DNA of 64,000 bases, from assembly GCF_000003815.2 (NCBI RefSeq), contig NC_049992.1:5953094-6017093 (forward strand). The letters are read 5' to 3'. Made by a program: the position numbers and the translations under genes. Below the pieces are notes generated by a model, which was not told the origin of the DNA, made no database searches, and worked only from the letters and a program-made list of their open reading frames with translations. How positions within the stretch are numbered: position 1 is the first letter of the stretch; each line of letters opens with the position of its first letter. The DNA comes from Branchiostoma floridae (taxonomy: Eukaryota > Chordata > Leptocardii > Amphioxiformes > Branchiostomatidae). Below are positions 1 to 64,000 of this stretch, piece by piece.

Positions 1-297
1 GAGACCACCGTTGCCAGGTGTTTTCAATACCGCACATGCGCAGTAGCGGAAATATTTCGGCTCCAAGAACTTCTCGTAGGACGATTTTTAGACTTTTCTT
101 TCAAGAAAAGCCTTACAAAATCACTGATATTGGTAAAACTCAGTAAAACTATAATTTAGCTAGTTTTCTTTCATCCGAACGTGTGAGAAGTGTTGTGTCA
201 GTAAGGATATTTGTTGTACCGGTGTTTTTAGACTCGCCCCCCTCCCCCCTGGGTGCCTAGGCGACGTTTACAGAAGTGGAGTTCCACAGTTGGGTCT
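1..297 (+). promoter_or_regulatory. IFT46 upstream region and 5' UTR with NRF1-like site
   Basis: The window starts inside the promoter, so it is truncated. Positions 31-42 read CGCACATGCGCA, one mismatch from the NRF1 consensus, and GTTGCC at 10-15 is a half-site of the RFX X-box that commonly drives ciliary genes; the second X-box half is not convincing. No TATA box is seen, as is usual for housekeeping and ciliary genes. The ATG at 298 has G at +4 but no purine at -3, so its Kozak context is moderate. Regulation by NRF1 or RFX is inferred, not shown. Confidence 0.4.
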
Positions 298-3200
298 ATG
301 GCGGATGACTCGGACTCTGATCAGGGAACCAGGATTCACGTCAACCAACATTACGACGAGTCGCTAGAAGTAGCCAACGCAGAGGAGGTATTGTTGTTGT
401 TTGGGTGCTGTTGTTGTTGTTGTCGTCACTGTTTATTTATTGTGTGTGTAATATATGAATTATTTACCTGAAATACATCTGGATTTCTGCACATTGTAAC
501 GTTACAATGCATCTAACGTTATGTTCTAAGCTTCACAAACGTTGCATGTTCTTGTTCGTTCAGGTGATGTGTAACGTTAATATAACGTCCCATGGACTAA
601 CAATTGCTGCAAAATTAATAACCATTTGAATGTTCTGAATATTGAAATAAGAAAGAAGCTGTTCTCTTGAATTTTGTAACATTTTTAAATGCTCTCACCA
701 ATGATGTTTCGCTCTAGGTTAATTTGTACATACATGTGTAGTATTACATACATACATCATCGACCAGCGGTTGGAACCAGGCAAGTACAGATTTCACCCC
801 AAAGGCCCCTATCTGACATAGCTTGCTCGAAATTATCAAAGTGTATACCAGAGTCTCTAGTCAAAGTGTCCGTAAAAGACAAACTTCTGCAATGTACCCG
901 GCCACTTGGTTTCCATAGAAGAACAGATGACACTAATTCCTGTTTTGCTCGGCAACAGTGTCCCGCAAACTTTACCCTTCGGTGTAGTACTAACGTTATA
1001 TGTTTGTGATTATATTTACTAATATGTATGTAACGTTATTGAGAATACTCATCTGAGTCATACAGTCATGTACATTGTATATTTTTCTATATAACATGAT
1101 TCGTCAGTTTAGAGATAGATTGAATTTTGATAATGAATTGTCTCCCAGTCCTAGTACGGTAGTATAAAAAAATTCCACCATTTGTCCAACATATCTTAGG
1201 GTCATGACATAAAAGTTTTAAAATGTATTTTTGTGAGCTAAAATGACAGATTTAACACTAAAATTCACAACATGGCAGTGGTGGACAGGTATTCTAAAAT
1301 TCACTTGTCTTATCGGGCAAGCACATAAAAATTTACTTGCCTGAACTAATTTTTCGACTTGACCAAATTTCAAATGTCACTTTTACATGCATTTTCACTT
1401 CCAGCAATGGAATCCTTATTATTACCTCTATTTCTCTATGTTAACCATTGCTTGATGTGATGACTGTAACTAAAAAGTAACAAATATATCAAATTCTCAC
1501 TCAATGGAAAAATCTTACTTTTAGACCTGGTCATGCGCTTGCCCAATCAGCACTTTCACTTGCCCTGGAGAATAGAGCTAGTGGACTTGTCCAACCCTGC
1601 ATGCGCTCTCAAACAATGAGTGAAACAGAAAAAGATCTCATTTCTCTGTTTGACTTCTGCCCTTCCTTCCAGGCTTTTAGCTAGGATAAGTGACTATTGT
1701 ACTTGTAGGGGGTCTGGGGGGCATCCACCTTCCATGGTGCAGAGTTTTTGATGATTTTAAGTTAAAACAGTGCATTCTAAGGTATCCAAAGAGGCAAAAA
1801 TACTGCTACAGATATCACAGTAGAAGACTGTGACCACAGATGACCTGGTAGCATCCCTGGTCAATCAGTATTTCATGCTTGTCAGGCGATTTTCTCCCCA
1901 GTATAGGACGTCCAGGGGCATAAAATTTCTTGTTGTTCTAAGAAAAGTGCGTCCAGATGACACGTTGACGCATGACTGGCTAAAAAGCCTGCTTCCTTCC
2001 CCATGTCCAGGTGGCGAGTCAGTACGGTGTGACGCCCAGTCCCCGCGTACCGCCGGGACCAGCAGGCCGACCGCACCGCCCCGGGCCAGGGGAGAGTGCC
2101 ACGCCCACACGCAGCTCCACAGGTGGGGAAAACTGGCGGCAAGGGTTTTGTTTGTGTGTCCCAAGCTACACTAGAGGGATATTGCCAGTGCAGTTACTAG
2201 TAAGCATAGGGCCCGGGTTTACTCTTTGATTTGTATCCTCTATGGTGGGATTTTAGCCCTTATGCTGCCTTTCAACCAGCACTTAGGTGGCTTTTGTATT
2301 GACATTTTGCTTTGTAACAAAGGTAAAAAGTTTTGCTTTCTTTCAAAAGCTTTGGCCCTTGAAATGTACGAAATAGTGTTTCTGAGGGATGAAAATGTAA
2401 GGATTTTCAGAGGGAGGATCCCCCAGGGTTCGAAATACTTTTCGTGGTGTAAAGATTTAACAAAAGGTAACAATTAATAATTCTTCATTTTTGTTCTTTC
2501 ACATCTACTTGGAAGACTTTGGAAAACTTTGACTTCAAAATACATTTTGTGCAAGTGGTAAGTTTGCAACAAAAATAATTTTGCTTTTTGATAGAAAAAG
2601 AGCCATTGTATGACTGTCACATTAGTATCCACTTTCCAATTTTTTTAATTAGTCGCATGTATGTATTGCTCTTTTTGCATGCTTGCAATTATGTTTATCA
2701 AGGAAACAGATGAAAAATAATGAATGACCAGAAGAAGAATATTCCAACAGACGACATTGTATCTTCAAGTCAGTTCGGCCTATTGGAAAAAATACAAAGT
2801 CAGGAAACACCATATGTGTGTAAAAGGATTGACATTTTTGTAATACAAAGATATCGATCCCCATTACCCCTACCACAGAAGGAGCCATGTCCGACAGCGA
2901 CGAGTTTGAGACTGGGGAAACCCCTCGGGACCCTCGAGACATGGGAGGCCAGGGGACAGCACAACAACAACAACAACAGCAACAACAACAACAACAGAGG
3001 ACTGACTCAGGTAGGTTATTCGTAATATGCTAGAATCTTTTCTTGAAACGGGAAAATGTGTATTATTCAGATGGTGGGAATTAATGAAAAATCTGTTCAA
3101 TTTTTTTGGGTACTAGCTATAACATCCATTGGCATAATACCGGTCGGTTTGCTGCAATTTCTCAAGCAATGCTAATTTGGCAAATGATCAACGCATCATT

Positions 3201-6200
3201 TTCTCCAGTTACATGTTGCTGTTACAGCTTACCTTTGCCACTTCTTCTGTGTAAATTATTTTGTCTCTCTGGTCCTGCTAAAAACATAATATCGTAATTG
3301 GAACACACCGCGGAATTGCACGGAGAACGGGCGCGTGGTTGGAAGGGGGTGCACTATACCGGCCGAACGAAACATGGCACAATTAACTGCCGCTATGTAC
3401 CTTTATACATCCTCTGTTGTTCCTTTCTTTCCTGTAAGTAGTTGCACAAAACAAAAATCTGCATGAGCATACAAAAAGTCATGAGAAAATGGGCGTATAC
3501 TGACAAGAATTTTCATTTAATTTTGGTCCGTCACAACCGCTATGACGTAAAACTTTACTGCTGGCCGTAGCATTAAAAATGGCGGGAAAATGGCGGCGTA
3601 CGTTCAATTTGACCCATTCAGCCGTAGATCCGGGCGATAATGCAACGGTTCCTCACACTTTTACTCGAGTTGTAGGTCACCAAAAGAAATTCAAGATTGC
3701 TGTTGAATCATGCTCGTCTTGTGCCGTGAGCACATGTGATTATTATCTACAAATCTGGCGATGAACGTGACAGTGTGTTTGTCCCACGACGAGCTCGCCT
3801 GCCCCGAAAATGACCTGAAAACTTTTGGCCTTGTTGTCTTCAAATGCATTGTTATCGATGCTTTGTAAATTATGTATTGGACACCTAGATGTCTGAAGTG
3901 TGCATACCTCAGAAATAACTATTGTTGCATGTGTAGATCTCTTTAAGTTCCACTATTTTTAATCGACCGGTATAAGGCTTATGACCGGTATTATGCCAAT
4001 GCATGTTAGATGTCACACATAAATGATGTTATTGTTAGGCCTAGGAAAAAAGTTCTACCTGAAAGCTATGTAACTCCACTGCCTACCCCCAAAAAAGTCT
4101 AGGGTTGGCAGGTTTTACTAGGGTAGGCCAGGAAACAGGAAACACAACATTTTCCTAGGCCTGACTGATAACAGCCATCTATAGCAATACAGATAAGTTT
4201 AAGATTGCATTTTCATGTGGAATAAGGTCACGATGTACAAATGGTGGTAACGATAATACAGCAGTAAGCCAGCTGCAGAAATTTTGCAATTGAACCCGAA
4301 ATCAAAACTATCAAGTAATCCAATTAAACAGAAATTTCCCCTATTTTGTTTTCATGGCTGCATTCTTGGGCCTTAAAGCTAAAGGTATGTGACACAAATT
4401 GGTCAATACTTTTCTTGTCTCTCAGTCTTTCCTAAATTCACTTCATCTACAACATGCATTTTGCCAGCTTGATATTGAAGCATCCTCGTGACATGTACAT
4501 TCAGTCACTGCACAGTCTGGGAGTGCCGGTACAGTCTGTTTCTTTTGTGTTGCCTTCTTTTTCACTGAATTTTGATCTCACAGCACGTTTGCAGTGGAGC
4601 CTGCTAACTTTGCTATCATTTGAGACCTCAGGGTCACATGACCCAAAGTAAGATGTGGGTTATTCTTCTTGAAGAAGCCTAGAGTATTATTCAGTACTAC
4701 TACTAGGATAAGTCATGGTTGGACAAGTTTTCTAAAATTCCTTTGTCCTATCCTTGCCAAAATCCAAGTGACTTTTTTCTATGCATTTTCACTTCCAGCA
4801 ATAGAATTATTTTATCATTGGCTCTATATATTGTTCTGTGTTGACTAATCTCCAAGTAGATCCTACGGTGCCATAAGATTCATTCATTTTATTTATTTGT
4901 CCATGGACAAATATGTCAACACTAGTTTTCTATGAGCCCTGTGTACATAAACATATAAGATAACAAATTAAGGTTCCAATCAACTTTAATAAAGAATGAC
5001 AAAAATATTATGAACAAACCAAAGAAATAAATACTAAGTAATACAAATAAAAAGGTAAATAAGATAGAAAAAGAATTTGCATATCAATGAGTTATAAACA
5101 AAACAAAATAAACCGTTTTATGAAAATACCCCTGTGTTGTTCCCAGATGATGATGATGATGATGACTCGGACACCTCTAACGGTGATGATGATGATGATG
5201 ATGATGAACACGCCCAGGTGGAGGGCGCGTACGATCCCGCTGACTACGATCATCTGGCCGTTACGCCAGAGATCAAGGATCTGTTCCAGTATATCACAAG
5301 GTCAGGGTTTGTTATTTCTTGTTTATTTGTTTCAATTTTCACCATAGAAACTAGTAATCATAAAGCACCATAGCTACAGACAGTTCTGGGCAATGACCAC
5401 ATATTCATGCAGCCGCAAAAGGCCCAGTTTGAGTCCAGTTGGAGCATTTAAGCCTATTAGTATTACAGACTTGTGTAAGCAGTCCTTTTCAAGGACAATG
5501 TAAAAGAAATTTCATATTGATGAGACAGCTGTGCAGGGGGCAGACTTTCAGATTTGGCAAGAAAAGGGTTTTGGTTAATTTGTTAGGCCTGTGCAGACCC
5601 CTAAGTTGAAGTGGTCGGTCCCTAAATTGATGTCAATGACTCATCAGAAACCAAGTATTGAGACCTGCAGTCTGGATTGTTTTTAACACTTGAGAAAGCG
5701 GGCTGTTGCGTGGGGTGAGTGAAATGTTCAATGATGAGATTATGACACCCTGAACTTGCAAAACGCATTGCTTTCTTTTCTGTACCCCCTAGATACACCC
5801 CGCAGTCTATCGAACTGGAGCACAAGCTCAAGCCGTTCATTCCTGACTTCATTCCCGCGGTGGGCGACATCGACGCCTTCGTGAAGGTTGGGAGGCCGGA
5901 CAGCAAGCCCAGTCCCCTGGGACTGACCGTTCTAGACGAGCCGTGCGCCAAACAGTCGGATCCCACCGTGTTGGACTTACAACTCAGGGCTATCTCTAAA
6001 CAGGTGTGAACAAGTTCTTCCCTAAAAAGCAGTTACTCAAGCAACTGGATATGATTTTGGAAATGGTCAGGCATTTCAGACAGCCATCCGGTGTCTTTCA
6101 TCACTGACAATAAAGACACCGGATGGTTGTCTGAAACGTCTGATCTTATTACCTTGATGTCTAACCTTTATCGACGTAACAAGTTCCTCATTTGTAAGTC

Positions 6201-7689
6201 TATTAGATAGGTTAGCTGTAGAAAATCTTTGTTAGTTTAGCATTGTTCTAAGCTATTGAAAACAGCTTGATTTGTTTATTCACTTGTTGATGGTAAGTAT
6301 CATATTATTAAATGTGGAAGAAGTCTTGAAAATCCACCCAGGAGTGACAAATATGAGCAGAAAATGTTGTCTTTTGGAAAATAAAAAGCCCAGCCACATT
6401 GACAGACAAAAATTTAACTTTTGATTTCAAGTTTAAAATGATACAATAATGTGGACCAGGTTAAAATCATAGTCATGTTGCTACCATCCCCAGTACTACA
6501 TGAAAACGTTAAGTCTTACAATTAGATACATATTAAATAGATAAAAAAAAAACTCCTGTGTATCCAATCTTTTGGCAAAGCTTAGCGTTTTTTTATGGTA
6601 TATTTTTTCATAATGAATTCTGTAACATTGTTGAAGAGGTTCATCAGTCACGTATGTTTACAGTTACTATCAATTTTTTTTCTAACAGTAACTGTTTATT
6701 AAAGGTAGAGACCGTACCTCCAAATTTTCGATGTCTACCAGTACATCTTGGACGTGGAGAATGGTCTAGTCTCGAATTCTGTAACAGTTTTATCCCATAT
6801 TTTTCTTTGTGTCCAGACCACAACCAAAGCTATGCAGGTGAGCAGTGTAGCGCAGGCAGACAAGAACCCCAAGGCCATTGAGAACTGGATCGACAGTATC
6901 AGCGAGCTACACCGCTCCAAACCTCCGCCCAACGTCCACTACACCAAGAACATGCCGGACATCGAACAGCTCATGCAGGAGTGGCCGCCAGAGTTCGAGG
7001 ACCTTCTGAACAGGGTGAGGACTGATGTCGTGGGTTCAGTTTGAGGAAACATTTCAGGATAAGTTTGTATTATAAGGCCTCCTAGTGGCTTTCTATGGTA
7101 CTGCAGCAGAACTTTTCTTCTTCTTCTTTTGTACTGCCAAGCCTCTAATTTTAGAGATTAACGGCAGATTTTGGTTTTAATATCTTTAGAGTTGGTCACT
7201 AAGTCACTCTATGATACTTCTGAAAAAATACACATTTTTTAACACATCAATCCTTGGTTGGTAACTGGACATTTTCCTTCTGTCTTCAAGTGACGTCCAC
7301 TGTTAATCTATTTACATAGGTCTGAGTCATTTTTTTTATTCATAGGAAGGTATTTCTGGTCCTATTATATTTTTTCTATGATTAAAAAAATGCTTATTTG
7401 AAGCCTAAATGGTAGCTTGACCTCTGGTTTTCCGTAGGTCGGGCTGCCGACAGCTGACCTTGACTGTGACCTTCCCACGTACATCGACCTGATCTGTTCC
7501 ATACTGGACATCCCGGTCTACAAGAACAGACTACAGTCTCTACACATCCTCTTCACTCTCTACTCAGAGTTCAAGAACTCCCAGCACTTCAAGGTGCTGG
7601 CTGAGCAGAACAACATGGAGAACCTACCCCCCCAGGCCCCCCCTGACGGGCAGGGGGGTGCGGATCGGTGGGCACCAGGGGGGGAGTAG
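298..7689 (+). CDS. IFT46: Intraflagellar transport protein 46 (IFT46), seven coding exons
   Basis: Exons: 298-387, 2011-2122, 2879-3010, 5147-5300, 5793-6003, 6817-7014, 7438-7689. Phases join cleanly (0,1,1,2,0,0) to a 382-residue protein. IFT46 is a core subunit of the IFT-B complex that carries cargo (outer dynein arms in algae) along cilia. The C-terminal two thirds (from about residue 136, VEGAYDPADY) is the conserved IFT46 domain, with IPDFIPAVGDIDAF, SISELHRSKPP and ILDIPVYKNR blocks that match vertebrate IFT46 closely. The N-terminal part is low complexity: a Q12 run (residues 96-107) in exon 3 and two Asp7 runs in exon 4. At 382 aa it is longer than the human protein (about 304 aa), mainly because exons 2 and 3 add Pro- and Gln-rich sequence. 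Family assignment is very secure; use of exons 2 and 3 in the mature mRNA rests on splice signals and phase. Confidence 0.95.
388..2010 (+). other. IFT46 intron 1
   Basis: Donor GTATTG at 388 and acceptor ccatgtccag ending at 2010. The intron holds the MITE at 1275-1600. Otherwise it is AT-rich sequence with several short open frames that have no coding character. Confidence 0.7.
1275..1600. mobile_element. MITE, short terminal inverted repeats
   Basis: The left end GCAGTGGTGGACAGGT pairs with the right end GACTTGTCCAACCCTGC as imperfect terminal inverted repeats. The body repeats the theme 'attctaaaattcacttgtc' and 'acttgcc'. A diverged fragment of the same family occurs at about 4710-4760 in intron 3. 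No coding capacity. Confidence 0.55.
3011..5146 (+). other. IFT46 intron 3
   Basis: Donor GTAGGT at 3011 and acceptor tcccag ending at 5146. It contains the 3120-4008 transposon and, at about 4710-4860, a fragment of the MITE family seen at 1275-1600. The remainder is AT-rich and uninformative. Confidence 0.65.
3120..4008. mobile_element. Non-autonomous DNA transposon with 26-bp TIRs
   Basis: Positions 3120-3145 (TAACATCC then TTGGCATAATACCGGTC) are the reverse complement of 3983-4008 with one mismatch. The element is about 890 bp and lies wholly inside IFT46 intron 3. It contains GC-rich stretches with ATGGCGG motifs (3577-3600) but no transposase. A TA may have been duplicated at the ends. 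Confidence 0.7.
5301..5792 (+). other. IFT46 intron 4
   Basis: Phase-2 intron; the split codon is AG|A (Arg). I see no repeat or RNA gene in it. Confidence 0.7.
6004..6816 (+). other. IFT46 intron 5
   Basis: Phase-0 intron. It contains the foldback element at about 6030-6180, described separately. The rest is AT-rich and shows nothing else. Confidence 0.7.
6030..6180. repeat. Foldback repeat with 25-bp hairpin
   Basis: Positions 6074-6098 and 6112-6136 are complementary over 25 bp with one G-T type mismatch and a 13-nt loop. The flanks (about 6034-6057, 'ttactcaagcaactggatat', and 6143-6175, 'tcttattacc...gatgtctaacc') recur around the hairpin in the IFT46 3' UTR (7850-7945), so both belong to one dispersed family. 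Confidence 0.7.
7015..7437 (+). other. IFT46 intron 6
   Basis: Phase-0 intron between the SELHRSKPP-containing exon and the final exon. Only T-rich and AT-rich sequence is seen. Confidence 0.7.
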
Positions 7690-8625
7690 TGACATAAGAG
7701 TAGCCATAGTATCTAGATTTTCGTGGAACAAAATGTCTCAATTTTCCGCATATGTCACCATGGTCACCATAAAGTTGAAAGATATTTAGAATTTGGGGCG
7801 ATTACTTATTTTTTCATGGCAATCATAGCTTATTTGATGAATACGCCAAAAATAGTTACTCAAGCAACTGGATATGGTTGCTTGAGTAACTATTTTTGGC
7901 GTATCTTATTACCTGCTGAGTGGATGTCTAACCTACATCGACGTATTTGATGAATAAATTTGAATTAAAAGATTCCACAAAATAAAAGAGAAAAAATGCT
8001 ATTCTAAATGACTAAGTAATGTGTTTGAATTAGCAATCTCACAATTTTGAGAGTCTTGATGCATTGCAACCACTATCCCATGTGTCACTGGAAATATTTT
8101 GGAGACACCTTTAGAAAAGGCTGCCAATGAAAGTTGGAAAGTGACCATCTTTGCAAATCTATGAAACATGACTGGTGTTGTATAGTACTCTAAGGAATGT
8201 CAATGCTGTATATATATATATATAGATACATACATAATGTAGAAGGCACAATATATGTCACATTTCCTGCTATACAGTAGTGTATTTTCCCCTATGAAGC
8301 TTTGAGTGGATATTTGAATAATTATATGATTGCTCCAAAAATGAAAGCTCACAGGAATGATTCTATTGCTTTCAAGTCGCCTTTCTCACATCTCCATCAG
8401 GTAGATCTTGCCTTTTTTTTTCACTTTAATCTTTCCCTTTTTTGGGCACTTTGAAGTCTCAATGTATCAAGTGGAGAAACTGAACATTCTTTAAGTTTGC
8501 TCTTTTCTTACATTAGACACAAATGTAAAGCATCATTGATAGCATGGCTTGCAATGTATGTTTGCGGGTATTAAGCCTTTTCTATGTTTTTTTTTTCTGT
8601 AAATAAACGAAATGTCGACAATGAT
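7690..8625 (+). other. IFT46 3' UTR with two polyadenylation signals
   Basis: The stop TAG is at 7687-7689. AATAAA occurs at 7953-7958 and again at 8602-8607, giving short (about 280 nt) and long (about 930 nt) candidate 3' UTRs. The proximal signal lies just after the 7841-7904 hairpin. A short (TA)n run is at about 8211-8224. Confidence 0.55.
7841..7904 (+). repeat. Perfect 28-bp hairpin in IFT46 3' UTR
   Basis: Arms 7841-7868 and 7877-7904 are perfectly complementary with an 8-nt loop (tggatatg). The sequence shares its core with the repeat at about 6030-6180, so the arm probably arose from a transposable foldback. In RNA it would form a long unbroken duplex just upstream of the proximal poly(A) signal. 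Confidence 0.8.
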
Positions 8626-8743
8626 TTTGTTGCCTGACCAGTTCTTCGCACTATACCCAAGCTACATGTATGATCATACTGGATAGACTGGAATGGAGCA
8701 GACTAGGGGTGTGTACCAGTAACTGCAAAAATCATTTACTAAA

Positions 8744-8955
8744 TACTGTAAATGCATTTAAGTTTGCAGGGATTTAATTTCGCAGTAGGGAGAAAAAGTA
8801 CTTTTTGCGGTGGTTTTAATTTTGCGGTAACACCATAGGCTGCAGTCTAATACCATGATAGAAAAATGTTCGCGGTGGTTTTAAGTTCGCGGTGAAGTGG
8901 TCACCGCAAAAACCGCGAACATTAATCCACTGCAAATATTTCTGCATTTACAGTA
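8744..8955. mobile_element. MITE with TA target duplication
   Basis: The ends TACTGTAAATGCA and TGCATTTACAGTA are perfect inverted repeats of 13 bp. Inside are several 'tttcgcagt / ttcgcggtg' blocks and a second nested foldback (8875-8920, cgcggtgaa...caccgcaaa). No coding capacity. It lies just downstream of IFT46. Confidence 0.75.
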
Positions 8956-9689
8956 CAAAATGTACTAGGTACCTAACCTAGGTCAAACATACTGGAACAT
9001 TAATGAACTGGTACAGTACCTGAATACACTTACACTCAAAAGTGTATTACTAACTACTTGTTTTATTTTCATCACAAAGATGAAAAGTTAGTGCTGCAAT
9101 AAAGATTGCAGGCAACTTCGGTTCGAATGTGTAATCAGGCATGTGGAGGCTGTTGCTTTACTTCACAGCATCAAGTAAATGTTTTGTCAGTGTTAACGTT
9201 GGTTCAGAATCCTATGCGATATTTCTTTGGACGCCCTTATATGGTAACATATGGAAATATGACATTGTACATCTATCATGGGCAAAGTTGTATTATTTTC
9301 CATTTCTATATGTGAGCTGACAGAAATGATGAAAGAAATACAGTTGAACAATGCAGAACTAAAGTGCATTAGAACACTCGTATTTTCAACATCATGTTCA
9401 AATAAAAATATACAATGTACATGTACAATACACTTTTTAAATAAAACTTTATTTGTCCATTGCAACCGGAAATGAAGATAACATACATGTGAAATGATTC
9501 TACAACATTTTTAACGTTCAGAAGTCGATAGAAAATTCTATACCTCTTGCCAGCGTTCGACACACACCCTAAAGGCTGGGGTTGAAAATGTTTTGCTATT
9601 CTTTTTTTGTTGTTGTTGTTGTTGTCTATTAGTCTTTCGGGTAGACAAGGACAGTGTGGCACTGCACTCAAGTAACTTGAATTAACTAC
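8956..9689. other. Intergenic, nothing recognised
   Basis: AT-rich sequence with short random open frames. I see no gene, RNA or clear repeat here apart from a (TTG)n patch at about 9605-9625. Confidence 0.5.
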
Positions 9690-9885
9690 ACAGCACTGAC
9701 AAAAGGTAAAGGTAGCCTTTTCTTTTACCTCCCCGACCGTAGTCAGTACCCATTTTTACACCTGGGTAAAGTAAGGAAGGTCGTGTTAAGCGCCTTTCCC
9801 AAGAGCACAACATCGGGGGCACGGCTTGTATCGCACTCGGATCCCCTAGTTTTCGAGCCGCACGCTCTACCAGTTACGGCACACA
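9690..9885 (-). mobile_element. tRNA-derived SINE-like repeat
   Basis: Read on the minus strand, the region contains an A-box-like 'taactggtagagcg' (about 9880-9865) and a diverged B-box-like 'ggatccgagtgcgat' about 35 nt later. This is followed by the body 'ttgggaaaggcgcttaacacgacc' and 'acccaggtgtaaaaatggg'. Fragments of the same body occur at about 17850-17940 (+ strand) and about 51010-51075 (- strand). The pol III box match is imperfect. Confidence 0.5.
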
Positions 9886-10012
9886 CAGCACCAACGTCTC
9901 GCTAGGTTAAGTCAGGTAACACGATATTTTCCCTAAGCCTAACGAAGGTACCGTATCGGTATGTTCCAGTGACTTGCTTAAGGGGTGGAGTAGTGCGTCA
10001 TTACTGTTGGCA
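9886..10012. other. Intergenic, nothing recognised
   Basis: Spacer between the SINE-like repeat and the candidate promoter of the sialyltransferase gene; no feature seen. Confidence 0.4.
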
Positions 10013-10112
10013 CATGCGCAGTAGTGGTTTACACACGGGTTAACGGGGTTAACTATAACAATACGTCACACCTAACCTGACCACACCTGCCGACAGTGTC
10101 AACTTTCTACAG
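10013..10112 (+). promoter_or_regulatory. Candidate promoter and non-coding first exon of the sialyltransferase gene
   Basis: At about 10013-10026 the sequence GCACATGCGCAGTAG repeats the NRF1-like motif seen at the IFT46 5' end. About 85 bp further on, 10103-10118 reads TTTCTACAG|GTAAGT, a perfect 5' splice site. This fits a short non-coding first exon. A good acceptor (ataaatttcag) ends at about 11446, upstream of the coding ATG at 11920. No transcript evidence is available. Confidence 0.35.
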
Positions 10113-11919
10113 GTAAGTCACAAACTCCTAAGGAAACAACGTAGCTCTAAAATGTTCAATTGCATGGGCAACACATTTCTTCTTTTTTTATACTTGAACA
10201 ATATTATAATTCCACCTTGAGTATTTTAATAGGATTCTATGTAAATTTATATGTACAATGCTCTCTTCTTCGTTCTCCAGAGTGACCCTTTTGAACACGG
10301 TGAACTGACCCCATTCGCAACCACTGCCGTGCTGTTTGTATAGTGCAGTAAAGTAGGTGCCGAATTCACAACCTTTTTAAAGCAGTGTTACAAACCTTAA
10401 GAACAGCTTTGAATAAAAAAGATATGTGATTCTTATGATTATACACGACGCAGCATTTTCAAGTTTAAGTACCATGTATTGCCTTGTTAATATCGCGTGT
10501 GACGATGCCAGGCAGATATTGTTGGACTTTAGTGTACAGTTGTTGACATTTTTTTAAAGAAAAAGTGTTTTCAAAGGCTGTTTATTAAGCTCCCTTCCCA
10601 ATCTTAATATCACGTACACATGTGCTTGCCACACAGTCGATAGCATTATGTCAATATTTCAGTTGTCAGTGCTGTTGTCTAGCCAGACTTAAAAATGAAT
10701 AGCTTTAAAAGTATGGTAGATTATAGTTGCTTTCTAGACAGAGTACCACTAAAAACAACCAATTAACCGTCTTCAAGTTTCAGTAGTTTGAGAAGAAGGT
10801 GTGTGCTTCACCCCAAAACTTTCGGTGACACGCTTGAGTTGTAGCTACTCTCTGAAGGTTACTGACCGAGACTTGTAATGGTCCTCTGGACTAGAATTAC
10901 AGTCCTATGGATTAGAGATAAAGGCTGCATTTTCACTAGCTTTTTTGCTAGATTTACAAACAATTCGTAGATCGGTTCTTCAGGACACAATAGACTGATA
11001 CAATGTATTCCTGACGTTTGGTATTAAAAGTGTGGAAAACAACATAAAAACATGGAGGGGGTGATATGCTTGACAAGAGTACTGCCCGGTTACTCAATGC
11101 CATTGTAACTCTAGCCGAGGGGGCATTGAATAGAGCTCGGCGGTTGAATGCACCTGTTAAAATTTGTGTACACACCCAGATCGTAGAGGGTCAATAGAGT
11201 TAGGGCCAACGACGACAGGCTATGATGTCTAAAAGACAACCGGTACCCAAAACCAATGCTACTGGTGATCATTTCATAAACAGTCCTTTGACAGCAAATC
11301 AATTCTATGCACGTAGAATCTGTTTTATGGTGTCTTTAAGTTTTTTTTATGCATACATATATACAGTTATAACCGACAGCTAATCGCAATAGTAACGATA
11401 CCTGTTGTACCATAATGTGATTCTTTTTTCATGTTATAAATTTCAGCTCTCTGGACGTCGACGACCCTTGATGGTGCTTTTTCATATTTCATACAGAAAA
11501 TGAAAAAAAGACAACGGCCATGTGATAAACACAGTGTACTTCAGAAAAATACGGGAAGATACACAAGAGCACAGATTGATGCAGATGTAAGCCAAGAAGG
11601 AAAAGTCAGCAGTGACAGAACACATCACAAGAAACAACTGTGGGAACTGTAGCTGGAAGGGAGCTAATAAGGTGATAGACAAATACTAGTATCGGACAAC
11701 AGATGCACTCGTCCGATTAACTGGGCTGCATGCATCAGAAAATTTACTACAGTCGCGTTTGAGATCGCATTCCCCACAATGCAACAGCGCCCCCTTGCTG
11801 CATTGGGAAGTAGTACAACCAGTATTACCCCGAGGAAGGTGACAGACAGTCAACGAAACGTCGGCCAGGTAGAAACACTTGGTTCGTTCGAAGAACTTTG
11901 AAACCCAGCTAAATACATC
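10113..11919 (+). other. Probable 5' UTR intron and leader of the sialyltransferase gene
   Basis: No coding exon is visible. The acceptor-like site ending near 11446 could start a leader exon of about 470 nt running into the ATG at 11920. Near 11840-11870 is a 'gacagtcaacgaaacgtcgg' block of a type common in dispersed invertebrate repeats. Confidence 0.35.
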
Positions 11920-14900
11920 ATGACAAGACGGAAACTGCTACTCATTGGTGCTGGGATGTGCGTTTGCATTGTGTTGTATGGGATACTGGGTAACACTCTG
12001 ACAACCATGCATATGCAATGTAAAATCATCAATGATGTACAACACCAACTCAAGTCATTATTCAACGATCAGCAGGGAGTCAACCAATCTCAACGTAGAG
12101 ATAATGCCATCTTGGAGGAGATATCAGAAAAAGCTCTGCCCAATTATACAGGGATTCGTCCAAGCGATGAAAACACAGTGTCTACGTCACCGGAAGAAAT
12201 GCCATGCGCTTCTGTTTTAAGAGAAGAACTGTTGTGTGACCTTAAGAAGAGCGTTCCGTTTTTCACCATCACAAGAAGACACGCGTATAAAGATGCCAGA
12301 AATGGTATATTCCCGGAGGAGAGTCTGGAGAAGTTGCTACATTTTAACTCGTGCGCTGTCGTCAGTAGCAGTCATGCGCTAATGCTTCACGAGTACGGAC
12401 AGGAAATAGGTACGTTATAACATCCTCCTCCGCAGAGACATCCAACGGCGAAACCCGTCTATGATGAACCTTGCTTTCTCAACCGTCACCCTTAGTTCCT
12501 GACCGCCCTGCTTATAAATATTAATGAGCTTACCTTTATATAGGCGAGACCCCTTCTTGAAAATTAAAAGGCCTATTCTGCGATTGGCTGACAGCTGGTT
12601 TGGGGAAGACAACCACAAGAACTCAGAGTGACGGTTGAGAAAGCAGGGTACATCCAGACAGGCGGTGTCGCTGTTGGATGTCACTGCGTAGGAGGATGCG
12701 TTATGATGGATGCTTGGTATAACTTAAGACTAACAGTTGCTGTTGTTCATGTTGTTTCTTTGTGGTTTATCTCAATATCTTCGTCGATGATAGATAGATG
12801 TTCTTACGTAATATTAGGTACTCACTACACACTTAAATGAGACCCTCGCTACAAAAATTACTCATTAGGCCACAGCAAGTAAATTTTATGGATGACATCC
12901 TCTGCAGACTGCAAAAATAGTGCGATAGGGCGAAAAAAAACAAGATGGGTTTAAAAAAACAAGATGGCTACATTTTCAAAATAGGCACCATAAAGTTGTG
13001 ATAAACGTTGTAACAAGAATTATAGGGACAAAACATGGTATCAGAGCCTACAAGGCATTCATTCCTGTATTCAAGACATGTACTGGTGTGGTAAAAGTGA
13101 CACTAGTGTGGTATCACATCACAAACAAAGTTGGTAATCACACTCATGGCTTCCAGTCACTTTGACAACTATTCAACAAGTTGTCTACAACTACAGTCAT
13201 GGGTACCTCGCAAGTGTTTTTTTTCTACAAGCACAATTATTAGGCTACAACACAACATATTTGCCTATTTTGGTACTTCTTTTGTTTATTTATTCACACA
13301 ACAAAATACATAAAACAATTCAGAAAAGAGTGCATAAAAAGCAGGAAAACCGTAAACAGCTGCTTATACCTTCATTCCTTGACAAAGACTGATGCTGTGC
13401 AGTCGATAATTTGGGTGAGTCCAATTTTTGTTTTGGAACAGGTCTACCATTTCAAGAAAGAGCTTAAACTATGCCCTCCTCCTCTATACTAAACAAATGT
13501 ATGGTAGCCGGTAAATAACAAAGAAGAGTAACTTACAATTTAGAAAAAATTCAAATACATCGGGGAGTTTGTTTGAGAATTTTACTAATTTGCAACTTAT
13601 TGATATCATGCATATTTGATATTTTTGATTTTAGAAATAGAGGGGCTGTATGTGAGAGAAAATCAGAGGCAGTGGCTATTCGCGTGAATTTCTTTTGTTG
13701 GGTTATGAGGGTGCAGGGTTGTACTTTATTTAATTTATCGTCAATTTGACCATCCCTGCAGAAGAAAAAATTCTTGGTTTTTTTTCTGAAATCAGGCGAA
13801 AATGAGTGCGCGCGCTGATGTCATCCATGAAATTTACTTGCTGTGGCCTTACAAGCAACTTGATATATATAGTTTGTAACTTTCACGAAACTTGCCTAGT
13901 TGCTTGAGTATCTTTTGTATTGCAATATTGACTGTGTCACTGTTTGCTGCACTGTCTCTGGCACTACTACGTTCTGATATTTTTAAGACATCACAGAAGC
14001 TCGCGGTCACGTCTGCGTTCTGAATATGTACATTGTACAGTAGAAGCCAGCCAATTGCACAACGGATTACCGCACATTTCTGTTAATTGCACGGAATCCC
14101 CAAATCCCAAACCGGTGCGGTCTAGCTCAGCTGAATAATTTCGCATTGCTGCACCATCCAGGTTATTAGAGGCTTTATTAGGCTTTGGTAATGGCACGGA
14201 ACATACTGGCAAATGGGGCGTGCAATTGAACGGCTTCTACTGTACAGTGTATCTTTAAAAATGAAGCGGAAATATCCAACAAATTTATTTTGCACTTCTT
14301 TCAGACAACCACGACATCGTGCTACGGTTCAACTGCGCCCCTACCGACAAGTTTGAGCATTACGTCGGCAGCCGGACGGATATCCGCATGATCAACACCC
14401 TCATCCCCCATCTGCACTGTCAGGACGAGTTCTGGAACGAAAACAGCACCATGTTCAAAGACGGAATTTTAGTCGTAGGAAACATGGACGGAATTAACTT
14501 TGGACCGCGAGGTTCTTTAGACATCAAGCAGCACATCCGCCCGTCATTTTCCAACTTGATCAAATACCGCAAGAAATTTCCCGAGAGGGTAAAGACTTTT
14601 ATACAGAGGCCACGATTCGGGCAGGCAATAATGGCGGAGTTGGCTCGGTTCTGTGAGACTACGGGGATGTGTAACAAGACGAGGCTGCGCCCAAGTTCGG
14701 GCATGCTTGGTGAGGATTCTATAAGCGGGCTAAATGTTTCAACTGCGCGTGCGCAAGGTCAAAGTTGAATGTCCTTTACTTGAAAACAGATCTTGTTCAG
14801 ACCATGCGCGATACCATGTCAAATGCAGTGTTTGGTTTATGTATCTGGGGCTTTCAACTTTGATACATTACCCACAATGCTTCACATTGCGCATACTCAG

Positions 14901-15527
14901 CTCAAACCATGAACCTGATTGTTTCCTAGGCCTTTACTTTATATAGTCCTTTCTCCTAACGTAGTACCGCTTTGCAGTGATAAAATTTTCGTCAATATTT
15001 GCACTCCAGGAAGCCCAGAAATTTTCAGAGAGAGACTTATTCTTTGTTGTTGTTTATGTAGTCTTTGTTTGCTGTTGTTTATGTAGTCTATGTAGAACAC
15101 ACTCCGTTGTCAGGGACTGTCTCCTTCCCACGGGTGGCCGGCCATACGTTGGACGGGCTGCTATAAGCGGAATGTAATCAGGCTATTGTTTCTAAAAGCA
15201 GCTTTTTACTCGATTATATAAACGATAGCCACGTGCACCAACATAGATGATAGTTTGTGTTACATTAACATGTGCTGTTTTGCAGGTATCGTGATGATGT
15301 TACACCTGTGTGATTGGGTACGTGTCTACGAGCTCGTTCCTTCCAACAAAGACGACACCGAACTCATGTATTACTTCGACGAAACCACGAAGTGGACCTC
15401 TCAACACGTACACTCGTACAACCAAGAAAGGGTTTACGTCAAAACTCTGTCACTGACTCCCGCTGAAGACATAAAAAATGCCGGCGTGGTGTTGTTGAAA
15501 GGATTTTCACAGACTCAGTGTGGCTGA
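11920..15527 (+). CDS. ST6GAL: Beta-galactoside alpha-2,6-sialyltransferase (ST6Gal type, GT29)
   Basis: Exons 11920-12409, 14305-14709, 15286-15527; both introns are phase 1; 378 residues. The protein is a Golgi type II membrane enzyme that transfers sialic acid from CMP-Neu5Ac to terminal galactose of glycans. A short basic N-terminus (TRRK) precedes a signal anchor at about residues 5-24, then a stem region. Sialylmotif L starts at CAVVSSSH (Cys145) and continues over the first splice junction as EIDNHDIVLRFNCAPT. Motif S is PSSGMLGIVMMLHLCDW, with Cys307 as the usual disulfide partner of Cys145. Motif VS is His341-x4-Glu346. The length is close to human ST6GAL1 (406 aa). The sequence is ST6Gal-like rather than ST3 or ST8. 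It cannot be assigned to ST6GAL1 or ST6GAL2, since that split is a vertebrate duplication. All catalytic motifs are intact. Confidence 0.92.
12421..12698. mobile_element. MITE (hAT-like) adjacent to a 5' splice site
   Basis: Ends CATCCTCCTCCGCAG and CTGCGTAGGAGGATG form terminal inverted repeats that continue imperfectly inward (for example 'ctttctcaaccgtcac' against 'gtgacggttgagaaag'). Flanking 8-mers CGTTATAA (12413-12420) and CGTTATGA (12699-12706) match 7 of 8, as expected for a hAT-type 8-bp target duplication. No coding capacity. Confidence 0.75.
12868..13848 (-). mobile_element. PIF/Harbinger-like non-autonomous element, copy 1
   Basis: Starts GGCCACAGCAAGTAAATTT and ends with its reverse complement, extended by 'atggatgacatc' (about 31 bp with one mismatch). 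Both sides are flanked by TTA, the TWA-type 3-bp duplication of PIF/Harbinger elements. Two related copies occur at 28634-29100 and 31492-31990 in the opposite orientation. It lies within the first coding intron of the sialyltransferase gene. No transposase. Confidence 0.75.
14038..14242. mobile_element. pogo/Tc1-like MITE with TA duplication
   Basis: Begins CAGTAGAAGCC and ends GGCTTCTACTG, flanked by TA on both sides (14036-14037, 14243-14244). The TIR extends about 25 bp to 'caattgcac' / 'gtgcaattg'. CAG...CTG ends with a TA target site are typical of pogo-group MITEs. It sits 62 bp upstream of the second coding exon of the sialyltransferase gene. Confidence 0.75.
14710..15285 (+). other. 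Sialyltransferase intron between motif S halves
   Basis: Phase-1 intron that splits the Gly codon in PSSGMLG. No repeat or RNA gene is recognised. Confidence 0.7.
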
Positions 15528-16446
15528 TACCGTCACTAGTGTCAAGATCTCAGACACATTCATCTTGTCTGATGACCAGCCTCTCTGGCTTATTCTTATC
15601 TACCAGTTGCTACGATATGTAATCGAACACCACAGGGTGTCTGACACACCTTCAGTCACCATGGTGACAGTCGTCTGTTTTGTTTATTTCATAGTTTCTC
15701 CTATGTATGGAAATGTCTGTCACAGTTCATTGGTTGAAGAAGAAGTCGATGAGGAAGAAAAGGCAGAAAGGAAGCAAGAAAAAATTGTCCTTCTAAGGTA
15801 AACATAAAAAAACTGCAGAAAATCGATAATAATAATTATTTCATTGTAAATTCTTGCATGAGATATTCAAAGAGTGTAAAAACACAATACCACAAGTGTC
15901 TACTCTAGTCTAAAAGCCAACTCTAGATTATGAGGTATTGGGTTTGACATCAATGAAACGAAGGCGCTTAAATTGAGGCACGTGAGAAAATGTAGGAATA
16001 CATTCTATTATAAAAGAATCATTGTCCCTTCTCCTTTCTGTCTACAGCTAAGATGTGTCATGTTTTAACATCACACTAAAGTAAAAAAAAATATGATCGT
16101 GTATTACATTTAACCTGTATATCAACTACTAGAAAGCATGTTTTTGTACAAAGCAATGATGTGTATTGATTTATGTCATACCTTGGCCGCGAAAACGTGC
16201 GATACGGGTGTTCCAGACCGTGTGATAACTTTCTGTATCACACAGGTTCTATTTTACACGGGCTTCCTTTGAGTAAATCGAACTATTTCGAACGGGCCGA
16301 ATAAGGCATGGTTGAAAATTCGAATACCGGATTCGTACAGCAGAATTACTGTTGCTACAATCTTTTGTTCGAGGACATTTTCTCAACTTCTGGTGCATTT
16401 CGCATCGAAAAAAGTATTTTGTCAGGTGGGTATGACATAAATAAAA
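15528..16446 (+). other. 3' flank of the sialyltransferase gene
   Basis: The stop is at 15525-15527. The first part is presumably 3' UTR, although no clean AATAAA is close to the stop. Nothing else is recognised in this stretch. Confidence 0.45.
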
Positions 16447-16569
16447 TACAACACGTTGTATTCCGCATCACCCTTGGTCCCAGCCCTCCCGCGGGTCGGA
16501 TCACCCTCCGGCCTTTGGGCGATCCTTCCCGCGGCCGGGTTGGAACGATACGGAAGACACCGTGTTGTA
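16447..16569. mobile_element. Short palindromic MITE
   Basis: TACAACACG at 16447-16455 pairs with CGTGTTGTA at 16561-16569, and the arms continue inward ('ttccgcatc' / 'gatacggaa'). The centre (16485-16540) is GC-rich with its own foldback (ccgcgggtcgg / ccgcggccggg). No coding potential. Confidence 0.65.
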
Positions 16570-17384
16570 CTCTAGATCTATATTAACGTCTAACATGGGC
16601 TAAGTTTGCTGGGAGTTTTGTCACACTATAGCACAAGCAAGATAAGCAAAGATATCAAAAGCAAGATAAGCAAAGGCATCACACAATATGAACCATGATT
16701 AATTTACAGAGGCTTGTATTCTACGGACACTTGTATGGATTTGAATACCAGCGCACAGGAGTCCAAAAATAGCCCCACATCCCCTATTAGATACATGTGA
16801 AATTGTTGTATTGAGCAAACTATTTCAAAAAAGGGCAAAGCTCAATGACTGTCACACCTAATATATCGTCTGACATTCCTAAGCGACAAACCCTTAAAGC
16901 TATGGTTCCTTTGACGTCATTTTAACCATTCGAGACGCCCCAGCGGCTTCGCAAGACATGAGGCGAATAGAGTTAAAAATTAGCCATGAAACCTCCCATC
17001 TAAATCACTTTGAAGTTCTGACTGTTGTAGATGTTTACATGGCAGTGGTGTTAACCATGTTAAGTGGTGTATTCTTAAACAGTCATGTGAGTCTTAAGAA
17101 AATGTGCGTGTGGTTGTTGTAGCAACGGTAGTGCGAACATAAAAACCGGGATGATTCGATCGTGCCTGTACTCTGTTTCACCAGTTTAACCGACTTGTGG
17201 CACCAATACGGACACTTCGAAGATTCGTCTGACTAGGATTTTCGTTTTCTTATTCACCATAAAGTCTCTACAAGGAGAGGTTTGAGAGGTTTGGAGGAAT
17301 GTAGTGTTAGCTAGGACATGCGTGTTTTAGGTTCCATTCTCATCGACACTTTGAGGTAACGTATTGCGAGGTACACTTTGGACG
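16570..17384 (+). other. Upstream region of the LDLa/mucin-like gene
   Basis: Contains two copies of 'aagcaagataagcaaag' near 16625-16675. Otherwise AT-rich without recognised sites; no TATA box is obvious near the ATG at 17385. Confidence 0.4.
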
Positions 17385-20300
17385 ATGGCAGTGCTTCGAA
17401 AGATTGCGGCTGTCTTTTTCTTGCTCGTGCGTCTTAAAACGGAGGTTACTGCACAGACAGTGACAACGCAGGCTGCCGTGCAAGGTTAGTAAGAATCTCC
17501 TACAACTACAATATTAAACATATTAGAATGATTTTTTATATTAAAATATATTCTGATATTAAAAATGTTAGACTAATCTTGAAGTACGATTTTCAAGCAA
17601 GTTTTGACAGAACTAGAGTTAACCATCGAAAATGACCTGGGACAATATGTTTCGTAAAAGATAGATAGGCTTTATAACACATAAGCGCGACTATCGCAAT
17701 AAAGCCCCAAGTTTGCGATAGCACCATGATCGCACTGTGTTTTTTACGGAAATTTCATACCTCTTGGCTAAATTTCTTGTATGTAAAACATTAATCTTCA
17801 ATATCAGTTTCACACACAGAGCCACACAATCAAACCGCTAATGTGCCCCGATGTTGTGCCCTTGGAAAAGGCACTTTACACGATCTTCCTCACTAGCTTT
17901 ACTCAGGTGAAAATGAGTACCTAGCTTAAGTTAAGGCCATCTCACGGATAGCACCTTAAATAGAGGCCCTGTGTTTGCAGATAGCCACACTCCAAGCATG
18001 TTAAAGAACGCGCCACACTTATAGAAAAGAAAAGGAGACCTTCCCAGTGTAAGTGGATCAAATTTTACAGTCCGGTCTCCAGGTTGACATCTGTTATTTC
18101 AATCCTTCCACAATTGTTGCAAAACTAACTAAAAACAATGAAAAAGGCGATGTTGAAGTTGTTAGTGAGCTACGTTATGCATATTAAGAAATAAAAACAA
18201 AAAACGCCGAAAAATACTATGTACCGTTATACGCCTAAAACTCGTTTATAAAAACTTCAATTCTGAGCTGTAATACATGAACGATCATAAACTAACTTGG
18301 CCAGGATATAGACTGTGAATGTTACAAAAAAACAAGCGCAAAAATGTCAATAAAGCGGAACCGCGAACATATTTGAAACGCGAAAAGACCTGTTCGGTCG
18401 AATGACTGAAAAAAGACTACTGGTGTTTGTCGTTTGGTTGACAGAGCCTCAATGGTAAGTGTTTGCACAGCTTGAAGTGTATACACGTGGTGCCATGGCC
18501 GCGACCATACTCTAAGTTTGTTTAAAATGACAGCCTGACTTTATTTCGGCAACCTGACATACACACTGAAAAAAACACTTCAAACAAACAACGCCCCAGT
18601 TCTTTTCACACCTATAACCCCAATGTAAGAGAGATTGTTGAAGCGTTGACAGCATTGTCAGGCCAATGACGATTGTTGTTGTCACTCATCCCATGAATCT
18701 TAACCGTACCCAGGCGAGGTGGAAGGGGTGGTTGGGTGCCTGCGTCAACTTTAATCTTGACTTTGTATAGCCTTGCAGGTGAACCTTGTACGAAATTTCA
18801 CAGATTGCTCAACGAATTATATAGAAAAAGGAACAAATCTTTTTACACTTTGTGAGTTTCGTAGTATTTTCAGTCACACTTACGTTTTGTATGATATACC
18901 CAGTGTGAAATCAAAGGTTACACACATTCGCTTTAGGTCGCAGTGAGAGCGCAGTGCGATCGCCGTCTAGTGGAAAGGGGGCATAACATATCGTGGGTTA
19001 CCATTTTACGAAAATGTTTTCTCTTTTGTGTTGCCATGTCTACGGGTTTCCCCTGGCCCCAGGAATAAAAAAAAACGCTCTAGGTAGGGTTTACTTCCAA
19101 ACGTAGTCAATTGACTGTAGTATAGCAGCATTTGTCGCCATCACGTCGCAAGATTTCGCATGAGGATGTGGCAAAAAATGACAAGCGCACTGCTGTATCT
19201 TTAATGTTTCTCTTATTTGCAGCATTCAGAAGTTGTGTAAAGGTGAACATAAGTAGACATAATTCTTCAAATCAAGACGTCAGTTATATGATTAGTGAAC
19301 AAATGCTTTTTTTTGCTTACATAATGAACTTGATACTAGCTCTTGATATTAACTTCAATACTTTGAACAATCATTGTACATGTAATTTGTTTTGAAACGA
19401 TCTTAATATTTTGAACAATCTGTATATGGCTCGCAAATCGAGACCTTAGCTGCATTGACAATAAGAAACATCTATGATAGTAATTGATGATGTAAGTCTT
19501 AAAAGATAGCATCAAAGTAGGACATCTTTGAAATGTTGCTGGATACACACTCTTTTAAAACTGTGTATTACTATGTGTGTTACAGATTGTCCGAGGGGCC
19601 TTTATCAATGTGACAGTGGCCTGTGTATATCTACTAACTGGCGATGCAATGGACGTGATAACTGTGGTGATGGGAGTGACGAGAGAGATTGCAGTAAGAT
19701 ATGACCTATTTATTACACTTAAGTTAAAAAAGAAAAATTAACGAAAAAATTTATGAAACTCCTAATGAAACTAGACAAACCATCGAGCATGAAATGTATC
19801 TCCAACATAACTGAAATCGAGATGAAGTCAAATTTATCGAGGTAGTTTTATCTCGTATTTGTTAAATGTACCTTTTTAACATGCATTGTTGTGACCTAGC
19901 CCAAAAGTGGCAAAAGTGTGCATTAATACACCAATACTGTATGTTGATGAACGACAAAAACATAAACTTTTTTTCACAAACGTACTTGAACGATAAAACA
20001 ACACAGGAGACGCAGAAGAACAATATTCGTACAATATAAATGTGCTTTTCCAACTAAAACAATGTATTCCCTGCAGCGACTACAACAGCAGGAAGTCACA
20101 CCTTGTCTGTTACCACAACACTAGAGAACAACCCAACAACACAAGACACCAGCACCAGTGCTACATCATCCACACACCATCTCACAACGACAGACTCAAC
20201 AACTGTTCAACCTTTAGCCACTACAGCAGAAAGTCAGACCTCATCTGTTACTATAACATTGGCGAACAACCCAACTACACAAGCCACCAGCACCGATGCT

Positions 20301-20993
20301 ATTTCATCCACGCCCCATCTTACAACGATAGTACCAACAACTGTTCAACCTTTAGCTACAACAGCACAAGCAGGTATGGTAATCACAATTGCTCTTCATT
20401 ATTTTTTTCGGGTAAACTACGTTTACAAGGGGTCAACTGTAATGTAGATAATTGCTTGCTAGTTTGACTATTGTTGCCTTGGACGCGACAACTCCCGCAA
20501 CGTCATCTTCAACGCTTATGATACTTGAATGTCTACTACAATTCGTTATGACAACGCATTGAAACCAACTTTCATAATTCCACCGGGTGCAATTATACCA
20601 CAACATAAGAAAAACACATGAAATCAATGTTATTTAACCCTCCCGTTTTAACTACTGTAACTCTTAAACGACTTATCATGTGACCACCAAATTTCCCGTG
20701 AAAAGGGTATTCCCAGAAAGGTATGCTACAAAAATGTAATAGCAAGACAGTGCAGATGACAGAATGATATTATTTGTTACATCTTGTGTTGCCGATAGCA
20801 ACATCAATGACGTCAAACTGGTATCATAAAATGACGTAATGCATATCTAACATACGAGTTGGGCTCCATCAGCAGTTGTCTTTAGTTCGTTTCTTAGATA
20901 TAAGTTGTCAGTTGAACGCTCTACACTTTTATTTTACAGATACTACGGTTTCAAGTACTCCACATCCGGATGCAACTAGGACAACGTCACCAG
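17385..20993 (+). CDS. Secreted or membrane protein with LDL-receptor class A domain and Thr/Ser-rich stalk (3' end uncertain)
   Basis: Exons 17385-17484, 19586-19693, 20077-20373, 20940-20993; all introns are phase 1, the usual rule for shuffled extracellular modules. Exon 1 encodes a signal peptide ([17 protein letters not shown] then AQ-TVTT). Exon 2 is exactly one LDLa module, residues 34-69, with six cysteines (35,42,47,54,60,69) and the DGSDERDC calcium-binding end. Exon 3 is Thr/Ser-rich with two 47-residue repeats, as in an O-glycosylated mucin stalk. Exon 4 continues this (TTVSSTPH). Function is not known; LDLa modules usually bind ligand or lipoprotein. The 3' end is not fixed: the last donor at 20994 (or 20997) is phase 1 and faces a (CA)n tract and a 2.8-kb mobile element before further candidate exons. 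Confidence 0.75.
17485..19585 (+). other. Intron 1 of the LDLa/mucin-like gene
   Basis: Phase-1 intron. A fragment of the SINE-like family is at about 17850-17940 ('gttgtgcccttggaaaaggcac'). Nothing else is recognised over the remaining 1.9 kb. Confidence 0.6.
19694..20076 (+). other. Intron 2 of the LDLa/mucin-like gene
   Basis: Phase-1 intron, AT-rich, no repeat seen. Confidence 0.6.
20374..20939 (+). other. Intron 3 of the LDLa/mucin-like gene, with a repeat fragment
   Basis: From about 20634 (ttaaccctcccg) to about 20875 the sequence resembles 55878-56280 and the reverse strand of 35790-36045, sharing 'gtatgctac', 'gcaacatcaatg', 'gacgtca' and 'gagttgggctcc'. It is a truncated member of the TTAA-flanked family. 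At 20567-20625 a fragment of the MITE seen at 37165-37377 is present. Confidence 0.55.
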
Positions 20994-21118
20994 GTGGTAA
21001 AGCTGTGACGGATGGTGTTGGTTGTGTAGTTGGTGAATGTTTGTGGAATGAAAGTTGCTGTGAAAGAAGTGTGATATGAGACGCCTACGTTTCTTCTTGT
21101 TTCTTCTGCTCTTGAAGA

Positions 21119-21260
21119 CACACTCGATCGTATGTACGCACATACACACAAACATGCGCACACAGAAACACACAAACACATACACACACAGTAACACACA
21201 CACATACACAGTCAAACACAGTGACAAACGTCCACCAACCCACATATCACATACACACAT

Positions 21261-21342
<82 letters not shown>

Positions 21343-21536
21343 CCATACACACATACATACACACACAGACAGATACACACAAACACACAGACACAGACAA
21401 AGACACACAAACACACGCACACACACACAAACACACACACACAGACACACACGCACACACAGACATACATACATACATACATACATACAAATACACACAC
21501 AGACACACACACAGACAGACACAAACACACACAGTA
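21119..21536. repeat. (CA)n microsatellite with variant units
   Basis: About 420 bp of CACA with interspersed CATA, CAGA and CAAA, including a pure (CA)n core at 21263-21336 and a (CATA)n patch near 21465-21488. The long His/Thr or Cys/Val frames across it on either strand are artefacts of the dinucleotide repeat. Confidence 0.95.
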
Positions 21537-21550
21537 AGTTGTAGTTGCAG

Positions 21551-21653
21551 GTACAGGGAGAAGATGGAGACGACAAAGAGCGGACACTTCATACCAGTCA
21601 AGACGGAAAGAACTGTACTGTGAGGTTCACTATTGACAACCATTGCGCTGCAG
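21551..21653 (+). CDS. Possible exon (doubtful)
   Basis: Flanked by an acceptor (gttgcag) and a donor (CAG|GTCAGT) and open in one frame for 34 codons (VQGEDGDDKERT..., ...GKNCTVRFTIDNHC). However, it begins in phase 0 while the upstream exon ends in phase 1, and the phase-1 frame has a stop. It could be an exon of an alternative transcript, or chance. Confidence 0.2.
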
Positions 21654-21805
21654 GTCAGTTCTTTTGTGCCTTTTAAATGTCGCTGTAAAGAGGAGAGTAG
21701 TTAGCCGATGTGCCATGCGTATTTCATGTACTATGTGATTTACTGTCAGCAGTAGACATTTAAAATCAGCAGTCGAAGGATTCAGATTACTCTCTTTTCA
21801 TTGTG

Positions 21806-21898
21806 CTATTTGACCTGATCAGTGATTGGTCCCGAAAGTTTGACCCTTGACCCCACAGCACCAAGAGATGCCAAACTGTCAGTCCAACTGTGGCCCTC
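21806..21898 (+). repeat. Split direct repeat A1
   Basis: 93 bp, starting CTATTTGACCTGATC and ending TGTGGCCCTC; the same sequence is found at 24371-24463. It forms the left end of the element. Confidence 0.9.
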
Positions 21899-22125
21899 GT
21901 CTCCGACGGACCTTCCACTCTCCGCCTCCACCGCCAAAACAGAAATCTCGTCGCCGCAGAGGTCGGTCTGGGACGCCGAAGGGACCTCGAGGGTTTAGCG
22001 GTATCGCCGGGTCGGTGTACGGGGGACTGTGTTCTCTCGTGTTTCAATTACCGTGTGTGCTTTCAGGAGTGCAGAGCTACATGTACCGTCTTTGTTCTTG
22101 CTGTGCTGGATGCCTCGAATTCTGA
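21887..22125 (+). other. Basic Pro/Arg/Cys-rich open frame inside the retroelement
   Basis: An open frame reading ...CQSNCGPRLRR, a Pro run, KSRRRRGRSG, then a Cys-rich end (RLCSCCAGCLEF). It could be a remnant of a nucleic-acid-binding Gag-like peptide, but it overlaps repeat A1 and has no recognised domain. I do not treat it as a gene. Confidence 0.2.
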
Positions 22126-23241
22126 GGACCGGCCGTATTGTTCTAACATTTGCATTTCTATCACGTATTCGTATGTATGAGCTCTTAGCGGCTCGTGGGA
22201 GGATGACCGCCTTACACCATTTTTCGTTTTACAGCTTTATCCTTTTCTCCTAGGCCGGGTCGAGTTTAGGACGTTTTTAATTCACGCTGGCGTTCTGTTC
22301 TGCGTGGAGCTGAGTGATTCTTGTGTGGTTTCGTGACTTTGTGTTTGTTTTTAGCAGCGTTCGACAGCCACTTCCAAGCAGATAGTTGGTGCCCACGTGG
22401 CAAGCCGGTGGTTCTCTGAAATTCCTTTGTTGCCATGTTTTTTGCATCCTCTTTTTCCTCTGCAAAGGAAACCTGTGGGTGTTGGCTTTTAATGCTGAGG
22501 TGTGGAGCAGAACGAGAGTTTCCAGATTTTATGTCATTTTCTGATTTTCGTGAATATTTTCAGGCAGGAACAGAGAAAGACGATGGCATGGTCCAGGAGG
22601 CTGTGTTGGGGTTTTCTGCTACCATTTGTTTTAGTTCGCTGTGTATGAGTGCGTACCTGTAAGGCGTGGTGATTGAGTTGTGGACACGCGTGGCCCAGTC
22701 CTAACCGCGTTCGCGGCACCCTAGACCGTTTGTGGGAGGGCTGGGCGGTGTGGAAGATGCGTATGTTTTAGATTTGTCTGTCTGGGACCGGACCTGTTGC
22801 CGGGCGCCCGTCCCTTCCCACTGTCTCATGGTTCACGTGTTGTTCATACAGGTCTGACGCTCTCCCCCCTCCAACAACAGGGATGCGCGGGACACACCAC
22901 CACCCAGAGCCGGCACAAGCCACCATCAACCTCGCCAGATGTGCGGCCCGATAGGACCCGTTGGTGGCCTGCACAAGCTTCAGCAGCAGAGAGGGCTCAA
23001 GACGCGCCAGGAAACCTGTTAGCCGAACAGTTAGGCTGTGATGTTTTATGTTGTGAACCATGTTCTTTGTGCCGAACATAGTGCTACAAGGGACAGCGGT
23101 CAGAGGATCAGGGTCGACTGGCGCTCCAGTCCCCGACACCGCCCAGCCCCTGCCGGTCAGTTCAGCTAACCCCGCCGACAACTCAAGGAACTGTAAGTCA
23201 TTTTCCCCCTACTTTTCGTGAATAGATTTTGACATGTCGTT

Positions 23242-23661
23242 CTCCAGTGCGATGGGGTGCCGCGGGATGCTGGAGGGTTAGGAACTAATCGAGCAACCCT
23301 GTTTTGAGATTGGTCTGACCAAGAACGTTCTTTGGTCTGACGCCTTTTTTGTTTTTTTAGCACGACAAGATATCATTCAGTGCGATGGGGTTCCGCGGTA
23401 AGCTGAATGACCCAAAAAGTGAGCAATCTTTCTTCAGCTTGGTGTGACGTTATCCAGTGCGAAGGGTTTCCGCGGAAGGCTGGACGATCCAAGAAATTTG
23501 TGTTCTTTTAATCCTTTTTTCGTGATTTGTGGTGATTTCATCCAGTGCGAAGGGGTTCCGCGGAAAGCTGGATTCCTGGAAAACCATAAAAGTTGTGTAC
23601 GCTCCTGTTTTAACATTTAGCGATTTTATCCAGCGCGACGGGGTTTCGCGGAAGGCTGGAT
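23242..23661 (+). repeat. Five tandemly spaced 34-nt hairpins with covarying stems
   Basis: Copies: 23242-23275, 23375-23408, 23452-23485, 23540-23573, 23628-23661. Each is exactly 34 nt and folds as outer stem 6 bp, inner stem 5 bp, a 7-nt loop (NGGGGTT type), a 5-nt 3' bulge (GAAAG type) and the closing outer strand. Outer stem: CTCCAG/CTGGAG, ATTCAG/CTGAAT, ATCCAG/CTGGAC, ATCCAG/CTGGAT twice, so positions 1 and 3 change on both strands together. Inner stem: TGCGA/CCGCG in four copies and CGCGA/TCGCG in the last, which turns a G-T wobble and an A-C mismatch into proper pairs. The T-rich spacers between copies are not conserved. Confidence 0.85.
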
Positions 23662-24308
23662 AACATGCTATGCGGGAGTGTGCAAGGACTTGGTCCGGAC
23701 TGAGGCTTGGTTATAGTGTATGTGGGACACGGGCATTAGGAATGGAGTGAGCAATATGTTTTGCGTTTTTTTTTTTGAAATTGTGTGCTTAGGATTTTGT
23801 TGTCTTTCGGAACATTGCGGATTTCGCCAGTTGCACTAGAGAGCTCCCTTTATGGGACTTCAGAAGGGCGTGGTTCCCAAAGTCGCCGAGAAGATAGGGT
23901 AGCATTCGAAGATTGTTCTTTCCTTCCTGTTTTCGCTCTTTTTTATGTAACGTGGAGATTTTCAGATCGGTTTCTTGGCGTTGATTTTCTCTCACTTTTT
24001 CGAAGCGCGCTCTGCGGCCGATTAGAGTGGGTAAACGTTGTTTTGACGAAGTTCAGAGAAGAACATGATGAAGTGTGGGGGACAAGTCGAGAGAAATAAG
24101 AAAGGGATTAGATATGTAAGGGGAGAGGAAAGGTGAGAGAGTGTTGATAAGGACGGGAAGACGGGAAAGGGATGAAGATAGGGAGTGATTATAACAGTTT
24201 TCAGGAAGAGGAAAGGAGCGACTAGATACCTTTGGAAAGTATCATAGTAGGGAGGCACTAGGGGACAGGAAAGGAAAGGCTCAAGAAGCCAGAGAGAACA
24301 AAGGCGGA

Positions 24309-24372
24309 AGACGATTTCCGCATCACTTCATAACGGAGGGGCCAAGGACTGATTCAGGACAAATAGGATACT
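24309..24372 (+). repeat. Split direct repeat B1
   Basis: 64 bp, starting AGACGATTTCCGC and ending AATAGGATACT; repeated at 24585-24648. Its last two bases are the first two of A2. Confidence 0.9.
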
Positions 24373-24463
24373 ATTTGACCTGATCAGTGATTGGTCCCGA
24401 AAGTTTGACCCTTGACCCCACAGCACCAAGAGATGCCAAACTGTCAGTCCAACTGTGGCCCTC
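24371..24463 (+). repeat. Split direct repeat A2
   Basis: Internal copy of A1, directly joined to B1. The B1A2 junction is what a circularised element (right end joined to left end) would contain. Confidence 0.9.
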
Positions 24464-24469
24464 CGGCTA

Positions 24470-24589
24470 CGTCTGGAGCCTGAAACGACCCACCCGCCCA
24501 GCCCTCGACAAGATTTCTGTTTTGCGCGGACGGTGACGCCCGCCTAAGGGCGGTCGTCTCAGCGCTTAGGTGACTTTAGGCTCCAGACG
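24470..24589 (+). repeat. Long hairpin between A2 and B2
   Basis: CGTCTGGAGCCTGAAA at 24470-24485 pairs with TTTAGGCTCCAGACG at 24575-24589 (15 bp, one bulge). Within the loop, 24506-24526 (cgacaagatttctgttttgcg) is the reverse complement of about 21932-21953 near the left end of the same element. Confidence 0.75.
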
Positions 24590-24648
24590 ATTTCCGCATC
24601 ACTTCATAACGGAGGGGCCAAGGACTGATTCAGGACAAATAGGATACT
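24585..24648 (+). repeat. Split direct repeat B2
   Basis: Right end of the element, a copy of B1. Confidence 0.9.
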
Positions 24649-24701
24649 TTTGTGTACGCTGTGCTGACTCAAAGACAGTTTGTATGTTTCGTTTTTGTAG
24701 A

Positions 24702-24894
24702 TAATGGGGAGCCACATTGGAATAGGTACGAATCAAGACGTCGTCCAGCACCAGAAGAACCAACAGACACCGCGGAACACGTTGCCATCTGGATAATCGT
24801 CTATCAACAAGCTATCATGCCATTCTATGTGTCTGATGTTTTACTTAGAGATTGGGCCTTTGCAATTGGTCATCTAAGTTTACTTTTCATCTAA
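24702..24894 (+). CDS. Candidate further exon of the LDLa/mucin-like gene
   Basis: Follows an acceptor (tttttgtag, ending about 24700) and is open in the phase-1 frame for about 64 codons (DNGEPHWNRYESRRRPAPEEP..., then a hydrophobic stretch HVAIWIIVY). Phase agrees with the last secure exon. No domain is recognised, no clear donor was chosen, and a chance open frame of this length is not rare. Confidence 0.3.
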
Positions 24895-25038
24895 GTTTAC
24901 TTTTCAACTCATCTTTTGTTTTTTGGTGATAGCCATTGAGATGTACTTTTATGCAATGTAATCATTTAGATATTTCAAATCCATTGAACACATACAATTT
25001 CTGCAATATTTGTGCTGTCTACCCCCCTCCCACCATGC

Positions 25039-25252
25039 AGGCCCATGTGTAGGTGTAACAAGAATAGTGAATACCATAAGTATGTGTTCCTATGGGATAG
25101 TTGCTGAAGGAGTAGGTCGATTTTTGGCTCGAGCAAGAAGAGAATTAAACATTGTTATCAAGATCAACCCCATATTTTCTAACATTGTCGGAGGATTCCT
25201 CAAGCATGAAACACATCTGTTCAATTTTGATATGCGATCGACTATGTTATAT
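25039..25252 (+). CDS. Candidate terminal exon of the LDLa/mucin-like gene
   Basis: After the acceptor caccatgcag a phase-1 frame is open for 71 codons (GPCVGVTRIVNTIS..., ...ELNIVIKINPIFSNIVGG) and ends TGA at 25250-25252, with ATTAAA at 25269-25274. Phase fits the upstream exons. The sequence resembles no family that I know, so this may be chance. Confidence 0.3.
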
Positions 25253-25626
25253 TGACATTACATTTTATATTAAATGAAAACTTTGGCAGTCATATATTCA
25301 ACACAAAATATACAATGAATCCGCCATAAATGTATGGAAAACTCTTAGTTTAAGTCTTAAACGTGTCTTGATTTACAATATATATAATAGGGGTAACACA
25401 CTGGGATCGACTTCGCTCGTGACTTCAGTTACCACACCCAGAGTAATGCGTATATACATTATTTACAAAATAATTAGTGTGCACTTTTAAAAGCGTCACC
25501 TGGCGACAATTCTACAAAACGCCGTAATCGCGATACATACTTATACTTATCCTTGTTGCCAAACACTGTGTATATGAATAGACAAGACTATAGTTGCCAG
25601 AAAGGTACCTTATAAGTCAACAGAAA
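25253..25626. other. Intergenic, nothing recognised
   Basis: AT-rich sequence between the candidate terminal exon and the 23-bp tandem array; no gene or repeat seen. Confidence 0.4.
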
Positions 25627-25806
25627 ACGATAGATCCTAAGTATAGTATACGATAGATCCTAAGTATAGTAAACGATAGGTCCTAAGTATAGTAAACGAT
25701 AGGTCCTAAGTATAGTAAACGATAGATCCTAAGTATAGCATACGATAGGTCCTAAGTATAGTATACGATAGATCCTAAGTATAACGTTAGTATACAATCG
25801 ATCCTA
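25627..25806. repeat. 23-bp tandem minisatellite, 7 to 8 copies
   Basis: Unit ACGATAGATCCTAAGTATAG plus three bases, starting at 25627, 25650, 25673, 25696, 25719, 25742 and 25765, with a diverged last copy. Units differ mainly at an A/G (gatagAtcc / gatagGtcc) and at 'gtata'/'gtaaa'. There are no unique spacers. Confidence 0.95.
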
Positions 25807-26364
25807 TCTTGAGATAATTTTAGTTTCATCTGCTGCATAAATACCTTCCTAGTCCTAATAGGATATACTCCACATTAGGAATTTAATTGAATCTAATTTA
25901 TGATCATTCTGCAACCGTGATGGGGAGAGATATGTACATGGTTTCTAAAAATAAATGCATTTATGTTTTCCCCTTCAAAGGAAAAGTGCAGGAATTGTTA
26001 TTACAGGAATATTGTTAAGATATTTAGAAAAATGTACGACCTTCAAGAAATATGTTTAAATTTCCTATACTGTACATGTTTTATGAAAACGAAATAAGGA
26101 ATAACTTATTACGTCTCGGAGGGGGGAAGTTAAAGAGGCATTGTGGTAAGCGCGGAACTTAATGTAAGCTACACTTTTGTTATCACCTTTCTTATGTATA
26201 TCATTATTATTATTCATCAACGCTTGAGTTACACGTTTTGATTACGACTTTTGTTGTGTATTGTTATCTATCATATCTATTATCTATTAAGGCTTACTTA
26301 CAATTTTTGTTACGACGTTAGTTATATATATCATTATTTATGAATTCGTGAGTTGCAACTTTTG
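25807..26364. other. Intergenic, nothing recognised
   Basis: AT-rich, with a loose repetition of 'cttacacttttgttacgact...tatatcattattattatc' phrases at about 26165-26365. No gene seen. Confidence 0.4.
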
Positions 26365-26368
26365 TTAA

Positions 26369-27339
26369 CCCTCAAACACCCGAATGGGGTCCATTTGGAC
26401 CCCAGGCGTACATTTTGAAGTGCCATTTGAATACTTTTGATCTGAAGAAAAAATCCTTCCGTGACTTTGTCAATCAATGTGTCTTATACCTTCTCCTAAG
26501 TTTTCGCAAAGATTGGTACAATAATGTGGAAATTATAAAGAAAGTTTGTGTTCAGTCCCTCTGGGGTCCAGACGGACCCCAGCAAAAATGTGCAGTTTTT
26601 AAAACAAACTTTGGAGGCTAACTCCTTAACCACTTATAGTTTGACTACCAAACTTTTAGACAATAATAAAAATTTAAACTTAAATCCTCACAAAAATTTC
26701 TGTGTCATCAACATGTAATGTGACGACATTATGACGTCATTTGCCTAATCAGGGCGGCCATCTTGGATTTTGACCAATGACGTCATGAAATTAGCATAAA
26801 TTATGCATTCTAAGGCATGAAAATTACATTGAATTTCATAGAATTTGATTGTTGTCAGAAAACAGGTGTAGTTTACCAAGAAAACCTTGTTTAAATTGAA
26901 ATTGTCAAATGTTGGCAAAATATGCCTGTTAGAATATGGTTGCCATGGCAACCGCCAAAAATGATAAACTTACTTTATTGACCAAAAACTTTTGCGGACA
27001 ATATTTTGTGATAAATTACCAAGTTTCGTAGCTTTAGCTCTGGCCGTTCATGATTTATGAGACATAAATGTTGCTGAGGGCCTCAAAATTCCCCTATCTG
27101 GTCGGAATAGGTTTAGTGCAAAACGTGGCCCTTCTGAACTTTTGCATAAATTATGATAATGAGCTGGAATTAGCAACACCTTAACATCTCAAAATCTTCC
27201 TCTTACATTGACAAAGCAATGTATATACAATGATTGCCGATAAGAAATGGTACTGGGATTTTATGAACAAAACATTTTGGGGTCCGTTTGGACCCCACTC
27301 GGTCATTTTAGTCGCAAAAAAAGGTCGGGTGCTTGAGGG
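26369..27339. mobile_element. piggyBac-like non-autonomous element
   Basis: Flanked by TTAA (26365-26368, 27340-27343), with ends CCCTCAAACACCCGA and TCGGGTGCTTGAGGG. Sub-terminal palindromes GGGGTCCATTTGGACCCC and GGGGTCCGTTTGGACCCC occur near both ends. TTAA duplication and CCC...GGG ends are typical of piggyBac. No transposase frame remains. Confidence 0.85.
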
Positions 27340-27534
27340 TTAAGACCTTTGCTATGTATATTATTGTTTATCAATTTTCTGTGGCTAACGAGCAACATTC
27401 CAAATGGAGGGTTGATCTGTTTACTTAACAATGTCTGTGTATTATTAATGTTTATGTAAAATCAATAAAAACACTATAAAACCAAATCAATGTGCGTGAC
27501 CAGTTTGCCAAAAAATTCAAACTAAATCAACATT
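27340..27534. other. Short AT-rich spacer
   Basis: Sequence between the piggyBac-like element and the 41-bp array; nothing recognised. Confidence 0.4.
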
Positions 27535-28500
27535 CCTGTCCCTGGTGCTTAAATCCTTCACCCATAACATGAAGCCTGTTTATAGTTCTAAATATTATCT
27601 ACCATAATCAGCATGGTTTTCTCTGGTGCTTAACACTGTCAACCAGAATCAACATGCCTGTTCCTTGTGCTGAACACTATCGACCTAAATCCACATGCCT
27701 GTCCTTGGTGCTGAACGCTATCAACCTAAATCCAGGTGCCTGCCCCTTTTGCTGAACACACTATCAACCTGAACTAACATGACTGTCCTTGGTGCTGAAC
27801 ACTGTGAACCTAAATCAACATGCCTGTCCCTTGTACTGAACACTATCAACCTATATCAACATGCCTGTCCTTAGTGCTGAACGCTATCAACCTAAACCAA
27901 CAAGCCTGTCCCTTGTGCTGAACACTATCAACCTAAATCAACATGCCTGTCCTTGGTGCTGAACACTTTCAATAATATTAACATGACTGTCCCTAGTGCT
28001 GAACATTATCAACCTAAATCATCATGCCTGTCCTTGGGGCTAAATACATTCAACTGATACCAACATTTCCTGTCCTTGCTGCTGAACACTATCAACCTAA
28101 ATCACCATGTCTATCCTTGGTGCTAAACATTATCAACCTAAATCAACAAACCCGTCTTGTGTGATGAACACATTCCAACTAAATCAAAATGCCTGTCCTT
28201 GGTGCTGAACAGTTTCCTCACCAATCAACATGCCTGGCCTTGGTGCTGAACACTATCAACCTAAAGCAACATTACTGTCCCTGGTGCTGAACACTATCAA
28301 CCTAAATAACATGCCTGTCCCTGATGATGAACACTATCAACCTATAGCAACATGCCTGTCCTTGGGGCTGAACACTATCAACCTAAAGCAACATTACTCT
28401 CCCTGGTACTGAACACTATCAACCTAAATCAACATGCCAGCCCTTGGTGCTGAACACTACAAACTGATATTGATATGCCTATCGTTGGTACTGGGTACCC
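27535..28500. repeat. 41-bp minisatellite, about 23 imperfect copies
   Basis: The unit is approximately TGTCCTTGGTGCTGAACACT followed by ATCAACCTAAATCAACATGCC, 41 bp, repeated over about 965 bp with substitutions and a few indels. A frame within it reads repeating 'LxLNTINLNxMP', which is a by-product of the repeat because 41 is not a multiple of three. Confidence 0.93.
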
Positions 28501-28633
28501 TCCATGTGGTATGTTATGGATATAAATGTAAAAATTGAATGTTGGAGAACCTTATCAGCCATAAACCTCCCGCGCCATTGTTTCTGAATACACAGGTACG
28601 TTTAAGCAGCCAATCAAAAGCGCGTTTTCCTTT

Positions 28634-29100
28634 TAGTTCGCAGCAAGTAAGTTTTATTGATAACATCAACGCGTTTCCTAATTTTCGCCTGATTTTAGAA
28701 AAAAAAACATTTTTCCTCTTTCGGGATGGTCAGATAGACCAAAATAGGCAAACATGTGTTGTAGTCTGATAATCAAATTTGTAAAAGTGACACTAGGCAG
28801 TTACCCATGACTATAGTTGCAGAGTTAAACTTGTTGGATAGTTGTCAAGTGCACCTATATGAAAGCTATGAATGTAGTTGCCAGCTCTGCAAGTGATACC
28901 AGTGTACGGCACTAGTATCACTTTTACTCCACTTCTTTGATACAGGAATGAATGCCTTGTTAGTTGTGATGCCACGTTTTGTCACTTCAAATCTTGCTAC
29001 GCCCTTTATGATGCCTATTTTGAAAATTTAGCCATTTTGTTTTTCTTACCCATCATTTTTTTGCACTCCGCATAGGATGTCATTCATAAAATTTATCTGT
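28634..29100 (+). mobile_element. PIF/Harbinger-like non-autonomous element, copy 2
   Basis: The left end (ttagttcgcagcaagtaag, then 'ataacatcaacgcg') and the right end (gcataggatgtcattcataaaattta) match the ends of copies at 12868-13848 (reverse) and 31492-31990. The interior 'cctgattttagaaaaaaaa' and 'ggtcagatagaccaaa' is shared. The termini are decayed. Confidence 0.65.
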
Positions 29101-31491
29101 ATTTCAGGATAGATGTGTAGCTATAGGGAGATCTCACTTTGATGTTTACAAGATTGTCCAATGTGCATGTATGTCCTAAAGGTCGATGACCTAATTTTAT
29201 CGGATGTAAGAGACAGGAAGGGGGAAAAAGCCTCCGGAAATATTTTCTGCAGAATGTCGTGTAAATTCCCTTTTAATTTGAGACAGGATGAATCATTTAT
29301 TTGACATTTTATTCTACAACTAATGTTACGTGACGAGCATAATTTCTTTATACCAACCTCCTCGCAAAAATGTAAAATGAATTATGTGCACAGTCATTCT
29401 TTCAATGTGAGCATAACTGTGGGTAATTAGCATGGTAGCCAAGTGGGCAATAAGGTATTTCTTATGAAATTCGGTGTATGGTGGAGTCCATTCCAAGTCA
29501 CTGCGCACGCGAGGGTTGCCATTGTCATCATTAACAAATGCTTTCAGTTCTTTTCAATTATATGTCTAGGAGATTTGATATTTTGGAAATATTTTGAATG
29601 CTATTTCAACTTTCCAAATGTTCCAGTTGTGTAAAACCCTTTGTTTGTAAATAATGGTAAGAGTATGTCACCATTATTTACAATTTTCTACCATTTTTGT
29701 AACATTTTTTATGTGGGTCAGTAGGCTGGGAAGAAAGCAATTCACACATCCTTACAAAGATTGTTTAGGTGTCATGTATCTATGACCCACCACAATGGAC
29801 CCACCAGTGCCCCACAGTGAAATCTTAAAATTCACCGAAACCTTAACCTCTTTGCCGAGACGGACAAAAATGACTAAATTTTATTGGGCAATAAACTTAT
29901 TCTACCATTTGGCCAGGTTTACTATTATTTGTAAAAGGTTTACTATTATTTGTAAATATTTCAAAAAGTAAAATACTCGCGCAGATGTTTGTAAATTATG
30001 GTAAATAAAGAGATTTCCAATGTTTTTAAGTATTGGAAGGATATCAAGAATATTCAAATTTGCATATTCATTTTTGTTTAAATTGTAACTGTTGGGTCTT
30101 GGATATCTTTTAAATTTTAATATTTAGAATTCAATATCTATTTTGATATAATTGTTGGGGCTTATTCAAAATAATTAAAACAGTAATTGTTTATAAAACC
30201 CTCAGGGGGAATTGGAGTGGACTCTATTTCCTATGGTATTACAACAAAGAACCACTCCGGATGAGACAGTTACCTTCTTCCTTCCCGTTTTTGTCTTCTT
30301 ATTCTATTGACGCTTTTGATGGCACCGGATACCCATCGGCTTCTTGATACATCAAAGAAACAAATTTACCGAACTAATTCGCTCGAGGACAATCAATTAT
30401 CGCGTAATTGTTTTCTTTTCGCTTTACATCCTGAAACCTATCTAAGCATTGCCATAGGTCTATACGTGGTAATTTAATACGAATGTGTTGGGTTTAAAGA
30501 GCCATTTCATTATACATTTTATTGTCATATTTGAGTCCCTCTGGCGCAAGTGGTACTAAATGACTCAGCTTGACACATAGATTGAATTTTATAAATGCAG
30601 TATGTAGATTAGAACTTACTACATTTTACTTTATTTCGCTCGCTTGTAAACGCTTGTTTGGGCAAAATATTTGAAAACACTGCTATCATACTTCGATATC
30701 CATACATACCACTGAACATCTAAAACATTTGCACTAATCTTAACACTTTGCGCAGCTGCTAATAATCCGCTTTTCTGCGGGCTCAGCAGTACCAAAGATG
30801 ATGATGATGATGATATAGGATAAATACAACTATTGTTTTTAACATCAAACAGAAAAAGTTGAGAAATAGATATATATAAACTCTGTTTTTAACAAAATAA
30901 TGAATCTACTTCTGTTCCTTTTCCTTTAGAATTGAAACAAGGGAGAGATCAAATAAACTCCTGTTGGAGATTTTATATTTAGAAATAAATCCCTTTCGCT
31001 TTGTCACTATTAGCGGTCTACCAAAAAAGCAGGTGAACTGTTTAAATTACGCAAATTTTTAGGTTACCATAACAAGCCCGCCGTCTGTGCTCTATACGTA
31101 GATACCGTATTGAAGATGGAAAACATTTCTAAATGATATGTGCTACTTAGAAGGAAGAAATAATTGCATTATTGCAGATAATGAAGTATTTGTTTGTTTG
31201 TTTATTCATTTGCCCAATTAGAAATATATTGTCATAATGTAGCACTTTTCCGTGTTACCCTGTGGTTAGCCCCTAACAAAAGTCGAATACAATCGAATTA
31301 CAACTGTTACAAAAAAGGTAATACGTTAATCATCAACCGAACTAGTGTCACTTTTACAATATATTACAGCAAAACATGATACAACATAAGTGAAACAAAA
31401 TGGTGAAAACGTGACACAATGTAGCACAGAGTATTCTTTAGTGACTAGGGAAGTCCGAAGGAAACGTGAGATCTCTAACAATCTTTAATAA
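29101..31491. other. Intergenic AT-rich stretch
   Basis: No gene recognised. A 14-bp perfect hairpin (TTGTAAATAATGGT / ACCATTATTTACAA) is at about 29645-29683, and related 'actattatttgtaaa' phrases recur to about 30005. A (GAT)n patch is near 30797-30815. Nothing else supports a feature. Confidence 0.4.
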
Positions 31492-31990
31492 GGCCACAGC
31501 AGATACATTTTATGGTTGACATCAGCGAGCTCATTAATTTTCGCCTAAATTCAGTAAAAAAATTGTCCTTTTCGGGGATCGTCAGATAGACCAAAGAAGG
31601 CAAAATTTTGTGTTGTAGTTGAATAATTATACTTGTAGAAGTGACGCAATGGAGGTAGCATGAATGTAGTTGCAGAAGTGAAACTTTTTGGAAAGTTGTA
31701 ACTGTGCCATCAATATGGAAGCCATGAGTGTAGTTGCCAACTTGGCAAGTTGTACTAGTATACTACACCAGTTTCACTTTTATTACATCAGCTCACTTCT
31801 TTAATACAGAAATGAATGCCTTGTTGGTTGTGATGACATGTTTTGTCACTTCAAATCTTCGTTTATGGTGTCTATTTTGAAAATTTAGCCTTAATTTTTT
31901 TGCCCATCTTGTTTTATTTTCGCTTGTTTTATCATCTCATTATTTTATTATCATTCTGCATAGGATGTCATCCATAAAATTTACTTGCTT
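31492..31990 (+). mobile_element. PIF/Harbinger-like non-autonomous element, copy 3
   Basis: Begins GGCCACAGCAGATACATTTT after TAA and ends 'ggatgtcatccataaaatttacttgc', matching copies 1 and 2. The extreme right terminus is degraded. Body phrases 'gtcagatagaccaaag' and 'gaatgccttgttggttgtgatg' are shared with copy 2. Confidence 0.7.
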
Positions 31991-32583
31991 TAGACTAAAC
32001 AACAAATCTCAATTCTATCTATTAGCTGTAATCATACCGATCCATACAACAAGTTGATTTATCTAGGAAAATACATCCCCATTTATATAATATTCCAAGG
32101 GCTACGATCTATGAATACAGTCAAATAATTTGCTAATTGAAACCCATCACACTATTCTTACAGATTAGATACCGTGTTGCATATGTATGCTACATATATA
32201 TCTCTGAATAAATAGGCTTTGAAAAGATGTTAAGAGATGAAGGTTAATACATATATTTGGGTTTCTCGGGAGTTTTTTTTTCTGTTTTTAATTCTTTTCT
32301 TTTTAATAGTTTTTATTCTACTTAACAAATCTGGTAATCTTGAGCCTTGGGTCCCATCCTTTTTCTGACAGACTCCTTCAAGCAGCTCAAAACGATGGTA
32401 AACAAGACTACATCCCATTCGAATCAGTACTCGGGTCATGCTTACATCCTCACGCGGGTCACCTGTTAGTAACAGTCAAACTCGGACTCAGAAACCACTC
32501 AAAGGACTGAAGAAAAATGGTTGCTAAAGCCCCCGTCACAAATCAAGAACTGAGCTCGGCCGACGTCAACGAGCTCTGAAGCC
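31991..32583. other. Intergenic, nothing recognised
   Basis: AT-rich sequence without a recognisable gene or repeat. Confidence 0.4.
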
Positions 32584-32871
32584 AAGGGCACAACCCGCTG
32601 TACGCGCAATTTGTCCGTACGTTTTTTTTAAAGAGGCCACGTCCGCCACGTATTTCTGAAAACGTACAAGCTGTAGGCGAATTCGCAGCCCGATGGCACA
32701 CAAAGTTTTGCTTACACGTAAAGTTCTACGGCATGACTGCATGCTCCAAAACCCGTCGGATTCCCTACGAGTCCGTACGAGGGCGGTACTTACCATTTAC
32801 AGATCAAAAAGATTACCCACGTTTTTGCACGTAAACTGCACGTATTTGCACATACAGCGGGTTGTGCCCTT
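32584..32871 (+). mobile_element. ACGT-rich MITE, copy 1
   Basis: A perfect 19-bp TIR: AAGGGCACAACCCGCTGTA at the left and its reverse complement at the right. The interior is dense in ACGT ('gtccgtacg', 'cacgtccgccacgtatttctgaaa', 'cccgatggcacacaaag'). A second copy in the same orientation is at 51937-52271. Confidence 0.85.
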
Positions 32872-33459
32872 ACCTTTAAATGGGCAGTTTCGGTCAAATT
32901 ACGGCCGGCGCCCTGGCGATTGCAAAAGTCCGTTGGGATTAAAACTTCTATGTGATTTCTGTTTTGCATCAAAAATGATGGAAATACCAAGCCCAGTCCA
33001 ATTTGTGACGCGGCAGTTTTTACAGCAAAATAACATGCTCGACGTTCGGGCGATTTTGAACTTCGGCGAGCTCCAGCTGACCTAAAAATTCGTCTGGCGT
33101 TTGCTTGAAATCGTGACCCCGGCGTAAGAATAAGTGGGTGCTCAGGACAGTGAGTAAAATGGACGAGAATATTTCAATGAGGCTTGTGACAGCAGCTGGC
33201 TTCATAATTCATGCCAACAGGTTTGGCTGAAGTCATAGTTTTCAATAAAGCACTGGGAATTTTTGAATTTGAGTGTGTTTGACTTCAAACAAAAAGATGA
33301 GCATATTAAACCTTTGTAGTCGTATGCGAGGATCTCTCACCATACTAGTAGTAAGACGCGTGAATATCATCTATAGGTAATATGAAACTTATCCTTGCCC
33401 TAATTCCCTATTAGTATAAACTCCATTCTACATGTTTTTGGGAAATTTTATACAGTTCT
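32872..33459. other. Intergenic, nothing recognised
   Basis: Open frames extend from the neighbouring MITE but have no coding character. No repeat identified. Confidence 0.4.
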
Positions 33460-35265
33460 CATGCGCGGATTTAGGGGGGGGCGCACCCGGCGCGCGCCCC
33501 CCCTTTGGCTGGACCCAAAAAAAAAATTCGGCTGGACCACAAAAAAAAAAGGAATTCCACAAATAAATCCAGAAAATCAGCGAAAGTTTCAGCGAAGCGG
33601 CGACAATACAAAGCTGCTAACCAACAATACCAAGGCGCACTCCTCCCGCTTTTACTTCCTCATTGTGTCGGTCGTTGCGGGCATAGCCAGAATGTTTCGT
33701 AACCAGGACGTTGGCAATACTCCCGCCCTTCTTCGGAACTCGCTTATGTTCCATCTGACTCTAATATTGTTATTATATTTGCTATTTTGGTGCCCTATTA
33801 GCCCATGTGGACTGAGCGACGCAAGATACAATGTTAAACATTCATTCATTCATACTGTGACGGTAAATGTCAGGACTAAAAATGTATCAAACTTACGATA
33901 TGTCTCCGCTAAGGGACTTGACGATATTTACCGGGGGGGAGGGCTGATGCAAAATGGGTCAGGTAAAAAAAAAACGGCGATCTTTTCACTACACATGTAC
34001 GATATTTACACAAAAGAAACTAAATCAATGTTCTACTTGGTACATTTTAGTGATATCGTGACAAAAACCGCTTCAATACTGCTGTAATCATTCCAAAACG
34101 GGAGTTATTTCGGCCAACCAACAAACTTGCCGAAAACTTTTCGCGCCATCATATGCATGATTACGTCATATATGCACGCAGCAGAGAGCCCGCCGTCACG
34201 AAAGTAAACATCGTAAATAATGTTTCATCCCGTTGCCGTCCGTGAACTATTCCGTTTACAAAGAACCGATGCACACAGGATTGATATTGATACCAATTTT
34301 AGTCTTCGTAAACTTCGTGCGAACATGGAATTACACGACAGAGGCGGCTGCAGCAAATTTCTTATGGGGAGGGCGAACTATATTGACGTAATCCTAGGGG
34401 GTCCGGTGGCATGCTCTCCCGGAAAAATTTTGAAATCTTGACTATCTGAAACGATCTTTCCTAACTTTTGATGGACAAATTTGCTGGCAGACTAAGCTAA
34501 GTTTAATAGCCTTTCTAGTAGGGTTTTTAGCTTATATTATTGAGGGCGACGACGCCCCCAACGTATTTTCACAACTTTGAGCGCACGAGCCGTCGCAAGG
34601 TAGGTCTGGAGAAAAATGTTGAAATTTGAACCCTCTGAAACAGGATTTTCTGCACTTTGAGGGATAAACTTTGCTGGTAGACTATGCTAAATGTAATGAC
34701 ATTTCTGTCAGGGGAAAAGATTTTTGATGGCGACGAGCGCCAGAGCGTCGTGGGCGCCGGAGGTGCAAGCCGTCGCCAGGCACGTCCAGAGAAAAATTGA
34801 AATCTTGACCACCTGAAACTTCATTTCCTGCGTTTTAGGGGCACATTTTGCTTGTATTTTTAAGGCCCCGTTTTTAAAGGCATTTTTTTTTCAATGGCCC
34901 TCCCCCCGGCTCAAGACATGTTTCGATGGCCGTTCCCCCATGCCAAAAATATGATTGTTGAATGTGAGATTGCTAACTATAAAAATCAGTGTTCTTTCGT
35001 TTATTATATTTGTTCAGCCCTAAAAGTCAGTGTTGATTTGTTGGTTATTTTTGCACAGAAATGGCTCTAAAATGCACCAGAGAGCCTCTTTATTTTAAAA
35101 AGTTCTCGGGGGAGGCCCCCCAAACCCCCCCAACGAGAGGGGGGAAACCCCCCTCTCGTGCTCTCCCCCCCGCGCAGCTACGCTGCGCATTCGTGGCCTT
35201 CGGCCACGACCTGAGGTGCGACAGCATATGCGCCCCCCCTTTGCAAAATCCTGGATCCGCCCCTG
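33460..35265. mobile_element. hAT-like non-autonomous element, 1.8 kb
   Basis: The right end is CCTGGATCCGCCCCTG, so its reverse complement begins CAGGGGCGGATCCAGG; the left end is CATGCGCGGATTTAGG followed by a similar G run and 'gcgcac'. GTTCT flanks both ends. CAGGGGCGGATCCAGG-type ends are common in hAT elements, though a 5-bp rather than 8-bp match leaves the superfamily uncertain. It has no transposase. It contains the tandem units at about 34390-34870. Confidence 0.65.
34390..34870. repeat. Three imperfect tandem units of roughly 180-200 bp inside the hAT-like element
   Basis: Each unit has 'aaaaatt(tt)gaaatcttgac..ctgaaac', then 'tttcctaac/tctgcac/tcctgcg tttt', then 'aaatttgctggcagactaagctaa', then a GC-rich 'gggcgacgacgcc' part. 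The units have diverged by substitutions and indels. Confidence 0.6.
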
Positions 35266-35789
35266 GTTCTTGCAGTTCATGAAAGGAAGTTTACACAATA
35301 TCTACTGTAATTTTGATGGCTTAAAACCATGTAGAATCCTTTGCTCTCCTACGTATATTGCCAACAGTTGATTGACGTATTATGCTATGGGCCATGAAGC
35401 TAGGCCTCTAAACCTGCGTCATTACAACAACGAGAAAGGTCAAGTTCATTCACAAGCAGTATGTCTTGGCAGGGATTCATGAGAGCAAAGTTTTCTTTCT
35501 AGTGCCTTTGTGCTAGCAGTCGTCAAATCTTTGATGGGGTATTTCGGCAGACTACGCTGAATTGTGCCAACTTTGTGTCACACATCGAATTTGCAACTCT
35601 TTTGCATATCAAGCTCAGGAAAAGAACATATGACCAGATCAAAACGAACTAGATTATTGTCCCTTAAAATATGTACCTACTTCGCATTTTTTTTGCATGA
35701 AGAAAAGTTTGAATGAACGTTTTTGGTCTATTTCCATTGTCTTTTTGTGATTATATGCTGAAAATATGTATTTTTGAAAATCGAAGGCG
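35266..35789. other. Intergenic, nothing recognised
   Basis: No gene or repeat recognised. Confidence 0.4.
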
Positions 35790-36050
35790 GTGGATATGAG
35801 ATGTAGGAGCCCAACTGGTATCTTAGATATGCGTTATTTTGACGTCATTAATGTTGTTATTGGCAACACAAGTCGTAACCAACATTATCACTCTGTTATC
35901 TGCACTTGCTGTTACATTATTGTAGCATAACTTCTGGGAACCCCTTTTTTCACGGTTCCAGCCAATATAGTCAAATTGATGACGTCACAATTACGTTATA
36001 TTACATCAAGAGTTATAAGAGTTAGAAGGGGCGGGCCTCAAAAGCACCCC
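35790..36050 (-). mobile_element. Fragment of the TTAA-flanked family
   Basis: On the minus strand this resembles 55950-56280 and 20640-20875: it shares 'gcaacatcaatgacgtca', 'gtatgctac', 'aacagcaag' and 'aaaggggttccca'. No complete ends are visible. Confidence 0.55.
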
Positions 36051-37164
36051 CCCCCGCACACACACACACAAACACACACCACCCGGTCTTAACAGGTGGA
36101 GAAAATGCTTGCAGTGGTTTAAATTCTTGTCAGTCAGTCGGAAACCACACAGCCAGTCTGGTCCTACAGACGGACATAGCAGTCATTTTTGACGGTGCGG
36201 TGCTTTCGTAATCATCAACTATCATTGATCTAACTGTATCTAACGTTACCCTTTGGAAACGAAGTACAATACAGTGTACATTACCATAGTGTTTGGCAGT
36301 CAAACCTGTCCCATCATTAGACATGACACTACTCTGGGATGACCCGTAATCATTGACGTGTCACAATGCACAGTACGTTTTAACGTATACAATATACGGA
36401 CAAACCACTGACAAACTGGGTGACACATCATAAAGTATATGAATAGCTTTTTTTTTTTAAATATCTAACTTAGATTTCTAATTTCATGCGCCATATTGCG
36501 AATGATTGGTGATATTTGTCAGTTTGGTCAGCTACACGTGCTTCGCAACATGTACGGGGTACTTTCGGTAGTGTAATAACGCTACATACATGAACATGTA
36601 GCACTGGTCAAATTTGGCCCCAAAATTCTATCTGGGGTTTTAGAATCTAAACCGTGTTCGATCTGACATAATTAAACAGAACAGGCGTTCTATCAGGGTT
36701 CACCTGCGGTCATTCACAAGGTCACCTGCGGTCATCCGCAGGTTTCCAGTTTCCACTGTAAACACGTGGGAAACTCCAAGGTTATTTTCCCTGGTGACAT
36801 ACGTCAGAATCTAAACAAACATTTTCACAAATATGAACTATAATCTGTCCAGCATAGCTTTGCTTCCGTTTAGTTTGGAACATGTGTCGTGTAACGAAGC
36901 TACTGACGTCATTATTGGTGACCTTGTATGTTACAACACCTGTTCACGGCGGTATCAATAATCGGCATGACATACGGCCAAACATGGTATTCAAATAACT
37001 TGTAAAACACGTTTAAAGCAACTCTTTCAGGGCTTACATTATTTACAACAAAAATCCAGATTTGTGTTTTAGTGTTTCTTTTGATATAGAGCCAATTTTG
37101 AATTAAGGGTCTTTGTGGGTGAAAAAGAAAATATATTGTCTGTAAATCTAAAAAGCTTGAAATA
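36051..37164. other. Intergenic, nothing recognised
   Basis: A short (CA)n patch is at 36056-36080. At about 36685-36745 'cacctgcggtcattcacaaggtcacctgcggtcatccgcagg' is a local duplication. No gene seen. Confidence 0.4.
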
Positions 37165-37377
37165 ACATCAACTTTCATAATTCCACCGGGTGCCATAATA
37201 CCAACGAATGAGAAAAATACATTAATTTACCGTTACCGTTGGGCCAATTCAACATTAGTAAATATGCGATTCAGATATCCAGGTAACGCTATTCGAGACA
37301 ATCTAGAGAAAGCCTCAATAGCAACGTATTTTGTGTGGCGGTATTATGGCACCAGATAGAATTATGAGAGTTGATGT
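37165..37377. mobile_element. MITE with 38-bp imperfect TIRs
   Basis: The left end ACATCAACTTTCATAATTC, continuing to 'gtgccataatacc', pairs with the right end 'ggtattatggcac' ... GAATTATGAGAGTTGATGT. A fragment of the same family lies at 20567-20625. No coding capacity. Confidence 0.8.
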
Positions 37378-38393
37378 GAGAAGTTTAAAGATCCCCAAGA
37401 TAGAGAGTCATTACAGTCATTACGTATGTAATATGAAATATGTGAATTTTCAGTCGAATTTAGGACCAGTTTGAATATGGAATGTGTTTTTTTTGCCACA
37501 GAACACTCTTTCTAAGCTAAACTTTCTAACTAAATCAACTAGGCATATTTTAGAAAACGGAAAACTGTGTAGCACACGTACACGGTAAGATTTGAGGCAT
37601 ACACACGGCGGATTTTTATCTAACTTGGGCGAGATATGAGCGAGAGGTTACTTTCCTAACTATCATGATCTTTTGGGAGATGTACCAGTTACCGTTAGTT
37701 TCCCTGGGGACCACGCGAGAGCTAGTTGCAGTAGAACGTTGCCCATAGCAACCGTCCACCATGTTTAGATTTTATGTTGCTATTAATCATCCCATACAAG
37801 ATATGTATAGAATCCTCTGAAAATCACTGATCACCAAAATGAATTGAAATGACCATTGCTAATTGCCGCCGTAATGATGAGATATTGTTTAAACGGTTTG
37901 TCGATTGTATTGATAGCATGCGCACAACTGAAGACGATTTAAGATCAAATATGATGATATTTGATTTTTGAGTAGGTCGACTTGGAAAGACAGAATTATG
38001 AAGCCAACCTCACTTTATTGTTTTCCGTGGCACTATATCAGGGCTCTTTCTCTTATATCTTCTGTAATGGACATGCTATGTTTGGTGTTTTTTTAGTGAC
38101 AATTTCAAGTTAGATTAAAAAAAACGGTGTTGATTTCGGACATCCAGTCAATGCTTTTTACATGTACAATATATGAAAAATAATGACAATATGACACCGA
38201 TAACTAGTTTTAACAGTTTCATACAAAGAATTGAATCGAAGAACAGACTTGAAATTCGGTAAAGGTAGCTCCATAGCCTTTTTTGAGGCCAGAAGGGCAG
38301 TAGGTTGTTAACTGTCGGCATTGGAAGGTGGAGCCCAACCCTTTCCATCCATTGCTTTTTAACAACCCTTACCGAAGTCATGTACCCGTTTGG
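37378..38393. other. Intergenic, nothing recognised
   Basis: AT-rich, no gene or repeat recognised. Confidence 0.4.
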
Positions 38394-39322
38394 CTAAGGG
38401 CACAATATCAGCAGCATGGCAGGATTCGAATTCAGGGCTTCTGGTTTGTGTGAAAGGTTACTTTCGATATTCAGCTAAATTTGATAAAAGACATCAAGAA
38501 AGTAGATCACTGTGATTAAATCTTTTACATCTGGGAGAAGTGTGGAAGGCCCTTTCCTAAGGGCACAAGATCAGTAGCATGGCAGGATTCGAGCTCAGGG
38601 CTTCTGGTTTGTTTAAAGAGTTACTTTCGATATTCAGCTAAATTTGATAAAAGACATCAAGAAAGTAGATCACTGTGATTAAATCTTTTACATCTGGGAG
38701 AAGTGTGGAAGGCCCTTTCCTAAGGGCACAAGATCAGTAGCATGGCAGGATTCGAGCTCAGGGCTTCTGGTTTGTTTAAAGAGTTACTTTCGATATTCAG
38801 CTAAATTTGATAAAAGACATCAAGAAAGTAGATCACTGTGATTAAATCTTTTACATCTGGGAGAAGTGTGGAAGGCCCTTTCCTAAGGGCACAAGATCAG
38901 TAGCATGGCAGGATTCGAACTCAGGGCTTCTGGTTTGTTTAAAGAGTTACTTTCGATATTCAGCTAAATTTGATAAAAGACATCAAGGAAGTAGATCACT
39001 GTGGTTAAATCTTTTACATCTGGGAGAAGTGAGGAAGGCCCTTTCCTAAGGGCACAAGATCAGTAGCATGGCAGGATTCGAACTCAGGGCTTCTGGTTTG
39101 TTTAAAGAGTTACTTTCGATATTCAGCTAAATTTGATAAAAGACATCAAGGAAGTAGATCACTGTGGTTAAATCTTTTACATCTGGGAGAAGTGAGGAAG
39201 GCCCTTTCCTAAGGGCACAAGATCAGTAGCATGGCAGGATTCGAACTCAGGGCTTCTGGTTTGTTTGAAGAGTTACTTTCGATATTCAGCTAAATTTGAT
39301 AAAAGACATCAAGGAAGTAGGT
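38394..39322. repeat. 163-bp tandem repeat array, about 5.7 copies, carrying a B-box-like motif
   Basis: The landmark 'ctttcgatattcag' recurs at 38461, 38624, 38787, 38950, 39113 and 39276, exactly 163 bp apart. Each unit contains 'aagggcacaagatcagtagc' and 'ggattcgaactcagg', which fits the pol III B-box core GATTCGAACTC and echoes the body of the SINE-like repeat at 9690-9885. The first units have 'gagctc' and 'gtgtgga'; later units have 'gaactc' and 'gtgagga', so blocks of units were amplified in turn. Confidence 0.95.
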
Positions 39323-40755
39323 CATCACTGTTGTTAAAAGCAAATTTAAACACGTATTTAGTGATGATTGGTCTTTAATGATACTACAGGGTGTTTTCCT
39401 ACAGCTTTGAGGATATAAGGAGGCACACAAGAAAGCTGATTGCCGACCACGCAATGACGTCTGCTGGAAAATGTCAAAGTCTTGATGTACGTCACCAGAC
39501 CAGACCGTAATGGCAGAACCAATCTTAGCTCACGTGTTTTCTGTTCTTTCAGTACGTTTGGAAAAAAAAAACACGTGAAAACGAGTGTTCATCCTTGCCC
39601 CTTGGATCCAAGGATTGTGTTTGTTCTAGTTCTTGCTTTCTATTTCCTTTTGATTTTGTATCAGGGGGGGGGGGGTATACGCCAGTCTTTTGTTTATACT
39701 GTACGTTATCATAAAGAGCAAGGGAGCCAAGCGTATGTCGTGGCACATGTGATGTCTCAATTCAGCCCTATTTTGTACGTCTACATTGAAAAGCAATAAA
39801 AAAAACACCAATGCGAGTTTTGGCACGACGCAGTTTTCAGCTTGGCATGACGCAATTTTTAGCTCTGGCACGATTTCAAGCATGCAAACAAACGCTTTTG
39901 TATCTTATCGTCTAGACTTGAGAATGTTCTCAAAGCATTTTGCTCACTGTAAATCAACCTGTGTTAGCTTCATAAGAAAACATTTAAGTCTGACAAGTCG
40001 AAAGACTTTTGATAAGTTTCGTTCATTAATTAATTACAAGAAAACCAAAAATATTGCAGTTGATGGTAAACAAAAGACATTGCAATGGCCGACTGTACAG
40101 CACACTCTGCTAAGCACTTAGCACAATAAAAATAATATCATATTTATTTCTTAAGAATATATCATATTTAGCTATATAGCTTATTTTATACCCTCCATTG
40201 TCATCGTATATGGAGAATCCTATTAAATAGATATCATATAGGTAGTTGAACACACACCACAACCAGTGGACTAGCTTCCTGCTGTAGTGCTTGCCCAAAT
40301 AAAAAGAAACGGAAATGGACACCATCATATACGCCGTAGGGTAGGGATGGGGGGCTAGATTTTTAACGCAGGAACTTCCTCCTTCATTTACCCCCGGATG
40401 AACGCCATTTCCTCCGGCCCATAAATGGCTTAACCCTAAGTAGTACGGCCTATATCACATCGCACATTTCCTGTGTATCATATGGACCAAAATCTCCAGG
40501 ATATAATTTTAAAGCTTTTAACCCAAGGCAGGGATTTGTACGCGTGATCCCAACGTTCGCTATTCATTGGAAACTCCTATGTTTAAGCTTTCGAGGATTT
40601 CAAGCCGGATTTCCAAGTCGCTGTGACCCTGTGTGTAATTCAATATAGGGAGATTATCTAGAATCGAGCAGATTAGAGGTCGTTGTCGGTTATACTGGCG
40701 TTCAAAGTGGTACTGGTAGCGGGGATGACTACCCTGCATAGTCTAATTTTCAAAA
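39323..40755. other. Intergenic, nothing recognised
   Basis: A G10 run is at about 39665-39675. At about 40240-40290 is a minus-strand fragment of the 'agctagtccactggtagtg' repeat also seen at 56905-57020. No gene. Confidence 0.4.
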
Positions 40756-41110
40756 CGTGACAAAAATATCTCATTATATATTAAAGTTATCGTCTTGTTT
40801 TGATGACGGCATAATAAAACGTCATTTCCTTAAAACGTAGGGGTAAATTTGATAAAAAAAGGTGAAACATTTATGTGAAAAATATTTCATCACAAAACTT
40901 ATTGTTTGGTGACGTTATCAAACGTCATTTCCTTAAAACATTAGAGAAAGAATTAGATTAGAAAGATGAAACATGTAAATGTGACAAAATATCTCATTAT
41001 GAAACTTATCGTCCTCCTGTCTTAATGACGTTATAATCAAACATCCTTTCCGTAAAACATTAGAGTAAATTAGAATAAAAAGATGAAACATTTTTGGTAT
41101 TTCGAATGAC
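40756..41110. repeat. Three degenerate tandem units of about 100-120 bp
   Basis: Recurring phrases 'gacaaaaatatctcatta', 'gacg..ataat.aaacgtcatttccttaaaac' and 'aaaaagatgaaacatt' appear three times. Unit lengths vary because of indels. Confidence 0.65.
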
Positions 41111-41799
41111 GTCAGGACTAAATGTCTCTTTTACATGACGCGAGAGAAATCAAATTAGACTAATGTGAAACTTTAATTCAATTTCATGTTTTGTTCTCTT
41201 TTAACCCTCAAGATGTATACACGTCATACCTACGACGACGTCAAAAGAACTCGGGCTGGTTAAAGATTAAAAGCTCACTTCAAACTTGCAGGCGAATCCT
41301 TACATCACTAATGTTTGGGACAGTTTTCTCTTATCCTGATAAAATCTCAGCAGATGTATGGCAGTTACGTTTGATAGCATTTTTATTTCAGTGGGATGTC
41401 ATTTTAGTTTTAATTCAGTCGCAACACTGCGATATCTTATATCTTGTACTGTTCGTATCTAACAGATTTTGATTTTGAAATAAGAGAGTTGTTGTAGATA
41501 ACGTTACATTCTTTTACTCTAGATGGAAAATACAGTCGACGTTTATTCTATAACTTCCAATCCCAACCAAGACTAAGGCTCAGCTTTATCTACTACACAA
41601 ATCATTGCCGTTGATGCATAGAACCTTACTGGTTGGTTGCCAGCCCTTGTCAATGCACATTCTCTCACTTTTGTTTCACACCGCTCCATGGTTAAGCACT
41701 TCTACTTTGTATAGGAGACTTCGCCATAGGAATCTGTCTTGTTGGCATCTTTTGTGTGTGGGGGTGTTTTCTGGTTGTAACTGGGTTTTTGACTGTAAC
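41111..41799. other. Intergenic, nothing recognised
   Basis: No gene or repeat recognised. Confidence 0.4.
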
Positions 41800-41860
41800 G
41801 CTTTATAACGTCATTTAAAAGCTGGAAGGTAATTCCAGCTTTTAAATGACGTTATAAAGC
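41800..41860. repeat. Perfect 28-bp inverted repeat with 5-nt loop
   Basis: Positions 41800-41827 and 41833-41860 are perfectly complementary around the loop ggtaa. The lack of any mismatch implies recent origin or structural constraint. No related copy was seen in the window. Confidence 0.9.
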
Positions 41861-41959
41861 ACTCAATATTCTTTTACTTTTAAGACGTCGAGTCGGTAGA
41901 ACTTTGGCTTGTTGATAATTGAAATACAACATGAGGAAACAGTCAAAGAACTTTAGGAC

Positions 41960-42400
41960 TACATGTACCTACCCACTTTCTCCCCTTCACTACTAAGGGT
42001 GGGTAGCGTTGGTGCAGTGTACCGGTATAAAACTTTTTTCTTGCTGCACCGGTCCAGAGAACAGTTGACCGCATGTTGGACCGATTAAAAAACGAACAGA
42101 TGACAGATCCAAGAAAATAAGAAGAGTGAAGTAAAGGGGAGTTGATAGTCATTTTACCAGCTTCTACAGTTAAAACTGGTTCGAGTCGGTTTGTGTTGTT
42201 TACACGAAGATAGGATTTAAAAACGTCAATGGACGTCAGTTAGTTCACTTCACCAAACAGAATCCTTAAACGAAATGGACCATTGTTAAATGTATCGTGC
42301 ATTCACAAGTTTTCACAGATAATAAGGCCCACAATTAATAAGGTCCGGAACTGTACCTGATCCTCTGATCCTCTAGTTCATCTTCCGTTAAACTCTTAAA
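41960..42400 (-). mobile_element. Dispersed 'AGGTCCGGACCT' repeat, copy 1 (minus)
   Basis: On the minus strand it shares 'gtaaaatgactatcaactc', 'ttggaccggt', 'ccaacaagaaaaaa' and 'ggtacgggt' style phrases with the copies at 43560-44050, 48172-48575 and 63575-63975. The ends are not sharply defined. Confidence 0.6.
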
Positions 42401-42881
42401 CTGATGCGAGCGGACAAAGAAAAAAAAGTTGTTCAAAAATGTTGCCTTCAATCTGAAATCTTAGGAGTCAGGAAGGCACAACAAATTCCTAAACAAATTT
42501 GTGTTTTTTTTCTTCATTTGGCTATTTCTTTAGCCTAGGAATTGATGTTGGCATTCTGTAACATTAGTATCCGTTTTTCGATATGTTATTGTTTTCTTTT
42601 TATTGCAGAAAGTTCCTTTTTCATTTACCCCCATTTTCCGATATGGTATTGTTTTTTTTCTCCGGCATTCTCATTTTACAGCTGCTTTGTACGATTTAGA
42701 GGATATGGTTCATTGGTTTTTATTTGGAAACGGACGAAAATTTTGCCCACGTTTAAGTCATCCATATAATCAAATCAACGTGCACGTGACCTTACCACCT
42801 GTGGGCGCGCCATAATAACCAAATTAGGCCCCCTTGTTCTTGTTCGAACCGCCCCCTTCAGGAACCATTCTGTTAGCACGA

Positions 42882-42960
42882 TTACGTCATGGTTCCGATT
42901 TACGTAGGTCTGTCTCACATATAAAAGGACGACGTAAGCGTCGTACGGATTCAGACTTCA
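42882..42960 (+). promoter_or_regulatory. Promoter of the neuropeptide gene: CRE-type site, TATA box, initiator
   Basis: TTACGTCAT at 42882-42890 is a CRE variant (CREB/ATF site). TATAAAAG at 42920-42927 is a strong TATA box, and TCAGACTT at 42951-42958 is an initiator-like site 31 bp further on, giving a probable start near 42952. The CRE would lie about 65-70 bp upstream of the start. A second 'gacgtaagcgtc' motif lies at 42930-42942, between TATA and start. cAMP responsiveness is inferred only. Confidence 0.65.
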
Positions 42961-43003
42961 GCGCAGCGCTACCGCCAGTAGAGAACCGACCTCCAGAAGA
43001 GAG

Positions 43004-45439
43004 ATGAAGAATCTACACGCCTTTTTGTTCCTCTCCGTCCTGACGTTGGTGGTGGTCTGGACGTCGGCTGAGATTCTACCCTACCAGCAGAGCGTAGACG
43101 ACATGGACAGAGCACAGGTAGGCCCACGTTTTACCCATGCGATATTTCAGTCGTCGAGAAGTTGTTTCTACGTTTGTTAACATTTACGAACAGTGGCTGA
43201 ATGTTATGTGGCGTCCAAGGACCGAAAACGATCACCGGAGCCACTTCTAGAGTTTCCTGCTCGATGTTATGACCTAGAATAAGGTGCTTACACGGCTTTC
43301 CTTGCTCACTCTATGGTGTAAACCTGACTTTGCTTGGGTAGGTAAAAGTAAAGGGTTGATCTGCGCCTGCCAATACCGTGCTCTAGACACAGTGTATTAC
43401 GTTCCACTGCCCCTGTTGCCTTGAAAAAAATGCTTTGGAACTGCATTATCTTTTACATCATTTAAGAACGACGCCTACTGACAGCACAAGTATTTTGTCC
43501 TTGGTAAGTTAAGAAAGATAAATTAAACGTTAAGATGTCCCTGTCGGGTACCCTGCCGAAACGTTGAAAGGTACGGGTGGGTACCTAAACAAAAAATTCA
43601 GGTACAGGTACGGTCCAGGTTTAAAGGACGAGGTTCAGGTCCGGACCTGAAGCTAGACCTAATTGTCTGTGAAAATTTGTAAATGGACAATATTTAAAAT
43701 TAGTCCATTTCGCTACAAAGGTGTCTGCTTGCTATAGTATCTGACTTCTTTTGGCGTTTTAAAATCACATGTTCATGTAAATACACCAAATGCCTCTGTT
43801 ACCTCAGACCAAATTTGACTGTTAAAACTTGGTAAAAATGACTATCTACTATCCTCTACTTTGCTCTTGCTATTTTCTTGGACCGGTAAGCCCCAAAACA
43901 CGTGAACGCCAGCCGGTATTATCTGTTCATTTTCAAATCGGTCCAAAATCCGGTGCACTGATTTTTTTTCAGGTCCGTTTTTTTTTCCAGACCCGTCCAA
44001 CAAGAAAAAAAGGTTATGGACCGGTAAAGCCTACGGGTACCCACCCCTATTTCCAGGTATTCGATACGTTCTTGGAAAATAACTTTACAACAACGATGTT
44101 TGATGTTATTGTCTTTCATATGGACGGAATTCTGAGAAAATTATGCTGGGGTTAGTGCAGTGAAGAGACAACTCAATGATACACGCTTGGCTTCCTCGCT
44201 CTCTATGATAACGTTCAGTTTTAACAAAAGACTGGCGGTCTTTGAAGTATTCAATATTCCTGACGATTTCAAAAGTTGACATCGGTGTGTCATCTCAGCC
44301 AACTCGCTTTAAATGTTTTGCGTCTGATAAAAGAGAAAATTGCTGCGTCTACCAATAACAAGCTGGTTGATCAGAGAGTCGAAAAGCTGGGAACCGTCTT
44401 TCGCTCAACAAGGGGTAAAAAGGATCACAAAAGAAATATGCAGTTTCTTACGTAGCATCCGTACCCCACGCTTTTTCCATTCGGTTAATTCGTCCAGTGA
44501 GCATTTGAGCTTATTTTAATCGTAATTTTTCTGACTTAGGGAAAAGAGATGTGTTTAGCTTTATTTAAGCAATCCAAAATTTTGAAGCGAACTTCGGGTC
44601 TTGTGACGTGGTCACTAATGATAAAAAGAAAAGAATTATAAAAAAAGAGACTGAAATGGCAAATCTGACGATGTCTGTTTGAGCATATGTCAATGGTACA
44701 TTAGGTGAATACCATTTAGTCACTGCATATTCCAAAACACCACAGGGCGCAAACGGCCAGAATCATAAGAAATATTCGTTGTTTGAAATCTATAATGGCG
44801 AATTCAGGCCTGAAGGACCCGACGACTTCAAAGACATAAAAAAATGAATTAATGTTTCCTTGCATTTTTGAATGTGATGAAACATTTTCTCCTCAGAATT
44901 TGAAATTTGCTTGATTTGCAGGAGTCATATACTACAAAACCCCTGACTCTGAGTGTCACAAAATGAGTGGAATTGCCTGCTTTCAAAACCATTTCAATTA
45001 TCAAGCACTTATTTACACGAGGGCAAACACAACGTAAAAATGCTACGGAGAGCTTGACAGCACTTCCGCCCTGTGTCAAGCCAAATTTCTGCCCCTGCTA
45101 AATATTTGCTCCGGCGCTGCTTGGAGGTTCCCATTATACCCCAAGGGGAGAGAAGTGCGTCCCTTTCGTTGGGAGTAGCAACTTTCAAGCAGAGGTCTGA
45201 GCCAATTTGGGGAGAATGGGTCACGAAACGGTGTCTTAGACCCTAACCCCAACCCCAATCCCAACCCCAACCCTAGCCCTTACCCTAACCTTATGTACAT
45301 TACTCTTACCCTAGCCCAACCCTATCAATGAATGAATGAATGAAAGACCTTTATTGTACATTCATGCCTCGACGGGCTAGGTACAGTAGCCCAATTACTA
45401 ACCCTAACTCCATGCACGCACACTAGCCAAGGTGTGTGT

Positions 45440-45470
<31 letters not shown>

Positions 45471-48400
45471 GGTAGTGTATGGCTGAGCAGAAATGTGGCT
45501 CCCCACAGTGTAGATTGACGTACGTAACAATGAAAGTTTGATGCCTACATCATACATTGCAAAATCACATTAAAATTCATATCACAGTCCTTAAGTATGA
45601 TTGTGCGTTCTGTTGCACGATGCCCCGTTCTCTTTATCATCCGAATTGTTTCTGATACACAGCCTTTTAAGTGAGGAGATTGCGGAGCGGTGTGATACCA
45701 GACAACAAACATAAATCTAAACAAAACACGTCACTGATATTACCAAACTGCATCTAAGGTTTTGAACAAATCAGATAGAATGTCGTAATTTTGCAGTGCT
45801 TTTCTAGTCCACTTAAAACAGTATTGTAAAGAATAATCGTTTATAGTTATTAATTACTGTATTGATATGTGATTATTTTGCATAACTCCACCGTAGACAG
45901 GTAAGTAATATATAATGGAAAAGAGAATCGTCAGAAGATTCTATTTGACACAATAAGCTCTCTCTCTCTCTCTCTCTCTGTCACTGTCTCTCTCTCTCTC
46001 TCTCCCATCACTCTGTCTCTGTTCCATCTCTCTATTTTACGAAAATAGAAAAATGTTATTTCAATCCCAGACGCACAATACGACTGTCGTATTTCTAACG
46101 ATATCACAGGCATAACCATGGAATATGCTTCGAATACATAATCATATTTGTCGGAGGATATTTCATAAGGGATCTTTACCACCCTCTGTTACTTGCCTGT
46201 AGCATATGGTATAGGTATACACCGTGTATCCGGTCTTGTCTACCATCCTGCCTACTGCAGCTGCATGTCTATATTTGCCTATGTACCACTGGTGTTATAC
46301 TTTTAGGGCCATACTGATGTGATTATGTGGTTTACATCCTATAATCAAAGCCTATGTATATGGCTTCTTCGCTACGTTGGGACGACTTAAGATACTGCAC
46401 CACATCGCCACATCTTAAGCTTCTTGGAGACACCAAATATCAAAAACATATTGTCGACGTATTGCTAAGTGATGCTTTGCATGGTGCTTTAATAGGACCT
46501 CCTTGGTTGTGCAACGAAACACATACTCCCCTTTCGTTCTTTGGGAAAATATCCAGGTGCTACACTTTCATCATTAATTGCCCATTTATTCCTTCAAATA
46601 CGCATTGTGATTGTGAGAAATAAGAGAAAAGCTAACTCTGTATGTAGTAATCATAAATACTGGGAATGTGCAAATATGCATAGTGCCCTATACAGTATGT
46701 TTACCGTGCAAACACTACAGGTTCCGCGAGTCGGTTAGGGTTGCGGAAATACAAATTTACGACCCAAATTGTTGGCTGACAGCTCGTGTCAAAACATTTG
46801 ATTTTGTCATTAGCTACTGGTAGCTTGCGTCACATCCCTCATTGGTAATGTGTTAACGATTAGTCTTCGATAATAATTGTGTACATTATCTTCGTTCAAA
46901 TCCGACCCACCATCTGTTTGCCCTGTCCTCATACTATCCAGCCACTACAGTGACAAGTTAGAGATAATATACCAATCCAATATATTTACATATGAAGACA
47001 TCACGGTACCCCAACATACAATTTCCGACCAAGAATATATATCTTTTTATTCATCTGTAAGATACTTTTTCTCCGAGTCCCGCAAAGCTCAGCTCAAAGG
47101 AGTGGCGTATTCGGTATGTATAGTGAATAGTGCCCAGTGGCGCATAGGGCGGCAAGCTTCTTTTTATTATAGCCAGCAAGCGGTTATTAAAGATAATAAC
47201 TAGAATTATTATATAATATTTCAAACGATCAGCTGAAAATTATCTTATAATTTTACAATTATCAAGTTTGATATTGATTGCTGTTGGTGCTGCCTCAGAG
47301 TCCCCTTGCCAATGTGCCGTTGATGTTTTTCGGATCCAATGTAGAACGGGGTGGTTAGCCGGCCGGTGTCACGTGCACACAAAGTAATTGATGCCTGCCA
47401 AATCATTGTCGGACACTGTTTATGGGTTTAAAGTATACCTGAAGAAAAAAGTACGTCACACCCGTGGGCTTGATAATTTATGAGTATGAGCGGTTTGGGA
47501 AAGTACTGAATAACACTTTATATAACCCAGCTCTAATCCTAACTCAATCCTAACCCCAACCCTAACATCACGAAGGCACAATGCCTCGTCTGGCATTATT
47601 TGACAAGGTATTTATTTTGCACGACACCGGACGAAAAACTGGATACCAATCTTAAGTGCCATGCTTATGGCAGACGGCATAGACGTCAATATTATATAAC
47701 ATTCCGGTCGCATTGTTACGTAAAACTGAGGTCCTTAGAAGGATCAAAATCTTAGCTGCCCAAATTCCAGTCATTTGCTTCTAACATAACGATACGAGTC
47801 TTGGGGATCTCTAATCCACAACAGTGACCCTTTTTAAGGTTAGCACGGCAACCTGATACATCCCGGTAAAACAAAGACGGAGAGCCTTTTTCTTAACCTC
47901 CTAGGTGAAAGTCGTCAGAACCTATAATTCGGGTTTATTGAAGCTTGCGTCAGTTCAGAATCGATATTCGTAAGCTAAAGAAGGTAACACGTCAGTACGT
48001 ACCTCAAGGACACAGGTGCGAGTGGCACTGACGTCATTCTCAAGCAAAGTTAAATTGTTATTTCAAACAGAAAATGATAAATTTCGTTTGTTCAACTCCA
48101 GTCTTAATCTTGGAATGGGAAATCCATCGCTTCTGTGAAGTCATGCAGATAGAACACGTGACTAGGAGTACAGAAAAAGTTCAGGTACAAGTACGGTTCA
48201 GGTCCAGAGAATCAGGTCCAGGTCCGGACCTGAAGCTGGACCTAATTATTTGCGAATACCTGATCTATGAATGGGCGATACTTAAAACAATGGTCCATTT
48301 CGCTACAAAGAATTCTGTTTGGTACATTTGCGTTCGAACGTTCTAAGGTTCTATCTTTATGTAAACAACACTCTGTTTTAAGTTTGGCCGTAGAAGCTCG

Positions 48401-51400
48401 GTAAAATGACTATCAACTCTCCTCTACTTCGCTCCTGTTCTTTTCTTTGAACAGTAAGCTCCCAACCATGTGAATGCCTGCCAGTATAATCTGTTTATTT
48501 TCGAATCGGTCCAAGATCCGGCCTGCTGATTTTTTTCTGGACCGGTCCAACAAGAAAAAAAAGGGGTGTTGTAGGGCCCTGATGCAAATAGCATCTTTTC
48601 CCCTCAAGTCAAGGATATGAGACCGTTGCAATACACTGTCAAAATGTGTTTCAAAATTAGAGCCTACGTGATGAAATATGTGTCTATTACTCCATGAATC
48701 TCCAGTATATAATATCATCAAATGTTTTCCTTGGAGATTCACGTTATGGTATCGACATAGCATTCTGCTTTCATCATCCAGTCTGGTCAGCTTGGTCGCG
48801 GTCTTGTAATAAGAATGCAAGTTTTAAAAACACCTTGCACAGAAATGATAAGATTCTTCTCAATCCTTTCCTATAGGAATTGCATGGGCATTACATGTAG
48901 TTGTAGACTTTGAAAGTGGGGTGCTGCCCTGCAAAAAGGTCGAACTGGGGTCTCCAAGTTACCGGTTAATTGGAACCAGTTGAGCTACAGGTACATCCAC
49001 TGATGAGTCAGAATTATTATACCGAAATGTTCTACAAAGATGTTTCTCAGAGAAACTGTAAGTTTTTACCCGCATGCAAAAAGCCTTTCAGACCCAACCT
49101 TCTGTAATAGTATATGATGAGGTCAACTTGAACATGACCCCGCCCTTCTGACACACATGTCTTAACGTAACGATATGAATTCCATCCCATCTGACCGAAA
49201 ACGTATCAGAAACATATCATTACCAAACGAATCGGTAGGAGGTTACTGATGCCACAGAGAGATCCCCGGAGAGATGACCCGGATGACTAAACTTTGACCT
49301 AAGTCTTTGTTACCTGCTCCGAGACAGAATGGCACGCCCCCAAGAATGAGAACCACGTTGTTACGTCATTTCATTCGCAAGACCCCGTTCAGTGATCCTT
49401 GTTTCTTGGTTGAAACCTGCAATATAACCATGAGATTAATTGTACCAGGTCAATTCCATACTGTAAAAAAAGGTCAAAAGATCAGATGCTCCAGCATTAG
49501 CCAGTAATCAAGGACGTGGGTTTGAATGAAATGTCAGAGTTGCTCAAACAATTTTCCGTATGACTAATCATGACATCCTGATGGTTATCGGGTATCAATC
49601 TTACATGTGGTTTCCAGACACCTGACTGGAGGTACTTTATACTGTTGGGCATAAAGCACGAAGGACGAGAAAGTCAGCCAACCACAGTTTTAAGAGGTTT
49701 TGCTGGACTAGGCCTAAGAAACTTATGTTACTTCTTGCCAATCATAAGAGCTTTATACCACCTAGAATCAGTGTCCATTACATGTCCAGAAGATAGAAGC
49801 TAGCTAGAAAAGGAATCAAGCGGCCAAAACCTAAGTATTTCTTTGATAGGACAAGACTTAACCACACGTCAAATTTGATTCAACACATCAAATATTTCTG
49901 ATTATTGATACAAACAAATGGCTTACCGGAAAACAACGTCCTTGACAAAGATGAAAATAACCAGAAGACACTTTTGTCTCAGGTGCGCTTTTTGAAAGTT
50001 CGAACGTGTTAATCTTACCAGCAAAGGTTAGAGCACCATTTTCAGAACCACTCGCCTACGGTTTAATCCTGTGAACGCCACCCACATTCAAAATGGCGCC
50101 CATAAGTAATCTTTTGATGATGCCTGGGTGATAAAAAGGTCATCAAAAAGGCTACAAGAGTCTATCACCAGGTTCATGATTCCATCGCATGCCATATGGC
50201 TCGGATTAAGAAACATAAAAGGTTAATCTTGTGGGATGAGGCTGCATTCTAGTTCCGGTCCAGAACATTCCAAATTTATATTGGTACTGAGAAGTAAGCA
50301 TACAACGTGTGCACTCCTGTACCCGGTGTCAAGCAAAAATTTTTCCCCAGCCAAATATTTGCCACGGTAATACTTGTAGGTTTCGAAATAACCTTGTGGG
50401 AAAAACGTGCGTCACACTCGTGATTCGTGCTTTCAAACAAACGTCTGAGTGGATGTTGAAAGGAGGGGTCACACTGTGGGAGCTACCTATTAAATCTAAA
50501 TTTATCCCTGAACTTAGTTTGAACTGGCCCAAACGTTAACCTCATCTTCACGCATGCGCACTTTCTCACGCAGCAAACGTTTAGCGGAGTAGAAACTTAG
50601 TACGACCTTAACGTATGCTTAAAAGTGTGCTTAAGTTAAACATTTGATTTCTTTCTATTTTCTCCCAGTCCGAATAGAGTTAGTGGTCCTTCTGATGTTT
50701 TGCATATTTATGTTAATGAACTGGAATTAACTAAACGTGTATAAATTAACATTCACGATTACATTTGCTTGTATCGCATACCCGGTAAACTGCCTTGAGG
50801 TTTAACACGCCAGGTCTGTATTGAAGAGTACAAGCTGTATATCCAGACAGATTTAATTGATCCCCTTACATCGGTAAGATTCACTACTAAATTTGGTAAA
50901 TGAAGTGGGATCATTTACGTGCTCGAGGTGTGACTCTTCTCAAATACAGGGCGTCAATTTAACGTCCTATGCGAGGGACGGTCCTTAACCGAAGCTAGGT
51001 AATCATTTACACCTGAGTAAAGCGAGGAAAGTCGTGTCAAGTGCCTTTCCCAAGGGCATAATAGTCCAGGAGATACCTGAAAAAAATGTCGTTTCGAAGC
51101 ACACCTAGTACATAATTAGTTCACTTTCACACAATAGCTTGATGTCTCCCCGTCATTTTCAAGTATGTTGTTCTGTGGTCCAAGTGGGACATCATGGTTC
51201 TAGGACTCTCTATGCAAATTTATGCAAATTAGCCGAATATACCAAAAATTAAAAATAAAGCAGCATAACTTGAATACTACTTGTGCAAATAACATCAAAC
51301 TTGTTGAAAGTAAGGTAGGTGATATATCAACGGATCGGAACCTCTGGGTTACGGACCAAACACCCTACCGTTGCGCCACATAGCACCACATTAAACAAAC

Positions 51401-53577
51401 AATGCACATACAATGATCACTAGAAAAGAAATTGAAAAAGACATTTTGCTGAACAAAACATTTCAAACATAGGTCATTTCAGCCATTCGGTTGTTGAAGG
51501 GTTATATCGGATTTGGTACTGTCAGGAATAGAAGGCGCAGAAGGAGATGAAATATTGACACTTCACATTGCTAGAGCTTGTCTGCACCTGCGTTGCCACG
51601 AGTTCCTAATGTGTCAAAAACAGTCTACAGCTGAAGGTGACATCGTCAACCCACGGATGACGTCAATGAGCTTAAGACACACTGGCTGTTTTGAACACGT
51701 TGTCTTGTAATAGAAACTAGCACGTAAACACGTCACTCATCTGTCTGGGGGTTCTTATTTTTAATACAAGATCTACCTGGACATACATTTGTTGATGCAC
51801 AGAACTTGTGAGGGTATCGCCATGTATGGTGAATATTACAACCAGCATGGGTGTTTATTGTGTCTTAAATTAGACTGTAGCAAAATGCGACGGAAGGCAC
51901 GTCAGTTACACCCCAGTGCAGGGAGTAGTCTAAGTTAAGGGCACAATCCGCCGTAGGTGTTTTTGTCGGTACGTTTTTTTCTTGGATGCCACGTCCGCCA
52001 CGTATTTCTGAAAGCGTTTAGGTTGTACAGGGTGGGCGCGTCGCCCGTACTGGCACCTACGAGGGGACGAATCCGCTGCCCGATGGCACACAAAGTTTTG
52101 CCTGCACGTAAAGTTCTACGGCGTGTCTGCGTGCTCCAAAATCCGTTCCCAGATTCTCTACGAGTTCGTACGGAGGCGGTACTTACCACTTACGGATCCC
52201 AAAAGATTGCCCACGTTTGGTCACGTACATGTAGACAGCACGTATTTGCAAGTACGGCTGGATGTGTCCTTAGCTTTAGTAGCTGGGTTATATCGAAGTT
52301 TGTCCTCGAGATACAGATCTAACGAATCCTCAACTAGCTTTGCAATTCAAATTTGAGTTGTTTCTTTAGAGGTAAGTCCATACTGGTTTGATTATATGGA
52401 TGGCATCCTTATGATATGATTCTAGCGCGCGAGCGTGTTCGAAGAAAATTTAGTAGTAGCATTGTTAAGAGTCTAAGACCTACTAAGAAAATGTGTTTCT
52501 TTTTTTCTTCCTTACCTAGTAAAACCTATTGACCCAATTAAAGCCTTTTTGAGGGTGGACAGTGGAGTGTCGTAGTGTCCAGTTAGGATTTTTATTAAAG
52601 TAAAAAAAAGCAAAGAATTATGAGTGCTCTCATGCATTTCAGTTTTCCTTTGTTAAATCAAGGATTAAACTGTGTTGTATCACTAAAGTTTTGGGCAAAG
52701 TAAAAAGAAAATCAGTTAAAAGAAGATAATTCTTACGTAATAACCCAGACTTTTCCAGGACTGAAACAGATTTTTTTCCTCCTAGGCCCAATCATAATAC
52801 AGGTTGAGAAGGACTATTATGCTAAATGTATTTTGACTTCTTGGTGTTTCCATGCAGCTAGACGATGAGATCTCCCCGCCGTACGAAGATCTCGCCGACG
52901 CGAAGGAGGCCGCCGCCTACTGGATCCTGCGCAAGGCCCTCCTGGAGAACCCTCCTGGAAAACCCGCGCATGCGCGGAACGTCATGGACACTGACGAGGA
53001 AAGTCGCGAGTCACTGAGGACGACCGTCGTGCAACGCCTGGCTAAAAGGTGGAAAGGTAGGGCTGCGTCATCGATATGTCCTGTTTAATCCTTTATGACG
53101 TCAGCGTACAGTTAGAGCGTCCGCATGGCATTCTGGGACAGTTTGAAGAAAGAAAAATGGCTGACCAAAGGGTAACAGCTGTGTTTTTTTCATGACCGTC
53201 TTAAGCCAAAACAGGGCATGGCAACGATCGAAACATTTTTCTCCAAAAGCATAAAAGTAGTGTGTTTTTAAGGCATAAACAGGGATCGAAAAATTTTTCT
53301 CCAAAAGCATAAAAGTAGTGTTTTCATAAGTCATAAAACGTATTGTCGTTCATGATAAGTCATGAAAAGAGAAGACGTTCATGGTTCATGGTCCATTCTG
53401 ATTCCAGCTATAGTATGGTAGCTATGGGGCCATGACCCTGTTAATAATAAGGAGAGGTTTATCAGTTAGTCAAAAATATACAGAACAGATACCCGTTTCA
53501 ACTAATGCTGAAATATTTGTTTACCTTTTTTTACAGTAAAATGTAATAACGCCTACTGGAAGTTCTGCAAGGGTTGA
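43004..53577 (+). CDS. Somatostatin/urotensin II-like neuropeptide precursor, three coding exons
   Basis: Exons 43004-43117, 52858-53056, 53537-53577; introns are phase 0 and phase 1; 117 residues. Residues 1-22 are a signal peptide (MKNLHAFLFLSVLTLVVVW, then TSA). The pro-region is acidic, with an amphipathic stretch (AKEAAAYWILRKALLENPP) that recalls the helical segment of somatostatin pro-peptides. Lys101-Arg102 is a dibasic cleavage site. After it come 14 residues, WKVKCNNAYWKFCK, then Gly117 as amide donor and the stop. The predicted product is an amidated peptide with a Cys107-Cys115 ring (seven residues between the cysteines) holding Tyr-Trp-Lys-Phe. It shares C-x-N-x-aromatic-W-K with somatostatin-14 and aromatic-W-K-aromatic-C with urotensin II. 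It would act as a secreted ligand, probably at SSTR/UTR-type GPCRs (inference). Elevenin was considered and fits less well. The gene architecture is clear; the family name is probable. Confidence 0.75.
43560..44050 (+). mobile_element. Dispersed 'AGGTCCGGACCT' repeat, copy 2
   Basis: Begins near 'ggtacgggtgggtacc' (43570-43585) and ends near 'ctacgggtacccaccc' (44031-44046), which are roughly inverted. Inside are 'aggtccggacctgaagct', 'gtccatttcgctacaaag', 'aaaatgactatctactatcctctactttgctc' and 'ccgtccaacaagaaaaaaa'. No coding capacity. It lies in the first intron of the neuropeptide gene. Confidence 0.7.
44051..45240. other. Neuropeptide gene intron 1, nothing recognised
   Basis: No further exon, repeat or RNA gene recognised in this part of the intron. 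Confidence 0.4.
45241..45330. repeat. Degenerate telomere-like (CCCTAA/CCCCAA) tract
   Basis: An irregular run of ccctaa, ccccaa and cccaat units, followed after a gap by 'ctaaccctaactcc' (45399-45412). A similar short run is at about 47525-47570. The units are too irregular to be a functional telomere. Confidence 0.7.
45433..45472. repeat. (GT)n followed by a long G run
   Basis: About ten GT units followed by an unbroken G run of about 18. It could form Z-DNA or a G-quadruplex, and it is also a site prone to sequencing length error. Confidence 0.9.
45957..46028. repeat. (CT)n microsatellite
   Basis: Interrupted CT/TC repeat of about 70 bp within the neuropeptide gene intron. Confidence 0.9.
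46029..48171. other. Neuropeptide gene intron 1, nothing recognised
   Basis: Open frames here show no coding character. The only motif noted is the telomere-like patch at about 47525-47570. Confidence 0.4.
48172..48575 (+). mobile_element. Dispersed 'AGGTCCGGACCT' repeat, copy 3
   Basis: Shares 'aggtccggacctgaagct', 'ggtccatttcgctacaaag', 'gtaaaatgactatcaactctcctctacttcgctc' and 'ggaccggtccaacaagaaaaaaa' with copy 2 in the same order and orientation. The first ends are not clear. Confidence 0.7.
48576..50660. other. Neuropeptide gene intron 1, nothing recognised
   Basis: No gene, exon or clear repeat recognised in this 2-kb stretch. Confidence 0.4.
50661..51515. mobile_element. Decayed relative of the piggyBac-like family, with a SINE-like fragment
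   Basis: Phrases such as 'ccgaatagagtta', 'ttttgcatatttatgttaatgaactggaatta' and, near the right end, 'gaacaaaacatttcaaacataggtcatttcagccattcggttgttgaagggtta' echo 26369-27339. Positions 51010-51075 are a SINE-like fragment ('aaagcgaggaaagtcgtgtcaagtgcctttcccaagggca'). Confidence 0.45.
51937..52271 (+). mobile_element. ACGT-rich MITE, copy 2
   Basis: Same family and orientation as 32584-32871. It begins AAGGGCACAATCCGCCGTA and ends 'acggctggatgtgtcctt'; shared interior 'gccacgtccgccacgtatttctgaaa' and 'cccgatggcacacaaagttttgcctgcacgtaaagttctacgg'. A 40-bp insertion (about 52027-52070) makes it longer. Confidence 0.85.
52272..52857 (+). other. End of neuropeptide gene intron 1
   Basis: Ends with the acceptor 'ttggtgtttccatgcag' at 52857. 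Nothing else recognised. Confidence 0.5.
53103..53536 (+). other. 3' part of the second intron of the neuropeptide gene, with local duplication
   Basis: The intron runs 53057-53536. The phrase 'atttttctccaaaagcataaaagtagtgt' occurs twice, about 53237-53264 and 53295-53322. If the intron is retained, the frame continues from the dibasic site as WKGRAASSICPV and stops at 53088. Confidence 0.7.
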
Positions 53578-54075
53578 TTCGTTCCCGGCATCCTCTTTGT
53601 CGTCCCGGTGACGTCAGACAAGGAGCCAATAGCAGCACAGACCAGAGGGGCCATAGCAGCAACACGTGATCGTCACATGATCAGCGCGTGATCGCGGATA
53701 CATTTTGCATATTTTGAAGAAGAAAAAAATGAATAGAAATTCTTTCATTGAAATGACGGAGTGAATTTAAGTACAGCCTGTTCAAAGTACAACAATTAGC
53801 TCAACAAACAATCAACTGTATCATATTCTATCACGAGGGCGAAAGTAAAACACGCATTTCTTTTAGATACTTACGTGAAAAACATTATCTATCCACAGGG
53901 TATTACGGACCTATACATTATAGTATTATATATTAGACGAGAAGATGTGAAAATCTTCAACTTGTGCATATCTTTTAGGTTATTGGCCTTTGCTAAGCGG
54001 TTATTTTTGCACTGCATGCTTTAAGTAGAGGAAGTTTCATGTTACAAAATACGGAATAAAGAAGGCTACAGTGAG
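53578..54075 (+). other. 3' UTR of the neuropeptide gene and poly(A) signal
   Basis: AATAAA is at 54055-54060, about 480 nt after the stop, giving a probable cleavage site near 54075. A cluster 'acgtgatcgtcacatgatcagcgcgtgatcgcg' at about 53662-53696 has four GATC-containing half palindromes. No other feature. Confidence 0.6.
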
Positions 54076-55877
54076 CACTGACCAAACGCTTGTGTATCTA
54101 GTCATTCTTACTTGTTAACGTCCACAATTAAAGCCACAAGCCACACCAAGAGACACACCGTCAATTTCAGCCTCGAACGCAACCCTTCTCAGAACTTCGC
54201 CTTTTATTACCTTCATGAAAAATGGAGGTTATGTTTTTGACGGAGGTTATGAGTTCGTGTTTGTGTCACTCCGTTTGACTCGGCTCAGAAGTACAATTTG
54301 GTAAGGTCCCGTACAACTTATTATTATCACAGAAAAGCAAAATATACATTATGTACAAATACAAACAAATCCTTTGCCATCTTTTCGTCAGAGTATGTTC
54401 TTGATATTCATAAATTGTTGCAGGAGTATGAAAAATCTAATGTTGTACATGTAAATGACCTGGGGGTTTCGTACATATCACACAGCGCCCCACAACGAGG
54501 GTTCACCGCATCTGCAATGTTTTACACAACGTTATGGGGCAATTGTTAGTTGTTGGCTAGCTCTTTGACAACATATTCCAATATGAGACATATAGGCTTG
54601 AATTATTCGAGGTTGTCGGTAGAGGGAGTTGTGGTACCGTTTTAATCTCACAGTGGTATGCTTGGGGTTTATGGACTGGGGATATTTGAGAGGCCACAAA
54701 ATCAACAAAATGACATTCCAGACAAAATGACAACCCGGAATGAAATTGAGTAAGTCACGAAAACGAACAGTCTTCTGACGTTTTTGGTTGGTTTGCAGCG
54801 GGTTCCTATCTGAGCCAGGTACATTGCTTTGTAGAGCATGATGGACATACAAAATGTCGTCCGTCTCCAAAAAGTACCTATTCAGCAACACAGCGCCACT
54901 TACCGATTAACCATGAAATTGCAGGTTTTTCATTTTCATCTACAGACCAAATGACGTGTGATTTAATCAGTCTAGCTCGTTAGCTTCCAGTAAGGCAAAA
55001 ATTTCAAATTAAATTAAACTGATACTTTGCAAGTTTTAGTGACTAGACTGATTTCATTGTTCTATCACGCTGATTCACACAGAACAGACCGGGCAACATC
55101 AAATGTTGGGTACTTTGTGTGTGTGTGGGGGGGGGGGGGTATAATCGCCAAAATATTGTGGTATGATAGCCAAAATATTCCAGACTGGCCTTGCGAACCA
55201 ATCCTCTTTGCAAATACACTCCTTTCGCGTGGTAAACATAACAGAATATCAATGAGGTTCTTAATAGTATCAGCTCCCATTCAGTTTTTCTCCCAATGTT
55301 TCTAAATGTAAAATCAATTATGTTAGTAGTGCTATGCGCAGAAAAGATGAAGCAATTTATAGTAGCGTACAGATGCGAAATAAAAACATAATAATGCAAA
55401 TATTATATCTGATTGGTCGATTTGCTAATTGCCATTGTATCGTTGGTTGAACATCTAATTATGATTGACAGTCTTTTGTTGGCCGCATTGGCCTCGTTTT
55501 TTATCTATCAAGTCTGCCTGGTGAAAAAGGTGTATTGATAGGAGCATCTAAACTTTACTCCGCCTACGCAGGATTCTTTACCTTGGCTCGAACACATTCA
55601 CATGCAGTGCCTGTGCTGCGGTCTTAGTTATAATGTTGTCACCTTATACGTGAAAGATGGTACTAAGCCTGTAATTTAAAGTCAGGGCCCGAATCGTTTA
55701 TAGCAGAGATCCTGACTTAATCCTATAGCACTGTGGCCGAATCACTTTAACATCACTGGACATTACTGGAGACCAAGTTGAGTGAGTCAAGTCACACGGC
55801 AGGCAGTTGAGACGTGATGGTGCCCACGCCTACAGATTTACTGACCTCCTCAAGATGCACGTTCGCCGCAACTTTCT
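54076..55877. other. Intergenic, possible LINE/SINE tail
   Basis: Positions 54205-54285 ('attaccttcatgaaaaatggaggttatg...gttcgtgtttgtgtcactccg') look like the 3' tail of a dispersed LINE/SINE family. A G11 run is at about 55127-55138. No gene is seen. Confidence 0.35.
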
Positions 55878-55881
55878 TTAA

Positions 55882-56792
55882 CCCTATTCAGACCGGGCTT
55901 TTTGGTCATTCCTGGAGCGGGGGGTGGTGGTTTGGTGCTTGAGGCCCGCCCCTTCTGACACCTGTAACTCTAAAACAAATTATCAAACGGCCACAAAATT
56001 TTCAGAAAAAAAATGTAGGCATAATATCTTATCATTAGAAGATGTTTGACGTAACGATGATGTTAATACAACGTAATTATGACGTCATCAATTTGACTTT
56101 ATTGGCTGTAACCGTGAAAAAGGGTTTTCTCAGAAAACTTCAAGGTATGCTACAAAGATGTAACAGCAAGTGCAGATAACAGAATAATCATGTTTATTAC
56201 GACTTATGTTGCCAATAACAACATCAATGGCGTCATGCTTATCTAAGATACAAGTTGGGCTCCGCCATCTTATGTCCTCCTCCTTGAATTTTCAAAAATG
56301 CATTTTTGGTGATAAAAGACAACGGAAATAGCTGAAAACGTTTATCTAAACGTTTCTCTTTTTATTAAAAAATACCAGGAAGTTACATCTTATTGGGGGT
56401 GATAAGCTTGACCTGGTCATACGGTCCGCCATCTGGGATTTTGGCCCGTGATGTCATCTAATTAGCATAAGCTATGCATAAGTCATTATGAAAGATATGA
56501 TTTTATGATTTTATGTATGTAAGCAAATAGCAGTAATATAGCAAATAAACGTGAAACATACATTGTTAGAACCGAAATTAGAGATTTTCGTCAAAAGTGC
56601 CTGTCAACAGACGGTTGCTATGGCATGAAGGAAAATTGAAAAAAATTTCAATCGTTCTGAAATTGTTCTCAACTAAATTTTAGGAAAACTCACCAAGTTT
56701 GGTGGCTCTAGCGTAAGCCGTTCTGGCGTTATGCGACATGAAAGTTGGCGCAAGCCTCAAAAGCCCCCCCCCCCCCCTGGTCTGAATAGAGT
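55882..56792. mobile_element. piggyBac-like non-autonomous element with TTAA flanks, second family
   Basis: TTAA at 55878-55881 and 56793-56796; ends CCCTATTCAGACCGGG and CCTGGTCTGAATAGAG. Inner parts share 'cgccatctgggattttggcc...gatgtcatctaattagcataagctatgcat' with 26740-26815, and 'gcaacatcaatg' phrases with 20640-20875 and 35790-36050. No transposase. Confidence 0.75.
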
Positions 56793-56884
56793 TTAAAGTA
56801 AAGAAAGAAGGAAACTTCCTTTCTGCACCAGATAGTAAATATGACTGCGCACATGTCCGTTTCAATAGTCCTTGGGCCACATGG

Positions 56885-57180
56885 CTTTATGTAATCACTA
56901 CAGCAGGAAGCTAGTCCACTGGTAGTGGCATGTGTTCAACTACCATGCTCTTTCTCAAATGCTGACTGTAAGGCAGGAGAGTAGTATGTTACATTATAAA
57001 GGGGTGAGTCCACTGGTAGTGATCTGTGTTACCATACTCTTGTGCTACGTATACCATACTCTTTTTCAAATGATGAGTGCTAAGCAGAGAAATCAGTATG
57101 TAACATTATTGTCAGTTTTTGGTATGATTCGGCCGGGGATGGAACTCACGACCTACTGTAGGGTCTTTCAAATACCATGA
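56885..57180. repeat. Dispersed repeat with internal duplication
   Basis: 'gtccactggtagtg' followed by 'taccatactctttttcaaatg..gag' occurs twice (about 56914 and 57008). The region ends with 'ggccggggatggaactcacgacctac', which has a B-box-like look. Related minus-strand sequence is at about 40240-40290. Confidence 0.5.
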
Positions 57181-58191
57181 TTTCGATTGACGAAATTGCT
57201 CTTCTATAGCAGCCTCGTCACTGGTCAGGCCTCTAGACAAGTGCCATTTTATCAAAATCTTCCAAGGAGGATAACGGAACATAGGAACGATGGATTTCCA
57301 TGGTATTCTTATTTATGTATTATTTTACCCGGGTAAGCTTCCATTAGTGACTAGCACTGCTTTTTAGGAAGGTCCTGGGTGAAGATACAAATAACATTAT
57401 GATAGTACAATATTTATAAAGCACAACATATTGTCAAATACGTTTTAAAATTTTGCTTATGCAAAAAAATAAATATACAATTTAATTTGGCTACCTTGCA
57501 AGTAAGAGAGTAAGTACTTTTAAGACGACTTTCTACGGTTAGAATAAAGGTCTTCACAATGGTGACTGACTTAATGGATAATGTATTTTCCGAATTTGTT
57601 ATTTGCGATCATTCACTTGGTAATACCATAAACTACACCAATATTTACAATGATATCTCGACATATATGATATACTTAGTGGTTAGTATGTGCAAGAGTG
57701 ATTTTTTTAGGTTTATCTCGTGCAAATAATTTGCCACACTTATCCTTAAGAGTGTGTGCAGTTGTAAGACTCTTATAGCGATAGCTAAAGCCAATCTGAT
57801 ATGCAGCTTGCACTTACCGAATCACCAAAGCGGTGTACAAGTTATGAGATATGAAATCCCATAACTTTTGCTGACTTTCAAACCAACACATGACAAGGTA
57901 TGTATCTAAGAACCTATTCCTAGAATCATTAGCCTCGCTTTTTTTGTGAGAAGTAAAGTGGAATATTTTTAAACGTCAAAGAAGCACGTAGACCTCAGAT
58001 GCTGAAGTGACTTATATGTATAAGCCACGTATCTAAGACAAACAGGAAATACGGTGGCATTGTCTCTTTGTAAAAGTAGGAAGCCAACTTTAACCTATAA
58101 AACATTAATCATTCGTAGACACGCGTAGACGACATAAGAGCCATCCTCTCTTTGTAATGGTATTGAATATATATCTTACTTCCTTACACAG
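57181..58191. other. Intergenic, nothing recognised
   Basis: AT-rich; ends at a splice acceptor-like site that precedes the LRRCT-like exon. Confidence 0.4.
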
Positions 58192-58327
58192 GTGGGAGTA
58201 CGAAATCCATGGCATAAACACATCAGACGAATACATGTGTGATCCTCTAACATCACTACGGGAGGCTGTGATCTGTTTGGATCAACTCCAAGATGCGACA
58301 AGCTCTGTGACTCTCTTTAGAAAATGA
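58192..58327 (+). pseudogene. Orphan LRRCT-like terminal exon
   Basis: After the acceptor 'cttccttacacag' a frame entered with one base left over (G then TGG) reads WEYEIHGINTSDEYMCDPLTS and LREAVICLDQLQ..., 44 codons to TGA at 58325-58327. The pattern C-x-x-P-x-x-L-x near the start resembles the second half of an LRR C-terminal flanking domain (LRRCT). No leucine-rich-repeat exon precedes it within the window, so it is either a stranded exon copy, a pseudogene remnant, or the last exon of a gene with very distant exons. The call is tentative. Confidence 0.35.
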
Positions 58328-59309
58328 CTTTCCAGCGTTCAAAACCATAGATGCTCTTTAAACGAAGTTATAAGTATACGTGTGTCGAGCTTTTCTCCAG
58401 CAAGGCCTTTTCTGAATGATTGATAAGAAACGCTGTGCCAGTCCCATTCATGTGGCCTGTAACCCTTCGTGGTGACGATTGAGTGGGAAGAAAAGGGGTT
58501 CTTGAACTTTCGGAAGGATATTTTGCTTCTTTTTGATGGGGTTTGCAGTTACATGATGTGGTATGTGTGTTGTTTTGACTCTGAGTAAAACTCTAGTTTG
58601 TGTGTATGATATAAATGAAGGGTATGCGAGAAAGGGTAAATCATTGACTGCGACAGCGGAAGATTTTGACAAAGAGTTAGTTCCAGAGCAATGCGCTAGG
58701 GTGCTCAAACATAGTCACATTCTTCCTTACATCACCAGCTATCTGCCACTAGTACAGCAAAGCCATAAGTCAAAAGATGCAAAAACGAAAGTTCCGCTGC
58801 AGTAGCAAGGTCACCTACCAGTGGAACCAAAATCGACCTTGACCTTTGTCTTTCCAACACCTACCAACATATAAAATATCATCGTAATCCATCCAGAGGT
58901 TCTTTAGTCATGCTGACTACAAAAATTCGGAAACACAAACAAACATACAGACAAACTGGCACACCCAAAGCAAGATCTCCATTTTCAGGAAGCAAGGGAG
59001 AAGCATCGCTTTTTACAAAAACACTCTATCATATATGTTTCCTGTGTTCGTTATTTGTATTTGTTTGTTTGTTTGTTTCCTTTTTTATTCTCATGTTAGG
59101 CTTTGGCCGGTGCAAGGGCAGATAAGAAGTGTTTCTATGAAATATAGAATAATAACCAACAAAATACAGGTATGGTAAGATGATAAAGTATATCATCAAA
59201 CTGTTTGAGATAACCTGTAATGAAATATTTATGCTGTCTAGAAACAATTAGAATGAAAATTTTCACGCTAACATGGACACAAACTCTGTGCATAAACTCT
59301 TTGAACACT
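58328..59309. other. 3' flank with a possible LINE/SINE tail
   Basis: An open frame at 58563-58805 (VYDINEGYARKGKSLTATAEDFD..., ...) has no recognised domain. Positions 58860-58965 ('catcgtaatccatccagaggttctttagtcatgctgac' then 'aaacaaacatacagacaaac') look like the tail of a dispersed LINE/SINE family. Confidence 0.35.
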
Positions 59310-59552
59310 AAAGGTGCCTTCTCACTGCACTTCCGTCAAGCTTGCGTCACTGCGTGGTTCGTTTACTGCGTCACTGTTATAATTTAGATATTGCGTAATA
59401 CGTACAAGTTTGACTTAAAAAATTAAGAATTATACAAAAGCAATCTGAATTGATTTCGTTGTTTATCTCGTTAATTCGTTTAAATCGTTAAGTATCTTTC
59501 GAACCCCGCAGTGACGCAAACTTGACAGAAGTGCAGTGAGAAGTGCACCTTT
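59310..59552. mobile_element. MITE with about 45-bp TIRs
   Basis: The left arm starts AAAGGTGCCTTCTCACTGCA and the right arm is nearly its reverse complement, ending TGCAGTGAGAAGTGCACCTTT. The arms continue through 'cttgcgtcactgcg' / 'cgcagtgacgcaaa'. The centre is AT-rich. No coding capacity. Confidence 0.88.
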
Positions 59553-61434
59553 GCAGACCGGCGGTCTAATGCTAGAGTTTGGCAAGTCCACACAAGACGC
59601 TTTGCCTACTTTTCTTTCAAATGAAAGAAGAGCTCCAGCCACATGTACTTTGCCACTAACTGGAGTTTTAGCGGAAGGGAGTGAGTCTGCCAGTACCGGA
59701 CGTTAAGTCTAATTTTGTGGCTGCGGCGAATGCATAGCTTCGTGTTACATTCATCAGCCTGAGTTACGCTAATGGGGCTCTTCCGTCGGCACCTGGTGCG
59801 CGTCGTTATGTCGAATTGCCGGCTCTTTGGGAAGATGGGCTTCAAATGTACCCCCTTCATTACATCATTAGCGTCTCATTAGTAGACGCGGATACGATGT
59901 CCACGCTATTTTTACTCACTGCGACAAGGATATATCAGACTCAAGGAGGGTGGAATGGTCTTCGGAAAAGTCCTTTATTTTTTAGTGGTTTAAAAAAAAG
60001 GAAAAATAGACTCCCTCTTGTTATTATTATTGAGTATGAATTGTGAAATATTCTTTTGAGTTTTCCTCATTTCCTGATTTCATTCATCCGGGATGGATGC
60101 TTAATAATTTATGATATGTTATTGCGAATTTCTCATCCATTCCATCCTATGTTAGTGATGATCTTTCTGTTTGATTTGTTATGATTTTGTAAGGGCTCCC
60201 TTGAAAGTAAGTTACAAAGTTAACAAAGATTCCAAAATAGATGAATAAAAATACGAAAACTTCGACGAAGGCTAGACATCTAGGTAATATAAAAAAATCT
60301 TTACACGAGCAACTGAGATCATAAATTTTTCAATAGCCACCAAGTTGCTTGAGAAACTTTTACCTCGTATTATCAGAGAAGTTATCGGTCACAGTTTGGT
60401 CTGCCTTCGCAGTTCAGAAAACTCTATTAAGTGGCAACTGATTGGCCAAGTTTTATAGATTTTACAACCACCACACCAGTAAAAAAATGGTTGATTGGTC
60501 ACAGATCGGTAAATGTGAATCGAAGATAAAGACATTTCACTCCCTTTCAGCATACTTGCAGTGCTAGTATACTCTACCTGCTTACAAGATGCAGTTGTTT
60601 ACATTCACATTGACCGGTAATTTGCGACACTCGGCACTGACCATTTTGCGACATTCGATCATCCGCCATTTTTAACCTAGAAGGGATACATTCAAATTTG
60701 CTGACCTGTGGCCAAGAAATTGTAGATGTCATACGGATATATCATGATAATATTAACAATCTTTTCTTACTTTTTTTACTTTTCATATTCCTCTGGAGAT
60801 ACTTTCTTCTTTCATAACCTCGACTTACGGCCTGGGTTCCTTTCAGTTTTATCATTTACGATAAAAATGAATATGTCAGATTTAACAAGGCAAAAACAGT
60901 AGAAAAGACTGAAAAGAAATACGTCCAGAAAACTAATGTAACCTTGGGAACCCATCCTTTGTCAATCCAACTTTATGTATTATTATTATCATTAATCAAA
61001 CTCGATATACATAAATGGGCTATCAAGGAGAATATTCAGAAGAGGGACAACTGCACAGAATGAAAGCATGTGGAGAAGTCGTCATTTTTTGGGTAACAAA
61101 GTCACGCAACTCCTTATCCTTCCACCTCGACAAACACTTCAAGTTCAAGGGGAATGTAGTTGCGGCCTATACGACCCTTCCTGCCCATCGTATGTCGTGT
61201 ACCTGTAGACCTGCTAGTTCAGAATTCAGTCTATGTCACACATTCAAGACCTATATATACCACGGTTGTGCACACGGCCACTCCTCAACCACTGTTTGTG
61301 ACGGGTTGGGAGTAGCCAAAGCTATAGTAAACAGGAGATAGAAAAGTAAGGCAAAGTAAGCTGGAGCTACAAATCCAACATATTCTAGCTAAGAGGAATA
61401 TATGGTATTGGCTTTTGCCTTAGGTACCAATAAG
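59553..61434. other. Intergenic, nothing recognised
   Basis: No gene or repeat recognised; open frames have no coding character. Confidence 0.4.
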
Positions 61435-61715
61435 AAGGGGGGGGGCACTTTCGGGCGTGACCCCTACGTACGTGGCTATGTGGGACACCTTGCGTCTCCC
61501 GAGGTATTTTTCGGCCCGACCAGGCCCCGGGTTGAATTTAAGTCGGACTGAACACGGGCTCCGGTAACAAATAGACGCCGTGACCAACCCGTGAGGAACA
61601 CCGACGGGTGCGCCCCGGTCTCCGGCAGTTCATCGGGACAAAGTTGTAGTTTCGAAGCCCGGCCGGGCCTACATCCTTGACGTCGACGGGCACCGGTGCA
61701 ATTGAGACCTAAGCC
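61435..61715. other. GC- and CpG-rich patch of unknown nature
   Basis: About 280 bp clearly richer in G, C and CpG than its surroundings, starting with a G run. Open frames exist on the minus strand but resemble nothing known. It could be a fragment of a GC-rich mobile element or of a CpG-rich regulatory region. Confidence 0.4.
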
Positions 61716-63574
61716 TTTCCAAGTTTGATCTGTCAAAATGCACAGTCAGATGTTCTTTAAATACCATTATACATCCTCATCGACCAACTGCCAACCGCAG
61801 CTGACCTTGCTTGCACCTTGCTCCCAACCGTGGTCAGGAAGAGGTCGGATGAGCAGCGGTGTGTGACGGAGGCTTAGCCGGTCCTTGGCTTGCTAATTGG
61901 CTGTTGGAGTTGCTGGCTAACCTCCAGAAGCGAGCGTGCGGAGAATAAGTAATCCATTGTGTTCTGCACTGTACGTTTATCCGCCTATCACGTTCCTACT
62001 TACATTACCATATATCCCCATGCATAAACTCTTTCTTTCATTTAGGAAGAACTACATCACACCAAGCTTGAAAAGCTTTTCAATTCAAACTGTCTCAATC
62101 CCTACATGTAGTCTTTGGTAAGGATGGGGGAATTCGATAGAAAGTTGATCTTGAAAGAAGCAGAGGGGTATAGCAGGCGAAAGGCGATTAATTTTCTAGA
62201 GAGTAAGCCTTCTTGTGTACAGAACAAAGGGCCATGCATTTCCGTTCGGTGTTACGTGTTGGCTTGATGTAGATTCAATGACATTTTGCGAAGTTGCGTA
62301 TTCGGGCAACCCAGATTATAGTCTTAACTATCAAGGCCGCAACATGTAGATTAGGTTTAACTACATCCGGACATGGCATACTTTAACAAGGCCGTGAAAA
62401 CGTCTCTTTAACAGATCGTAAAGATTTTAACGGATAGTCTGTCATAGATATGCCATAATTTAAGAAACATATCAATTACGCAAGTGAACAGTTTTTTTAT
62501 CACATCATTTCGTCAATATTGACCATCTTAGAATCCTAATTCACATCAGCCATACAGTTTCGGCTGTGGCTAAACAGTACTAGGCGAGAATGGTAATCTC
62601 TACCACATAGGACACACATAGGCCTGTAAGGTCTGTTGCAAAGTTCTTCTTCGTGGGTCCGCTTTTCGTGCATCCTCAGCTAAGACAATCAATGGCAAAT
62701 TTCTCCCAGTGCTCTATGTCAATATGAATAAAATACAGGTACTGCTCGATCCTACTTAGTACCTACGCATTTTCCTATTTTTGCAACAATGCTTCTTTTT
62801 TTTATTCGCCAGTGACTTTTACTGAAAGGTAGAGAATTTGGAATATTTTTGTTAGATTTTCAGGTGACTTTCTATCTATTTCCCAGCTTCATCTGGTCAC
62901 TTTAAATATTTTAAAACGATACCAGCCATACGATTATTTTAACCGGCATACTATGATATGTTTGCTATGTTCTTTCAAAAGACTGTGCGTGTATAGTTAG
63001 ATATTAAAATGTCTGACTCCTATCTGAGTAATTCTCCAGTTATCTGTAAAAATAGATTACTAAATTAGATCAGGATCTCTTATTATGACCAAGGACATTA
63101 TATGGAACGCCCTGTTTATGACTTTTTATTGTTCTGTAGTTATATCTTTTTACTGGTATATTTGATACCAATTTGATACCAATGGGCAGTGACATAGGGA
63201 CAACATTTGTGCCGTATCCGGGCTACGTCCATTTGCAACAGAAATGTTCCCCACTGAGCCAATTTTTGCCGCGCCCTCAGACCTTTACTTCTACCTTCAG
63301 GGATAAACAGAAACATAACGAATCGCCCAGGGTGTCTCCTGTGTGAATCAAACCTTCAAATGGATCTTGTTATCTCATGATTAGCGTTGCGAAGGAAGGA
63401 AGTGTAGAGTTTAAGGACCCTTCTTTGGCTCTCTCGATTGGTGCGCAAGCTGGATATATTCTTCAAAAAGACTTTCACCAAATGCTTTCATCTATATCAA
63501 TCTGTAAAACCTGTTTTGTAGTTAAGTGAGGACACGCCTCTGAAAGAGCTTGTACAAGCATGCAAAATTGAAAC
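61716..63574. other. Intergenic, nothing recognised
   Basis: AT-rich sequence without a recognisable gene, repeat or RNA. Confidence 0.4.
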
Positions 63575-63975
63575 AAGGGGTGAGTACAGGTACAAAACCG
63601 GTTTTTCCTATCGGTCCGGTCCGGAAAAAACGGACTTGAACAGATTGTATCAGACATTTACACGTTTGGGGGCTTACCGGTTGAGAAAAATAACAAAAGC
63701 GAAGTAGAGTGGAGTCTATGGTCATTTCTACCAAGTTTTACAGTCAATCGTACAGAGGCAGTTAGCCTTGTAGGATTTTAGAACGCCAGTGGGAGTCGAA
63801 TACTCAACAAAACAGATTTCTTTGCAGCAAAATAAATCGTTGATTTGAGTATAATCCATTCACGAGTTTTCACATATTGAATCAGGTCCAGGTTCAGGTC
63901 TGGACCTGGACCTGATCCTCTGGACCTGAACCGGACCTTGACCTGAATTGTCTGTACCTGTACCCAACCCTAATT
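63575..63975 (-). mobile_element. Dispersed 'AGGTCCGGACCT' repeat, copy 4 (minus)
   Basis: Read on the minus strand it starts with 'ggtacaggtacagacaattcagg' and 'aggtccaggtccagacc', then 'cttggtagaaatgaccatagactcc', 'tcttgttattttt' and 'accggtaagcccccaaacgtg', in the same order as copies 2 and 3. Confidence 0.6.
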
Positions 63976-64000
63976 GAAACCTGTCCAAAATTCGAACAAT

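Follow-up and report, generated by a model that had tools for sequence, protein, structure and literature searches.

A candidate second somatostatin-type neuropeptide of amphioxus with a shortened cysteine ring

Introduction

Urotensin II (UII) is known chiefly from vertebrates, and it is from vertebrate genomes that its separation from somatostatin has been inferred. A UII-like peptide is also reported from Aplysia (PMC3493602). The two groups of genes are described in PMC7536072 as differing in their introns: a phase 0 N-terminal intron is the hallmark of somatostatin/allatostatin-C (SS/ASTC) genes, whereas the human UII and URP genes have one in phase 1. Echinoderm SS1 genes, as known from their text description, combine a phase 0 N-terminal with a phase 1 C-terminal intron, and echinoderm SS1 is placed on the allatostatin-C branch, which is thought to have been lost in chordates (PMC8851493). 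The spacing between the two cysteines is reported as 6 residues in protostome ASTC and 10 in SS1.

In Branchiostoma floridae, the published somatostatin-type precursor is given as JGI:72051 (PMC4772807), an SS-type peptide is described with 13 residues between its cysteines (PMC7536072) and PMC8851493 locates a somatostatin gene on chromosome 14; we read these three papers as meaning one and the same gene. On the receptor side, the amphioxus somatostatin/opioid/galanin cluster is described as expanded to 29 sequences, with amphioxus sequences basal to SSTR2, 3 and 5 and, in the same text, an absent MCH receptor subgroup (PMC2246102). Eighteen amphioxus sequences cluster with human SSTRs in earlier work as recounted in PMC3560075, where no true orthologues could be identified. 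The gene considered here and its peptide are unnamed in the open-access titles and abstracts listed, and a search by sequence letters and identifiers gave no paper; they may nevertheless have been catalogued elsewhere.

Gene structure and conservation in amphioxus

The gene lies on the + strand of the window, the whole 64-kb stretch of B. floridae DNA that was analysed, and its three exons (43004-43117, 52858-53056 and 53537-53577) encode a precursor of 117 aa. The coding part of exon 1 (43004..43117, + strand) specifies a predicted signal peptide, approximately residues 1-22 with the cleavage site judged by eye, and the start of the propeptide; its product, which ends in ...DRAQ at the phase 0 donor CAG/GTAGGC, is the N-terminus of the public protein LOC118430626. 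Intron 1 (43118..52857, +) is in phase 0 and follows codon 38. Exon 2 (52858..53056, +) continues the propeptide and carries a conserved segment, N79-R102, the KR site and the first mature residues, WK. The dibasic convertase site, Lys101-Arg102, is read directly as AAAAGG at 53044..53049 (+) and is invariant in all three amphioxus proteins described below. Intron 2 (53057..53536, +), which has a pyrimidine-rich tract, TTTACCTTTTTTTACAG, falls in phase 1 within the mature-peptide coding sequence, two residues into the predicted mature peptide. Direct reading of the genomic sequence gives GT-AG borders for both introns. Joined in phase 1 to exon 2, the 41-base coding part of exon 3 (53537..53577, +) reads TA AAA TGT AAT AAC GCC TAC TGG AAG TTC TGC AAG GGT TGA and supplies the rest of the mature peptide, VKCNNAYWKFCK, a Gly amide donor and the stop TGA, so that the precursor ends in AKR-WKVKCNNAYWKFCKG-stop.

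When 5.8 billion proteins were searched with E up to 1, three matches came back, all from Branchiostoma and all under uninformative names. One is the predicted B. floridae protein LOC118430626, identical over the full 117 residues (100% in both identity and coverage). The others are predicted proteins as well: Hypp5857 from B. lanceolatum (78% identical) and LOC144925179 (70% identical), which comes from a B. floridae x B. belcheri hybrid and which we take to be the belcheri copy. A repeat search with the alignment of these three proteins, at E up to 10 and over 2228 candidates, added none; a search of this kind picks up only relatives with short exact words in common. The pattern KR-WK.KC.N.[YF]WKFC.G is common to all three, with KR, both cysteines, the ring Asn, Trp, Lys, Phe and the Gly invariant and either Tyr or Phe as the aromatic residue before Trp. 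The ring is CNNAYWKFC in both B. floridae and B. lanceolatum and CSNSFWKFC in the hybrid record, and five positions are substituted across the otherwise conserved exon 3 product. Directly before the peptide, 22 of the 24 columns of N79-R102 are invariant; for the mature peptide together with its Gly the figure is 10 of 15.

The features of a neuropeptide precursor are thus present, namely a signal peptide (by eye), a dibasic site, a short C-terminal peptide and an amide donor, and they are kept in all three proteins. An initial annotation of the locus, made from the sequence, had pointed to the KR, two cysteines seven residues apart, Tyr-Trp-Lys-Phe, Gly and stop, and these are borne out by the GT-AG gene model and by the identical public protein. 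Its exon joins (43117/52858 and 53056/53537) also hold at the level of predicted proteins, since all three amphioxus records, Hypp5857 and LOC144925179 among them, align over both junction positions. The joins depend on genomic sequence and on public Branchiostoma proteins that we take to be automatic predictions, and a gene-prediction artefact, in which the exons would not be joined in the real transcript, would be compatible with that much. The whole-length alignment of three predicted proteins and the identical ring in B. floridae and B. lanceolatum argue against such an artefact, which we consider highly improbable. As far as genomic and protein sequence can confirm it, the three exons form one gene.

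Candidate regulatory elements and neighbouring genes

A TATA box, TATAAAAG, matches the consensus at 42920..42927 (+) and starts 84 bases upstream of the start codon. The same string is found in the 64-kb window on the + strand at 16009 and 42920 and once on the - strand, at 14596. A CRE-like octamer, TGACGTAA, lies on the - strand at 42882..42889 (+ strand reading TTACGTCA) and starts 38 bases upstream of the start of the TATAAAAG box; this consensus match is a candidate promoter element and, with eight octamers in the window in either orientation, suggestive only. The same applies to a candidate AATAAA polyadenylation signal at 54055..54060 (+), a consensus match 478 bases downstream of the stop and one of 42 on the + strand of the window.

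Exons of IFT46 occupy 5746-7686, where all three + strand ORFs tested match PF12317. Exons of a sialyltransferase of family 29 lie at approximately 11902-14765; of the ORF pair here only the second has a Pfam match, and the first is presumably also sialyltransferase family 29, judging by its motifs. These neighbours are not enough to assign the locus to any known SST/UII paralogon, and a motif scan of the 64-kb window recognised no SST gene. The sole other C...FWK...C stretch in the window, CLGDLIFWKYFEC at 29563, was considered as a tandem somatostatin gene and rejected, because the 25 residues before it hold no dibasic pair and a stop follows ten residues after the second Cys.

The ring motif and its spacing

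Taken alone, the ring motif does not exceed what chance can supply: a relaxed form (a C-ring with aromatic-WK, then stop) has a single match in the window, and of 200 simulated 64-kb sequences 47 contain one or more (mean 0.26). A stricter form, which adds an in-frame dibasic pair, finds nothing in the window, since intron 2 parts the KR from the ring. It is the complete gene model together with its conservation that sets the observation above chance.

The spacing of the cysteines around aromatic-Trp-Lys was compared in 120 proteins, those listed of 367 from one search with amphioxus, SST, UTS2 and UTS2B queries. This set is preselected for the spacings counted rather than random and may miss somatostatins with unusual rings, and its vertebrate matches are not evidence of homology, since the query held the letters of SST, UTS2 and UTS2B. 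An aromatic residue (or Ile) followed by W-K stands within the terminal Cys pair in 112 of the 120 listed, the motif being absent in 8. The numbers of residues before and after it are 3/4 in 64 of the listed proteins, 0/1 in 45 and 3/1 in the amphioxus three only. In every one of the 64 proteins that carry the Pfam somatostatin domain, the spacing is three before and four after. Asn at Cys+2 is found in 63 of these 64 and in all three amphioxus proteins (66/67 with a gap of 3). A terminal Gly is found in none of the Pfam SST/urotensin-domain proteins with the motif (0/64 for the somatostatin domain).

The ring sizes given earlier for this peptide, UII and SST-14 (9, 6 and 12 residues, cysteines included) are right. 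The further proposal that the peptide satisfies the SST and UII patterns at once is supported: C-x-N-x-aromatic-W-K and W-K-aromatic-C are both present, in a 3/1 spacing confined to amphioxus among the 120 listed. C-x3-aromatic-W-K with two cysteines is found in all three amphioxus proteins. The 7 residues between the cysteines fall outside the 10 to 15 of published chordate and echinoderm SS2/SST peptides, and the cyclic hexapeptide CFWKYC of UII/URP is absent, the rings being CNNAYWKFC or CSNSFWKFC.

Profile, domain and structure searches

The three amphioxus proteins were compared by hhalign with narrow profiles of sequences picked by eye (19 SST, 15 UII and 7 URP, the UII and URP sets being mammals only). 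Vertebrate somatostatin scored 23.2 (probability 12.8%, single-comparison E 0.0022), UII 24.5, the highest of the three (17.2%, 0.0014), and URP 21.4 (7.0%, 0.0051). Full shuffles of the columns reached these scores in 0/300, 0/300 and 3/300 cases for SST, UII and URP, and shuffles of the tail only in 1/300, 0/300 and 7/300. The aligned portion is the C-terminal end in each case, with 14 columns for SST, 25 for UII and 6 for URP. Similarity to the somatostatin profile is therefore above shuffled controls, though at an hhalign probability of only 12.8%.

Domain searches with Pfam gave no somatostatin (PF03002) or urotensin model at E up to 10, a range in which the HMMER filters drop most matches above 0.1, and the sole match, PF25532 (E 0.055), is below its cut-off. 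MCH, elevenin and CCAP are absent from the Pfam matches, and protein database searches gave amphioxus proteins only, with no hint of the elevenin or CCAP relationship that the initial annotation had named as a refuting outcome. PDB sequence searches returned no somatostatin or urotensin chain, only weak and apparently unrelated ones, the best in separate searches being protein phosphatase 1 regulatory subunit 21 (E 0.022) and retinol-binding protein 2 (E 0.91). A distant DNA search of phage records found no match and is uninformative for an animal gene. The predicted structure of the precursor (3 sequences; mean pLDDT 47.8, pTM 0.23) is of no use as to fold.

No similarity was thus detected beyond the short core, and homology therefore rests on a core that could converge. 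An unrelated, amphioxus-specific cyclic neuropeptide could have arrived at an aromatic-Trp-Lys ring through a related receptor pocket or by accident; restriction to Branchiostoma and a relaxed motif that is not rare by chance in 64 kb would fit such an origin. It would have to account for the joint match of Cys spacing, Asn, aromatic residue, Trp, Lys, C-terminal location, precursor length and intron phase, and we consider it rather improbable.

Intron phases and family assignment

The N-terminal intron of the amphioxus gene is in phase 0, as in SS/ASTC genes, and not in phase 1 as in the human UII/URP genes; this favours the SS/ASTC side and speaks against orthology with UII. An amphioxus UII/URP orthologue would be the second product of the proposed SST/UII tandem duplication, with a somatostatin-like N-terminal half retained, and PMC7536072 does state that SST-type and UII-type genes arose in tandem. 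The W-K-aromatic-C closure, with one residue between Lys and Cys2, is that of all 31 listed proteins with a urotensin-2 domain and of 12 of the 15 with a urotensin-2B domain, which have no residue before the motif and one after, and UII gave the top profile score, reached by neither kind of shuffle. Set against this, besides the intron phase, are the lack of the CFWKYC core, the ending on Val, without a Gly donor, of the tails compared (15 UII and 7 URP), an hhalign probability of 17.2% and a URP score that shuffles do reach. UII orthology is disfavoured and in our view unlikely.

The (0,1) intron pattern is also that described for echinoderm SS1 genes, whose phase 1 intron is placed in the C-terminal part. 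This pattern, together with 7 residues between the cysteines, intermediate to protostome ASTC and SS1, and the amidation of arthropod ASTCCC described in PMC5627052, would suit a chordate allatostatin-C (echinoderm SS1) type, from the branch that published work infers to be lost in chordates. The F-x-P core and its published F-x-A/V/L/I variants are absent from both CNNAYWKFC and CSNSFWKFC, which have aromatic-W-K instead, and we regard this assignment as very doubtful.

The initial annotation suggested that the peptide could inform the origin of the SST/UII superfamily. A position as its ancestor, or as a link within it, is not supported: the gene was found only in Branchiostoma, its first intron has an SS/ASTC-like phase unlike that of human UII/URP, and a UII-like closure could come from the shortening of a somatostatin-type ring. 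A bolder version would have one ring unite the two parts that in vertebrates are divided between somatostatin (C-x-N-x-FWK) and UII (WK-aromatic-C), as a surviving SST/UII descendant or the amphioxus UII counterpart, engaging both receptor types; this too we hold to be unlikely.

A probable second somatostatin-type signal

The reading that we prefer, with a probability of about 0.6, is a second, unnamed amphioxus neuropeptide of somatostatin type with a shortened ring, a putative paralogue of the published B. floridae somatostatin. It is preferred because of the gene anatomy, the TATA box, the conservation, the spacing from Cys1, the Asn, the profile score, the phase 0 intron and the amphioxus receptor cluster. 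Several observations speak against a somatostatin type. The profile score is slightly higher for UII (24.5 against 23.2), and ring size, amide donor and the intron in the predicted mature peptide differ from vertebrate somatostatin. The (0,1) introns match echinoderm SS1, on the ASTC side, and searches with the amphioxus family alone recovered no SST/UII protein.

If the somatostatin-type reading is correct, the precursor would enter the secretory pathway and a prohormone convertase would cut after KR. The two cysteines would close a 9-residue disulfide ring displaying Tyr/Phe-Trp-Lys-Phe, and the C-terminal Gly would be converted to an amide, giving WKVKCNNAYWKFCK-NH2. The most likely receptor would be one of the expanded amphioxus somatostatin/opioid/galanin-group G-protein-coupled receptors. 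The effect would probably be inhibitory, by analogy with the SS/ASTC family, which is described in PMC8851493 as inhibitory with one excitatory member, ArSS1.

The mixed-type ring offers a concrete peptide for amphioxus receptors and for vertebrate SST/UII receptors, and a handle on how the two hormone families relate. It suggests a second somatostatin-like signal in amphioxus, to be weighed when ligands are paired with the expanded receptor cluster. Linkage of the locus to the amphioxus SST gene would bear for or against a pre-vertebrate UII gene.

Comparison with known systems

The published B. floridae somatostatin shares with the present peptide the species, the WK motif and two cysteines, and differs, as compared by description, in the number of residues that separate the cysteines (13, compared with 7 in the present peptide); the LOC118430626 gene is therefore different from it. 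The published sequence was not recognised among the 120 matches listed of 367. Echinoderm SS1 has the same phase 0 intron and C-terminal phase 1 intron, whereas echinoderm SS1 and protostome allatostatin-C have an FxP-type core and ArSS1 is without WK. Starfish ArSS2 (RAKNARCMADFWKGRGLVDC) has the same spacing of 3 from Cys1 to FWK but a spacing of 6 from Lys to Cys2, on which mature ArSS2 ends.

UII and URP (PF02083, PF28458; core CFWKYC) share the W-K-aromatic-C closure and a short tail after Cys2. In amphioxus, however, there are three additional residues after Cys1, a Gly donor in place of the terminal Val and a first intron in phase 0 rather than 1. Relative to vertebrate somatostatin (PF03002; SST-14), the amphioxus peptide has a Lys-Cys2 spacing of 1 instead of 4 and a ring of 9 instead of 12 residues, with a Gly amide donor after Cys2 and a phase 1 intron inside the mature peptide. 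What the two have in common is C-x-N-x-aromatic-W-K from Cys1, the C-terminal position of the peptide, a similar precursor length (116 aa in many of the listed proteins) and, in the human gene, a phase 0 N-terminal intron.

Neighboring Genes and Repeats

Upstream of the neuropeptide gene LOC118430626, three ORFs on the + strand (5746-7686) match Pfam PF12317 and mark a gene for the intraflagellar transport protein IFT46. A sialyltransferase-like gene lies at 11902-14765 (+ strand), its downstream ORF carrying a Pfam glycosyltransferase family 29 match within 14265-14768 (+ strand). The upstream ORF (11902-12420) returned no match in the Pfam comparison and is presumably part of this gene, judging by its motifs.

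Likeness between shifted copies (91-98%) reveals a tandem array with a unit of ~163 bases at 38394-39338 (+ strand). A diverged tandem array at 27470-28493 (+ strand) shows offsets of ~41 and ~82 bases and contains TTCAGCACC or its complement seven times. Several dispersed repeats are present in the 64-kb window, among them a pair (32584-32878 and 51937-52278; 72% alike) whose second copy is inside intron 1 of the neuropeptide gene, ~580 bases upstream of exon 2.

A Conserved Propeptide Segment

Exon 2 of this gene encodes the propeptide segment NVMDTDEESRESLRTTVVQR.AKR (52978-53049, + strand; codons 79-102), which directly precedes the mature peptide. Across the three amphioxus proteins compared, 22 of its 24 columns are invariant, and it is more conserved than the mature peptide itself. 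The segment might give rise to another product besides the mature peptide, or be part of a longer form comparable to SST-28.
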